In this document: in pieces, positions 1 through 64,000 of the stretch
How the letters are laid out: every line of letters begins with the position of its first letter
Numbering within the stretch: the stretch's first letter is position 1
Source of the DNA: Strigamia acuminata
Taxonomy: Eukaryota > Arthropoda > Chilopoda > Geophilomorpha > Linotaeniidae
Length of the DNA stretch: 64,000 nucleotides
Assembly (NCBI GenBank): GCA_949358305.1
Contig: OX442319.1
Location: forward strand, 7,006,001-7,070,000
Direction: 5' to 3'
Program-made: the position numbers and the translations under genes
Notes under the pieces: generated by a model
Seen by the model: only the letters and a program-made list of their open reading frames with translations
What the model was told of the DNA's origin: nothing
Databases searched by the model: none

Positions 1-1063
1 TGGACATCGTTTGTGAGCGTTCGGGAGCGTCGGGCGTGAGCGCACGCCTTGCGACGCCTCTCGTGGTCGTGTGGGTCCTGCAAATGAGTTGAATTGGTCG
101 GGTTTCAATGTCCAAGCACTGGGAAAGTTGTACTGACCGTTCTAGGACGCAGATCCATCGTTGAGAAGGCCTGTGAGTCGCTTGCGACCTTGTTTGGCTC
201 CATTCACGTCATTTTAGCAGTTGCATGGTCGCCATCTTGGATTTGGTGCTGCACTGGTGCCCTGTTATTATTTAGTTTGGGGTTTTAATGAAACCTGGAC
301 ATAGGGAATATATACTAGTTATTGTTTGTATAAATTACCAATATTAAGAGTTATTAATCTAAGCCTTTACCTTTGTTATTGCATGGTTGTAAAGGGGTTA
401 AAACTGTGACACGTTGCGCCCTCTGTTGGTGGTGATTGGGTTTGGGCTAAGCATTGTGTTTTGAGTGTAATTAATGTTAGTTTTAGCCTTTGAATTATCT
501 GTTAAGTTTAAGTGAAGTGCTGTTTGCACAGGTCATAATGTTATCAAGGTGTTAGGTTAAGTTTTGCCTTTACTTATGTTAAGTTTGACATCTGTTGTAG
601 GAATACGGAAACCTTGTTGGCACTATTGTTATTATGCAAATCTGTATTGTTTGGTCACTGATATTTATTGTAAGCAGGTGACCAGTTGTTGTGTGGTTGC
701 TAAAGAAGCAATCAGTTGTTACTTGTTGTTAAGATTAAAAAGTTGATGTGTTTTCACTCCTGCTTTGAACATTCTTTTCTGATCTTATTTCCTACTCAGG
801 GAAATATGCAAATGAGTGAGTAGAAAGCTTTGCATGCTCTCCTCCTCACTGGAGGCACAAGGTTTTCCCCAGTATCCAGAGAGCTTCCTTTATCATTTTC
901 AACTGAATGCAGTTAGGCCTGATTTCTCATGATGCAGTTAGGCCTAGAGTTTGGGCTGAGAGGTCAACTTGTTTCATCAACCACTATACAGTCTCGGGCG
1001 GTCTCCAGAGTTTACAGACCAATTCGCCAGTATTCCTTGTGAGAGCCAAGGTTGTTTGCTACA
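1..1063 (+). mobile_element. BEL/Pao LTR, 3' portion (5' end outside window)
   Basis: This segment reads as the reverse complement of the 3' two thirds of the LTRs at 50645-52198 and 58205-59758, so it is the same LTR family in the opposite orientation. It ends ...GCTACA at 1063 and passes directly into satellite beginning TTTGTGCTAAG. A TATATA stretch lies near 309 and an ATTAAA poly(A)-type signal at 734-739. The first bases start inside the LTR, so whether this is a solo LTR or the 3' LTR of a full element cannot be decided. Short open frames inside it recur only because the LTR is repeated and do not look coding. Confidence 0.93.
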
Positions 1064-4000
1064 TTTGTGCTAAGTCAACTGCGATGTGAAATAAGCTCAA
1101 AATTTTTTTCTTCAAAATTTAATGCTTGGGTGTTGCTAAAACTTATATTGAAGGCTTCTACTAAGGTTTAAACACTATTTCTGAACATACAGAGACATTG
1201 GACTTGTGGTGTTTGTGCTAAGTAACTGTGATGAGATCAAAAGTCTATTCTCCCAAATCATTGCTTGGATGTTGCTAAAACTTACATTGAAGGCTTCTAC
1301 TAAGGTTTAAACACTATTTCTGAACATTCAGAGACATTGGTCTTGTGGTGTTTGTGCTAAGTCAACTGTGATGAGATCAAAAGTCTATTCTCCCAAATCA
1401 TCGGTTGGATGTTTCTAAAACTTACATTGGAGCCTTCTACTAAGGTTTAAACACTATTTCTGAACATTCAGAGACATTGGTCTTATGGTGTTTGTGCTAA
1501 GTCAACTATGATGAGATCAAAAGTCTATTCTCCCAAATCATCGGTTGAATGTTTCTAAAACTTACATTGGAGCCTTCTACTAAGGTTTAAACACTATTTC
1601 TGAACATTCAGAGACATTGGTCTTGTGGTGTTTGTGCTAAGTCAACTGTGATGAGATCAAAAGTCTATTCTCCCAAATCATCGGTTGGATGTTTCTAAAA
1701 CTTACATTGGAGCCTTCTACTAAGGTTTAAACACTATTTCTGAACATTCAGAGACATTGGACTTGTGGTGTTTGTGCTAAGTCAACTGCGATGTGAAATG
1801 AGCTCAAAATTTTTTTTTCAAAATTTATTGCTTAGGTGTTGCTAAAACTTATATTGAAGGCTTCTACTAAGGTTTAAACACTATTTCTGAACATTCAGAG
1901 ACATTGGTCTTGTGGTGTTTGTGCTAAGTCAACTGCGATGTGAAATGAGCTCAAAATTTTTTTTTCAAAATTTAATGCTTGGGTGTTGCTAAAACTTATA
2001 TTGAAGGCTTCTACTAAGGTTTAAACACTATTTCTGAACATTCAGAGACATTAGACTTGTGGTGTTTGTGCTAAGTCAACTGTGATGAGATCAAAAGTTT
2101 ATTCTCCCAAATCATTCGTTGGATGTTTCTAAAACTTACATTGGAGCCTTCTACTAAGGTTTAAACACTATTTCTGAACATTCAGAGACATTGGTCTTGT
2201 GGTGTTTGTGCTAAGTCAACTGTGATGAGATCAAAAGTCTATTCTCCCAAATCATCGGTTAAATGTTATAAAACTTACATTGGAGCCTTCTACTAAGGTT
2301 TAAACACTATTTCTGAACATTCAGAGACATTGGTCTTGTGGTGTTTGTGCTAAGTCAACTGTGATGAGATCAAAAGTCTATTCTCCCAAATCATCGGTTG
2401 GATGTTTCTAAAACTTACATTGGAGCCTTCTACTAAGGTTTAAACACTATTTCTGAACATTCAGAGACATTGGACTTGTGGTGTTTGTGCTAAGTCAACT
2501 GCGATGTGAAATGAGCTCAAAATTTTTTTTTCAAAATTTATTGCTTGGGTGTTGCTAAAACTTAGATTGAAGGCTTCTACTAAGGTTTAAACACTATTTC
2601 TGAACATTCAGAGACATTGGTCTTGTGGTGTTTGTGCTAAGTCAACTGCGATGTGAAATGAGCTCAAAATTTTTTTCTTCAAATTTTAATGCTTGGGTGT
2701 TGCTAAAACTTATATTGAAGGCTTCTACTAAGGTTTAAACACTATTTCTGAACATACAGAGACATTGGACTTGTGGTGTTTGTGCTAAGTAACTGTGATG
2801 AGATCAAAAGTCTATTCTCCCAAATCATTGCTTGGATGTTGCTAAAACTTACATTGAAGGCTTCTACTAAGGTTTAAACACTATTTCTGAACATTCAGAG
2901 ACATTGGTCTTGTGGTGTTTGTGCTAAGTCAACTGTGATGAGATCAAAAGTCTATTCTCCCAAATCATCGGTTGGATGTTTCTAAAACTTACATTGGAGC
3001 CTTCTACTAAGGTTTAAACACTATTTCTGAACATTCAGAGACATTGGACTTGTGGTGTTTGTGCTAAGTAACTATGATGAGATCAAAAGTCTATTCTCCC
3101 AAATCATTGCTTGGATGTTTCTAAAACTTACATTGGAGCCTTCTACTAAGGTTTAAACACTATTTCTGAACATTCAGAGACATTGGTCTTATGGTGTTTG
3201 TGCTAAGTCAACTATGATGAGATCAAAAGTCTATTCTCCCAAATCATCGGTTGAATGTTTCTAAAACTTACATTGGAGCCTTCTACTAAGGTTTAAACAC
3301 TATTTCTGAACATTCAGAGACATTGGTCTTGTGGTGTTTGTGCTAAGTCAACTGTGATGAGATCAAAAGTCTATTCTCCCAAATCATCGGTTGGATGTTT
3401 CTAAAACTTACATTGGAGCCTTCTACTAAGGTTTAAACACTATTTCTGAACATTCAGAGACATTGGTCTTATGGTGTTTGTGCTAAGTCAACTATGATGA
3501 GATCAAAAGTCTATTCTCCCAAATCATCGGTTGAATGTTTCTAAAACTTACATTGGAGCCTTCTACTAAGGTTTAAACACTATTTCTGAACATTCAGAGA
3601 CATTGGTCTTGTGGTGTTTGTGCTAAGTCAACTGTGATGAGATCAAAAGTCTATTCTCCCAAATCATCGGTTGGATGTTTCTAAAACTTACATTGGAGCC
3701 TTCTACTAAGGTTTAAACACTATTTCTGAACATTCAGAGACATTGGACTTGTGGTGTTTGTGCTAAGTCAACTGCGATGTGAAATGAGCTCAAAATTTTT
3801 TTTTCAAAATTTATTGCTTAGGTGTTGCTAAAACTTATATTGAAGGCTTCTACTAAGGTTTAAACACTATTTCTGAACATTCAGAGACATTGGTCTTGTG
3901 GTGTTTGTGCTAAGTCAACTGCGATGTGAAATGAGCTCAAAATTTTTTTTTCAAAATTTAATGCTTGGGTGTTGCTAAAACTTATATTGAAGGCTTCTAC

Positions 4001-7000
4001 TAAGGTTTAAACACTATTTCTGAACATTCAGAGACATTAGACTTGTGGTGTTTGTGCTAAGTCAACTGTGATGAGATCAAAAGTTTATTCTTCCAAATCA
4101 TTCGTTGGATGTTTCTAAAACTTACATTGGAGCCTTCTACTAAGGTTTAAACACTATTTCTGAACATTCAGAGACATTGGTCTTGTGGTGTTTGTGCTAA
4201 GTCAACTGTGATGAGATCAAAAGTCTATTCTCCCAAATCATCGGTTAAATGTTTCTAAAACTTACATTGGAGCCTTCTACTAAGGTTTAAACACTATTTC
4301 TGAACATTCAGAGACATTGGACTTGTGGTGTTTGTGCTAAGTAACTGTGATGAGATCAAAAGTCTATTCTCCCAAATCATTGCTTGGATGTTGCTAAAAC
4401 TTACATTGAAGGCTTCTACTAAGGTTTAAACACTATTTCTGAACATTCAGAGACATTGGTCTTGTGGTGTTTGTGCTAAGTCAACTGTGATGAGATCAAA
4501 GTCTATTCTCCCAAATCATCGGTTGGATGTTTCTAAAACTTACATTGGAGCCTTCTACTAAGGTTTAAACACTATTTCTGAACATTCAGAGACATTGGTC
4601 TTATGGTGTTTGTGCTAAGTCAACTATGATGAGATCAAAAGTCTATTCTCCCAAATCATCGGTTGAATGTTTCTAAAACTTACATTGGAGCCTTCTACTA
4701 AGGTTTAAACACTATTTCTGAACATTCAGAGACATTGGACTTGTGGTGTTTGTGCTAAGTCAACTGCGATGTAAAATGAGCTCAAAATTTTTTTTTCAAA
4801 ATTTATTGCTTAGGTGTTGCTAAAACTTATATTGAAGGCTTCTACTAAGGTTTAAACACTATTTCTGAACATTCAGAGACATTGGTCTTGTGGTGTTTGT
4901 GCTAAGTCAACTGCGATGTAAAATGAGCTCAAAATTTTTTTTTCAAAATTTAATGCTTGGGTGTTGCTAAAACTTATATTGAAGGCTTCTACTAAGGTTT
5001 AAACACTATTTCTGAACATTCAGAGACATTGGACTTGTGGTGTTTGTGCTAAGTCAACTGTGATGAGATCAAAAGTCTATTCTCCCAAATCATTGGTTGG
5101 ATGTTTCTAAAACTTACATTGGAGCCTTCTACTAAGGTTTAAACACTATTTCTGAACATTCAGAGACATTGGTCTTGTGGTGTTTGTGCTAAGTCAACTG
5201 TGATGAGATCAAAAGTCTATTCTTCCAAATCATTGGTTGGATGTTTCTAAAACTTACATTGGAGCCTTCTACTAAGGTTTAAACACTATTTCTGAACATT
5301 CAGAGACATTGGTCTTGTGGTGTTTGTGCTAAGTCAACTGTGATGAGATCAAAAGTCTATTCTCCCAAATCATCGGTTGAATGTTTCTAAAACTTACATT
5401 GGAGCCTTCTACTAAGGTTTAAACACTATTTCTGAACATTCAGAGACATTGGTCTTGTGGTGTTTGTGCTAAGTCAACTGTGATGAGATCAAAAGTCTAT
5501 TCTCCCAAATCATCGGTTAAATGTTTCTAAAACTTACATTGGAGCCTTCTACTAAGGTTTAAACACTATTTCTGAACATTCAGAGACATTGGTCTTGTGG
5601 TGTTTGTGCTAAGTCAACTGTGATGAGATCAAAAGTCTATTCTCCCAAATCATTGATTGGATGTTTCTAAAACTTACATTGGAGCCTTCTACTAAGGTTT
5701 AAACACTATTTCTGAACATTCAGAGACATTGGTCTTGTGGTGTTTGTGCTAAGTCAACTGTGATGAGATCAAAAGTCTATTCTCCCAAATCATCGGTTGG
5801 ATGTTTCTAAAACTTACATTGGAGCCTTCTACTAAGGTTTAAACACTATTTCTGAACATTCAGAGACATTGGACTTGTGGTGTTTGTGCTAAGTCAACTG
5901 CGATGTAAAATAAGCTCAAAATTTTTTTTTCAAAATTTATTGCTTAGGTGTTGCTAAAACTTATATTGAAGGCTTCTACTAAGGTTTAAACACTATTTCT
6001 GAACATTCAGAGACATTGGTCTTGTGGTGTTTGTGCTAAGTCAACTGTGATGAGATCAAAAGTCTATTCTCCCAAATCATTGGTTGGATGTTTCTAAAAC
6101 TTACATTGGAGCCTTCTACTAAGGTTTAAACACTATTTCTGAACATTCAGAGACATTGGTCTTGTGGTGTTTGTGCTAAGTCAACTGTGATGAGATCAAA
6201 AGTCTATTCTCCCAAATCATTGGTTGGATGTTTCTAAAACTTACATTGGAGCCTTCTACTAAGGTTTAAACACTATTTCTGAACATTCAGAGACATTGGT
6301 CTTGTGGTGTTTGTGCTAAGTCAACTGTGATGAGATCAAAAGTCTATTCTCCCAAATCATTGGTTGGATGTTTCTAAAACTTACATTGGAGCCTTCTACT
6401 AAGGTTTAAACACTATTTCTGAACATTCAGAGACATTGGTCTTGTGGTGTTTGTGCTAAGTCAACTGTGATGAGATCAAAAGTCTATTCTCCCAAATCAT
6501 TGGTTGGATGTTTCTAAAACTTACATTGGAGCCTTCTACTAAGGTTTAAACACTATTTCTGAACATTCAGAGACATTGGTCTTGTGGTGTTTGTGCTAAG
6601 TCAACTGTGATGAGATCAAAAGTCTATTCTCCCAAATCATTGGTTGGATGTTTCTAAAACTTACATTGGAGCCTTCTACTAAGGTTTAAACACTATTTCT
6701 GAACATTCAGAGACATTGGTCTTGTGGTGTTTGTGCTAAGTCAACTGTGATGAGATCAAAAGTCTATTCTCCCAAATCATTGGTTGGATGTTTCTAAAAC
6801 TTACATTGGAGCCTTCTACTAAGGTTTAAACACTATTTCTGAACATTCAGAGACATTGGTCTTGTGGTGTTTGTGCTAAGTCAACTGTGATGAGATCAAA
6901 AGTCTATTCTCCCAAATCATCGGTTGGATGTTTCTAAAACTTACATTGGAGCCTTCTACTAAGGTTTAAACACTATTTCTGAACATTCAGAGACATTGGA

Positions 7001-8081
7001 CTTGTGGTGTTTGTGCTAAGTCAACTGCGATGTGAAATGAGCTCAAAATTTTTTTTTCAAAATTTATTGCTTGGGTGTTGCTAAAACTTATATTGAAGGC
7101 TTCTACTAAGGTTTAAACACTATTTCTGAACATTCAGAGACATTGGTCTTGTGGTGTTTGTGCTAAGTCAACTGCGATGTGAAATGAGCTCAAAATTTTT
7201 TTCTTCAAAATTTAATGCTTGGGTGTTGCTAAAACTTATATTGAAGGCTTCTACTAAGGTTTAAACACTATTTCTGAACATACAGAGACATTGGACTTGT
7301 GGTGTTTGTGCTAAGTAACTGTGATGAGATCAAAAGTCTATTCTCCCAAATCATTGCTTGGATGTTGCTAAAACTTACATTGAAGGCTTCTACTAAGGTT
7401 TAAACACTATTTCTGAACATTCAGAGACATTGGTCTTGTGGTGTTTGTGCTAAGTCAACTGTGATGAGATCAAAAGTCTATTCTCCCAAATCATCGGTTG
7501 GATGTTTCTAAAACTTACATTGGAGCCTTCTACTAAGGTTTAAACACTATTTCTGAACATTCAGAGACATTGGTCTTATGGTGTTTGTGCTAAGTCAACT
7601 ATGATGAGATCAAAAGTCTATTCTCCCAAATCATCGGTTGAATGTTTCTAAAACTTACATTGGAGCCTTCTACTAAGGTTTAAACACTATTTCTGAACAT
7701 TCAGAGACATTGGTCTTGTGGTGTTTGTGCTAAGTCAACTGTGATGAGATCAAAAGTCTATTCTCCCAAATCATCGGTTGGATGTTTCTAAAACTTACAT
7801 TGGAGCCTTCTACTAAGGTTTAAACACTATTTCTGAACATTCAGAGACATTGGACTTGTGGTGTTTGTGCTAAGTCAACTGCGATGTGAAATGAGCTCAA
7901 AATTTTTTTTTCAAAATTTATTGCTTAGGTGTTGCTAAAACTTATATTGAAGGCTTCTACTAAGGTTTAAACACTATTTCTGAACATTCAGAGACATTGG
8001 TCTTGTGGTGTTTGTGCTAAGTCAACTGCGATGTGAAATGAGCTCAAAATTTTTTTTTCAAAATTTAATGCTTGGGTGTTG

Positions 8082-11000
8082 CTAAAACTTATATTGAAGG
8101 CTTCTACTAAGGTTTAAACACTATTTCTGAACATTCAGAGACATTAGACTTGTGGTGTTTGTGCTAAGTCAACTGTGATGAGATCAAAAGTCTATTCTCC
8201 CAAATCATCGGTTGGATGTTTCTAAAACTTACATTGGAGCCTTCTACTAAGGTTTAAACACTATTTCTGAACATTCAGAGACATTGGACTTGTGGTGTTT
8301 GTGCTAAGTCAACTGCGATGTGAAATGAGCTCAAAATTTTTTTTTCAAAATTTATTGCTTAGGTGTTGCTAAAACTTATATTGAAGGCTTCTACTAAGGT
8401 TTAAACACTATTTCTGAACATTCAGAGACATTGGTCTTGTGGTGTTTGTGCTAAGTCAACTGCGATGTGAAATGAGCTCAAAATTTTTTTCTTCAAAATT
8501 TAATGCTTGGGTGTTGCTAAAACTTATATTGAAGGCTTCTACTAAGGTTTAAACACTATTTCTGAACATTCAGAGACATTAGACTTGTGGTGTTTGTGCT
8601 AAGTCAACTGTGATGAGATCAAAAGTCTATTCTCCCAAATCATCGGTTGGATGTTTCTAAAACTTACATTGAAGGCTTCTACTAAGGTTTAAACACTATT
8701 TCTGAACATTCAGAGACATTAGACTTGTGGTGTTTGTGCTAAGTCAACTGTGATGAGATCAAAAGTCTATTCTCCCAAATCATCGGTTGGATGTTTCTAA
8801 AACTTACATTGGAGCCTTCTACTAAGGTTTAAACACTATTTCTGAACATTCAGAGACATTGGACTTGTGGTGTTTGTGCTAAGTCAACTGCGATGTGAAA
8901 TGACCTCAAAATTTTTTTTTCAAAATTTATTGCTTAGGTGTTGCTAAAATTTATATTGAAGGCTTCTACTAAGGTTTAAACACTATTTCTGAACATTCAG
9001 AGACATTGGTCTTGTGGTGTTTGTGCTAAGTCAACTGCGATGTGAAATGAGCTCAAAATTTTTTTCTTCAAAATTTAATGCTTGGGTGTTGCTAAAACTT
9101 ATATTGAAGGCTTCTACTAAGGTTTAAACACTATTTCTGAACATACAGAGACATTGGACTTGTGGTGTTTGTGCTAAGTAACTGTGATGAGATCAAAAGT
9201 CTATTCTCCCAAATCATTGCTTGGATGTTGCTAAAACTTACATTGAAGGCTTCTACTAAGGTTTAAACACTATTTCTGAACATTCAGAGACATTGGTCTT
9301 GTGGTGTTTGTGCTAAGTCAACTGTGATGAGATCAAAAGTCTATTCTCCCAAATCATCGGTTGGATGTTTCTAAAACTTACATTGGAGCCTTCTACTAAG
9401 GTTTAAACACTATTTCTGAACATTCAGAGACATTGGACTTGTGGTGTTTGTGCTAAGTCAACTGCGATGTGAAATGAGCTCAAAATTTTTTTTTTTAAAT
9501 TTATTGCTTAGGTGTTGCTAAAACTTATATTGAAGGCTTCTACTAAGGTTTAAACACTATTTCTGAACATTCAGAGACATTGGTCTTGTGGTGTTTGTGC
9601 TAAGTCAACTGCGATGTGAAATGAGCTCAAAATTTTTTTTTTTAAATTTAATGCTTGGGTGTTGCTAAAACTTATATTGAAGGCTTCTTCTAAGGTTTAA
9701 ACACTATTTCTGAACATTCAGAGACATTGGACTTGTGGTGTTTGTGCTAAGTCAACTGTGATGAGATCAAAAGTTTATTCTCCCAAATCATTCGTTGGAT
9801 GTTTCTAAAACTTACATTGGAGCCTTCTACTAAGGTTTAAACACTATTTCTGAACATTCAGAGACATTGGTCTTGTGGTGTTTATGCTAAGTCAACTGTG
9901 ATGAGATCAAAAGTCTATTCTCCCAAATCATCGGTTAAATGTTTCTAAAACTTACATTGGAGCCTTCTACTAAGGTTTAAACACTATTTCTGAACATTCA
10001 GAGACATTGGACTTGTGGTGTTTGTGCTAAGTAACTGTGATGAGATCAAAAGTCTATTCTCCCAAATCATTGCTTGGATGTTGCTAAAACTTACATTGAA
10101 GGCTTCTACTAAGGTTTAAACACTATTTCTGAACATTCAGAGACATTGGTCTTGTGGTGTTTGTGCTAAGTCAACTGTGATGAGATCAAAGTCTATTCTC
10201 CCAAATCATCGGTTGGATGTTTCTAAAACTTACATTGGAGCCTTCTACTAAGGTTTAAACACTATTTCTGAACATTCAGAGACATTGGTCTTGTGGTGTT
10301 TGTGCTAAGTCAACTGTGATGAGATGAAAAGTCTATTCTCCCAAATCATCGGTTAAATGTTTCTAAAACTTACATTGGAGCCTTCTACTAAGGTTTAAAC
10401 ACTATTTCTGAACATTCAGAGACATTGGTCTTGTGGTGTTTGTGCTAAGTCAACTGTGATGAGATCAAAAGTCTATTCTCCCAAATCATTGGTTGGATGT
10501 TTCTAAAACTTACATTGGAGCCTTCTACTAAGGTTTAAACACTATTTCTGAACATTCAGAGACATTGGTCTTGTGGTGTTTGTACTAAGTCAACTGTGAT
10601 GAGATCAAAAGTCTATTCTCCCAAATCATCGGTTGAATGTTTCTAAAACTTACATTGGAGCCTTCTACTAAGGTTTAAACACTATTTCTGAACATTCAGA
10701 GACATTGGTCTTGTGGTGTTTGTGCTAAGTCAACTGTGATGAGATCAAAAGTCTATTCTCCCAAATCATCGGTTAAATGTTATAAAACTTACATTGGAGC
10801 CTTCTACTAAGGTTTAAACACTATTTCTGAACATTCAGAGACATTGGTCTTGTGGTGTTTGTGCTAAGTCAACTGTGATGAGATCAAAAGTCTATTCTCC
10901 CAAATCATCGGTTGGATGTTTCTAAAACTTACATTGGAGACTTCTACTAAGGTTTAAACACTATTTCTGAACATTCAGAGACATTGGTCTTGTGGTGTTT

Positions 11001-14000
11001 GTGCTAAGTCAACTGTGATGAGATCAAAAGTCTATTCTCCCAAATCATTGGTTGGATGTTTCTAAAACTTACATTGGAGCCTTCTACTAAGGTTTAAACA
11101 CTATTTCTGAACATTCAGAGACATTGGTCTTGTGGTGTTTGTGCTAAGTCAACTGTGATGAGATCAAAAGTCTATTCTCCCAAATCATCGGTTAAATGTT
11201 TCTAAAACTTACATTGGAGCCTTCTACTAAGGTTTAAACACTATTTCTGAACATTCAGAGACATTGGTCTTGTGGTGTTTGTGCTAAGTCAACTGTGATG
11301 AGATCAAAAGTCTATTCTCCCAAATCATCGGTTGGATGTTTCTAAAACTTATATTGAAGGCTTCTACTAAGGTTTAAACACTATTTCTGAACATTCAGAG
11401 ACATTAGACTTGTGGTGTTTGTGCTAAGTCAACTGTGATGAGATCAAAAGTCTATTCTCCCAAATCATCGGTTGGATGTTTCTAAAACTTACATTGGAGC
11501 CTTCTACTAAGGTTTAAACACTATTTCTGAACATTCAGAGACATTGGACTTGTGGTGTTTGTGCTAAGTCAACTGCGATGTGAAATGAGCTCAAAATTTT
11601 TTTTTCAAAATTTATTGCTTAGGTGTTGCTAAAACTTATATTGAAGGCTTCTACTAAGGTTTAAACACTATTTCTGAACATTCAGAGACATTGGTCTTGT
11701 GGTGTTTGTGCTAAGTCAACTGCGATGTGAAATGAGCTCAAAATTTTTTTCTTCAAAATTTAATGCTTGGGTGTTGCTAAAACTTATATTGAAGGCTTCT
11801 ACTAAGGTTTAAACACTATTTCTGAACATTCAGAGACATTAGACTTGTGGTGTTTGTGCTAAGTCAACTGTGATGAGATCAAAAGTCTATTCTCCCAAAT
11901 CATCGGTTGGATGTTTCTAAAACTTACATTGAAGGCTTCTACTAAGGTTTAAACACTATTTCTGAACATTCAGAGACATTAGACTTGTGGTGTTTGTGCT
12001 AAGTCAACTGTGATGAGATCAAAAGTCTATTCTCCCAAATCATCGGTTGGATGTTTCTAAAACTTACATTGGAGCCTTCTACTAAGGTTTAAACACTATT
12101 TCTGAACATTCAGAGACATTGGACTTGTGGTGTTTGTGCTAAGTCAACTGCGATGTGAAATGACCTCAAAATTTTTTTTTCAAAATTTATTGCTTAGGTG
12201 TTGCTAAAATTTATATTGAAGGCTTCTACTAAGGTTTAAACACTATTTCTGAACATTCAGAGACATTGGTCTTGTGGTGTTTGTGCTAAGTCAACTGCGA
12301 TGTGAAATGAGCTCAAAATTTTTTTCTTCAAAATTTAATGCTTGGGTGTTGCTAAAACTTATATTGAAGGCTTCTACTAAGGTTTAAACACTATTTCTGA
12401 ACATACAGAGACATTGGACTTGTGGTGTTTGTGCTAAGTAACTGTGATGAGATCAAAAGTCTATTCTCCCAAATCATTGCTTGGATGTTGCTAAAACTTA
12501 CATTGAAGGCTTCTACTAAGGTTTAAACACTATTTCTGAACATTCAGAGACATTGGTCTTGTGGTGTTTGTGCTAAGTCAACTGTGATGAGATCAAAAGT
12601 CTATTCTCCCAAATCATCGGTTGGATGTTTCTAAAACTTACATTGGAGCCTTCTACTAAGGTTTAAACACTATTTCTGAACATTCAGAGACATTGGACTT
12701 GTGGTGTTTGTGCTAAGTCAACTGCGATGTGAAATGAGCTCAAAATTTTTTTTTTTAAATTTATTGCTTAGGTGTTGCTAAAACTTATATTGAAGGCTTC
12801 TACTAAGGTTTAAACACTATTTCTGAACATTCAGAGACATTGGTCTTGTGGTGTTTGTGCTAAGTCAACTGCGATGTGAAATGAGCTCAAAATTTTTTTT
12901 TTTAAATTTAATGCTTGGGTGTTGCTAAAACTTATATTGAAGGCTTCTACTAAGGTTTAAACACTATTTCTGAACATTCAGAGACATTGGACTTGTGGTG
13001 TTTGTGCTAAGTCAACTGTGATGAGATCAAAAGTTTATTCTCCCAAATCATTCGTTGGATGTTTCTAAAACTTACATTGGAGCCTTCTACTAAGGTTTAA
13101 ACACTATTTCTGAACATTCAGAGACATTGGTCTTGTGGTGTTTATGCTAAGTCAACTGTGATGAGATCAAAAGTCTATTCTCCCAAATCATCGGTTAAAT
13201 GTTTCTAAAACTTACATTGGAGCCTTCTACTAAGGTTTAAACACTATTTCTGAACATTCAGAGACATTGGACTTGTGGTGTTTGTGCTAAGTAACTGTGA
13301 TGAGATCAAAAGTCTATTCTCCCAAATCATTGCTTGGATGTTGCTAAAACTTACATTGAAGGCTTCTACTAAGGTTTAAACACTATTTCTGAACATTCAG
13401 AGACATTGGTCTTGTGGTGTTTGTGCTAAGTCAACTGTGATGAGATCAAAGTCTATTCTCCCAAATCATCGGTTGGATGTTTCTAAAACTTACATTGGAG
13501 CCTTCTACTAAGGTTTAAACACTATTTCTGAACATTCAGAGACATTGGTCTTGTGGTGTTTGTGCTAAGTCAACTGTGATGAGATGAAAAGTCTATTCTC
13601 CCAAATCATCGGTTAAATGTTTCTAAAACTTACATTGGAGCCTTCTACTAAGGTTTAAACACTATTTCTGAACATTCAGAGACATTGGTCTTGTGGTGTT
13701 TGTGCTAAGTCAACTGTGATGAGATCAAAAGTCTATTCTCCCAAATCATTGGTTGGATGTTTCTAAAACTTACATTGGAGCCTTCTACTAAGGTTTAAAC
13801 ACTATTTCTGAACATTCAGAGACATTGGTCTTGTGGTGTTTGTACTAAGTCAACTGTGATGAGATCAAAAGTCTATTCTCCCAAATCATCGGTTGAATGT
13901 TTCTAAAACTTACATTGGAGCCTTCTACTAAGGTTTAAACACTATTTCTGAACATTCAGAGACATTGGTCTTGTGGTGTTTGTGCTAAGTCAACTGTGAT

Positions 14001-14601
14001 GAGATCAAAAGTCTATTCTCCCAAATCATCGGTTAAATGTTATAAAACTTACATTGGAGCCTTCTACTAAGGTTTAAACACTATTTCTGAACATTCAGAG
14101 ACATTGGTCTTGTGGTGTTTGTGCTAAGTCAACTGTGATGAGATCAAAAGTCTATTCTCCCAAATCATCGGTTGGATGTTTCTAAAACTTACATTGGAGA
14201 CTTCTACTAAGGTTTAAACACTATTTCTGAACATTCAGAGACATTGGTCTTGTGGTGTTTGTGCTAAGTCAACTGTGATGAGATCAAAAGTCTATTCTCC
14301 CAAATCATTGGTTGGATGTTTCTAAAACTTACATTGGAGCCTTCTACTAAGGTTTAAACACTATTTCTGAACATTCAGAGACATTGGTCTTGTGGTGTTT
14401 GTGCTAAGTCAACTGTGATGAGATCAAAAGTCTATTCTCCCAAATCATCGGTTAAATGTTTCTAAAACTTACATTGGAGCCTTCTACTAAGGTTTAAACA
14501 CTATTTCTGAACATTCAGAGACATTGGTCTTGTGGTGTTTGTGCTAAGTCAACTGTGATGAGATCAAAAGTCTATTCTCCCAAATCATCGGTTGGATGTT
14601 T
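8082..14601. repeat. Higher-order satellite duplication: two ~3260-bp blocks in tandem
   Basis: Diagnostic variants recur at exactly +3260: TTTGTACTAAG (10581 and 13841), GAGATGAAAAGTC (near 10321 and 13581), GACCTC in class B (near 8904 and 12164), and the ACATACAGAG variant (near 9142 and 12402). The match starts near 8082, where block 1 enters from GCTAAAACTT and block 2 from TCTAAAACTT (11341). It ends near 14600. This is the pattern expected from one unequal exchange inside the array. Confidence 0.85.
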
Positions 14602-16049
14602 CTAAAACTTACATTGGAGCCTTCTACTAAGGTTTAAACACTATTTCTGAACATTCAGAGACATTGGTCTTGTGGTGTTTGTGCTAAGTCAACTGTGATG
14701 AGATCAAAAGTCTATTCTCCCAAATCATTGGTTGGATGTTTCTAAAACTTACATTGGAGCCTTCTACTAAGGTTTAAACACTATTTCTGAACATTCAGAG
14801 ACATTGGTCTTGTGGTGTTTGTGCTAAGTCAACTGTGATGAGATCAAAAGTCTATTCTCCCAAATCATCGGTTGGATGTTTCTAAAACTTACATTGGAGC
14901 CTTCTACTAAGGTTTAAACACTATTTCTGAACATTCAGAGACATTGGACTTGTGGTGTTTGTGCTAAGTCAACTGCGATGTGAAATGAGCTCAAAATTAT
15001 TTTTTCAAAATTTATTGCTTGGGTGTTGCTAAAACTTAGATTGAAGGCTTCTACTAAGGTTTAAACACTATTTCTGAACATTCAGAGACATTGGTCTTGT
15101 GGTGTTTGTGCTAAGTCAACTGCGATGTGAAATGAGCTCAAAATTTTTTTCTTCAAAATTTAATGCTTGGGTGTTGCTAAAACTTATATTGAAGGCTTCT
15201 ACTAAGGTTTAAACACTATTTCTGAACATACAGAGACATTGGACTTGTGGTGTTTGTGCTAAGTAACTGTGATGAGATCAAAAGTCTATTCTTCCAAATC
15301 ATTGCTTGGATGTTGCTAAAACTTACATTGAAGGCTTCTACTAAGGTTTAAACACTATTTCTGAACATTCAGAGACATTGGTCTTGTGGTGTTTGTGCTA
15401 AGTCAACTGTGATGAGATCAAAAGTCTATTCTCCCAAATCATCGGTTGGATGTTTCTAAAACTTACATTGGAGCCTTCTACTAAGGTTTAAACACTATTT
15501 CTGAACATTCAGAGACATTGGTCTTGTGGTGTTTGTGCTAAGTCAACTGTGATGAGATCAAAAGTCTATTCTCCCAAATCATCGGTTGGATGTTTCTAAA
15601 ACTTACATTGGAGCCTTCTACTAAGGTTTAAACACTATTTCTGAACATTCAGAGACATTGGTCTTGTGGTGTTTGTGCTAAGTCAACTGTGATGAGATCA
15701 AAAGTCTATTCTCCCAAATCATTGGTTGGATGTTTCTAAAACTTACATTGGAGCCTTCTACTAAGGTTTAAACACTATTTCTGAACATTCAGAGACATTG
15801 GTCTTGTGGTGTTTGTGCTAAGTCAACTGTGATGAGATCAAAAGTCTATTCTCCCAAATCATCGGTTGGATGTTTCTAAAACTTACATTGGAGCCTTCTA
15901 CTAAGGTTTAAACACTATTTCTGAACATTCAGAGACATTGGACTTGTGGTGTTTGTGCTAAGTCAACTGCGATGTGAAATGAGCTCAAAATTTTTTTTTC
16001 AAAATTTATTGCTTGGGTGTTGCTAAAACTTAGATTGAAGGCTTCTACT

Positions 16050-19000
16050 AAGGTTTAAACACTATTTCTGAACATTCAGAGACATTGGTCTTGTGGTGTT
16101 TGTGCTAAGTCAACTGCGATGTGAAATGAGCTCAAAATTTTTTTCTTCAAAATTTAATGCTTGGGTGTTGCTAAAACTTATATTGAAGGCTTCTACTAAG
16201 GTTTAAACACTATTTCTGAACATACAGAGACATTGGACTTGTGGTGTTTGTGCTAAGTAACTGTGATGAGATCAAAAGTCTATTCTCCCAAATCATTGCT
16301 TGGATGTTGCTAAAACTTACATTGAAGGCTTCTACTAAGGTTTAAACACTATTTCTGAACATTCAGAGACATTGGTCTTGTGGTGTTTGTGCTAAGTCAA
16401 CTGTGATGAGATCAAAAGTCTATTCTCCCAAATCATCGGTTGGATGTTTCTAAAACTTACATTGGAGCCTTCTACTAAGGTTTAAACACTATTTCTGAAC
16501 ATTCAGAGACATTGGACTTGTGGTGTTTGTGCTAAGTCAACTGCGATGTGAAATGAGCTCAAAATTTTTTTTTTAAAATTTATTGCTTAGGTGTTGCTAA
16601 AACTTATATTGAAGGCTTCTACTAAGGTTTAAACACTATTTCTGAACATTCAGAGACATTGGTCTTGTGGTGTTTGTGCTAAGTCAACTGCGATGTGAAA
16701 TGAGCTCAAAATTTTTTTTTTTAAATTTAATGCTTGGGTGTTGCTAAAACTTATATTGAAGGCTTCTACTAAGGTTTAAACACTATTTCTGAACATTCAG
16801 AGACATTGGACTTGTGGTGTTTGTGCTAAGTCAACTGTGATGAGATCAAAAGTTTATTCTCCCAAATCATTCGTTGGATGTTTCTAAAACTTACATTGGA
16901 GCCTTCTACTAAGGTTTAAACACTATTTCTGAACATTCAGAGACATTGGTCTTGTGGTGTTTATGCTAAGTCAACTGTGATGAGATCAAAAGTCTATTCT
17001 CCCAAATCATCGGTTAAATGTTTCGAAAACTTACATTGGAGCCTTCTACTAAGGTTTAAACACTATTTCTGAACATTCAGAGACATTGGACTTGTGGTGT
17101 TTGTGCTAAGTAACTGTGATGAGATCAAAAGTCTATTCTCCCAAATCATTGCTTGGATGTTGCTAAAACTTACATTGAAGGCTTCTACTAAGGTTTAAAC
17201 ACTATTTCTGAACATTCAGAGACATTGGTCTTGTGGTGTTTGTGCTAAGTCAACTGTGATGAGATCAAAGTCTATTCTCCCAAATCATCGGTTGGATGTT
17301 TCTAAAACTTACATTGGAGCCTTCTACTAAGGTTTAAACACTATTTCTGAACATTCAGAGACATTGGTCTTGTGGTGTTTGTGCTAAGTCAACTGTGATG
17401 AGATCAAAAGTCTATTCTCCCAAATCATCGGTTAAATGTTTCTAAAACTTACATTGGAGCCTTCTACTAAGGTTTAAACACTATTTCTGAACATTCAGAG
17501 ACATTGGTCTTGTGGTGTTTGTGCTAAGTCAACTGTGATGAGATCAAAAGTCTATTCTCCCAAATCATTGGTTGGATGTTTCTAAAACTTACATTGGAGC
17601 CTTCTACTAAGGTTTAAACACTATTTCTGAACATTCAGAGACATTGGTCTTGTGGTGTTTGTACTAAGTCAACTGTGATGAGATCAAAAGTCTATTCTCC
17701 CAAATCATCGGTTGAATGTTTCTAAAACTTACATTGGAGCCTTCTACTAAGGTTTAAACACTATTTCTGAACATTCAGAGACATTGGTCTTGTGGTGTTT
17801 GTGCTAAGTCAACTGTGATGAGATCAAAAGTCTATTCTCCCAAATCATCGGTTAAATGTTATAAAACTTACATTGGAGCCTTCTACTAAGGTTTAAACAC
17901 TATTTCTGAACATTCAGAGACATTGGTCTTGTGGTGTTTGTGCTAAGTCAACTGTGATGAGATCAAAAGTCTATTCTCCCAAATCATCGGTTGGATGTTT
18001 CTAAAACTTACATTGGAGACTTCTACTAAGGTTTAAACACTATTTCTGAACATTCAGAGACATTGGTCTTGTGGTGTTTGTGCTAAGTCAACTGTGATGA
18101 GATCAAAAGTCTATTCTCCCAAATCATTGGTTGGATGTTTCTAAAACTTACATTGGAGCCTTCTACTAAGGTTTAAACACTATTTCTGAACATTCAGAGA
18201 CATTGGTCTTGTGGTGTTTGTGCTAAGTCAACTGTGATGAGATCAAAAGTCTATTCTCCCAAATCATCGGTTAAATGTTTCTAAAACTTACATTGGAGCC
18301 TTCTACTAAGGTTTAAACACTATTTCTGAACATTCAGAGACATTGGTCTTGTGGTGTTTGTGCTAAGTCAACTGTGATGAGATCAAAAGTCTATTCTCCC
18401 AAATCATCGGTTGGATGTTTCTAAAACTTACATTGGAGCCTTCTACTAAGGTTTAAACACTATTTCTGAACATTCAGAGACATTGGTCTTGTGGTGTTTG
18501 TGCTAAGTCAACTGTGATGAGATCAAAAGTCTATTCTCCCAAATCATTGGTTGGATGTTTCTAAAACTTACATTGGAGCCTTCTACTAAGGTTTAAACAC
18601 TATTTCTGAACATTCAGAGACATTGGTCTTGTGGTGTTTGTGCTAAGTCAACTGTGATGAGATCAAAAGTCTATTCTCCCAAATCATCGGTTGGATGTTT
18701 CTAAAACTTACATTGGAGCCTTCTACTAAGGTTTAAACACTATTTCTGAACATTCAGAGACATTGGACTTGTGGTGTTTGTGCTAAGTCAACTGCGATGT
18801 GAAATGAGCTCAAAATTATTTTTTCAAAATTTATTGCTTGGGTGTTGCTAAAACTTAGATTGAAGGCTTCTACTAAGGTTTAAACACTATTTCTGAACAT
18901 TCAGAGACATTGGTCTTGTGGTGTTTGTGCTAAGTCAACTGCGATGTGAAATAAGCTCAAAATTTTTTTCTTCAAAATTTAATGCTTGGGTGTTGCTAAA

Positions 19001-19339
19001 ACTTATATTGAAGGCTTCTACTAAGGTTTAAACACTATTTCTGAACATACAGAGACATTGGACTTGTGGTGTTTGTGCTAAGTAACTGTGATGAGATCAA
19101 AAGTCTATTCTTCCAAATCATTGCTTGGATGTTGCTAAAACTTACATTGAAGGCTTCTACTAAGGTTTAAACACTATTTCTGAACATTCAGAGACATTGG
19201 TCTTGTGGTGTTTGTGCTAAGTCAACTGTGATGAGATCAAAAGTCTATTCTCCCAAATCATCGGTTGGATGTTTCTAAAACTTACATTGGAGCCTTCTAC
19301 TAAGGTTTAAACACTATTTCTGAACATTCAGAGACATTG
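16050..19339. repeat. Third, longer-offset copy of the higher-order satellite block (+3819)
   Basis: The same variant order as about 12231-15520 reappears shifted by 3819 bp. TTTGTACTAAG is at 17660, the CAAAATTATT class B variant is at 14992 and 18811, and the TCTTCC variant is near 15289 and 19108. The shift exceeds the 3260-bp block by 559 bp, about four monomers. The boundaries are approximate, set where diagnostic bases stop agreeing. Confidence 0.75.
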
Positions 19340-20139
19340 GTCTTATGGTGTTTGTGCTAAGTCAACTATGATGAGATCAAAAGTCTATTCTCCCAAATCA
19401 TCGGTTGAATGTTTCTAAAACTTACATTGGAGCCTTCTACTAAGGTTTAAACACTATTTCTGAACATTCAGAGACATTGGTCTTGTGGTGTTTGTGCTAA
19501 GTCAACTGTGATGAGATCAAAAGTCTATTCTCCCAAATCATCGGTTGGATGTTTCTAAAACTTACATTGGAGCCTTCTACTAAGGTTTAAACACTATTTC
19601 TGAACATTCAGAGACATTGGACTTGTGGTGTTTGTGCTAAGTCAACTGCGATGTGAAATGAGCTCAAAATTTTTTTTTCAAAATTTATTGCTCAGGTGTT
19701 GCTAAAACTTATATTGAAGGCTTCTACTAAGGTTTAAACACTATTTCTGAACATTCAGAGACATTGGTCTTGTGGTGTTTGTGCTAAGTCAACTGCGATG
19801 TGAAATGAGCTCAAAATTTTTTTTTCAAAATTTAATGCTTGGGTGTTGCTAAAACTTATATTGAAGGCTTCTACTAAGGTTTAAACACTATTTCTGAACA
19901 TTCAGAGACATTAGACTTGTGGTGTTTGTGCTAAGTCAACTGTGATGAGATCAAAAGTTTATTCTCCCAAATCATTCGTTGGATGTTTCTAAAACTTACA
20001 TTGGAGCCTTCTACTAAGGTTTAAACACTATTTCTGAACATTCAGAGACATTGGTCTTGTGGTGTTTGTGCTAAGTCAACTGTGATGAGATCAAAAGTCT
20101 ATTCTCCCAAATCATCGGTTAAATGTTATAAAACTTACA

Positions 20140-23100
20140 TTGGAGCCTTCTACTAAGGTTTAAACACTATTTCTGAACATTCAGAGACATTGGTCTTGTG
20201 GTGTTTGTGCTAAGTCAACTGTGATGAGATCAAAAGTCTATTCTCCCAAATCATCGGTTAAATGTTTCTAAAACTTACATTGGAGCCTTCTACTAAGGTT
20301 TAAACACTATTTCTGAACATTCAGAGACATTGGACTTGTGGTGTTTGTGCTAAGTAACTGTGATGAGATCAAAAGTCTATTCTCCCAAATCATTGCTTGG
20401 ATGTTGCTAAAACTTACATTGAAGGCTTCTACTAAGGTTTAAACACTATTTCTGAACATTCAGAGACATTGGTCTTGTGGTGTTTGTGCTAAGTCAACTG
20501 TGATGAGATCAAAGTCTATTCTCCCAAATCATCGGTTGGATGTTTCTAAAACTTACATTGGAGCCTTCTACTAAGGTTTAAACACTATTTCTGAACATTC
20601 AGAGACATTGGTCTTATGGTGTTTGTGCTAAGTCAACTATGATGAGATCAAAAGTCTATTCTCCCAAATCATCGGTTGAATGTTTCTAAAACTTACATTG
20701 GAGCCTTCTACTAAGGTTTAAACACTATTTCTGAACATTCAGAGACATTGGACTTGTGGTGTTTGTGCTAAGTCAACTGCGATGTAAAATGAGCTCAAAA
20801 TTTTTTTTTCAAAATTTATTGCTTAGGTGTTGCTAAAACTTATATTGAAGGCTTCTACTAAGGTTTAAACACTATTTCTGAACATTCAGAGACATTGGTC
20901 TTGTGGTGTTTGTGCTAAGTCAACTGCGATGTAAAATGAGCTCAAAATTTTTTTTTCAAAATTTAATGCTTGGGTGTTGCTAAAACTTATATTGAAGGCT
21001 TCTACTAAGGTTTAAACACTATTTCTGAACATTCAGAGACATTGGACTTGTGGTGTTTGTGCTAAGTCAACTGTGATGAGATCAAAAGTCTATTCTCCCA
21101 AATCATTGGTTGGATGTTTCTAAAACTTACATTGGAGCCTTCTACTAAGGTTTAAACACTATTTCTGAACATTCAGAGACATTGGTCTTGTGGTGTTTGT
21201 GCTAAGTCAACTGTGATGAGATCAAAAGTCTATTCTCCCAAATCATTGGTTGGATGTTTCTAAAACTTACATTGGAGCCTTCTACTAAGGTTTAAACACT
21301 ATTTCTGAACATTCAGAGACATTGGTCTTGTGGTGTTTGTGCTAAGTCAACTGTGATGAGATCAAAAGTCTATTCTCCCAAATCATCGGTTGAATGTTTC
21401 TAAAACTTACATTGGAGCCTTCTACTAAGATTTAAACACTATTTCTGAACATTCAGAGACATTGGTCTTGTGGTGTTTGTGCTAAGTCAACTGTGATGAG
21501 ATCAAAAGTCTATTCTCCCAAATCATCGGTTAAATGTTTCTAAAACTTACATTGGAGCCTTCTACTAAGGTTTAAACACTATTTCTGAACATTCAGAGAC
21601 ATTGGTCTTGTGGTGTTTGTGCTAAGTCAACTGTGATGAGATCAAAAGTCTATTCTCCCAAATCATTGGTTGGATGTTTCTAAAACTTACATTGGAGCCT
21701 TCTACTAAGGTTTAAACACTATTTCTGAACATTCAGAGACATTGGTCTTGTGGTGTTTGTGCTAAGTCAACTGTGATGAGATCAAAAGTCTATTCTCCCA
21801 AATCATCGGTTGGATGTTTCTAAAACTTACATTGGAGCCTTCTACTAAGGTTTAAACACTATTTCTGAACATTCAGAGACATTGGACTTGTGGTGTTTGT
21901 GCTAAGTCAACTGCGATGTAAAATGAGCTCAAAATTTTTTTTTCAAAATTTATTGCTTAGGTGTTGCTAAAACTTATATTGAAGGCTTCTACTAAGGTTT
22001 AAACACTATTTCTGAACATTCAGAGACATTGGTCTTGTGGTGTTTGTGCTAAGTCAACTGTGATGAGATCAAAAGTCTATTCTCCCAAATCATTGGTTGG
22101 ATGTTTCTAAAACTTACATTGGAGCCTTCTACTAAGGTTTAAACACTATTTCTGAACATTCAGAGACATTGGTCTTGTGGTGTTTGTGCTAAGTCAACTG
22201 TGATGAGATCAAAAGTCTATTCTCCCAAATCATTGGTTGGATGTTTCTAAAACTTACATTGGAGCCTTCTACTAAGGTTTAAACACTATTTCTGAACATT
22301 CAGAGACATTGGTCTTGTGGTGTTTGTGCTAAGTCAACTGTGATGAGATCAAAAGTCTATTCTCCCAAATCATCGGTTAAATGTTTCTAAAACTTACATT
22401 GGAGCCTTCTACTAAGGTTTAAACACTATTTCTGAACATTCAGAGACATTGGACTTGTGGTGTTTGTGCTAAGTAACTGTGATGAGATCAAAAGTCTATT
22501 CTCCCAAATCATTGCTTGGATGTTGCTAAAACTTACATTGAAGGCTTCTACTAAGGTTTAAACACTATTTCTGAACATTCAGAGACATTGGTCTTGTGGT
22601 GTTTGTGCTAAGTCAACTGTGATGAGATCAAAGTCTATTCTCCCAAATCATCGGTTGGATGTTTCTAAAACTTACATTGGAGCCTTCTACTAAGGTTTAA
22701 ACACTATTTCTGAACATTCAGAGACATTGGTCTTATGGTGTTTGTGCTAAGTCAACTATGATGAGATCAAAAGTCTATTCTCCCAAATCATCGGTTGAAT
22801 GTTTCTAAAACTTACATTGGAGCCTTCTACTAAGGTTTAAACACTATTTCTGAACATTCAGAGACATTGGACTTGTGGTGTTTGTGCTAAGTCAACTGCG
22901 ATGTAAAATGAGCTCAAAATTTTTTTTTCAAAATTTATTGCTTAGGTGTTGCTAAAACTTATATTGAAGGCTTCTACTAAGGTTTAAACACTATTTCTGA
23001 ACATTCAGAGACATTGGTCTTGTGGTGTTTGTGCTAAGTCAACTGCGATGTAAAATGAGCTCAAAATTTTTTTTTCAAAATTTAATGCTTGGGTGTTGCT

Positions 23101-23612
23101 AAAACTTATATTGAAGGCTTCTACTAAGGTTTAAACACTATTTCTGAACATTCAGAGACATTGGACTTGTGGTGTTTGTGCTAAGTCAACTGTGATGAGA
23201 TCAAAAGTCTATTCTCCCAAATCATTGGTTGGATGTTTCTAAAACTTACATTGGAGCCTTCTACTAAGGTTTAAACACTATTTCTGAACATTCAGAGACA
23301 TTGGTCTTGTGGTGTTTGTGCTAAGTCAACTGTGATGAGATCAAAAGTCTATTCTCCCAAATCATTGGTTGGATGTTTCTAAAACTTACATTGGAGCCTT
23401 CTACTAAGGTTTAAACACTATTTCTGAACATTCAGAGACATTGGTCTTGTGGTGTTTGTGCTAAGTCAACTGTGATGAGATCAAAAGTCTATTCTCCCAA
23501 ATCATCGGTTGAATGTTTCTAAAACTTACATTGGAGCCTTCTACTAAGATTTAAACACTATTTCTGAACATTCAGAGACATTGGTCTTGTGGTGTTTGTG
23601 CTAAGTCAACTG
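20140..23612. repeat. Tandem ~2119-bp satellite duplication at the array edge
   Basis: About 20140-21493 is repeated at about 22259-23612. Shared markers at +2119 include the GTAAGTAACTG-type deletion variant (20341 region and 22460 region), the AGATCAAAGTC deletion variant (near 20511 and 22627) and the rare TACTAAGATTTAAAC base change (near 21421 and 23540). The second copy is cut off by the retrotransposon at 23613. Confidence 0.75.
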
Positions 23613-24798
23613 TGTTGCGAGCAAGAACGCAACAAAAAGATTAGGAGACTCACGTTTCACCTGAAATTAGTAGAAGGTCTTTTTAGTTTGGTTTTAGTAG
23701 TTGATCACAAGTTTGCAGACATATCTGATGTGTCCAGTGGCCTGGTTGACCGACGGTTTTGCTCCGTGTAGTCCACGGTAGTAATCGGGTGGTCGGTTGT
23801 ACCTGTAGTGGACATTTGCGGTGTTGTCAGTCACTTGTGGTTGTTTTGAGTATTGGTTTTTAGCTGTATGTTTAAGAGAAATATTAGTTTTGTAAGAGTT
23901 TTATGTATTGTTTTGATTGCAATTAACCTTTGCTAGTTGTTCCGGGTGTTTAGTGGTCGTCTGAAACGTGGGTTGGCTAGCACTGCAGGGCGTCGGTAGT
24001 GGTTGTGCAGACATTGAGCGCTTTGGGTACGCATGCGGGAATGAGAGCGGCTTGGAAACGCCTCGTTTGGCTTCTCTGCAAGGTTCCCGTACTGAGTTGG
24101 AAGTCCCGGCGTTTTTGTCATGCCTTGGACGGCCTTGGAAGTCAGTTTGGATCGGTTCTGCTTTCATTCGCGTCTCTCAGCTGTTGCTAGACCGCCATGT
24201 GCTTAAGGTACGGTTCTGGTGGCCTTTTGATAGTTAGTGTCGACATTTCACTGGAACACAGCATAGGGGTTGATAGTATTTAATAACTTGTGTATTTTAT
24301 GCCAATGATAGATGTTTATACTAAGCTTTTATTACGTGTTATTACTTGGTTGTTAAGGGTTAAGTTTGAGACATGTAGTGCCCTCTTTGGAGGTATTGGG
24401 TTTAAGCTCAACATTGTTCTTTTGTCTTTATTTACTGTTAGCCTTTATTTACAAGTAATTGTTTGTTATATTTAAGTTTGCCTTGCGCCATTGTTCACGG
24501 TTGCTAGGCGAAGTTGTTGTCAAGATGCGTAGCCATTTAAGTTCTCTTTTTCCTCCTTTAAAATAAACGATGTCTTGTTGTTCTACCATTTTCTCCTGGG
24601 ATTACTTACTCCAAATGATGAGCCAAGCAGCCCTGAGACTGGGAGAAATAGAACCCACGACCAGGTCAGGAAAAAAGGAGAGAGTTAAACACTACAGGAC
24701 GATGCATAGATTTAGGCCTAGAAAAACGGCATTTTGCATCTGTCTCATATATATCGAATGTTTGTCAGCCACCACGATCACAGAGATTGCTGGCAACA
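23613..24798 (+). repeat. LTR 1 of the dimer (5' LTR)
   Basis: 1186 bp, TG...CA, starting with a palindromic TGTTGCG/CGCAACA hairpin (23613-23634). AATAAA at 24562-24567 is the likely polyadenylation signal. The block around 24336-24420 aligns with 376-460 of the autonomous family's LTR (both contain GCCCTCT and ATTGGGTTT), showing common descent. Confidence 0.93.
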
Positions 24799-24805
24799 TC
24801 GTTTT

Positions 24806-24823
24806 TGGTGCCGTGAACCATGG
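24806..24823 (+). other. Primer binding site, copy 1
   Basis: TGGTGCCGTGAACCATGG begins 7 nt after the LTR. A sequence starting TGG after the 5' LTR is the expected complement of a tRNA 3' CCA end. The same core, TGGTRCCGTGA, is found in the other two families here. I did not identify the tRNA. Confidence 0.75.
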
Positions 24824-25132
24824 ATTCGAACCTGAAAATTGCCGAGATGAGCAGATTTGGAAAAAAGGCGAGTTTGCTCGAAATAAAACATCACGTGCGT
24901 CGCCATTTTGCGAGTTTCCGTGTGCATTGATGGAGCCAAGCGGTCTTCTTCAAGATGGGAGAGGAAAGCAACGAGGATTGTCTCCACTGCATTGCAAAGA
25001 GAGCAACGGGAGCTGCAATTCCGCAACCACAGGATGGTGCAGAAGAGTAGGCGAAAGACGCGCGCGTGCTCGCCTAGGAAAGGTTGGAGCAGACGACGCC
25101 AAGTTGGTTTCGTACTCATCAAGGCACAGATA

Positions 25133-25156
25133 CACAACGCAATGGTCCTGATATGA
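25133..25156 (+). promoter_or_regulatory. Shared leader motif CACAACGCAATG with 4-codon upstream frame
   Basis: CACAACGCAATG at 25133-25144 is identical in the leaders of the thymidine-kinase element (42629) and the autonomous element (57982-57971, - strand). Its ATG opens a tiny frame, M-V-L-I-stop, ending at 25156. The function is unknown; it could be a packaging, dimerisation or translation signal. Confidence 0.5.
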
Positions 25157-25271
25157 AGATTTTTGTTGTTAAATTTTCATTTAAGTTTATATTTGTTAAT
25201 ATTTAAGAGTTTATTATTCGTTTTGAATATAATTGTTAGCAAATAAGAGTAGATTTAGTTTCGTTTGGTGT

Positions 25272-25508
25272 CAGTTCTTGATGTGAACTGCGAGTTGGGT
25301 CGGTCGGCACTGACCAATGTCTTGAGGTTGTTGAGAACAGTCCCGCGCTTCCTTGCTTGAGTTGAATTGTCGCAGGAAAGTGGTCGTTTCTCTCTTCGTT
25401 TTTAGTATTCTACCTGCTTTTCGGGTTGGGTAAAGGAGTGAGAGCGAGGAACTGCGCCTCTGTGAACACAGTGCTTGACCGCCCGCCTCTCAGTGAGCTG
25501 TTCACTTG
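25272..25508 (+). other. Predicted structured RNA module 1
   Basis: Visible stems: CAGTTC/GAACTG (25272-25277 with 25285-25290); a bulged stem TTGG-g-TCGGT with ACTGA-CCAA (25295-25304 with 25309-25317); CTTCCTTGC with GCAGGAAAG (25348-25356 with 25372-25380, 15-nt loop); GAG-a-GCG with CGC-CTC (25440-25446 with 25455-25460). The module is a diverged paralogue of 26001-26236 and keeps the same order of stems. The function is unknown. Confidence 0.6.
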
Positions 25509-26000
25509 AAAAACGATAATTTATAGAGTAGTCTTTCTATTTGTGAAAGAAAGAGCGCCAGTCAGCAAGGACACGTCACGGTGTCCGCTAAGACAAGCCT
25601 AAAGAGCTGGACGGTGGTCGTTTGACTCTGCAGCAAAGATTCAAGCCAAGTTCCTGAAGAAAAGAATTAAGAAATCGTTTTCCTTGGCTTATGTTAGTTT
25701 AAGAAGAAGGAATTTGTTAGGATTAAGAATTTTTTTGGATGGGAAAGACTGGGAAGTCTTGTCCAGGTGTGTTGACTGTGTGAGCAGACTCAGTGTCTTG
25801 AGTGAAAGCGACCTGAGAGTAAGTTTTCCCTTGCTCATACAAGTTTAGTCAGAGCCAAACTAATGAATTTTCGAAATAATTTAGTTTTTGGCATTTTTTG
25901 AAAGGTTGGCAGCGCCTGGTCACTTCACCCCAGTCATGATTGCTGGCTTGCAATTTTTTAGAGTGCTCCTAGCTTTAATAGTTGATTTAGTTCATGAGGT

Positions 26001-26236
26001 CGGTTCTATTGTGAACTGCGAGGTTTTCGGACGGCTGCTTGGCCGCCAGGTTTGAGGCTTGCTGGAAAGAGGTCCCGCGCTCTTCTGCTTGTCTTTGATT
26101 TTTGCAGAAGAGTGGTCGCCCCTTCTCCTTTTATACACTCAGTCTGCTATTCGGGTTGTGTGGGAGAGTGGAGGCGAGGGATCTCGCCTCAATTGGCCAC
26201 TGAGTTTGTCCGCCAGCCTTGCAGTGAGCTGTCCTC
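26001..26236 (+). other. Predicted structured RNA module 2 (paralogue of module 1)
   Basis: The same four stems appear in the same order as in module 1: GGTTC/GAACT (26002-26006 with 26013-26017); GG-a-CGGC with GCCG-CC (26029-26035 with 26042-26047); CTCTTCTGC with GCAGAAGAG (26080-26088 with 26104-26112, 15-nt loop); GAGGCGAG with CTCGCCTC (26171-26178 with 26183-26190). Flanking landmarks CCCGCGCT, AGTGGTCG, ATTCGGGTTG and CAGTGAGCTGT are shared with module 1. Confidence 0.6.
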
Positions 26237-26470
26237 ATGTAGAAATGATTTGATTCAGTTTTGGGGGATTTCCGCTTCATTTAGCAGCTTAAGCAAGTTT
26301 TAGTGTGTGACGATTTTAGAAGAACCCGTGCGTGGGTTGAGATAGCGCAAGCCACACTAGCTGTTTAATTAGAGAAGGCGGAAAGGTAGCAATCAGTCTC
26401 CTTTCAGACTGTTTTATGTGTTTTCTAGTTAGATGGACCTTCTGCGGATGGTCACAGAGAATTCTAGACG

Positions 26471-26715
26471 GGTTTTAGGTTGGTTTTCCCCGATAAATCA
26501 CACAGCTTTACAGGTTTTAGGTGGTTTTACTCGATAAATCATATATTCTTCGCAGTTTTAGGTGGTTTTCCCTGATAAATCACATAGGTTAAGAGGTTTT
26601 AGGTTGGTTTTCCCAAATAAACCACAAATTCTATAGGGTTCTAGGCTGGTCTTCCGAAATAGACCACACAGTTTATCGGTTCTAGGGGATCTTCCGCAAT
26701 AGACCCATAGTAGTC
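26471..26715 (+). repeat. Six ~42-bp tandem repeats, each a potential hairpin
   Basis: Units start near 26471, 26513, 26555, 26595, 26637 and 26679. Units 1-5 have a 6-bp stem and 8-nt loop: TGGTTT/AAATCA, TGGTTT/AAACCA or TGGTCT/AGACCA. The sixth pairs with a bulge. The stem bases vary in a matched way between units. Confidence 0.7.
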
Positions 26716-27311
26716 CCACAATTTAAGCAAATGAGTTTTCGTTACAAGAATCGCGTAGGACAGAAAATTAGCAAATAATAAGTAAGAATTGAGTTGAGAC
26801 CCATTTACTTATTAAAGTCTCACCAGAAAAAAAAACGTGAGGTCAGTGAGCGACCAAAAGTCCCGCTGAATTACATCCATGTGAGAGAAAGGTTTAGTTG
26901 GTTAACCGTTGGTCCATCAAGCCCAAGAATTAGAGTAGAAGAAAGTTTAGTTGGTTAACCGTTGGTCCATCAAACTCAAATATAGAGATGCCAGTTGTCC
27001 ATGACAATTCGCATGCATAGAATGCTAGTGTCAGGAGCTTCAAGACCCATGATCTGAAAAGCATGGTCATAGTCATGTCCTGTCCTCTCTGGACCATAGG
27101 GCATTCCGAGGCAAACTGCAGCTTGACGCTAGCAGTAGTGAGAAGACAACGTATAGGGGCTTAAATGCGCTCATCGTTGTTCATTGCCATTTTCCTACAG
27201 TTTGAGATGCTGAAGGAGTAGGCACAGTTTAGTTTGTTGGTTTGCAAGCGAGCGCACGATTTACGAACTAGAGCTAGAAGCGTTTTGGACTCGCACCAAC
27301 AAGTGAAGTCA

Positions 27312-28032
27312 CCTTCCAATTTAGGAAGGCGAAAAAGCAGCCACAGTTACACGACTTTTTCTTGAGCTGCAGTTAGGAAGAAAAGGCAACCCCTTGTTTG
27401 AGCACGTTCCGACCTAAGCAGTGTCGAGACGTTTAGTTGGGGGGTTGAGGTTAGCTGGGGGCATGAAGAGCACAAGAAAGTTAAGGGAGCTCAGTTCTCG
27501 TTGCAAAACAGAAATTGAGAATTAGAATCATTGGTTTTTTTTCAGTGCCCACCTTTGATTAAAAAGTGGGGAGAGGTGACCAAAGGTATTCCCTCCAAAA
27601 TTAGAAGCCGAGACCATGTCTCACCAAGTTTAGAGAGGTCAGTAATTTGACTTGTCACAGGCGTTCTTATATTAGGCGATAAGAAACAGCCTGCGGGCTG
27701 TTCCCTTGTCTTTAGAATTGAGATTTCGTTGGGACAGCTCTCTCTCTCTCAAGTAAGAATAAGTGCGGGTCTCCGAAGTATAACTCCAAGCTATTTTCGT
27801 CGTCATGCCAGCAATTGGCCGGTAGTCTAAGCGTGATTGGGTCGCTTGCGACGCTTTTCCCTCTTTAGCCCAGAGTATGGTTGGAGTTGGGGATTGTGGA
27901 TCTCAACTGATCTTAGAACGTGAGGATGTCCGGTGATGCTGCATGTCACGTTAGTTACTTGGTTTAGTCTGTCGTTATAGAAATAGACAAAGTTCATTCG
28001 TCTACTGTCAGCTGTTTTAGAATCGTAGACGA
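27312..28032 (+). other. Cluster of additional perfect stem-loops in the internal region
   Basis: CCTTCC/GGAAGG (27312-27317 with 27324-27329), TTCTTAT/ATAAGAA (27664-27670 with 27679-27685), ACAGCC-TGCG-GGCTGT (27686-27701), GTCGC/GCGAC (27841-27845 with 27848-27852) and TCGTCTAC/GTAGACGA (27998-28005 with 28025-28032). No open frame accompanies them. Confidence 0.45.
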
Positions 28033-30607
28033 GTGTTGATATTGGAAGATTTTGCTTAGATATACAGACGCTTACGTGTTTTAGAAGAAGTCTAGTTGTG
28101 TTGAATTTGTCAAAGGGGATAGGTTATTTGGTAGTCCGGTCTATTCTGGATCAAATTTCCAACAGGTTGACTTTTAATTTAAAACGTGTTTAATTTAGCT
28201 CTTTTTAAGTTGATCTCAGACCGGACAAGCGTCATAAATCTGTTTCTTTCTTGATAGTATTAGTCGTTAGTTCAGTATAAGACATGTGAGGCAAGCCCCC
28301 CCCCCCGCTCTCTATTTTTTTTTTTTTCGCCCGGGAGGAAATATAAGGATATATAAAATGGAAGACGGGAGGTTAAGTTATTGTGTGGTGGCCGCGTGTC
28401 AGGACTTTGGTCTGGTTGACCCACTGGAGTGCACGCCAGGGGGTCGCCCACCGAAGTCCTCTTGATCCCGCTGAGGAGGTCCATAGTTAGATATTCGGGT
28501 TCGTGGGTTAATGACGTTTGTCACGTACTGGTCAGCGCATTTTCGGTTTTTAGGGACTAAGATTCGGTACATTAGTTGCTTTGTAGCATGAGTTTTTTCG
28601 GCTGAACTCGATGGATTGAGATGCAAGTTCTCCTTTGAGTACGGAAAAGAATGGGCATAATTTTACTAGACACGTTTTCGTCTTGATCTTAAATTAGGTA
28701 TTGTAACAGGTAGCTAGAATAGTTGCAGGGGTTATCAAAGCATTCCCATCAGGGAGCAGATCCGTACGAGTTGACTTAGTAATAAGTTATGAGAGGAGAG
28801 AGAGAGGGACTCTTTGTTAGAAATTTAGGACGCCCAGCTTAGGAATTAAGTGAGTTTAGCTTGGGAGTTCCACATAGTTGGGTGGACTTCTCAACAAGAC
28901 GATCCCTTGAAGTGAGAGTAATGCAATTGCTTATCGGGGATTGTTCTTTCTTTAATGTTAGCGTGAATAATTTATTCAAGTTAAAAGGTATTAGTGGTTT
29001 TACAGAAGTGAATTTAAGCGTTTTTCTTTATAAGTTTCTTCTCCTTCCCGCGCGAGTTGAGATTGTCTAGTCCTCGCCGCTTCGTTGCGCGATTCTCTTC
29101 TCTAGTTGAATGCGTTGGAGGCAGGGTCCCTTGTTAGAAAAAAGACAGAGCAAGTTTTAGCGTTATTAATTTAGAAAATAGCTTTTCATCTGCATACTGC
29201 GGAACTTGGTTAAGATTCAAGGGCCCCGAGTTGCTTTAATTTATTGTTGTCCAGAGTGACCATCCAGAATGAGTAAAGTGGAGTGTCTGGCGGTTGAGTT
29301 TGTCTGCGGCACTCTATCTGAAGCAAAATGGCGGTAGCCGTGGATACAGTTTTTGCATGTGTTATGGGAAGGGCTAAGCAAAGAGAAATTAATTCTGCAT
29401 TCAGATAGACAGAAGTTTGGCTGAGGTTTTCAGTTTTTCGTCATTCTTCTTAGAAATTCAATTGTTTTTCGGTTGGATTACTATTCTAGTGGGTAAAAAA
29501 AAAGTGTTTGCTGCAATTTATTTAGGGTTAAAAGTTTCCCTTTTCGAATTTTCGTTTGCAAAAGGGAGAGACATGTTGCAGTAGGGAAACGTTCACTTGC
29601 GCTTTGTTCAGGTCATGGTGAGTTTTGGAGTCGTTTTTGTTCGGTTTAGGCCTTTGTAAGGATATGTTGAGTGGCAAGAACGTTCATGTCGGCTTCCGTA
29701 CGAGTGCCATGAGAGAATTAAGCACACGTTGTTAGTAAGGGGCGGATTTTTACTTTGGGTTCGAATTCCTATTTCGTTTGGTCTCGTTAGTCGGGTAACA
29801 GTTTCCTCGTTTTGGGGATTTGAGCGGCGTACGTTTTCGTGCTTTAGTTGTGGCGTTAGAAATAAGGGTGAACTTAGCCTCCATTAGCGAACTGTAGAAT
29901 TAAGCCCTTCTTATTGTAGAGTTAAAACCTAGGTCGGGTCGTTATTCCGGTTGGAGCTGTGTTTGTAAATTTCGCCCAGTCTGTAGCTACTAGGAATTCT
30001 TTCTTTTAAGTAAAAAGGCCGTGCCTTCTTAGATTTCTTTGGAAATAATTCTCGTTTTGATTTTTCCAGAGATAGGTTTTGATTTGTTAAAAAGCTTAGG
30101 TTAAGTACGAGATTTTTTTTGCTTTAGTTAATTAGTCGATAGAAGTAGGCAAGGTTTTTCTCAGTTAACGTGCGAGTAGCGTCAGTTTCGAGTTGCTTTG
30201 TAGACGGCGTACGGTGTTCGCGTTCGGAGTGTTATTAGAATTTAGTTCAGGTGACTGCAGTTGATTAATTTCAATTCGACGACCTTATTCAGAATTTACT
30301 CTCATGAGCGAATTTCCTTTTACCGTTTATTTGTGCAGTAAGACAGGCGTGAATTATTAGTCTAGAGATTTTGCTGATAAGTTATTGTTATTTTAGTTGT
30401 ATTCTTCTGCAGTCTATTTGGTGCCTTCTCGTTTCAGGGGACCCGTTCTCGTTCGTGTATTTGGGATTGTTAACAGAAAGGTCAATTCAATTTTTCGTTT
30501 GGGAAAAGGGGTTCTTTGTTTCGTGATTGGGGTTTGCCATTAGACACAGGCTTGGTGAATGTTCGGTCTTTCCTTTTTGCGTGCGATTACTTCAGAGCGG
30601 CTGCTCG

Positions 30608-30629
30608 CTTCCTTTTTGGCTGGGAGCAA
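30608..30629 (+). promoter_or_regulatory. 22-nt conserved block flush with the LTR
   Basis: A pyrimidine-tract block abutting the LTR start. It aligns without gaps with 46189-46210 and with the complement of 52199-52220. It occupies the position where a purine-rich polypurine tract is normally found. Confidence 0.6.
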
Positions 30630-31815
30630 TGTTGCGAGCAAGAACGCAACAAAAAGATTAGGAGACTCACGTTTCACCTGAAATTAGTAGAAGGTCTTTT
30701 TAGTTTGGTTTTAGTAGTTGATCACAAGTTTGCAGACATATCTGATGTGTCCAGTGGCCTGGTTGACCGACGGTTTTGCTCCGTGTAGTCCACGGTAGTA
30801 ATCGGGTGGTCGGTTGTACCTGTAGTGGACATTTGCGGTGTTGTCAGTCACTTGTGGTTGTTTTGAGTATTGGTTTTTAGCTGTATGTTTAAGAGAAATA
30901 TTAGTTTTGTAAGAGTTTTATGTATTGTTTTGATTGCAATTAACCTTTGCTAGTTGTTCCGGGTGTTTAGTGGTCGTCTGAAACGTGGGTTGGCTAGCAC
31001 TGCAGGGCGTCGGTAGTGGTTGTGCAGACATTGAGCGCTTTGGGTACGCATGCGGGAATGAGAGCGGCTTGGAAACGCCTCGTTTGGCTTCTCTGCAAGG
31101 TTCCCGTACTGAGTTGGAAGTCCCGGCGTTTTTGTCATGCCTTGGACGGCCTTGGAAGTCAGTTTGGATCGGTTCTGCTTTCATTCGCGTCTCTCAGCTG
31201 TTGCTAGACCGCCATGTGCTTAAGGTACGGTTCTGGTGGCCTTTTGATAGTTAGTGTCGACATTTCACTGGAACACAGCATAGGGGTTGATAGTATTTAA
31301 TAACTTGTGTATTTTATGCCAATGATAGATGTTTATACTAAGCTTTTATTACGTGTTATTACTTGGTTGTTAAGGGTTAAGTTTGAGACATGTAGTGCCC
31401 TCTTTGGAGGTATTGGGTTTAAGCTCAACATTGTTCTTTTGTCTTTATTTACTGTTAGCCTTTATTTACAAGTAATTGTTTGTTATATTTAAGTTTGCCT
31501 TGCGCCATTGTTCACGGTTGCTAGGCGAAGTTGTTGTCAAGATGCGTAGCCATTTAAGTTCTCTTTTTCCTCCTTTAAAATAAACGATGTCTTGTTGTTC
31601 TACCATTTTCTCCTGGGATTACTTACTCCAAATGATGAGCCAAGCAGCCCTGAGACTGGGAGAAATAGAACCCACGACCAGGTCAGGAAAAAAGGAGAGA
31701 GTTAAACACTACAGGACGATGCATAGATTTAGGCCTAGAAAAACGGCATTTTGCATCTGTCTCATATATATCGAATGTTTGTCAGCCACCACGATCACAG
31801 AGATTGCTGGCAACA
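30630..31815 (+). repeat. LTR 2 of the dimer (shared middle LTR)
   Basis: 1186 bp, apparently identical to LTR 1, at exactly +7017. It serves both as 3' LTR of the first unit and 5' LTR of the second. There is no satellite or target duplication at either edge. Confidence 0.93.
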
Positions 31816-34800
31816 TCGTTTTTGGTGCCGTGAACCATGGATTCGAACCTGAAAATTGCCGAGATGAGCAGATTTGGAAAAAAGGCGAGTTTGCTCGAAA
31901 TAAAACATCACGTGCGTCGCCATTTTGCGAGTTTCCGTGTGCATTGATGGAGCCAAGCGGTCTTCTTCAAGATGGGAGAGGAAAGCAACGAGGATTGTCT
32001 CCACTGCATTGCAAAGAGAGCAACGGGAGCTGCAATTCCGCAACCACAGGATGGTGCAGAAGAGTAGGCGAAAGACGCGCGCGTGCTCGCCTAGGAAAGG
32101 TTGGAGCAGACGACGCCAAGTTGGTTTCGTACTCATCAAGGCACAGATACACAACGCAATGGTCCTGATATGAAGATTTTTGTTGTTAAATTTTCATTTA
32201 AGTTTATATTTGTTAATATTTAAGAGTTTATTATTCGTTTTGAATATAATTGTTAGCAAATAAGAGTAGATTTAGTTTCGTTTGGTGTCAGTTCTTGATG
32301 TGAACTGCGAGTTGGGTCGGTCGGCACTGACCAATGTCTTGAGGTTGTTGAGAACAGTCCCGCGCTTCCTTGCTTGAGTTGAATTGTCGCAGGAAAGTGG
32401 TCGTTTCTCTCTTCGTTTTTAGTATTCTACCTGCTTTTCGGGTTGGGTAAAGGAGTGAGAGCGAGGAACTGCGCCTCTGTGAACACAGTGCTTGACCGCC
32501 CGCCTCTCAGTGAGCTGTTCACTTGAAAAACGATAATTTATAGAGTAGTCTTTCTATTTGTGAAAGAAAGAGCGCCAGTCAGCAAGGACACGTCACGGTG
32601 TCCGCTAAGACAAGCCTAAAGAGCTGGACGGTGGTCGTTTGACTCTGCAGCAAAGATTCAAGCCAAGTTCCTGAAGAAAAGAATTAAGAAATCGTTTTCC
32701 TTGGCTTATGTTAGTTTAAGAAGAAGGAATTTGTTAGGATTAAGAATTTTTTTGGATGGGAAAGACTGGGAAGTCTTGTCCAGGTGTGTTGACTGTGTGA
32801 GCAGACTCAGTGTCTTGAGTGAAAGCGACCTGAGAGTAAGTTTTCCCTTGCTCATACAAGTTTAGTCAGAGCCAAACTAATGAATTTTCGAAATAATTTA
32901 GTTTTTGGCATTTTTTGAAAGGTTGGCAGCGCCTGGTCACTTCACCCCAGTCATGATTGCTGGCTTGCAATTTTTTAGAGTGCTCCTAGCTTTAATAGTT
33001 GATTTAGTTCATGAGGTCGGTTCTATTGTGAACTGCGAGGTTTTCGGACGGCTGCTTGGCCGCCAGGTTTGAGGCTTGCTGGAAAGAGGTCCCGCGCTCT
33101 TCTGCTTGTCTTTGATTTTTGCAGAAGAGTGGTCGCCCCTTCTCCTTTTATACACTCAGTCTGCTATTCGGGTTGTGTGGGAGAGTGGAGGCGAGGGATC
33201 TCGCCTCAATTGGCCACTGAGTTTGTCCGCCAGCCTTGCAGTGAGCTGTCCTCATGTAGAAATGATTTGATTCAGTTTTGGGGGATTTCCGCTTCATTTA
33301 GCAGCTTAAGCAAGTTTTAGTGTGTGACGATTTTAGAAGAACCCGTGCGTGGGTTGAGATAGCGCAAGCCACACTAGCTGTTTAATTAGAGAAGGCGGAA
33401 AGGTAGCAATCAGTCTCCTTTCAGACTGTTTTATGTGTTTTCTAGTTAGATGGACCTTCTGCGGATGGTCACAGAGAATTCTAGACGGGTTTTAGGTTGG
33501 TTTTCCCCGATAAATCACACAGCTTTACAGGTTTTAGGTGGTTTTACTCGATAAATCATATATTCTTCGCAGTTTTAGGTGGTTTTCCCTGATAAATCAC
33601 ATAGGTTAAGAGGTTTTAGGTTGGTTTTCCCAAATAAACCACAAATTCTATAGGGTTCTAGGCTGGTCTTCCGAAATAGACCACACAGTTTATCGGTTCT
33701 AGGGGATCTTCCGCAATAGACCCATAGTAGTCCCACAATTTAAGCAAATGAGTTTTCGTTACAAGAATCGCGTAGGACAGAAAATTAGCAAATAATAAGT
33801 AAGAATTGAGTTGAGACCCATTTACTTATTAAAGTCTCACCAGAAAAAAAAACGTGAGGTCAGTGAGCGACCAAAAGTCCCGCTGAATTACATCCATGTG
33901 AGAGAAAGGTTTAGTTGGTTAACCGTTGGTCCATCAAGCCCAAGAATTAGAGTAGAAGAAAGTTTAGTTGGTTAACCGTTGGTCCATCAAACTCAAATAT
34001 AGAGATGCCAGTTGTCCATGACAATTCGCATGCATAGAATGCTAGTGTCAGGAGCTTCAAGACCCATGATCTGAAAAGCATGGTCATAGTCATGTCCTGT
34101 CCTCTCTGGACCATAGGGCATTCCGAGGCAAACTGCAGCTTGACGCTAGCAGTAGTGAGAAGACAACGTATAGGGGCTTAAATGCGCTCATCGTTGTTCA
34201 TTGCCATTTTCCTACAGTTTGAGATGCTGAAGGAGTAGGCACAGTTTAGTTTGTTGGTTTGCAAGCGAGCGCACGATTTACGAACTAGAGCTAGAAGCGT
34301 TTTGGACTCGCACCAACAAGTGAAGTCACCTTCCAATTTAGGAAGGCGAAAAAGCAGCCACAGTTACACGACTTTTTCTTGAGCTGCAGTTAGGAAGAAA
34401 AGGCAACCCCTTGTTTGAGCACGTTCCGACCTAAGCAGTGTCGAGACGTTTAGTTGGGGGGTTGAGGTTAGCTGGGGGCATGAAGAGCACAAGAAAGTTA
34501 AGGGAGCTCAGTTCTCGTTGCAAAACAGAAATTGAGAATTAGAATCATTGGTTTTTTTTCAGTGCCCACCTTTGATTAAAAAGTGGGGAGAGGTGACCAA
34601 AGGTATTCCCTCCAAAATTAGAAGCCGAGACCATGTCTCACCAAGTTTAGAGAGGTCAGTAATTTGACTTGTCACAGGCGTTCTTATATTAGGCGATAAG
34701 AAACAGCCTGCGGGCTGTTCCCTTGTCTTTAGAATTGAGATTTCGTTGGGACAGCTCTCTCTCTCTCAAGTAAGAATAAGTGCGGGTCTCCGAAGTATAA

Positions 34801-37646
34801 CTCCAAGCTATTTTCGTCGTCATGCCAGCAATTGGCCGGTAGTCTAAGCGTGATTGGGTCGCTTGCGACGCTTTTCCCTCTTTAGCCCAGAGTATGGTTG
34901 GAGTTGGGGATTGTGGATCTCAACTGATCTTAGAACGTGAGGATGTCCGGTGATGCTGCATGTCACGTTAGTTACTTGGTTTAGTCTGTCGTTATAGAAA
35001 TAGACAAAGTTCATTCGTCTACTGTCAGCTGTTTTAGAATCGTAGACGAGTGTTGATATTGGAAGATTTTGCTTAGATATACAGACGCTTACGTGTTTTA
35101 GAAGAAGTCTAGTTGTGTTGAATTTGTCAAAGGGGATAGGTTATTTGGTAGTCCGGTCTATTCTGGATCAAATTTCCAACAGGTTGACTTTTAATTTAAA
35201 ACGTGTTTAATTTAGCTCTTTTTAAGTTGATCTCAGACCGGACAAGCGTCATAAATCTGTTTCTTTCTTGATAGTATTAGTCGTTAGTTCAGTATAAGAC
35301 ATGTGAGGCAAGCCCCCCCCCCCGCTCTCTATTTTTTTTTTTTTCGCCCGGGAGGAAATATAAGGATATATAAAATGGAAGACGGGAGGTTAAGTTATTG
35401 TGTGGTGGCCGCGTGTCAGGACTTTGGTCTGGTTGACCCACTGGAGTGCACGCCAGGGGGTCGCCCACCGAAGTCCTCTTGATCCCGCTGAGGAGGTCCA
35501 TAGTTAGATATTCGGGTTCGTGGGTTAATGACGTTTGTCACGTACTGGTCAGCGCATTTTCGGTTTTTAGGGACTAAGATTCGGTACATTAGTTGCTTTG
35601 TAGCATGAGTTTTTTCGGCTGAACTCGATGGATTGAGATGCAAGTTCTCCTTTGAGTACGGAAAAGAATGGGCATAATTTTACTAGACACGTTTTCGTCT
35701 TGATCTTAAATTAGGTATTGTAACAGGTAGCTAGAATAGTTGCAGGGGTTATCAAAGCATTCCCATCAGGGAGCAGATCCGTACGAGTTGACTTAGTAAT
35801 AAGTTATGAGAGGAGAGAGAGAGGGACTCTTTGTTAGAAATTTAGGACGCCCAGCTTAGGAATTAAGTGAGTTTAGCTTGGGAGTTCCACATAGTTGGGT
35901 GGACTTCTCAACAAGACGATCCCTTGAAGTGAGAGTAATGCAATTGCTTATCGGGGATTGTTCTTTCTTTAATGTTAGCGTGAATAATTTATTCAAGTTA
36001 AAAGGTATTAGTGGTTTTACAGAAGTGAATTTAAGCGTTTTTCTTTATAAGTTTCTTCTCCTTCCCGCGCGAGTTGAGATTGTCTAGTCCTCGCCGCTTC
36101 GTTGCGCGATTCTCTTCTCTAGTTGAATGCGTTGGAGGCAGGGTCCCTTGTTAGAAAAAAGACAGAGCAAGTTTTAGCGTTATTAATTTAGAAAATAGCT
36201 TTTCATCTGCATACTGCGGAACTTGGTTAAGATTCAAGGGCCCCGAGTTGCTTTAATTTATTGTTGTCCAGAGTGACCATCCAGAATGAGTAAAGTGGAG
36301 TGTCTGGCGGTTGAGTTTGTCTGCGGCACTCTATCTGAAGCAAAATGGCGGTAGCCGTGGATACAGTTTTTGCATGTGTTATGGGAAGGGCTAAGCAAAG
36401 AGAAATTAATTCTGCATTCAGATAGACAGAAGTTTGGCTGAGGTTTTCAGTTTTTCGTCATTCTTCTTAGAAATTCAATTGTTTTTCGGTTGGATTACTA
36501 TTCTAGTGGGTAAAAAAAAAGTGTTTGCTGCAATTTATTTAGGGTTAAAAGTTTCCCTTTTCGAATTTTCGTTTGCAAAAGGGAGAGACATGTTGCAGTA
36601 GGGAAACGTTCACTTGCGCTTTGTTCAGGTCATGGTGAGTTTTGGAGTCGTTTTTGTTCGGTTTAGGCCTTTGTAAGGATATGTTGAGTGGCAAGAACGT
36701 TCATGTCGGCTTCCGTACGAGTGCCATGAGAGAATTAAGCACACGTTGTTAGTAAGGGGCGGATTTTTACTTTGGGTTCGAATTCCTATTTCGTTTGGTC
36801 TCGTTAGTCGGGTAACAGTTTCCTCGTTTTGGGGATTTGAGCGGCGTACGTTTTCGTGCTTTAGTTGTGGCGTTAGAAATAAGGGTGAACTTAGCCTCCA
36901 TTAGCGAACTGTAGAATTAAGCCCTTCTTATTGTAGAGTTAAAACCTAGGTCGGGTCGTTATTCCGGTTGGAGCTGTGTTTGTAAATTTCGCCCAGTCTG
37001 TAGCTACTAGGAATTCTTTCTTTTAAGTAAAAAGGCCGTGCCTTCTTAGATTTCTTTGGAAATAATTCTCGTTTTGATTTTTCCAGAGATAGGTTTTGAT
37101 TTGTTAAAAAGCTTAGGTTAAGTACGAGATTTTTTTTGCTTTAGTTAATTAGTCGATAGAAGTAGGCAAGGTTTTTCTCAGTTAACGTGCGAGTAGCGTC
37201 AGTTTCGAGTTGCTTTGTAGACGGCGTACGGTGTTCGCGTTCGGAGTGTTATTAGAATTTAGTTCAGGTGACTGCAGTTGATTAATTTCAATTCGACGAC
37301 CTTATTCAGAATTTACTCTCATGAGCGAATTTCCTTTTACCGTTTATTTGTGCAGTAAGACAGGCGTGAATTATTAGTCTAGAGATTTTGCTGATAAGTT
37401 ATTGTTATTTTAGTTGTATTCTTCTGCAGTCTATTTGGTGCCTTCTCGTTTCAGGGGACCCGTTCTCGTTCGTGTATTTGGGATTGTTAACAGAAAGGTC
37501 AATTCAATTTTTCGTTTGGGAAAAGGGGTTCTTTGTTTCGTGATTGGGGTTTGCCATTAGACACAGGCTTGGTGAATGTTCGGTCTTTCCTTTTTGCGTG
37601 CGATTACTTCAGAGCGGCTGCTCGCTTCCTTTTTGGCTGGGAGCAA
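31816..37646 (+). other. Internal region, copy 2, of the non-coding element
   Basis: 5831 bp, reading as identical to 24799-30629 at +7017. It therefore repeats all its features: primer binding site 31823, leader motif 32150, RNA modules 32289-32525 and 33018-33253, hairpin repeats 33488-33732 and the pre-LTR block 37625-37646. No protein-coding gene is visible. Confidence 0.85.
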
Positions 37647-38832
37647 TGTTGCGAGCAAGAACGCAACAAAAAGATTAGGAGACTCACGTTTCACCTGAAA
37701 TTAGTAGAAGGTCTTTTTAGTTTGGTTTTAGTAGTTGATCACAAGTTTGCAGACATATCTGATGTGTCCAGTGGCCTGGTTGACCGACGGTTTTGCTCCG
37801 TGTAGTCCACGGTAGTAATCGGGTGGTCGGTTGTACCTGTAGTGGACATTTGCGGTGTTGTCAGTCACTTGTGGTTGTTTTGAGTATTGGTTTTTAGCTG
37901 TATGTTTAAGAGAAATATTAGTTTTGTAAGAGTTTTATGTATTGTTTTGATTGCAATTAACCTTTGCTAGTTGTTCCGGGTGTTTAGTGGTCGTCTGAAA
38001 CGTGGGTTGGCTAGCACTGCAGGGCGTCGGTAGTGGTTGTGCAGACATTGAGCGCTTTGGGTACGCATGCGGGAATGAGAGCGGCTTGGAAACGCCTCGT
38101 TTGGCTTCTCTGCAAGGTTCCCGTACTGAGTTGGAAGTCCCGGCGTTTTTGTCATGCCTTGGACGGCCTTGGAAGTCAGTTTGGATCGGTTCTGCTTTCA
38201 TTCGCGTCTCTCAGCTGTTGCTAGACCGCCATGTGCTTAAGGTACGGTTCTGGTGGCCTTTTGATAGTTAGTGTCGACATTTCACTGGAACACAGCATAG
38301 GGGTTGATAGTATTTAATAACTTGTGTATTTTATGCCAATGATAGATGTTTATACTAAGCTTTTATTACGTGTTATTACTTGGTTGTTAAGGGTTAAGTT
38401 TGAGACATGTAGTGCCCTCTTTGGAGGTATTGGGTTTAAGCTCAACATTGTTCTTTTGTCTTTATTTACTGTTAGCCTTTATTTACAAGTAATTGTTTGT
38501 TATATTTAAGTTTGCCTTGCGCCATTGTTCACGGTTGCTAGGCGAAGTTGTTGTCAAGATGCGTAGCCATTTAAGTTCTCTTTTTCCTCCTTTAAAATAA
38601 ACGATGTCTTGTTGTTCTACCATTTTCTCCTGGGATTACTTACTCCAAATGATGAGCCAAGCAGCCCTGAGACTGGGAGAAATAGAACCCACGACCAGGT
38701 CAGGAAAAAAGGAGAGAGTTAAACACTACAGGACGATGCATAGATTTAGGCCTAGAAAAACGGCATTTTGCATCTGTCTCATATATATCGAATGTTTGTC
38801 AGCCACCACGATCACAGAGATTGCTGGCAACA
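37647..38832 (+). repeat. LTR 3 of the dimer (3' LTR)
   Basis: 1186 bp, apparently identical to LTRs 1 and 2. It ends GGCAACA and is followed directly by satellite ACTGTGATGAG, which restores the monomer phase left at 23612 if ACTG is counted as the duplicated target. Confidence 0.93.
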
Positions 38833-40979
38833 ACTGTGATGAGATCAAAAGTCTATTCTCCCAAATCATCGGTTAAATGTTTCTAAAACTTACATTGGAG
38901 CCTTCTACTAAGGTTTAAACACTATTTCTGAACATTCAGAGACATTGGTCTTGTGGTGTTTGTGCTAAGTCAACTGTGATGAGATCAAAAGTCTATTCTC
39001 CCAAATCATTGGTTGGATGTTTCTAAAACTTACATTGGAGCCTTCTACTAAGGTTTAAACACTATTTCTGAACATTCAGAGACATTGGTCTTGTGGTGTT
39101 TGTGCTAAGTCAACTGTGATGAGATCAAAAGTCTATTCTCCCAAATCATCGGTTGGATGTTTCTAAAACTTACATTGGAGCCTTCTACTAAGGTTTAAAC
39201 ACTATTTCTGAACATTCAGAGACATTGGACTTGTGGTGTTTGTGCTAAGTCAACTGCGATGTAAAATGAGCTCAAAATTTTTTTTTCAAAATTTATTGCT
39301 TAGGTGTTGCTAAAACTTATATTGAAGGCTTCTACTAAGGTTTAAACACTATTTCTGAACATTCAGAGACATTGGTCTTGTGGTGTTTGTGCTAAGTCAA
39401 CTGTGATGAGATCAAAAGTCTATTCTCCCAAATCATTGGTTGGATGTTTCTAAAACTTACATTGGAGCCTTCTACTAAGGTTTAAACACTATTTCTGAAC
39501 ATTCAGAGACATTGGTCTTGTGGTGTTTGTGCTAAGTCAACTGTGATGAGATCAAAAGTCTATTCTCCCAAATCATCGGTTGAATGTTTCTAAAACTTAC
39601 ATTGGAGCCTTCTACTAAGGTTTAAACACTATTTCTGAACATTCAGAGACATTGGTCTTGTGGTGTTTGTGCTAAGTCAACTGTGATGAGATCAAAAGTC
39701 TATTCTCCCAAATCATCGGTTAAATGTTATAAAACTTACATTGGAGCCTTCTACTAAGGTTTAAACACTATTTCTGAACATTCAGAGACATTGGTCTTGT
39801 GGTGTTTGTGCTAAGTCAACTGTGATGAGATCAAAAGTCTATTCTCCCAAATCATCGGTTGGATGTTTCTAAAACTTACATTGGAGCCTTCTACTAAGGT
39901 TTAAACACTATTTCTGAACATTCAGAGACATTGGTCTTGTGGTGTTTGTGCTAAGTCAACTGTGATGAGATCAAAAGTCTATTCTCCCAAATCATTGGTT
40001 GGATGTTTCTAAAACTTACATTGGAGCCTTCTACTAAGGTTTAAACACTATTTCTGAACATTCAGAGACATTGGTCTTGTGGTGTTTGTGCTAAGTCAAC
40101 TGTGATGAGATCAAAAGTCTATTCTCCCAAATCATCGGTTGGATGTTTCTAAAACTTACATTGGAGCCTTCTACTAAGGTTTAAACACTATTTCTGAACA
40201 TTCAGAGACATTGGACTTGTGGTGTTTGTGCTAAGTCAACTGCGATGTAAAATGAGCTCAAAATTTTTTTTCAAAATTTATTGCTTAGGTGTTGCTAAAA
40301 CTTATATTGAAGGCTTCTACTAAGGTTTAAACACTATTTCTGAACATTCAGAGACATTGGTCTTGTGGTGTTTGTGCTAAGTCAACTGCGATGTAAAATG
40401 AGCTCAAAATTTTTTTTTCAAAATTTATTGCTTAGGTGTTGCTAAAACTTATATTGAAGGCTTCTACTAAGGTTTAAACACTATTTCTGAACATTCAGAG
40501 ACATTGGTCTTGTGGTGTTTGTGCTAAGTCAACTGTGATGAGATCAAAAGTCTATTCTCCCAAATCATTGGTTGGATGTTTCTAAAACTTACATTGGAGC
40601 CTTCTACTAAGGTTTAAACACTATTTCTGAACATTCAGAGACATTGGTCTTGTGGTGTTTGTGCTAAGTCAACTGTGATGAGATCAAAAGTCTATTCTCC
40701 CAAATCATCGGTTGAATGTTTCTAAAACTTACATTGGAGCCTTCTACTAAGGTTTAAACACTATTTCTGAACATTCAGAGACATTGGTCTTGTGGTGTTT
40801 GTGCTAAGTCAACTGTGATGAGATCAAAAGTCTATTCTCCCAAATCATCGGTTAAATGTTATAAAACTTACATTGGAGCCTTCTACTAAGGTTTAAACAC
40901 TATTTCTGAACATTCAGAGACATTGGTCTTGTGGTGTTTGTGCTAAGTCAACTGTGATGAGATCAAAAGTCTATTCTCC
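38833..40979. repeat. Satellite array segment between elements
   Basis: About 15 monomers of the same 140/147-bp satellite in the same orientation and phase as 1064-23612. Nothing else is present. It ends TATTCTCC at the start of the thymidine-kinase element. Confidence 0.97.
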
Positions 40980-42336
40980 TGTTGCTAGCAACATAAAGGA
41001 AAGCTGCTAAACGTCTTAAAAATTAGTCATCTGGAATTATTAAAAAGAGTTTTTAATATTTATCTTAGATTGGGAATTTAATTAGACACTTATCTGAATA
41101 TAAGTCTTCTTTGAGTTAGTTTGAGTGAATTTCTCAGTACTGGTTGATCTGACCGGATAAATCTGGGAAGAAAAGAGTTTTACATTAGTTATTTTTCCAC
41201 TTAGAATTTATTTTCTATCTTGTTTACCTGTGTTATACATGTTTTGATGTTTCCAAGTGTTTTCCTGTTTCCAGTCCACTACTGTCAATGTAGTGACAAG
41301 GTGTAGTGATGCTTTCAGACAGCAAAAGTGTACTAGAATGAGAAATGTATGTTATTATCAGTTTTAAGCTGTTTCAATCAATTTCTGTGAGTTTTCTGTA
41401 TATTACTAACCAATTAAGCGTTTTGTTAACTTAGATTGTGTGTAGCCTGTCTAGTGAGCTAATTTCAAGCCTTTTTATCCTCCTGCAAGTGATCTCTGTT
41501 TACATTGTCGGCCATTACTGTGGGAGTGGTCTACTTGTATCTGTAAAGAGAGGAGAAAATGTTTAATCCCAAAGAGTTTTTGTGGGTTCTGATTAATAAT
41601 TAATCACTTAATTATTATGCAATGTAAAAGTGTTAAGTTTGAGATTTATCTGTGTTGATTTATAACTTAACTTCTGCACTTACTGTAAAGTTGCCAGCTC
41701 ATTGGTCTAAAATGTCTTTACTTATTCTTTTCTCTATTTTATGAGTTGTTCAGTGTGTTTTAGAGTGAATAATTTAGTTCTCAATGAGCATTGTGTTTAG
41801 AGACTGTTGTTAATGTATACTTTTGCATTTAATGCCAAATACTTGCTGTTAGGCTTATGTGTTTTCAACTATTAACTTCTACGGTAGTTTTGTTGTGCCA
41901 GCAGTACTTATTTCTCTTTACAAGCACTTAGAGACCTCTGTAACTTTAAGTGCAAGTGTCCTTATACAATGTGGAGATAGTTACACTTGTTGTTTCTTAT
42001 TATTGTTAAAGTGTGACTTCTTTGTAAAATCCTCGTGATTCAATTGTAGTAGTCTTGTTAAGAATTTAGAGAATAAAATGGTTGCTTTTTATTTCTCTCC
42101 AAGTCTCATTTCTCTATACAACCAGAAAGCAATGTGCAGTGAGTAGAAAAATCCTCCTTCCTCCTCCTTGAACTCACCAGTGGCAGATCATCATGTGAAG
42201 CAGCAAGTTCAATTCCAGTGTTTGCATTTCTTCAAGTCTTTGGCCAACTTCTGTGTATCAGTTTTAGCCAAGCAGCAGTCAAGTATTGCCGCCCCTCCTT
42301 CTGGCCTGGTTGTCGCCTGCGACCTTGCCAGAAACA
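40980..42336 (+). repeat. 5' LTR of the thymidine-kinase element
   Basis: 1357 bp. It starts with the perfect palindrome TGTTGCTAGCAACA and ends CCAGAAACA. AATAAA at 42072-42077 is a likely polyadenylation signal. I found no clear similarity to the other LTR families apart from the palindromic start. Confidence 0.93.
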
Positions 42337-42339
42337 ATT

Positions 42340-42357
42340 TGGTACCGTGAACCAAGG
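42340..42357 (+). other. Primer binding site of the thymidine-kinase element
   Basis: TGGTACCGTGAACCAAGG starts 3 nt after the LTR. It shares TGGTRCCGTGA with the other families in the window, implying the same or closely related tRNA primers. Confidence 0.75.
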
Positions 42358-43157
42358 ATTTCTTCCAGTTATCTCAGTGGACCTTCATGTGTGCTGCAAA
42401 ATTCATCAGTGGGTTTTGTTCTCAAGCTGTGCAAAGCTTTTATGTGTAAAGTGCCATTGAAGCTGTGCCACTACAGTGAAGTGTATGCTCTCGTCAGCCT
42501 TTCACAGGCAAAAAAGTGGGTTTTTCAAGTTGGATTCTCAAATTGTCAAGATGGTCAAGATGTTTTTCAACTTGGATCAAGCAAGGCTTCGAGAGTACGA
42601 GCGATCCTGCACGACAATCAATTCCAAACACAACGCAATGTACATCCTACAAGAAGATTTGAAGAAATAATTATTAAGAATTATTATTTAAATAGAATAA
42701 TATCCGAATTTGCTGCTGTAATTATTTCAAAAAGAGTTTTTGATTAGAAACTGGTGTAGTTGGGGGGAGAAGAAGTTTAAGTCTTAACCATTTGATAAAA
42801 TTCTCGATTCCAGTTTGTGGAATTTAGAGAATATCCAGTGAATTAGTGAATAATACCAAGCTTTAGTGTTGGTATCCCAATTTAAAACGAGTATCTAGTC
42901 AGAAACTCAATTGTGAAAATAAGAGAATTGTCAATTACCTTTAATTATTGAATTTTGGGGGTTAAATTGCCAATCCTGTTAACATCTCGTGTGTTTCAAT
43001 CCTGTTAACAGCTTGTGGATATCCATCCTGTTTTTGTGTGTTCAGTAAATCCTAGAGTGTAAAAGAATTAGACAATTTCTTGTTAACCAATTTAGTCAGT
43101 TAAGTTGAGTTTGAATCCTGAACTGATCTTTGAATTCTTCATTTCTCGGTGAGGATT
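42358..43157 (+). other. 5' leader of the thymidine-kinase element
   Basis: 800 nt between primer binding site and start codon. It holds the shared CACAACGCAATG motif at 42629-42640, whose ATG opens a 10-codon frame ending at 42670. Downstream it is AT-rich, with repeated CAATCCTGTTAACA (around 42971 and 43000). There is no convincing gene. Confidence 0.6.
42629..42670 (+). promoter_or_regulatory. Shared leader motif with 10-codon upstream frame
   Basis: The same 12-nt motif as at 25133 and 57982-57971. The ATG at 42638 opens a 10-residue frame with stop at 42668-42670, well upstream of the main start at 43158. A longer frame in the same phase runs through from 42476, so whether this ATG is used is unknown. 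Confidence 0.45.
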
Positions 43158-46100
43158 ATGGCTACATTATCCGCTGCTGATCTCGAGGAAAAGGAGGTCA
43201 TTTGGAAAGCAAAGGCTCAAGGAGCCGAGGATCTGCTGGGATCTTCAGTCAACATTCTAGACGGAGGAGAGCTGGAAGCCATGCAAATAACGGTTGACCA
43301 GCAATTGAGTGATCTCGCCGACGAATTGAAAGCTCTTAAAGACGAGTCAAAAAGAGAGGACTATTTAGCGGGGCTTCAACGAATTGAAGACATTAGAACC
43401 AGAGTAAATTTATTGAAGCAAAGAGCAAAAGTGTCTGGAAAAATGGCAGGGCAATTTGGTTCCCATCCGGGACAGAATTCCAGTTTAAACCAGACGTCCG
43501 CTTCATCTAGGAGAAACACGAGATTGCCGAAAACCGACATTGCCAAATTTAGTGGCGATGCAACTGAATATAGAGGTTTTGCGAATTTATTCGAATCAGC
43601 AGTTGATCAGAACACGGAGCTTTCGAACGTGGAAAAGCTTATATATCTGAGGTCATGCTGCACTGGGGCTGCAGAATCCGCAATCAAGTCGTACCCAATA
43701 ACTGATGACGCCTACCCATTAGCGAAAAACACATTGGAGAGTCTATTCGGTTCTGAAAACACGCAGAGAAATGCTATTTCAAAGATGATTAGGGAGTCGA
43801 AACCCGTTTTCGATCTCTACCCAATCGAGCCACTCAAAGCTCTATTCACGTCATTGGCATCTGCTGTCCGGACCATGGCGCAACTGTCTGTGTCAGTTGA
43901 CACTACTGGAACGTACCTTATTCCAGAACTACTTAGAAAATTTCCACCGGAGATCTCCCAACGTTTTTACCGAAAGCATCAAGGAAAAGTTGATGATGTT
44001 AACGTTTTTCTGGACTTCGTAGCAACCGAGATACAACTGGCTGAATTGTCGGAAGAAAGCGTTCTCCTTAAGCGCGCTCATCTGAAGAAGTCAGAAAAAT
44101 TTGAGAAAACTTCAAAGGAAACAAGAGAAAGACCAACTGGAACCATGTCCTCATTCGTGACTTCCGAGAATGGAAAATTGAGTATGAATTCCAAGTCAAA
44201 TCCAAACCGCAAACCCGCCTGCGCTTATTGTGATGGTGATCACGCACACGCAAATTGTGATGCGGATCTCGATGTACCAGCGAGGATCGAAATAGTGAAG
44301 AAGAAACGACTTTGTTTCAACTGCTTGAGATATAACCACACAGCCAAAGAATGTACCGTGAAGTTTTGTTGTCGCTTGTGTGGTGGAAGACATCACACAT
44401 CGATCTGCAACAAAAACAACAAAGAAAAAGCGATTACACCAAAAGAAGAAAACGTGTCTACTAATGTATCGCTTACCGAGTCGGTGGAGATTCAACTGAT
44501 GGTCTTCACTGCTCTTTTTGTGAAGAAAAATGGAGACATGTACCCCGTCCGCGGATTACTAGATCCAGGAAGCCATCGCTCCTACGTCACGAAGAGACTA
44601 GTAAATAAATTCCGGATGCAAAAGATCGAGACACTACACACGATGACACAGTGTCTGCTCAACAAAAAGCCAGTTCCGACGACACATGATGTCTTTAGAT
44701 TCGAACTACAATCAAGACACGGAACAAAAAAGACATCAATCCTTGCATTAGAAACCGACACACTCCCGAAAGTCAAAGGGATAATTGGAGCAGAAGCCAT
44801 AAAGCAAGTCCAATCACTCGGACTTGAGATGGCTGAGATACATCCGTCAGAATCGGAAGACATTGACGTCTTATTAGGAAGCAACGCATGGTGGAAGATT
44901 TGTCAAGGTGGAAGCCGAAAAATCAACGACGAGTTGGGATTAATGGAGACAATTTTTGGGTGGATTCTAAACGGTCGACTGAAACCAAACAACCCGCTTG
45001 AAGAAAACATGGCAGCGTGCAACATTTCTTGCATGGCGGTCGAGTCCAAAGAAGAAGTGATCTCAAATCAACCTGAAAATGACGAAAACAAAATAGTCCA
45101 ATTAATTCCGAAATCACTGCCCAACATGAATGGCGAACCCGGTGTGAATAAACAGACAGACGTCACACCTTCTTGTTTTGCCGCGAGCCTCTCCAGTGGT
45201 CTGGAGAAAGAGGAACTGGACACCACCCTCCAAAAAACGAAAAAGTCGTTCAAGGATGGAGGATTGGTCAACAGAACTCCAAGCTCGGACATGAAGCCGG
45301 AATTACGAGGGCGAAATCAGTTAGAGTCAGGGAGAAAGAACGTCGAATTACTTACAAACCAAGTGCCCAGTTTACCCAAATTGTGTGCAATCGTGAGATG
45401 GAGTGGAAACGTGATTCTGAATTTCTGGAAAAAGAAAATTGATTTGTCAACCAATCAAAAGGGAATTCATCTCATCATTGGTCCAATGTATGCGGGGAAA
45501 ACGACCAAGTTATTGAAGCTTTTAGAAAAGGAAGAGAAGACGTCGTCCCTGCTAATTAAACACTCCAATGACGATCGTTACAGTAAAACCGAAGTCGTGA
45601 CCCACGACGGTCATCGACGAGAAGCAATCGCGACCAGTAGCCTAACCAATGCTGTGGAAAAAACGAAATTAGTGAAGACAATCGGAATTGACGAAGGACA
45701 GTTTTTTCCCGACATTTTTACTTTTTCAAATGAAATGGCTGAGCAAAAGAAAAAGGTAATAGTCGCCGCATTAGACGTCGACTTCAAGAGGAAGCCATTT
45801 GATCAGATATCCGAGTTAGTTCCACTAGCCGAGTCTGTTGTGAAACTACAAGCAAAATGTTATTTTTGCGGAGATAAAGCTGAATTTTCAAGACGAATTT
45901 CGCACGAAACCCGAGTCAAGATGATAGGAGGGATCGACAAATACAAACCAACCTGTCGAGTATGTTTCTCAAAGCCCATGAAGTCCCTAGAGACGAAAAG
46001 GAAAATCATCAACGGAATTATTCGACTTAGTTGTATGATTGTCAACCGAAGAATACCTCCGTGGATACCAAATTTGATCCGTCAAAGAATCATGCCACCC

Positions 46101-46175
46101 AGAGTGGAATACGAAAAGGTGAAAGAGGTCTCCCAAATATTATCATCAAAGACCAGAAGTAATCGAACTAAATGA
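43158..46175 (+). CDS. Gag-protease-thymidine kinase fusion polyprotein
   Basis: 1005 residues from the ATG at 43158 (MATLSAADLEE); the frame extends three codons upstream but only from a GTG. Residues 1-350 resemble BEL/Pao Gag. Zinc knuckles follow: C355/C358/H362/C367, C386/C389/H394/C399, and a C-rich third around 404-417. A DUF1758-type aspartic protease carries LDPGS (D469). D700 lies in a stretch matching the pre-RT region of the autonomous element (D698 there). From about 765 the protein changes to a TK1-type thymidine kinase: P-loop GPMYAGKTT (775-783), DEGQFFPD with predicted catalytic E846, a conserved PLAESVVKL segment, zinc cysteines C901/C904 and C933/C936, and lasso motif KYKPTCRVC. 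TK1 enzymes phosphorylate thymidine to dTMP using ATP. A basic tail of about 65 residues ends the protein. There are no RT or integrase motifs and no frameshift or intron within the TK part. TK identity is near certain; activity is inferred. Confidence 0.95.
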   Translation: MATLSAADLEEKEVIWKAKAQGAEDLLGSSVNILDGGELEAMQITVDQQLSDLADELKALKDESKREDYLAGLQRIEDIRTRVNLLKQRAKVSGKMAGQFGSHPGQNSSLNQTSASSRRNTRLPKTDIAKFSGDATEYRGFANLFESAVDQNTELSNVEKLIYLRSCCTGAAESAIKSYPITDDAYPLAKNTLESLFGSENTQRNAISKMIRESKPVFDLYPIEPLKALFTSLASAVRTMAQLSVSVDTTGTYLIPELLRKFPPEISQRFYRKHQGKVDDVNVFLDFVATEIQLAELSEESVLLKRAHLKKSEKFEKTSKETRERPTGTMSSFVTSENGKLSMNSKSNPNRKPACAYCDGDHAHANCDADLDVPARIEIVKKKRLCFNCLRYNHTAKECTVKFCCRLCGGRHHTSICNKNNKEKAITPKEENVSTNVSLTESVEIQLMVFTALFVKKNGDMYPVRGLLDPGSHRSYVTKRLVNKFRMQKIETLHTMTQCLLNKKPVPTTHDVFRFELQSRHGTKKTSILALETDTLPKVKGIIGAEAIKQVQSLGLEMAEIHPSESEDIDVLLGSNAWWKICQGGSRKINDELGLMETIFGWILNGRLKPNNPLEENMAACNISCMAVESKEEVISNQPENDENKIVQLIPKSLPNMNGEPGVNKQTDVTPSCFAASLSSGLEKEELDTTLQKTKKSFKDGGLVNRTPSSDMKPELRGRNQLESGRKNVELLTNQVPSLPKLCAIVRWSGNVILNFWKKKIDLSTNQKGIHLIIGPMYAGKTTKLLKLLEKEEKTSSLLIKHSNDDRYSKTEVVTHDGHRREAIATSSLTNAVEKTKLVKTIGIDEGQFFPDIFTFSNEMAEQKKKVIVAALDVDFKRKPFDQISELVPLAESVVKLQAKCYFCGDKAEFSRRISHETRVKMIGGIDKYKPTCRVCFSKPMKSLETKRKIINGIIRLSCMIVNRRIPPWIPNLIRQRIMPPRVEYEKVKEVSQILSSKTRSNRTK

Positions 46176-46188
46176 TGGGTTGTTCGCA

Positions 46189-46210
46189 CTTTCTTTTCGC
46201 CGGCAATCTA
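46189..46210 (+). promoter_or_regulatory. 22-nt conserved block flush with the 3' LTR
   Basis: A pyrimidine-rich block ending GGCAATCTA immediately before TGTTGCTAGC. It aligns base for base in length with the blocks at 30608-30629 and at the complement of 52199-52220. No polypurine tract lies in the 35 nt between stop codon and LTR. Confidence 0.6.
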
Positions 46211-47567
46211 TGTTGCTAGCAACATAAAGGAAAGCTGCTAAACGTCTTAAAAATTAGTCATCTGGAATTATTAAAAAGAGTTTTTAATATTTATCTTAGA
46301 TTGGGAATTTAATTAGACACTTATCTGAATATAAGTCTTCTTTGAGTTAGTTTGAGTGAATTTCTCAGTACTGGTTGATCTGACCGGATAAATCTGGGAA
46401 GAAAAGAGTTTTACATTAGTTATTTTTCCACTTAGAATTTATTTTCTATCTTGTTTACCTGTGTTATACATGTTTTGATGTTTCCAAGTGTTTTCCTGTT
46501 TCCAGTCCACTACTGTCAATGTAGTGACAAGGTGTAGTGATGCTTTCAGACAGCAAAAGTGTACTAGAATGAGAAATGTATGTTATTATCAGTTTTAAGC
46601 TGTTTCAATCAATTTCTGTGAGTTTTCTGTATATTACTAACCAATTAAGCGTTTTGTTAACTTAGATTGTGTGTAGCCTGTCTAGTGAGCTAATTTCAAG
46701 CCTTTTTATCCTCCTGCAAGTGATCTCTGTTTACATTGTCGGCCATTACTGTGGGAGTGGTCTACTTGTATCTGTAAAGAGAGGAGAAAATGTTTAATCC
46801 CAAAGAGTTTTTGTGGGTTCTGATTAATAATTAATCACTTAATTATTATGCAATGTAAAAGTGTTAAGTTTGAGATTTATCTGTGTTGATTTATAACTTA
46901 ACTTCTGCACTTACTGTAAAGTTGCCAGCTCATTGGTCTAAAATGTCTTTACTTATTCTTTTCTCTATTTTATGAGTTGTTCAGTGTGTTTTAGAGTGAA
47001 TAATTTAGTTCTCAATGAGCATTGTGTTTAGAGACTGTTGTTAATGTATACTTTTGCATTTAATGCCAAATACTTGCTGTTAGGCTTATGTGTTTTCAAC
47101 TATTAACTTCTACGGTAGTTTTGTTGTGCCAGCAGTACTTATTTCTCTTTACAAGCACTTAGAGACCTCTGTAACTTTAAGTGCAAGTGTCCTTATACAA
47201 TGTGGAGATAGTTACACTTGTTGTTTCTTATTATTGTTAAAGTGTGACTTCTTTGTAAAATCCTCGTGATTCAATTGTAGTAGTCTTGTTAAGAATTTAG
47301 AGAATAAAATGGTTGCTTTTTATTTCTCTCCAAGTCTCATTTCTCTATACAACCAGAAAGCAATGTGCAGTGAGTAGAAAAATCCTCCTTCCTCCTCCTT
47401 GAACTCACCAGTGGCAGATCATCATGTGAAGCAGCAAGTTCAATTCCAGTGTTTGCATTTCTTCAAGTCTTTGGCCAACTTCTGTGTATCAGTTTTAGCC
47501 AAGCAGCAGTCAAGTATTGCCGCCCCTCCTTCTGGCCTGGTTGTCGCCTGCGACCTTGCCAGAAACA
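46211..47567 (+). repeat. 3' LTR of the thymidine-kinase element
   Basis: 1357 bp at +5231 from the 5' LTR. I found no difference between the two when reading them line by line. It is followed by satellite CTCCCAAATC. Confidence 0.93.
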
Positions 47568-50500
47568 CTCCCAAATCATCGGTTGGATGTTTCTAAAACT
47601 TACATTGGAGCCTTCTACTAAGGTTTAAACACTATTTCTGAACATTCAGAGACATTGGTCTTGTGGTGTTTGTGCTAAGTCAACTGTGATGAGATCAAAA
47701 GTCTATTCTCCCAAATCATTGGTTGGATGTTTCTAAAACTTACATTGGAGCCTTCTACTAAGGTTTAAACACTATTTCTGAACATTCAGAGACATTGGTC
47801 TTGTGGTGTTTGTGCTAAGTCAACTGTGATGAGATCAAAAGTCTATTCTCCCAAATCATCGGTTGGATGTTTCTAAAACTTACATTGGAGCCTTCTACTA
47901 AGGTTTAAACACTATTTCTGAACATTCAGAGACATTGGACTTGTGGTGTTTGTGCTAAGTCAACTGCGATGTAAAATGAGCTCAAAATTTTTTTTCAAAA
48001 TTTATTGCTTAGGTGTTGCTAAAACTTATATTGAAGGCTTCTACTAAGGTTTAAACACTATTTCTGAACATTCAGAGACATTGGTCTTGTGGTGTTTGTG
48101 CTAAGTCAACTGCGATGTAAAATGAGCTCAAAATTTTTTTTTCAAAATTTAATGCTTGGGTGTTGCTAAAACTTATATTGAAGGCTTCTACTAAGGTTTA
48201 AACACTATTTCTGAACATTCAGAGACATTGGACTTGTGGTGTTTGTGCTAAGTCAACTGTGATGAGATCAAAAGTCTATTCTCCCAAATCATTGGTTGGA
48301 TGTTTCTAAAACTTACATTGGAGCCTTCTACTAAGGTTTAAACACTATTTCTGAACATTCAGAGACATTGGTCTTGTGGTGTTTGTGCTAAGTCAACTGT
48401 GATGAGATCAAAAGTCTATTCTCCCAAATCATCGGTTGAATGTTTCTAAAACTTACATTGGAGCCTTCTACTAAGGTTTAAACACTATTTCTGAACATTC
48501 AGAGACATTGGTCTTGTGGTGTTTGTGCTAAGTCAACTGTGATGAGATCAAAAGTCTATTCTCCCAAATCATCGGTTAAATGTTATAAAACTTACATTGG
48601 AGCCTTTTACTAAGGTTTAAACACTATTTCTGAACATTCAGAGACATTGGTCTTGTGGTGTTTGTGCTAAGTCAACTGTGATGAGATCAAAAGTCTATTC
48701 TCCCAAATCATTGGTTGGATGTTTCTAAAACTTACATTGGAGCCTTCTACTAAGGTTTAAACACTATTTCTGAACATTCAGAGACATTGGTCTTGTGGTG
48801 TTTGTGCTAAGTCAACTGTGATGAGATCAAAAGTCTATTCTCCCAAATCATCGGTTGAATGTTTCTAAAACTTACATTGGAGCCTTCTACTAAGGTTTAA
48901 ACACTATTTCTGAACATTCAGAGACATTGGTCTTGTGGTGTTTGTGCTAAGTCAACTGTGATGAGATCAAAAGTCTATTCTCCCAAATCATCGGTTGGAT
49001 GTTTCTAAAACTTACATTGGAGCCTTCTACTAAGGTTTAAACACTATTTCTGAACATTCAGAGACATTGGTCTTGTGGTGTTTGTGCTAAGTCAACTGTG
49101 ATGAGATCAAAAGTCTATTCTCCCAAATCATTGGTTGGATGTTTCTAAAACTTACATTGGAGCCTTCTACTAAGGTTTAAACACTATTTCTGAACATTCA
49201 GAAACATTGGTCTTGTGGTGTTTGTGCTAAGTCAACTGTGATGAGATCAAAAGTCTATTCTCCCAAATCATCAGTTGGATGTTTCTAAAACTTACATTGG
49301 AGCCTTCTACTAAGGTTTAAACACTATTTCTGAACATTCAGAGACATTGGACTTGTGGTGTTTGTGCTAAGTCAACTGCGATGTGAAATGAGCTCAAAAT
49401 TTTTTTTTCAAAATTTATTGCTTGGGTGTTGCTAAAACTTATATTGAAGGCTTCTACTAAGGTTTAAACACTATTTCTGAACATTCAGAGACATTGGTCT
49501 TGTGGTGTTTGTGCTAAGTCAACTGTGATGAGATCAAAAGTCTATTCTCCCAAATCATTGGTTAGATGTTTCTAAAACTTACATTGGAGCCTTCTACTAA
49601 GGTTTAAACACTATTTCTGAACATTCAGAGACATTGGTCTTGTGGTGTTTGTGCTAAGTCAACTGTGATGAGATCAAAAGTCTATTCTCCCAAATCATCG
49701 GTTGAATGTTTCTAAAACTTACATTAGAGCCTTCTACTAAGGTTTAAACACTATTTCTGAACATTCAGAGACATTGGTCTTGTGGTGTTTGTGCTAAGTC
49801 AACTGTGATGAGATCAAAAGTCTATTCTCCCAAATCATCGGTTAAATGTTATAAAACTTACATTGGAGCCTTCTACTAAGGTTTAAACACTATTTCTGAA
49901 CATTCAGAGACATTGGTCTTGTGGTGTTTGTGCTAAGTCAACTGTGATGAGATCAAAAGTCTATTCTCCCAAATCATCGGTTGGATGTTTCTAAAACTTA
50001 CATTGGAGCCTTCTACTAAGGTTTAAACACTATTTCTGAACATTCAGAGACATTGGTCTTGTGGTGTTTGTGCTAAGTCAACTGTGATGAGATCAAAAGT
50101 CTATTCTCCCAAATCATTGGTTGGATGTTTCTAAAACTTACATTGGAGCCTTCTACTAAGGTTTAAACACTATTTCTGAACATTCAGAGACATTGGTCTT
50201 GTGGTGTTTGTGCTAAGTCAACTGTGATGAGATCAAAAGTCTATTCTCCCAAATCATCGGTTGGATGTTTCTAAAACTTACATTGGAGCCTTCTACTAAG
50301 GTTTAAACACTATTTCTGAACATTCAGAGACATTGGACTTGTGGTGTTTGTGCTAAGTCAACTGCGATGTAAAATGAGCTCAAAATTTTTTTTTCAAATT
50401 TTATTGCTTAGGTGTTGCTAAAACTTATATTGAAGGCTTCTACTAAGGTTTAAACACTATTTCTGAACATTCAGAGACATTGGTCTTGTGGTGTTTGTGC

Positions 50501-50644
50501 TAAGTCAACTGCGATGTAAAATGAGCTCAAAATTTTTTTTTCAAAATTTAATGCTTGGGTGTTGCTAAAACTTATATTGAAGGCTTCTACTAAGGTTTAA
50601 ACACTATTTCTGAACATTCAGAGACATTGGACTTGTGGTGTTTG
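47568..50644. repeat. Satellite array segment between elements
   Basis: About 22 monomers of the same 140/147-bp satellite, starting with the duplicated CTCC and ending GGTGTTTG at the edge of the autonomous element. It contains a few private variants (for example TTTTACTAAGG near 48606 and CAGAAACATT near 49200). No gene. Confidence 0.97.
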
Positions 50645-52198
50645 TGTAGCAAACAACCTTGGCTCTCACAAGGAATACTGGCGAATTGGTCTGTAAACTC
50701 TGGAGACCGCCCGAGACTGTATAGTGGTTGATGAAACAAGTTGACCTCTCAGCCCAAACTCTAGGCCTAACTGCATCATGAGAAATCAGGCCTAACTGCA
50801 TTCAGTTGAAAATGATAAAGGAAGCTCTCTGGATACTGGGGAAAACCTTGTGCCTCCAGTGAGGAGGAGAGCATGCAAAGCTTTCTACTCACTCATTTGC
50901 ATATTTCCCTGAGTAGGAAATAAGATCAGAAAAGAATGTTCAAAGCAGGAGTGAAAACACATCAACTTTTTAATCTTAACAACAAGTAACAACTGATTGC
51001 TTCTTTAGCAACCACACAACAACTGGTCACCTGCTTACAATAAATATCAGTGACCAAACAATACAGATTTGCATAATAACAATAGTGCCAACAAGGTTTC
51101 CGTATTCCTACAACAGATGTCAAACTTAACATAAGTAAAGGCAAAACTTAACCTAACACCTTGATAACATTATGACCTGTGCAAACAGCACTTCACTTAA
51201 ACTTAACAGATAATTCAAAGGCTAAAACTAACATTAATTACACTCAAAACACAATGCTTAGCCCAAACCCAATCACCACCAACAGAGGGCGCAACGTGTC
51301 ACAGTTTTAACCCCTTTACAACCATGCAATAACAAAGGTAAAGGCTTAGATTAATAACTCTTAATATTGGTAATTTATACAAACAATAACTAGTATATAT
51401 TCCCTATGTCCAGGTTTCATTAAAACCCCAAACTAAATAATAACAGGGCACCAGTGCAGCACCAAATCCAAGATGGCGACCATGCAACTGCTAAAATGAC
51501 GTGAATGGAGCCAAACAAGGTCGCAAGCGACTCACAGGCCTTCTCAACGATGGATCTGCGTCCTAGAACGGTCAGTACAACTTTCCCAGTGCTTGGACAT
51601 TGAAACCCGACCAATTCAACTCATTTGCAGGACCCACACGACCACGAGAGGCGTCGCAAGGCGTGCGCTCACGCCCGACGCTCCCGAACGCTCACAAACG
51701 ATGTCCAACGTTCATCCAGCGACCCAGGACACCTGGGGAGTTCCTTAAACACCAATACAAGTTAGTATAAATTAAATCACAAGCAAAACAAGCACTAAAA
51801 CTGCAATTGTGCTTATTTCAGGTTCTTCCCGTCTCCCAGTTCACTTGCGCTATGGCGGCCATCTTGCCGGTGCACGACTATCTCCCTCGCAAGTGAACTG
51901 GAAACGGGAGAGAACTTACAAATACTAGAAACAACACCTAAAAGTGAAAAAGACACATAAAACAATTACAAAAGACTAAAAACACAACTTTCAAACATTC
52001 CAGGTGTGGCAGGCGAAGTGGCAACCCCCTTGAACTTCCAGGATCGTGTCAACAAAGCAGCAAACCAACTGGACATGTCAGATATGTGTTAAAAATCTAT
52101 TCAAACTTGACAACAAAATTAAAAAAGCCTTTTCTTCCTTTCAGAAGATAAACAACGTGAAATCTCCAGATCTTTTTGTTGCGTTCTTGCTCGCAACA
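50645..52198 (-). repeat. 3' LTR of the autonomous BEL/Pao element
   Basis: On the - strand it begins TGTTGCGAGCAAGAACGCAACA at 52198, a stem-loop-forming start shared exactly with the non-coding family, and ends GGTTGTTTGCTACA at 50645. Confidence 0.95.
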
Positions 52199-52220
52199 TC
52201 GCTGCCAGCCGAAAAAGAAG
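52199..52220 (-). promoter_or_regulatory. 22-nt conserved block flush with the 3' LTR
   Basis: On the - strand a CTTCTTTTTC tract followed by GGCTGGCAGCGA runs directly into the LTR. The equivalent block precedes the 3' LTR in both other families. The 52 nt after the stop codon contain no purine tract. Confidence 0.6.
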
Positions 52221-52250
52221 CAGACAGCCGGCTCAAACAAATCGACCACG

Positions 52251-55200
52251 CTAATCCAGCTCCAAGGCCCTCACGTGTTTGACCGAGCGGCGGTATTCCT
52301 TTCCATTGGCTGTAACTACTCTCACGACGCGCACAAACCCATCTTCGCCGGGTAGGACCTCGATGACCCGTGCCAGCGGCCAGAAGTACGGATTGCAGCC
52401 GACCTTTTCCAGCAATACTATCTGGTTGACCTCCGGATTCTTGAAACGTGAGTCGCCCTTAACTTCATGAAAATTTCTTAGTTGTTTCAGGTAACTCTCG
52501 CGCCAAATCCGCCAGAACTCCCAAATGAAAAGTCGTCTCTTTCTATCCAATCGCCGTAGGTCTTTTTTCTGTATCGCGTGCAGCGGACGGTTGATTACCC
52601 ACTTGGGCATTCCTCCAGTGAGGAAATTCTCAGGGCTGAGAATTCTCCCGCCGTCAACCTCCTCATGCACGTAGGACAGTGGCCTTGAGTTAAGCACGGA
52701 ACCTATCTCGGCGGCTAGCGTCTGTAGCGTCTCCAAATCTACGGTCCTGCGCAGCAGCATCTTACGCAATTTATCTTTCACCGACCGCACAAGCCTCTCC
52801 CAGGCTCCTCCGGCCCATGGTGACAATGGTGGAATGAACGACCAAACCACTCGCTTCTCCGAAAGGAACGTCCGGATCCCACCCTTGGTCAGCAATTTAC
52901 CCCACGACTGTATCTCCTGGCTTCCTCGCTCGAAAGTTTTGGAGTTATCGGAGAACACTTTCGCCGGATACCCAAATCTTGCGCCGAAACGACGGAAGGC
53001 CAGAAGAAACTTTTCCACTGAAAGATTCTCGGAAACTTCCAAATGTATCGCTCGCGTTACTAGGCAAGTAAATAATAGAATATAGACTTTCCTTCCTTTC
53101 TCCTTATGCCTGACTGTGAGAGGACCGAGGTGGTCAATTCCTGTATGCTGGAACGGGGCTGCCGGCGTGACGCGCTCCATCGGCGGGTCACCAGTGGATG
53201 GGTTATTGCGGTCCAACCGTTCTCGTTTGCAGACCAAGCAACTCCGGATCACAGCCTTGACCGTTCGGCGTCCTCTTACAATCCAATACTTGTCTCTCAA
53301 CCGATAAAACGTCTCACTCAGCTCACCATGCAGGAGCTGCAAGTGAACCTTCTTGATGATTAGCCTTGTTACCCAACTATCCGGGTGTAACAAGATGGGA
53401 AACGTCTCGTCGAAGGGAAGCTCTGACTTCCCTAGACGGCTCCTTAGTCGTAGTAAATCTCTCTCATCCAGAAATATGTCGAAATTTTTCAGGATGGAGC
53501 CCTTTGCCACCTTCTCCTTCACCATCGCGGCTTGTCTTTCGTCTGGAAAACTCAAGACCTGAGCCAAGCGGATGACTCTTTCCTCGGCAACTTCTATCTC
53601 GAGAACCTCGAGGTCCCTCCCGCGGGCGGAAAAAGGAAGCCAGCGCCGCATGAATGCGAAAACTCGTACGAGGCGATTAAAACTGCTAAACCGCTTGAAA
53701 ACCTCGCATATATGCGCTTCTCCATCTGACGCAACTAAAGCTACCTTTTCCTTCTTTGCCTCTTCCATTGGGAGGTCAACGTCTTCGGGTTCGTCCACGA
53801 GGTCTTCCAACTGACCAGGCCCGTCCCACCAGAGACGGTTGGCCAAAAGGCTCTTTGCCTCGCATGGGCGTGTCAATACGTCCGCCGGATTTCGATCCGT
53901 CGGGACGTATGCCCACTGACTCGGACTTGACTTCTCAAGAACTTCTGCCACTCTGTTGGAGACATATGGCTTCCACCTGTTCTTATTAGACTTCAACCAC
54001 CCGAGCGCGACCATTGAGTCCGAGTAATACCTTATCTTCCCAATCGGATAACCCGGTAAGAAATCTTCTAAGATGTACTCCACCATCCGGACTCCAACAA
54101 CCGTTGCTGTCAACTCAAGGCGAGGTAAAGTCAACTTAGTGGTGGGGGCAATTCTGCTTTTGCTCAAGAGCAGTTGGGTTGCGCCTGACGCAGCTCGAAC
54201 GTAGATTGCGCACCCGTACGCCTGTGGACTTGCGTCGCAAAAAACGTCAATGTCCATCTCTTGGCCCGAGTACGTCCCCATCCAACGCTTCACCCGGGCT
54301 TCGGTGAGGCGCTGAAGATCGGCGTACCATTTGGCCACTATCTCTCGGTTCTCTTCTGAGATAATGTCGTCCCATCTGATGTCGTGACCCCACATACTCT
54401 GCAAGAGTATCTTCATCCTCAAAATGACTGGAGCTATCAACCCCAAGGGGTCGAAGACTGATGCCAATAATGACAGAATGCCCCTCCTGGACCGGGGGAT
54501 CTCAACACCGGTGGGGATCCTGAACATAAGCGTGTCGTCTTGGACACTCCAAAGGATGCCCAGCATTTTGACAATGCCTAAATCTTCAAACTTGTCTGCA
54601 CGCATGTGGAAATCTTTGTCTTTGAGTGCGTCAAAGACCTCTGCCTTTGATGTTGCCCACTTGACGAGAGGCAGCTTTCCCTCGTCAAGGATTCTGCGTA
54701 GATTGACACAGTGTTTTACTGTCTCTTTGGTTCCATCGGCACCGGACGTCAAGTCGTCCATGTAGATGCCCTTGTCTAGGGCATCTGCCTCTTTGGGGAA
54801 AAGCACCAAATACAATCGCCCTTGCGCGCGGATCACAGCGCACAACAAGAATGGCGACGAATTCACCCCGAATGGTACGACTATCATTCTTAAAACGACC
54901 AGATGATCCCACAAATTCTGCCAAGAATATCCTTCTTGGAAGTATTCTTCTGAAACCCAAAGGAATCGCAAAAAATCGCAATGGTCCGGATTAATCAGCA
55001 CTTGCAGGAAAGCCTGCTTAATGTCTGCTATCGCCACTACACAGAAAAGGCGAAAACGGATCATAACTGGGACAATATCCGGATTTAAAGAGGGGCCAGG
55101 ATACAGGCAGTCGTTCAGCGAAGGTAGCCCCTTCTTCGCCGACGACGCGTTGAAAACGACACGGAACTTGGTCGTTTCCCGGTCCTCCTTGATCACTGGA

Positions 55201-57524
55201 TGGTGCGGAATAACATAAACGCTAGTCTTCTTGTATCTCTCTGCCAGAGGTACTACTTCCGCGTGCTCTTCTTTGACGTAGTCCCACATGGCTTTGTTAT
55301 AACGTTCCTTGTGGTCGCTGTTACTATCAATTCGCCTAAGCGTATGTGATAGTTGATTCAGAGCCAACTCCCAGTTCGACTCCAAAGCCCCAATCTTATC
55401 GTTGAAGGGCAAGCAAACCTGGTAGCGACCATCCTCCATTCGCTTGTGCGACTTCTCAAAGCGATCTCGAACAAAATCTGAATCGCGTTCGCCTGCTGTA
55501 ATTCCAACAGCCTCCAGACTCCAAAGCTTTTCCAAGTCACGGTCAGTCTTAATCTCACAGGTGTTGCAGCAAGAAACGTCACGCGAGCTCTCGGAGAAGA
55601 CATCTGTCGACCCAGCGGCTCCTGACAACACCCACCCAAAAATGGTATTGACCAAACCCAAGCGGTTATCCAATCGCTTCCGTCCGTCAAGGCAGATTTC
55701 CCACCAAACATCAACCCCAAGCAAGATATCAACATTGCCTGCAGTCGAAGGTAAGTCTTCAGCCAATTCGAACCCCAAATCTTTAACCTTCTGAATGGTA
55801 TCAGGGCTGGCTATCCCATACACATGCGGTAGGCTTCTTGCACTTAAAGCCGTCACCTTGAGCTCTCTGGCTCCGTGTCTAGACTGAAGGAGTATCCTAT
55901 AAACGTCATAAGACGCCGATCCAGCTTTCTCCTCATTGAGGCGTTGTGCGGTGGCTTCGATCGACCCACAACTCTTCAACCGTATCCGGTCGGCTACACT
56001 CTTTAAAATGTAGGACCGATGGCTGCCCGGATCTAACATGCCACGTATCGTGTGCGAACCTCCAGACTTTGTTTTTAACTCCGCTGTGAATATCATCAAC
56101 TGAAGCGTTGATGAGATCGCCAAGGAGACGTTTGCACTCACGTCCTTGGGCTTCTCTACACCACCTCTACTCTGGGCATTCAATTTCCTGCAGATGGACG
56201 AGTGATGTCGTCCGCCGCAAGTCCTGCAGCTGGTTTTAACCTGACATCGCATTGCTCTGTGTCCTTCTTGCAGGCAATTGAAGCAAAGTCTGTTTTGTTG
56301 GGCTATGGTGGACTTCTCTGCCACGCTCATTTCTTTTTTACAGAAGGTGTTGGCATGGCCTTCTTTGCAAAAAATGCAAATTGCGCTTTCCACGGTCAGC
56401 TTTGGGCTAGAAGACTCTTTGGCTCTTTTGGATGTAGCGCATGTAGACATTGTGCCCTTGCGTTGATCTTTATCCTTGTCGGAACTTCCAGACTTGTCTT
56501 TCTTTGTTGCGAGACCTCCTGTTCCCATGACGTCTTCCATTTGCTCTAAGAGCTGAACTTCAGCCGCAAAGAAATTCAAAATTGTCACTAAATTTGAGGT
56601 CTTAGCTCCTTGCTGCTGGTAAAACCTCATTACCATGGCAGGTGGAAACTTTCTCAGCACGTCTGGTGCCAGAAGCAGACCAGCAGTCTGTACTGGAACG
56701 CTCAACTGTTCCAGCAAGCGGATAGCAGTGGACACCTTGGTCAATTGTGTCCTGACAGCTTTGACCGGATGCAACTCAGCAACCTGTCTCATGTCCCTTA
56801 TGGACTTGACCAGAGCCACTCTCTGGGCTTCATCGTCCCCATAGGAACGGACCAACTCTTCTCTTGCTAAATTGTAATTACCATCCACTAAAGGGAATGC
56901 AGAGATCAGCATGGCGGCTTCTCCTGTACACAGCGACTGCAAGTATTGCAACTTCTCAATTTCTGATAAATCAGGGTTGCTGTGGACCGCCGAGTCAAAG
57001 CTGCTTAGGAAGGGACGGAATGTCGTCACATCTCCATTAAATTTCTGCATTTCCAACTTAGGAAGCTTTGCATTATTATGCCTTCTTGTCGACTGTGACA
57101 AGGTCTGGTTCAAAATCGAACCCTGGGACGTATTGGTCATTGACGCTGAAGCATTTGCCGGGTTAGCTGACCAATGAGTCACGTGCTTCTTGGACATCTG
57201 TGTTCTGCTTTTAAGAACTGAAATCGGTGTCTCTAACTCTTCGATTTCCCTTAGATATCCTAAATACTGCTCCCTTGTCAGCTTTGGCTGCATAGTGTTC
57301 AGGTCGTTAATCATTTTCATGATCTTTTCATCGGCGACCATTTCTATGGCTTCCAACTCTCCTGTGTCTTTTAAGGTCAAAGACCTTCTCAAAACCGCAT
57401 CCAAGGAGATTCCAATCGTCGTGAATCTACCAGCCAACACGTCCATTTCTTCTGGCGGTTGTTGCTCAACCGTTGTTGGCGTCGTTCTCCCTGATCCTGA
57501 CCTTGATCCACCTCCTGTAGCCAT
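52251..57524 (-). CDS. gag-pol: BEL/Pao Gag-protease-RT-RNase H-integrase polyprotein
   Basis: 1757 residues from the ATG at 57524 (MATGGGSRSGSG); the frame is open 12 codons further but from a TTG. Gag occupies about 1-370. Zinc knuckles are at C383/C386/H390/C395, C414/C417/H422/C427 and C433-C445. The protease carries LDPGS with D498. RT spans about 785-975, with PFGVNSSPFLL and the YMDD box at 921-924. The Pao RNase H-like region is at about 1088-1225 (DVFCDASPQAYG, then YSDSMVALGW). An H2C2 integrase zinc finger is at about 1385-1435. The DDE integrase core shows D1464 (GIDHLGPL), D1526 (SDNSKTF) and E1576 (GAWERL). A C-terminal DUF5641-like domain ends ...RALELD. The length and order are those of a complete BEL/Pao polyprotein, and I see no stop or frameshift. 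It probably acts in cytoplasmic particles and then in the nucleus during integration. Confidence 0.97.
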   Translation of the reverse strand: MATGGGSRSGSGRTTPTTVEQQPPEEMDVLAGRFTTIGISLDAVLRRSLTLKDTGELEAIEMVADEKIMKMINDLNTMQPKLTREQYLGYLREIEELETPISVLKSRTQMSKKHVTHWSANPANASASMTNTSQGSILNQTLSQSTRRHNNAKLPKLEMQKFNGDVTTFRPFLSSFDSAVHSNPDLSEIEKLQYLQSLCTGEAAMLISAFPLVDGNYNLAREELVRSYGDDEAQRVALVKSIRDMRQVAELHPVKAVRTQLTKVSTAIRLLEQLSVPVQTAGLLLAPDVLRKFPPAMVMRFYQQQGAKTSNLVTILNFFAAEVQLLEQMEDVMGTGGLATKKDKSGSSDKDKDQRKGTMSTCATSKRAKESSSPKLTVESAICIFCKEGHANTFCKKEMSVAEKSTIAQQNRLCFNCLQEGHRAMRCQVKTSCRTCGGRHHSSICRKLNAQSRGGVEKPKDVSANVSLAISSTLQLMIFTAELKTKSGGSHTIRGMLDPGSHRSYILKSVADRIRLKSCGSIEATAQRLNEEKAGSASYDVYRILLQSRHGARELKVTALSARSLPHVYGIASPDTIQKVKDLGFELAEDLPSTAGNVDILLGVDVWWEICLDGRKRLDNRLGLVNTIFGWVLSGAAGSTDVFSESSRDVSCCNTCEIKTDRDLEKLWSLEAVGITAGERDSDFVRDRFEKSHKRMEDGRYQVCLPFNDKIGALESNWELALNQLSHTLRRIDSNSDHKERYNKAMWDYVKEEHAEVVPLAERYKKTSVYVIPHHPVIKEDRETTKFRVVFNASSAKKGLPSLNDCLYPGPSLNPDIVPVMIRFRLFCVVAIADIKQAFLQVLINPDHCDFLRFLWVSEEYFQEGYSWQNLWDHLVVLRMIVVPFGVNSSPFLLCAVIRAQGRLYLVLFPKEADALDKGIYMDDLTSGADGTKETVKHCVNLRRILDEGKLPLVKWATSKAEVFDALKDKDFHMRADKFEDLGIVKMLGILWSVQDDTLMFRIPTGVEIPRSRRGILSLLASVFDPLGLIAPVILRMKILLQSMWGHDIRWDDIISEENREIVAKWYADLQRLTEARVKRWMGTYSGQEMDIDVFCDASPQAYGCAIYVRAASGATQLLLSKSRIAPTTKLTLPRLELTATVVGVRMVEYILEDFLPGYPIGKIRYYSDSMVALGWLKSNKNRWKPYVSNRVAEVLEKSSPSQWAYVPTDRNPADVLTRPCEAKSLLANRLWWDGPGQLEDLVDEPEDVDLPMEEAKKEKVALVASDGEAHICEVFKRFSSFNRLVRVFAFMRRWLPFSARGRDLEVLEIEVAEERVIRLAQVLSFPDERQAAMVKEKVAKGSILKNFDIFLDERDLLRLRSRLGKSELPFDETFPILLHPDSWVTRLIIKKVHLQLLHGELSETFYRLRDKYWIVRGRRTVKAVIRSCLVCKRERLDRNNPSTGDPPMERVTPAAPFQHTGIDHLGPLTVRHKEKGRKVYILLFTCLVTRAIHLEVSENLSVEKFLLAFRRFGARFGYPAKVFSDNSKTFERGSQEIQSWGKLLTKGGIRTFLSEKRVVWSFIPPLSPWAGGAWERLVRSVKDKLRKMLLRRTVDLETLQTLAAEIGSVLNSRPLSYVHEEVDGGRILSPENFLTGGMPKWVINRPLHAIQKKDLRRLDRKRRLFIWEFWRIWRESYLKQLRNFHEVKGDSRFKNPEVNQIVLLEKVGCNPYFWPLARVIEVLPGEDGFVRVVRVVTANGKEYRRSVKHVRALELD

Positions 57525-58172
57525 GTCAGACCTGGAATGGCAGAAAGTGAAGACAATCAATCAGCCAAAAACCAAAGACACACACCAGACAAAACACAAG
57601 TACCAGTTGGCCAAACAGTGACCAAATACACTAACTGCTAAACTAAAGAACTGAGTGACACAACACTCAAAAATTCTCTTAACTGGTGCTAAACTTTTCT
57701 ATGCTGAGGAAATTGAGTGATGCAACACCCAAAAATTCCCTGAACTCTAAAGTAGACTATTTCCTGTTAACTACTTCTAAACTGTGCTCTCCTGCTTGTG
57801 CAGTTATCTAGAGCGAGACAAACTTAAATTGCTACTTAAATGCAAAAAAACACACTTCCCCTCCCCCCTGAGAGGGCACATCAAGTAATCCCAATAAAAA
57901 CCCAACCAAAACCACTTTAATCAACTAAATAATCTTCTTCTTTCAGGTGGCAGCAACTGATCAACTTGCACATTGCGTTGTGAATTACTTGGCAGACTCA
58001 GGATGTCCATGGCCGCTCTCACGTGACTCTCTGGCGTGCGCACTTGATGCCGGACGCTCGCGGAACCAGCCGCACAAGACGAACCAACTGGCGCGCACCA
58101 AACCACTTGAGCCACTTGCTGAACGCCCAAATGACCACTGAAACGCACACGCTGCGCAAACGTGCACGAAAT
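57525..58172 (-). other. 5' leader of the autonomous element
   Basis: 648 nt upstream of the polyprotein start on the - strand. It contains the shared CACAACGCAATG motif (57982-57971), whose ATG at 57973 opens an 18-codon frame. Stretches near 58080-58100 (complement CCAGTTGGTTCGTC) resemble CCAAGTTGGTTTCGT at 25099 in the non-coding element. No gene. Confidence 0.6.
57917..57982 (-). promoter_or_regulatory. Shared leader motif with 18-codon upstream frame
   Basis: The motif occupies 57982-57971 on the - strand. The frame from its ATG stops at 57917-57919, about 390 nt before the polyprotein ATG. It is the third example of this 12-mer followed by a very short frame. Confidence 0.45.
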
Positions 58173-58190
58173 CCTGGAATCACGGTACCA
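58173..58190 (-). other. Primer binding site of the autonomous element
   Basis: On the - strand TGGTACCGTGATTCCAGG begins 15 nt after the 5' LTR end at 58205. The TGGTRCCGTGA core is common to all three families in the window. Confidence 0.7.
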
Positions 58191-58204
58191 AAAACTCAGC
58201 TCCC

Positions 58205-59758
58205 TGTAGCAAACAACCTTGGCTCTCACAAGGAATACTGGCGAATTGGTCTGTAAACTCTGGAGACCGCCCGAGACTGTATAGTGGTTGATGAAACAAG
58301 TTGACCTCTCAGCCCAAACTCTAGGCCTAACTGCATCATGAGAAATCAGGCCTAACTGCATTCAGTTGAAAATGATAAAGGAAGCTCTCTGGATACTGGG
58401 GAAAACCTTGTGCCTCCAGTGAGGAGGAGAGCATGCAAAGCTTTCTACTCACTCATTTGCATATTTCCCTGAGTAGGAAATAAGATCAGAAAAGAATGTT
58501 CAAAGCAGGAGTGAAAACACATCAACTTTTTAATCTTAACAACAAGTAACAACTGATTGCTTCTTTAGCAACCACACAACAACTGGTCACCTGCTTACAA
58601 TAAATATCAGTGACCAAACAATACAGATTTGCATAATAACAATAGTGCCAACAAGGTTTCCGTATTCCTACAACAGATGTCAAACTTAACATAAGTAAAG
58701 GCAAAACTTAACCTAACACCTTGATAACATTATGACCTGTGCAAACAGCACTTCACTTAAACTTAACAGATAATTCAAAGGCTAAAACTAACATTAATTA
58801 CACTCAAAACACAATGCTTAGCCCAAACCCAATCACCACCAACAGAGGGCGCAACGTGTCACAGTTTTAACCCCTTTACAACCATGCAATAACAAAGGTA
58901 AAGGCTTAGATTAATAACTCTTAATATTGGTAATTTATACAAACAATAACTAGTATATATTCCCTATGTCCAGGTTTCATTAAAACCCCAAACTAAATAA
59001 TAACAGGGCACCAGTGCAGCACCAAATCCAAGATGGCGACCATGCAACTGCTAAAATGACGTGAATGGAGCCAAACAAGGTCGCAAGCGACTCACAGGCC
59101 TTCTCAACGATGGATCTGCGTCCTAGAACGGTCAGTACAACTTTCCCAGTGCTTGGACATTGAAACCCGACCAATTCAACTCATTTGCAGGACCCACACG
59201 ACCACGAGAGGCGTCGCAAGGCGTGCGCTCACGCCCGACGCTCCCGAACGCTCACAAACGATGTCCAACGTTCATCCAGCGACCCAGGACACCTGGGGAG
59301 TTCCTTAAACACCAATACAAGTTAGTATAAATTAAATCACAAGCAAAACAAGCACTAAAACTGCAATTGTGCTTATTTCAGGTTCTTCCCGTCTCCCAGT
59401 TCACTTGCGCTATGGCGGCCATCTTGCCGGTGCACGACTATCTCCCTCGCAAGTGAACTGGAAACGGGAGAGAACTTACAAATACTAGAAACAACACCTA
59501 AAAGTGAAAAAGACACATAAAACAATTACAAAAGACTAAAAACACAACTTTCAAACATTCCAGGTGTGGCAGGCGAAGTGGCAACCCCCTTGAACTTCCA
59601 GGATCGTGTCAACAAAGCAGCAAACCAACTGGACATGTCAGATATGTGTTAAAAATCTATTCAAACTTGACAACAAAATTAAAAAAGCCTTTTCTTCCTT
59701 TCAGAAGATAAACAACGTGAAATCTCCAGATCTTTTTGTTGCGTTCTTGCTCGCAACA
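58205..59758 (-). repeat. 5' LTR of the autonomous BEL/Pao element
   Basis: 1554 bp, apparently identical to 50645-52198. Its + strand edge CGCAACA at 59758 is followed by TTTGTGCTAAG, the resumed satellite. Confidence 0.95.
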
Positions 59759-60051
59759 TTTGTGCTAAGTCAACTGTGATGAGATCAAAAGTCTATTCTC
59801 CCAAATCATTGGTTGGATGTTTCTAAAACTTACATTGGAGCCTTCTACTAAGGTTTAAACACTATTTCTGAACATTCAGAGACATTGGTCTTGTGGTGTT
59901 TGTGCTAAGTCAACTGTGATGAGATCAAAAGTCTATTCTCCCAAATCATCGGTTGAATGTTTCTAAAACTTACATTGGAGCCTTCTACTAAGGTTTAAAC
60001 ACTATTTCTGAACATTCAGAGACATTGGTCTTGTGGTGTTTGTGCTAAGTC
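59759..60051. repeat. Short satellite segment between two elements
   Basis: About two class A monomers in the array's usual orientation, bounded by the duplicated TTTG on the left and AAGTC on the right. Nothing else. Confidence 0.97.
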
Positions 60052-61251
60052 TGTTGCGAGCAAGAACGCAACAAAAAGATTAGGAGACTCACGTTTCACC
60101 TGAAATTAGTAGAAGGTCTTTTTAGTTTGGTTTTAGTAGTTGATCACAAGTTTGCAGACATATCTGATGTGTCCAGTGGCCTGGTTGACCGACGGTTTTG
60201 CTCCGTGTAGTCCACGGTAGTAATCGGGTGGTCGGTTGTACCTGTAGTGGACATTTGCGGTGTTGTCAGTCACTTGTGGTTGTTTTGAGTATTGGTTTTT
60301 AGCTGTATGTTTAAGAGAAATATTAGTTTTGTAAGAGTTTTATGTATTGTTTTGATTGCAATTAACCTTTGCTAGTTGTTCCGGGTGTTTAGTGGTCGTC
60401 TGAAACGTGGGTTGGCTAGCACTGCAGGGCGTCGGTAGTGGTTGTGCAGACATTGAGCGCTTTGGGTACGCATGCGGGAATGAGAGCGGCTTGGAAACGC
60501 CTCGTTTGGCTTCTCTGCAAGGTTCCCGTACTGAGTTGGAAGTCCCGGCGTTTTTGTCATGCCTTGGACGGCCTTGGAAGTCAGTTTGGATCGGTTCTGC
60601 TTTCATTCGCGTCTCTCAGCTGTTGCTAGACCGCCATGTGCTTAAGGTACGGTTCTGGTGGCCTTTTGATAGTTAGTGTCGACATTTCACTGGAACACAG
60701 CATAGGGGTTGATAGTATTTAATAACTTGTGTATTTTATGCCAATGATAGATGTTTATACTAAGCTTTTATTACGTGTTATTACTTGGTTGTTAAGGGTT
60801 AAGTTTGAGACATGTAGTGCCCTCTTTGGAGGTATTGGGTTTAAGCTCAACATTGTTCTTTTGTCTTTATTTACTGTTAGCCTTTATTTACAAGTAATTG
60901 TTTGTTATATTTAAGTTTGCCTTGCGCCATTGTTCACGGTTGCTAGGCGAAGTTGTTGTCAAGATGCGTAGCCATTAAGTATGATGTTGTTGTTTTTCCT
61001 CCTTTCAATAAATAAAACGGTCTGTTTTGGTGTTATACCATTTTTCTCCTGGGATTACTTACTCAAAAGGATGAGCCAAGCAGCCCTGAGACTGGGAGAA
61101 ACAGAAACCACAACCAGGTCAGGAAAAAAGGAGAGAGTTAAACACTACAGGACGATGCATAGATTTAGGCCTAGAAAAACGGCATTTTGCATCTGTCTCA
61201 TATATATCGAATGGTTGTCAGCCACCACGATCACAGAGATTGCTGGCAACA
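60052..61251 (+). repeat. 5' LTR of the second non-coding element copy
   Basis: 1200 bp, ending GGCAACA. The main divergence from the dimer LTRs is around the polyadenylation signal, where overlapping AATAAA copies occur at 61007-61016 against a single AATAAA at 24562. Confidence 0.92.
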
Positions 61252-61258
61252 TCGTTTT

Positions 61259-61276
61259 TGGTGCCGTGAACCATGG
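61259..61276 (+). other. Primer binding site of the second non-coding copy
   Basis: TGGTGCCGTGAACCATGG, the same sequence and 7-nt spacing as at 24806. Confidence 0.72.
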
Positions 61277-61585
61277 ATTCGAACCTGAAAATTGCCGAGA
61301 TGAGCAGATTTGGAAAAAAGGCGAGTTTGCTCGAAATAAAACATCACGTGCGTCGCCATTTTGCGAGTTTCCGTGTGCATTGATGGAGCCAAGCGGTCTT
61401 CTTCAAGATGGGAGAGGAAAGCAACGAGGATTGTCTCCACTGCATTGCAAAGAGAGCAACGGGAGCTGCAATTCCGCAACCACAGGATGGTGCAGAAGAG
61501 TAGGCGAAAGACGCGCGCGTGCTCGCCTAGGAAAGGTTGGAGCAGACGACGCCAAGTTGGTTTCGTACTCATCAAGGCACAGATA

Positions 61586-61609
61586 CACAACGCAATGGTC
61601 CTGATATGA
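61586..61609 (+). promoter_or_regulatory. Shared leader motif, second non-coding copy
   Basis: CACAACGCAATG followed by the same four-codon frame as at 25133-25156. Confidence 0.5.
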
Positions 61610-61724
61610 AGATTTTTGTTGTTAAATTTTCATTTAAGTTTATATTTGTTAATATTTAAGAGTTTATTATTCGTTTTGAATATAATTGTTAGCAAATAAG
61701 AGTAGATTTAGTTTCGTTTGGTGT

Positions 61725-61961
61725 CAGTTCTTGATGTGAACTGCGAGTTGGGTCGGTCGGCACTGACCAATGTCTTGAGGTTGTTGAGAACAGTCCCGCG
61801 CTTCCTTGCTTGAGTTGAATTGTCGCAGGAAAGTGGTCGTTTCTCTCTTCGTTTTTAGTATTTTGCCTGCTTTTCGGGTTGGGTAAAGGAGTGAGAGCGA
61901 GGAACTGCGCCTCTGTGAACACAGTGCTTGACCGCCCGCCTCTCAGTGAGCTGTTCACTTG
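61725..61961 (+). other. Predicted structured RNA module 1, second element copy
   Basis: The same stems as 25272-25508 are retained. The base changes I noticed (near 61861-61866) fall outside the four named stems. Confidence 0.55.
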
Positions 61962-62451
61962 AAAAACGATAATTTATAGAGTAGTCTTTCTATTTGTGAA
62001 AGAAAGAGCGCCAGTCAGCAAGGACACGTCACGGTGTCCGCTAAGACAAGCCTAAAGAGCTGGACGGTGGTCGTTTGACTCTGCAGCAAAGATTCAAGCC
62101 AAGTTCCTGAAGAAAAGAATTAAGAAATCGTTTTCCTTGGCTTATGTTAGTTTAAGAAGAAGGAATTTGTTAGGATTAAGAATTTTTTTGGATGGGAAAG
62201 ACTGGGAAGTCTTGTCCAGGTGTGTTGACTGTGTGAGCAGACTCAGTGTCTTGAGTGAAAGCGACCTGAGAGTAAATTTTCCCTTGCTCATACAAGTTGA
62301 GTCAGAGCCAGACTAATGAATTTTCGAAATAATTTAGTTTTTGGCATTTTTTGAAAGGTTTGCAGCACCTGGCCACTTTGCCCCAGTCATGATTGCTGGC
62401 TTGTAATTTTAGAGTGCTCCTAGCTTCAATAGTTGATTTAGTTCATGAGGT

Positions 62452-62687
62452 CGGTTCTATTGTGAACTGCGAGGTTTTTGGACGGCTGCTTGGCCGCCAG
62501 GTTTGAGGCTTGCTGGAAAGAGGTCCCGCGCTCTTCTGCTTGTTTTTGATTTTTGCAGAAGAGTGGTCGCCCCTTCTCCTTTTATACACTCAGCCTGCTA
62601 TTCGGGTTGTCTGGGAGAGTGGAGGCGAGGGATCTCGCCTCAATTGGCCACTGAGTTTGTCCGCCAGCCTTGCAGTGAGCTGTCCTC
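62452..62687 (+). other. Predicted structured RNA module 2, second element copy
   Basis: Same order of stems as 26001-26236. The base changes seen (for example the TTTTTGG variant near 62477, AGCCTGC near 62592 and GTCTGG near 62609) leave the four named stems intact. Confidence 0.55.
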
Positions 62688-62921
62688 ATGTAGAAATGAT
62701 TTGATTCAGTTTTGGGGGATTTCCGCTTCATTTAGCAGCTTAAGCAAGTTTTAGTGTGTGACGATTTTAGAAGAACCCGTGCGTGGGTTGAGATAGCGCA
62801 AGCCACACTAGCTGTTTAATTAGAGAAGGCGGAAAGGTAGCAATCAGTCTCCTTTCAGACTGTTTTATGTGTTTTCTAGTTAGATGGACCTTCTGCGGAT
62901 GGTCACAGAGAATTCTAGACG

Positions 62922-63208
62922 GGTTTTAGGTTGGTTTTCCTCGATAAATCACACAGCTTTACAGGTTTTAGGTGGTTTTCCTCGATAAATCACACAGCTT
63001 TAGAGGTTTTAGTTGGTTTTCCCCGATAAATCATATATTCTTCGCAGTTTTATGTGGTTTACCCTGATAAATCACATAGGTTAAGAGGTTTTAGGTTGGT
63101 TTTCCCAAATAAACCACAAATTCTATAGGGTTCTAGGCTGGTCTTCCGCAATAGACCACACAGTTTATCGGTTCTAGGGGATCTTCCGCAATAGACCCCT
63201 AGTAGTCC
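62922..63208 (+). repeat. Seven ~42-bp tandem hairpin repeats
   Basis: Same repeat as 26471-26715 but with one extra unit inserted near the second position. All units keep a pairable stem around a UYCC-type loop. Confidence 0.68.
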
Positions 63209-64000
63209 CACAATTTAAGCAAATGAGTTTTCGTTACAAGAATCGCGTAGGACAGAAAATTAGCAAATAATAAGTAAGAATTGAGTTGAGACCCATTTAC
63301 TTATTAAAGTCTCACCAGAAAAAAAACGTGAGGTCAGTGAGCGACCAAAAGTCCCGCTGAATTACATCCATGTGAGAGAAAGGTTTAGTTGGTTAACAGT
63401 TGGTCCATCAAGCCCAAGAATTAGAGTAGAAGAAAGTTTAGTTGGTTAACCGTTGGTCCATCAAACTCAAATATAGAGATGCCAGTTGTCCATGACAATT
63501 CGCATGCATAGAATGCTAGTGTCAGGAGCTTCAAGACCCATGATCTGAAAAGCATGGTCATAGTCATGTCCTGTCCTCTCTGGACCATAGGGCATTCCGA
63601 GGCAAACTGCAGCTTGACGCTAGCAGTAGTGAGAAGACAACGTATAGGGGCTTAAATGCGCTCATCGTTGTTCATTGCCATTTTCCTACAGTTTGAGATG
63701 CTGAAGGAGTAGGCACAGTTTAGTTTGTTGGTTTGCAAGCGAGCGCACGATTTACGAACTAGAGCTAGAAGCGTTTTGGACTCGCACCAACAAGTGAAGT
63801 CACCTTCCAATTTAGGAAGGCGAAAAAGCAGCCACAGTTACACGACTTTTTCTTGAGCTGCAGTTAGGAAGAAAAGGCAACCCCTTGTTTGAGCACGTTC
63901 CGACCTAAGCAGTGTCGAGACGTTTAGTTGGGGGGTTGAGGTTAGCTGGGGGCATGAAGAGCACAAGAAAGTTAAGGGAGCTCAGTTCTCGTTGCAAAAC
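63209..64000 (+). other. Remaining visible internal region of the second non-coding copy
   Basis: Closely matches 26716-27520 of the dimer, including the duplicated GTTTAGTTGGTTAAC block; the first copy reads AACAGTT rather than AACCGTT near 63397. No gene is visible. The window ends before the rest of the element. Confidence 0.8.

What the first reader, a model, noticed from the sequence alone, without database searches (positions are those of the whole stretch)
43158..46175. A retrotransposon that carries a complete thymidine kinase fused to Gag and protease
Seen: one uninterrupted frame runs from BEL/Pao Gag, zinc knuckles and LDPGS protease into a domain with P-loop GPMYAGKTT, DEGQFFPD, PLAESVVKL, four zinc cysteines (C901/C904/C933/C936) and KYKPTCRVC. 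Known: these are the defining motifs of the TK1 family. The 29-residue gap between the two cysteine pairs and about 65 between P-loop Lys and catalytic Glu match the TK1 pattern as I remember it. Inference: the element delivers a dTMP-producing enzyme, perhaps inside its particles, raising dTTP for reverse transcription in cells with low nucleotide pools. This would parallel dUTPases in some retroviruses and thymidine kinases in large DNA viruses. I know of no described LTR retrotransposon with a thymidine kinase.
Basis: partly seen in the sequence, partly recalled or inferred. Interest (0 to 1): 0.96.

Follow-up and report, generated by a model that had tools for sequence, protein, structure and literature searches.

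The report
Retrotransposon family carrying a thymidine kinase
In an unidentified, probably animal, genome, a multi-copy jumping element that lacks its own copying enzyme makes one long protein joining a virus-like shell and protease to a complete thymidine kinase, the enzyme that starts a DNA building block, and selection appears to have kept that kinase intact.

Summary
Confirmed, and broader than reported. Window 43158-46175 is an intact 1005-aa frame: BEL/Pao-type Gag, zinc knuckles, LDPGS protease motif, full TK1-type thymidine kinase (Pfam E 2.6e-54; human TK1 E 1e-41) and tail. Identical 1357-bp LTRs and a 4-bp duplication define a 6588-bp element (40980-47567) inside a 140-bp satellite. 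It has no reverse transcriptase or integrase, so it is non-autonomous. Of 51 genomic matches at 97-100% in Gag (window copy included), 47 keep the full frame, so it is no assembly chimera. A second family (41 rows, 55-56%) has the same fusion in the two copies read. TK dN/dS is about 0.12-0.18 in the main contrasts. In a third family (22 rows) the one copy read has only a TK stub, so TK can be lost. These TKs group with multi-copy solo TKs of the same genome, suggesting capture from the host lineage. Autonomous BEL/Pao elements, one 3 kb away, are likely helpers. Most likely role: dTMP for cDNA synthesis. Activity, packaging and expression are untested. My searches found no earlier LTR retrotransposon with a thymidine kinase.

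The parts
40976..40979 (.). 5' copy of the 4-bp target-site duplication CTCC
   Evidence: sequence at the LTR edge; the satellite unit reads ...TATTCTCCCAAATC...
40980..42336 (+). 5' LTR, 1357 bp, TGTTGC...AAACA, identical to the 3' LTR
   Evidence: self-BLAST 100% over 1357 bp
42338..42350 (+). TTTGGTACCGTGA box just after the LTR (primer-binding-site position); the same box in family B and in the neighbouring autonomous element
   Evidence: no tRNA matched by one strict pattern
43158..46175 (+). single frame, 1005 aa: Gag, zinc knuckles, protease, linker, thymidine kinase, tail
43548..43973 (+). Gag region matching Pfam DUF1759 (residues 131-272)
   Evidence: E 2e-17
44220..44408 (+). three zinc-knuckle-like cysteine motifs (residues 355-417)
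   Evidence: and translation
44559..44573 (+). LDPGS aspartic protease motif (residues 468-472); the same motif is in the autonomous neighbour
45465..45968 (+). thymidine kinase domain, TK1 type (residues 770-937)
   Evidence: Pfam, PDB sequence match, fold match to human TK1, 32 columns invariant over 30 aligned TKs including this one
45996..46091 (+). C-terminal tail (residues 947-978) alike in families A, B and C
   Evidence: modelled as helices at low to moderate confidence
46190..46210 (+). TTTCTTTTCGCCGGCAATCTA motif directly before the 3' LTR (polypurine-tract position); a similar motif precedes the 3' LTR in B, C and the autonomous neighbour
46211..47567 (+). 3' LTR, 1357 bp
47568..47571 (.). 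3' copy of the target-site duplication CTCC
38831..40979 (.). 140-bp satellite on the left of the element
47568..50646 (.). 140-bp satellite on the right of the element
50645..59758 (-). autonomous BEL/Pao element without TK: identical 1554-bp LTRs, TSD TTTG, frame 52251-57560 with Gag, protease motif, RT (below Pfam cut-off), Peptidase_A17, integrase zinc domain, DUF5641; candidate helper

Best explanation
The feature is one recent insertion of a multi-copy, non-autonomous LTR retrotransposon of the BEL/Pao lineage. Its only sizeable protein is a Gag-protease-thymidine kinase fusion. A BEL/Pao ancestor lost its RT-integrase part and gained a TK of the kind that this genome also holds as solo frames (most likely host to element, once, before families A and B split; linker plus TK stand where RT begins in the autonomous relative). 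Its RNA is reverse transcribed and integrated by enzymes supplied by autonomous BEL/Pao elements of the same genome, whose terminal motifs, post-LTR box, pre-LTR motif and 4-bp duplication it shares. The TK, made in the same polyprotein as Gag, phosphorylates thymidine and so raises the local dTTP supply for cDNA synthesis. Shown: anatomy, copy number, catalytic motifs, excess of synonymous change in TK, TK decay in one copy of a sister family. Inferred: enzyme activity, dTTP role, presence in particles, helper identity, direction of capture.
For: Anatomy: identical LTRs, TSDs CTCC in the window copy and ACAG in family-B copy L024. Copies: 119 Gag matches scored of 1060 candidates; 51 at 97-100% identity over Gag 1-340, 47 of them with 1009- or 1013-aa frames; 41 family-B rows at 55-56%, 37 with 995 or 1002 aa; no row in a frame above 1013 aa. 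Enzyme: Pfam E 2.6e-54, human TK1 structures E about 1e-41, Foldseek top hit human TK1, probability 1.00, 32 columns invariant over 30 TKs including A and B. Selection: TK dN/dS 0.175 for the window against L026; 0.18 for the window against L027 (15.5 nonsynonymous, 21.5 synonymous, binomial p 4e-6); 0.118 for B copies L002 against L024 (44.8 and 65.2, p 1e-16). Origin: the 8 own-genome TKs used form one clade (99/93) apart from 22 TKs that I chose from 120 listed, with A+B together (98/93). Helper: 87 RT-piece matches, many in 1768-1770-aa frames, on the same contig blocks; Gag-PR of A, B, C, D and the autonomous neighbour form one clade (100/100) against 5 outside proteins; shared motifs.
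Against: Family C (22 rows, 18 with an 892-aa frame) multiplied although the one copy read carries only a TK stub with no Pfam TK match at E 1, so TK is not essential for every relative. One A pair, L026 against the broken copy L023, gives dN/dS 0.34 with p 0.11. No expression or biochemical data. The neighbour's Gag-PR is only 37% identical to that of the element, and no autonomous partner with a matching whole LTR was found among loci in hand. TK trees use few own-genome sequences, midpoint rooting and some long branches, so the direction of capture is not proven. Pairwise dN/dS values are not independent of one another.
Confidence: 0.62

Rival explanations
1. The TK is a passenger: captured by chance and copied along, with no benefit to the element.
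For: Family C, whose one copy read has lost the TK core, still has 22 rows, 18 with 892-aa frames; the one family-D copy shows no TK by eye, and its C-terminal piece has no Pfam TK match.
Against: TK dN/dS of 0.12-0.18 in the main contrasts within A and within B, like protease (0.21 and 0.17); the linker beside it is freer (0.59 on 26 changes in A; 0.54 on only 3 in B). A and B are 55.7% identical in TK, with saturated synonymous sites, yet both keep the catalytic motifs.
Confidence: 0.12
2. The TK fold works as a structural or nucleotide-binding module of the Gag polyprotein (oligomerisation, RNA or cDNA handling), not as a metabolic enzyme.
For: It is fused in frame to Gag, so presumably made 1:1; the family-C copy keeps a remnant of the P-loop end and the tail without the catalytic core.
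Against: The catalytic DEGQFF and the lasso-loop cysteines and tyrosine are conserved in A and B. Known TK1 enzymes are themselves tetramers (recalled), so both roles could coexist.
Confidence: 0.15
3. The TK helps the host or both parties (domesticated or mutualistic gene) rather than the element's own copying.
For: The genome also keeps many solo TK copies (40 of the 150 listed TK rows are 190-aa frames), as if extra TK were tolerated or useful.
Against: LTRs, TSDs, identical LTR pairs, many copies and, for the window copy, a place in satellite are those of a mobile parasite.
Confidence: 0.07
4. Assembly chimera or chance open frame.
For: None found.
Against: 47 of 51 close matches, spread over many contigs, have the full frame; TK matches profile positions 3-176 of 176.
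Confidence: 0.01

Closest known systems
BEL/Pao LTR retrotransposons (Belpaoviridae, genus Semotivirus)
   Same: DUF1759 Gag region, zinc knuckles, protease motif, LTRs; Gag-PR groups with the autonomous BEL/Pao element of the same window.
   Different: No RT, Peptidase_A17 region or integrase; carries a TK instead. None of the 29 Gag-PR relatives listed from elsewhere had a TK domain listed; only the 7997 candidates sharing most words were scored.
Cytosolic thymidine kinase TK1 (type II TK, Pfam PF00265), animal and poxviral
   Same: Full-length domain, P-loop, DEGQFF, two zinc cysteine pairs; about 50% identity to many animal TKs.
   Different: Fused behind Gag and protease in one frame; two residues shorter near helix 1 than the 22 outside TKs aligned; element-specific tail; no KEN motif in residues 767-1005.
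dUTPase domains of retroviruses and of bdelloid rotifer LTR elements (PMC5408684, abstract read)
   Same: A nucleotide-metabolism enzyme carried by a reverse-transcribing element.
   Different: A different enzyme (kinase, salvage route); sits directly behind Gag-protease of an element that has no RT of its own.
Non-autonomous LTR elements that encode only Gag (plant types, recalled)
   Same: LTR-flanked, Gag-coding, no RT or integrase, presumed to move in trans.
   Different: Encodes an added complete metabolic enzyme that appears to be under selection.

Membership tests
TK1-type thymidine kinase (PF00265) | profile match over the whole domain above the curated cut-off | tested here: met
   184.2 bits against a cut-off of 20.6, profile 3-176 of 176
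TK1-type thymidine kinase (PF00265) | P-loop lysine, catalytic glutamate, two zinc cysteine pairs, lasso-loop residues | tested here: met
TK1-type thymidine kinase (PF00265) | TK1 fold | tested here: met
   model pLDDT 79 overall, core higher, lasso and zinc part weak; Foldseek top hits human TK1, TM by target 0.78, rmsd 4.8
TK1-type thymidine kinase (PF00265) | phosphorylates thymidine | not testable with these tools
   needs enzyme assay
BEL/Pao LTR retrotransposon | BEL/Pao Gag (DUF1759) and grouping with BEL/Pao Gag-PR | tested here: met
BEL/Pao LTR retrotransposon | LTR pair and short target-site duplication | tested here: met
   1357-bp identical LTRs, CTCC
BEL/Pao LTR retrotransposon | aspartic protease domain | tested here: inconclusive
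   LDPGS motif and alignment to the neighbour; no protease profile at E 0.01 for this copy, below cut-off for family B
BEL/Pao LTR retrotransposon | own RT, RNase H and integrase (autonomy) | tested here: not met
   no such Pfam match in the 1005-aa frame or in the 153-aa frame 42286-42747, and no other + strand frame of 100 aa or more between the LTRs; hence only a non-autonomous derivative
Non-autonomous LTR element mobilised in trans | shares cis signals with an autonomous partner | tested here: inconclusive
   shared LTR start, post-LTR box, pre-LTR motif and 4-bp TSD length with the neighbour, but no BLAST similarity between the LTRs as a whole
Non-autonomous LTR element mobilised in trans | observed movement with a helper | not tested
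   referred step

The most novel reading that the evidence does not exclude
Gag-protease-TK and RT-integrase elements form a cooperating two-part system: TK elements build particles that contain a thymidine kinase at about one copy per Gag, autonomous elements supply RT and integrase, and the TK acts inside the particle or close to it so that reverse transcription can proceed where dTTP is scarce, to the profit of both elements.
Probability: 0.2. Interest if true: 0.95.

Novelty: new variant of a known kind. Interest (0 to 1): 0.86.

Why it matters
Retroelements depend on cellular dNTPs, and hosts can restrict them by lowering dNTP supply (recalled). An LTR element that carries its own thymidine kinase, keeps its catalytic motifs in two diverged families and has lost them in at least one copy of a third gives a natural comparison for asking whether dNTP supply limits retrotransposition in a germ line. 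It extends the list of enzymes captured by reverse-transcribing elements from dUTPase, esterase and exonuclease to a salvage kinase, and places it on an element that has discarded RT and integrase.

Tried and rejected
Assembly chimera: rejected. Own pol inside the element: rejected, since 42337-46210 has no room for it beside the frame. Gag-TK fusions in other genomes: a search of the 5.8-billion-protein set with residues 764-1005 of the 1005-aa protein gave 5 proteins among 2018 candidates, none with a Gag domain listed; with residues 1-640 it gave 29, none with PF00265 listed; both are limited by shared words and by the masking of transposon genes in public annotation. Autonomous partner with the same LTR: not found among loci in hand. 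Primer tRNA: one strict pattern for a tRNA ending in TCACGGTA gave 0 matches, reversed-pattern control 3, so the primer is unresolved. Rfam on the window: 0 matches. Host identity: not established, because the 18S and COX1 searches did not complete. Nature of the large repeat with the 190-aa solo TK: 24.5 kb read on C1, no transposase recognised by eye, left open. Papers: the listings (no paper) showed no LTR retrotransposon with a thymidine kinase; PMC7593179 passages read (its TK is a putative horizontally acquired gene; no link to an element in those passages), PMC5408684 abstract and outline read, all others listing only. Most subscription papers and preprints are not in that library.
Full report
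What is there. Window 43158-46175 is one frame of 1005 aa starting at an ATG. Pfam finds TK over residues 770-937 (E 2.6e-54, profile 3-176 of 176) and the BEL/Pao Gag region DUF1759 over 131-272 (E 2e-17). Between them lie three cysteine motifs and LDPGS. The TK region matches human cytosolic TK1 structures at E about 1e-41; a model from a 30-sequence alignment (mean pLDDT 79, weak in the lasso and tail) has its best Foldseek hits on human TK1. The 32 columns that are invariant across the 30 aligned TKs include this protein and a family-B copy.

The element. Self-comparison shows two identical 1357-bp LTRs, 40980-42336 and 46211-47567, flanked by CTCC on both sides, so the element is 6588 bp. 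It sits inside a 140-bp satellite. The interior holds about 0.8 kb of leader, the single frame and 35 bp before the 3' LTR. A 153-aa frame across the LTR end and leader (42286-42747) has no Pfam match. No RT or integrase was found and there is no room for them, so the element cannot copy itself unaided.

Copies. A Gag search (residues 1-340) of the whole genome scored 119 of 1060 candidates. By my count of its rows: 51 match at 97-100% over the full query, the window copy among them, of which 47 have a 1009- or 1013-aa frame (family A); 4 more are A-like but partial or 74-87% identical; 41 match at 55-56% (family B, 37 with 995 or 1002 aa); 1 at 47% (D, 897 aa); 22 at 43-44% (C, 18 with 892 aa). 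No row lies in a frame above 1013 aa. Counts are lower bounds. A TK profile search scored 150 of 205 candidates, all 150 above cut-off, many in 995-, 1002-, 1009- or 1013-aa frames. Of family B two copies were read in full, L024 and L025; L024 has identical 965-bp LTRs, TSD ACAG and the same domain order. Of family C one copy was read, L029: Gag-PR, a stub of TK (IKGPMFLGKK, no catalytic core) and the tail. The stub rests on BLAST against A (E 4e-7 for the P-loop piece and 3e-8 for the tail, in a 3-sequence search); Pfam gives nothing for that region at E 1. Its LTR, read from the 3' copy alone, begins with the same 14 bases as that of family A. Of family D one copy was read, L030: Gag-PR and a hydrophobic C-terminus; Pfam gives only two non-significant matches there and no TK. 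One A-like copy, L023, has a stop inside TK.

Selection. TK between the window and L026: 8 nonsynonymous and 12 synonymous changes, dN/dS 0.175. Window against L027: 15.5 and 21.5, 0.18, binomial p 4e-6. B copies L002 and L024: 44.8 and 65.2, 0.118, p 1e-16; of L002 only the part from late Gag onward was held. L024 against L025: 3 and 5, 0.166. Other B pairs give 0.04-0.17, pairs with the broken copy L023 0.18-0.34, the highest (L026-L023, 5 and 4 changes) not significant, p 0.11. The linker is looser (0.59 in A; 0.54 in B on 3 changes) and the C-terminal part of A is not constrained in the window-L026 pair (1.1), although part of the tail is alike in A, B and C. Between A and B synonymous sites are saturated and TK is 55.7% identical. 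Pairs are not independent. Pairs among solo TK copies are mixed: 0.11-0.12 between the 190- and 216-type, and 0.31-0.95 on 4-6 changes within the 216 type.

Origin. In a tree of 30 TKs, the 8 from this genome (2 A, 2 B, 4 solo) form one clade (99/93), with A and B together (98/93) and the solo ones together (95/83). The 22 outside TKs were my choice from 120 listed, three of them flagged as long branches. The own-genome TKs also share a gap of two or five residues near helix 1. This fits capture from the host's own TK lineage followed by spread, but the root is a midpoint and a host gene with introns was not looked for. Gag-PR of A, B, C, D and the neighbour form one clade (100/100) with unresolved inner order, with a long-branch warning for one outside protein, so I cannot say whether D lost TK or never had it.

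How it likely moves. The neighbour at 50645-59758, minus strand, is an autonomous BEL/Pao element (Peptidase_A17, integrase zinc domain and DUF5641 above cut-off, RT at E 5.7e-4 below cut-off) with identical LTRs and a 4-bp TSD, TTTG. A search with its RT and A17 piece gave 87 matches (86 of 1058 candidates scored), many in 1768-1770-aa frames, on the same contig blocks. The TK element and the neighbour share TGTTGC at the LTR start, the TTTGGTACCGTGA box after the LTR, a TTTTTCGG- or TTTTCGCCGG-like motif before the 3' LTR and TSD length. Whole-LTR similarity was not found and Gag-PR identity is 37%, so the neighbour is a candidate helper, not a proven one. Satellite was seen in 5 of the 13 fetched A- or B-type loci (L003, L007, L008, L024, L025, all B type; none of the 3 A-type loci L023, L026, L027), several of them short, beside C copy L029, and around the window copy.

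What the TK likely does. Conserved catalytic residues plus an excess of synonymous change point to an active enzyme; the natural product is dTMP, the first step to dTTP by salvage. Because it is in one frame with Gag, it would be made in equal amount and could be in the particle. Neither activity nor packaging is shown. Family C suggests that it can be dispensed with.

What is known. Eight searches of an open-access library gave no LTR retrotransposon with a thymidine kinase in their listings, nor did two protein searches. Rotifer LTR elements with dUTPase, esterase or exonuclease are the nearest parallel that I read (PMC5408684, abstract). I therefore call this a new variant of a known kind. 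The host was not identified; that it is an animal is inferred from the BEL/Pao elements and the TK1 type.

Noticed in passing
window 23615-38599 and 60061-64000: A repeated LTR-type element without frames over 207 aa: 951-bp LTR at 23615, 30632 and 37649 with two identical interiors (LTR-inside-LTR-inside-LTR), and another copy from 60061. Its LTR is 73-75% alike to parts of the autonomous neighbour's LTR.
   Followed up: partly
L011 4722-5291, L012, L028 and 40 of the 150 rows: A solo 190-aa thymidine kinase frame in at least 40 copies on many contigs; in L011 and L012 it lies in a stretch of at least 9.2 kb that is 99.98% identical between C1 and C5; no transposase recognised by eye. It may be a second mobile unit carrying TK.
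   Followed up: partly
L009, L013, L018, L020 (translated), L010, L014, L019, L021, L022 (by TK match): Another solo TK type (MSLAPENEPRGG...) in multi-copy surroundings rich in simple repeats, one cut by a contig end.
   Followed up: no
L029 1847-4522: Family C: Gag-PR with a degenerate TK stub but a conserved C-terminal tail in the one copy read; 22 rows in the genome, 18 with an 892-aa frame. The tail may have a function of its own.
   Followed up: partly
L030 1279-3969, minus strand: Family D: Gag-PR followed by a hydrophobic, possibly membrane-spanning C-terminus in place of TK; no significant Pfam match there.
   Followed up: partly
L004 1-3510: Family-B interior follows the 3' LTR directly, so two copies seem to share an LTR in tandem.
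   Followed up: no
window 1126-23614, 38831-40979, 47568-50646, 59759-60051: A 140-bp satellite makes up much of the window; Gag and RT matches cluster in a few blocks, several near contig ends, which may be centromeric or other heterochromatin.
   Followed up: partly
L016 6537-7904, minus strand: A 456-aa frame near a solo TK that by eye resembles a Ulp1-type cysteine protease (recalled), but Pfam gives nothing at E 0.01.
   Followed up: partly
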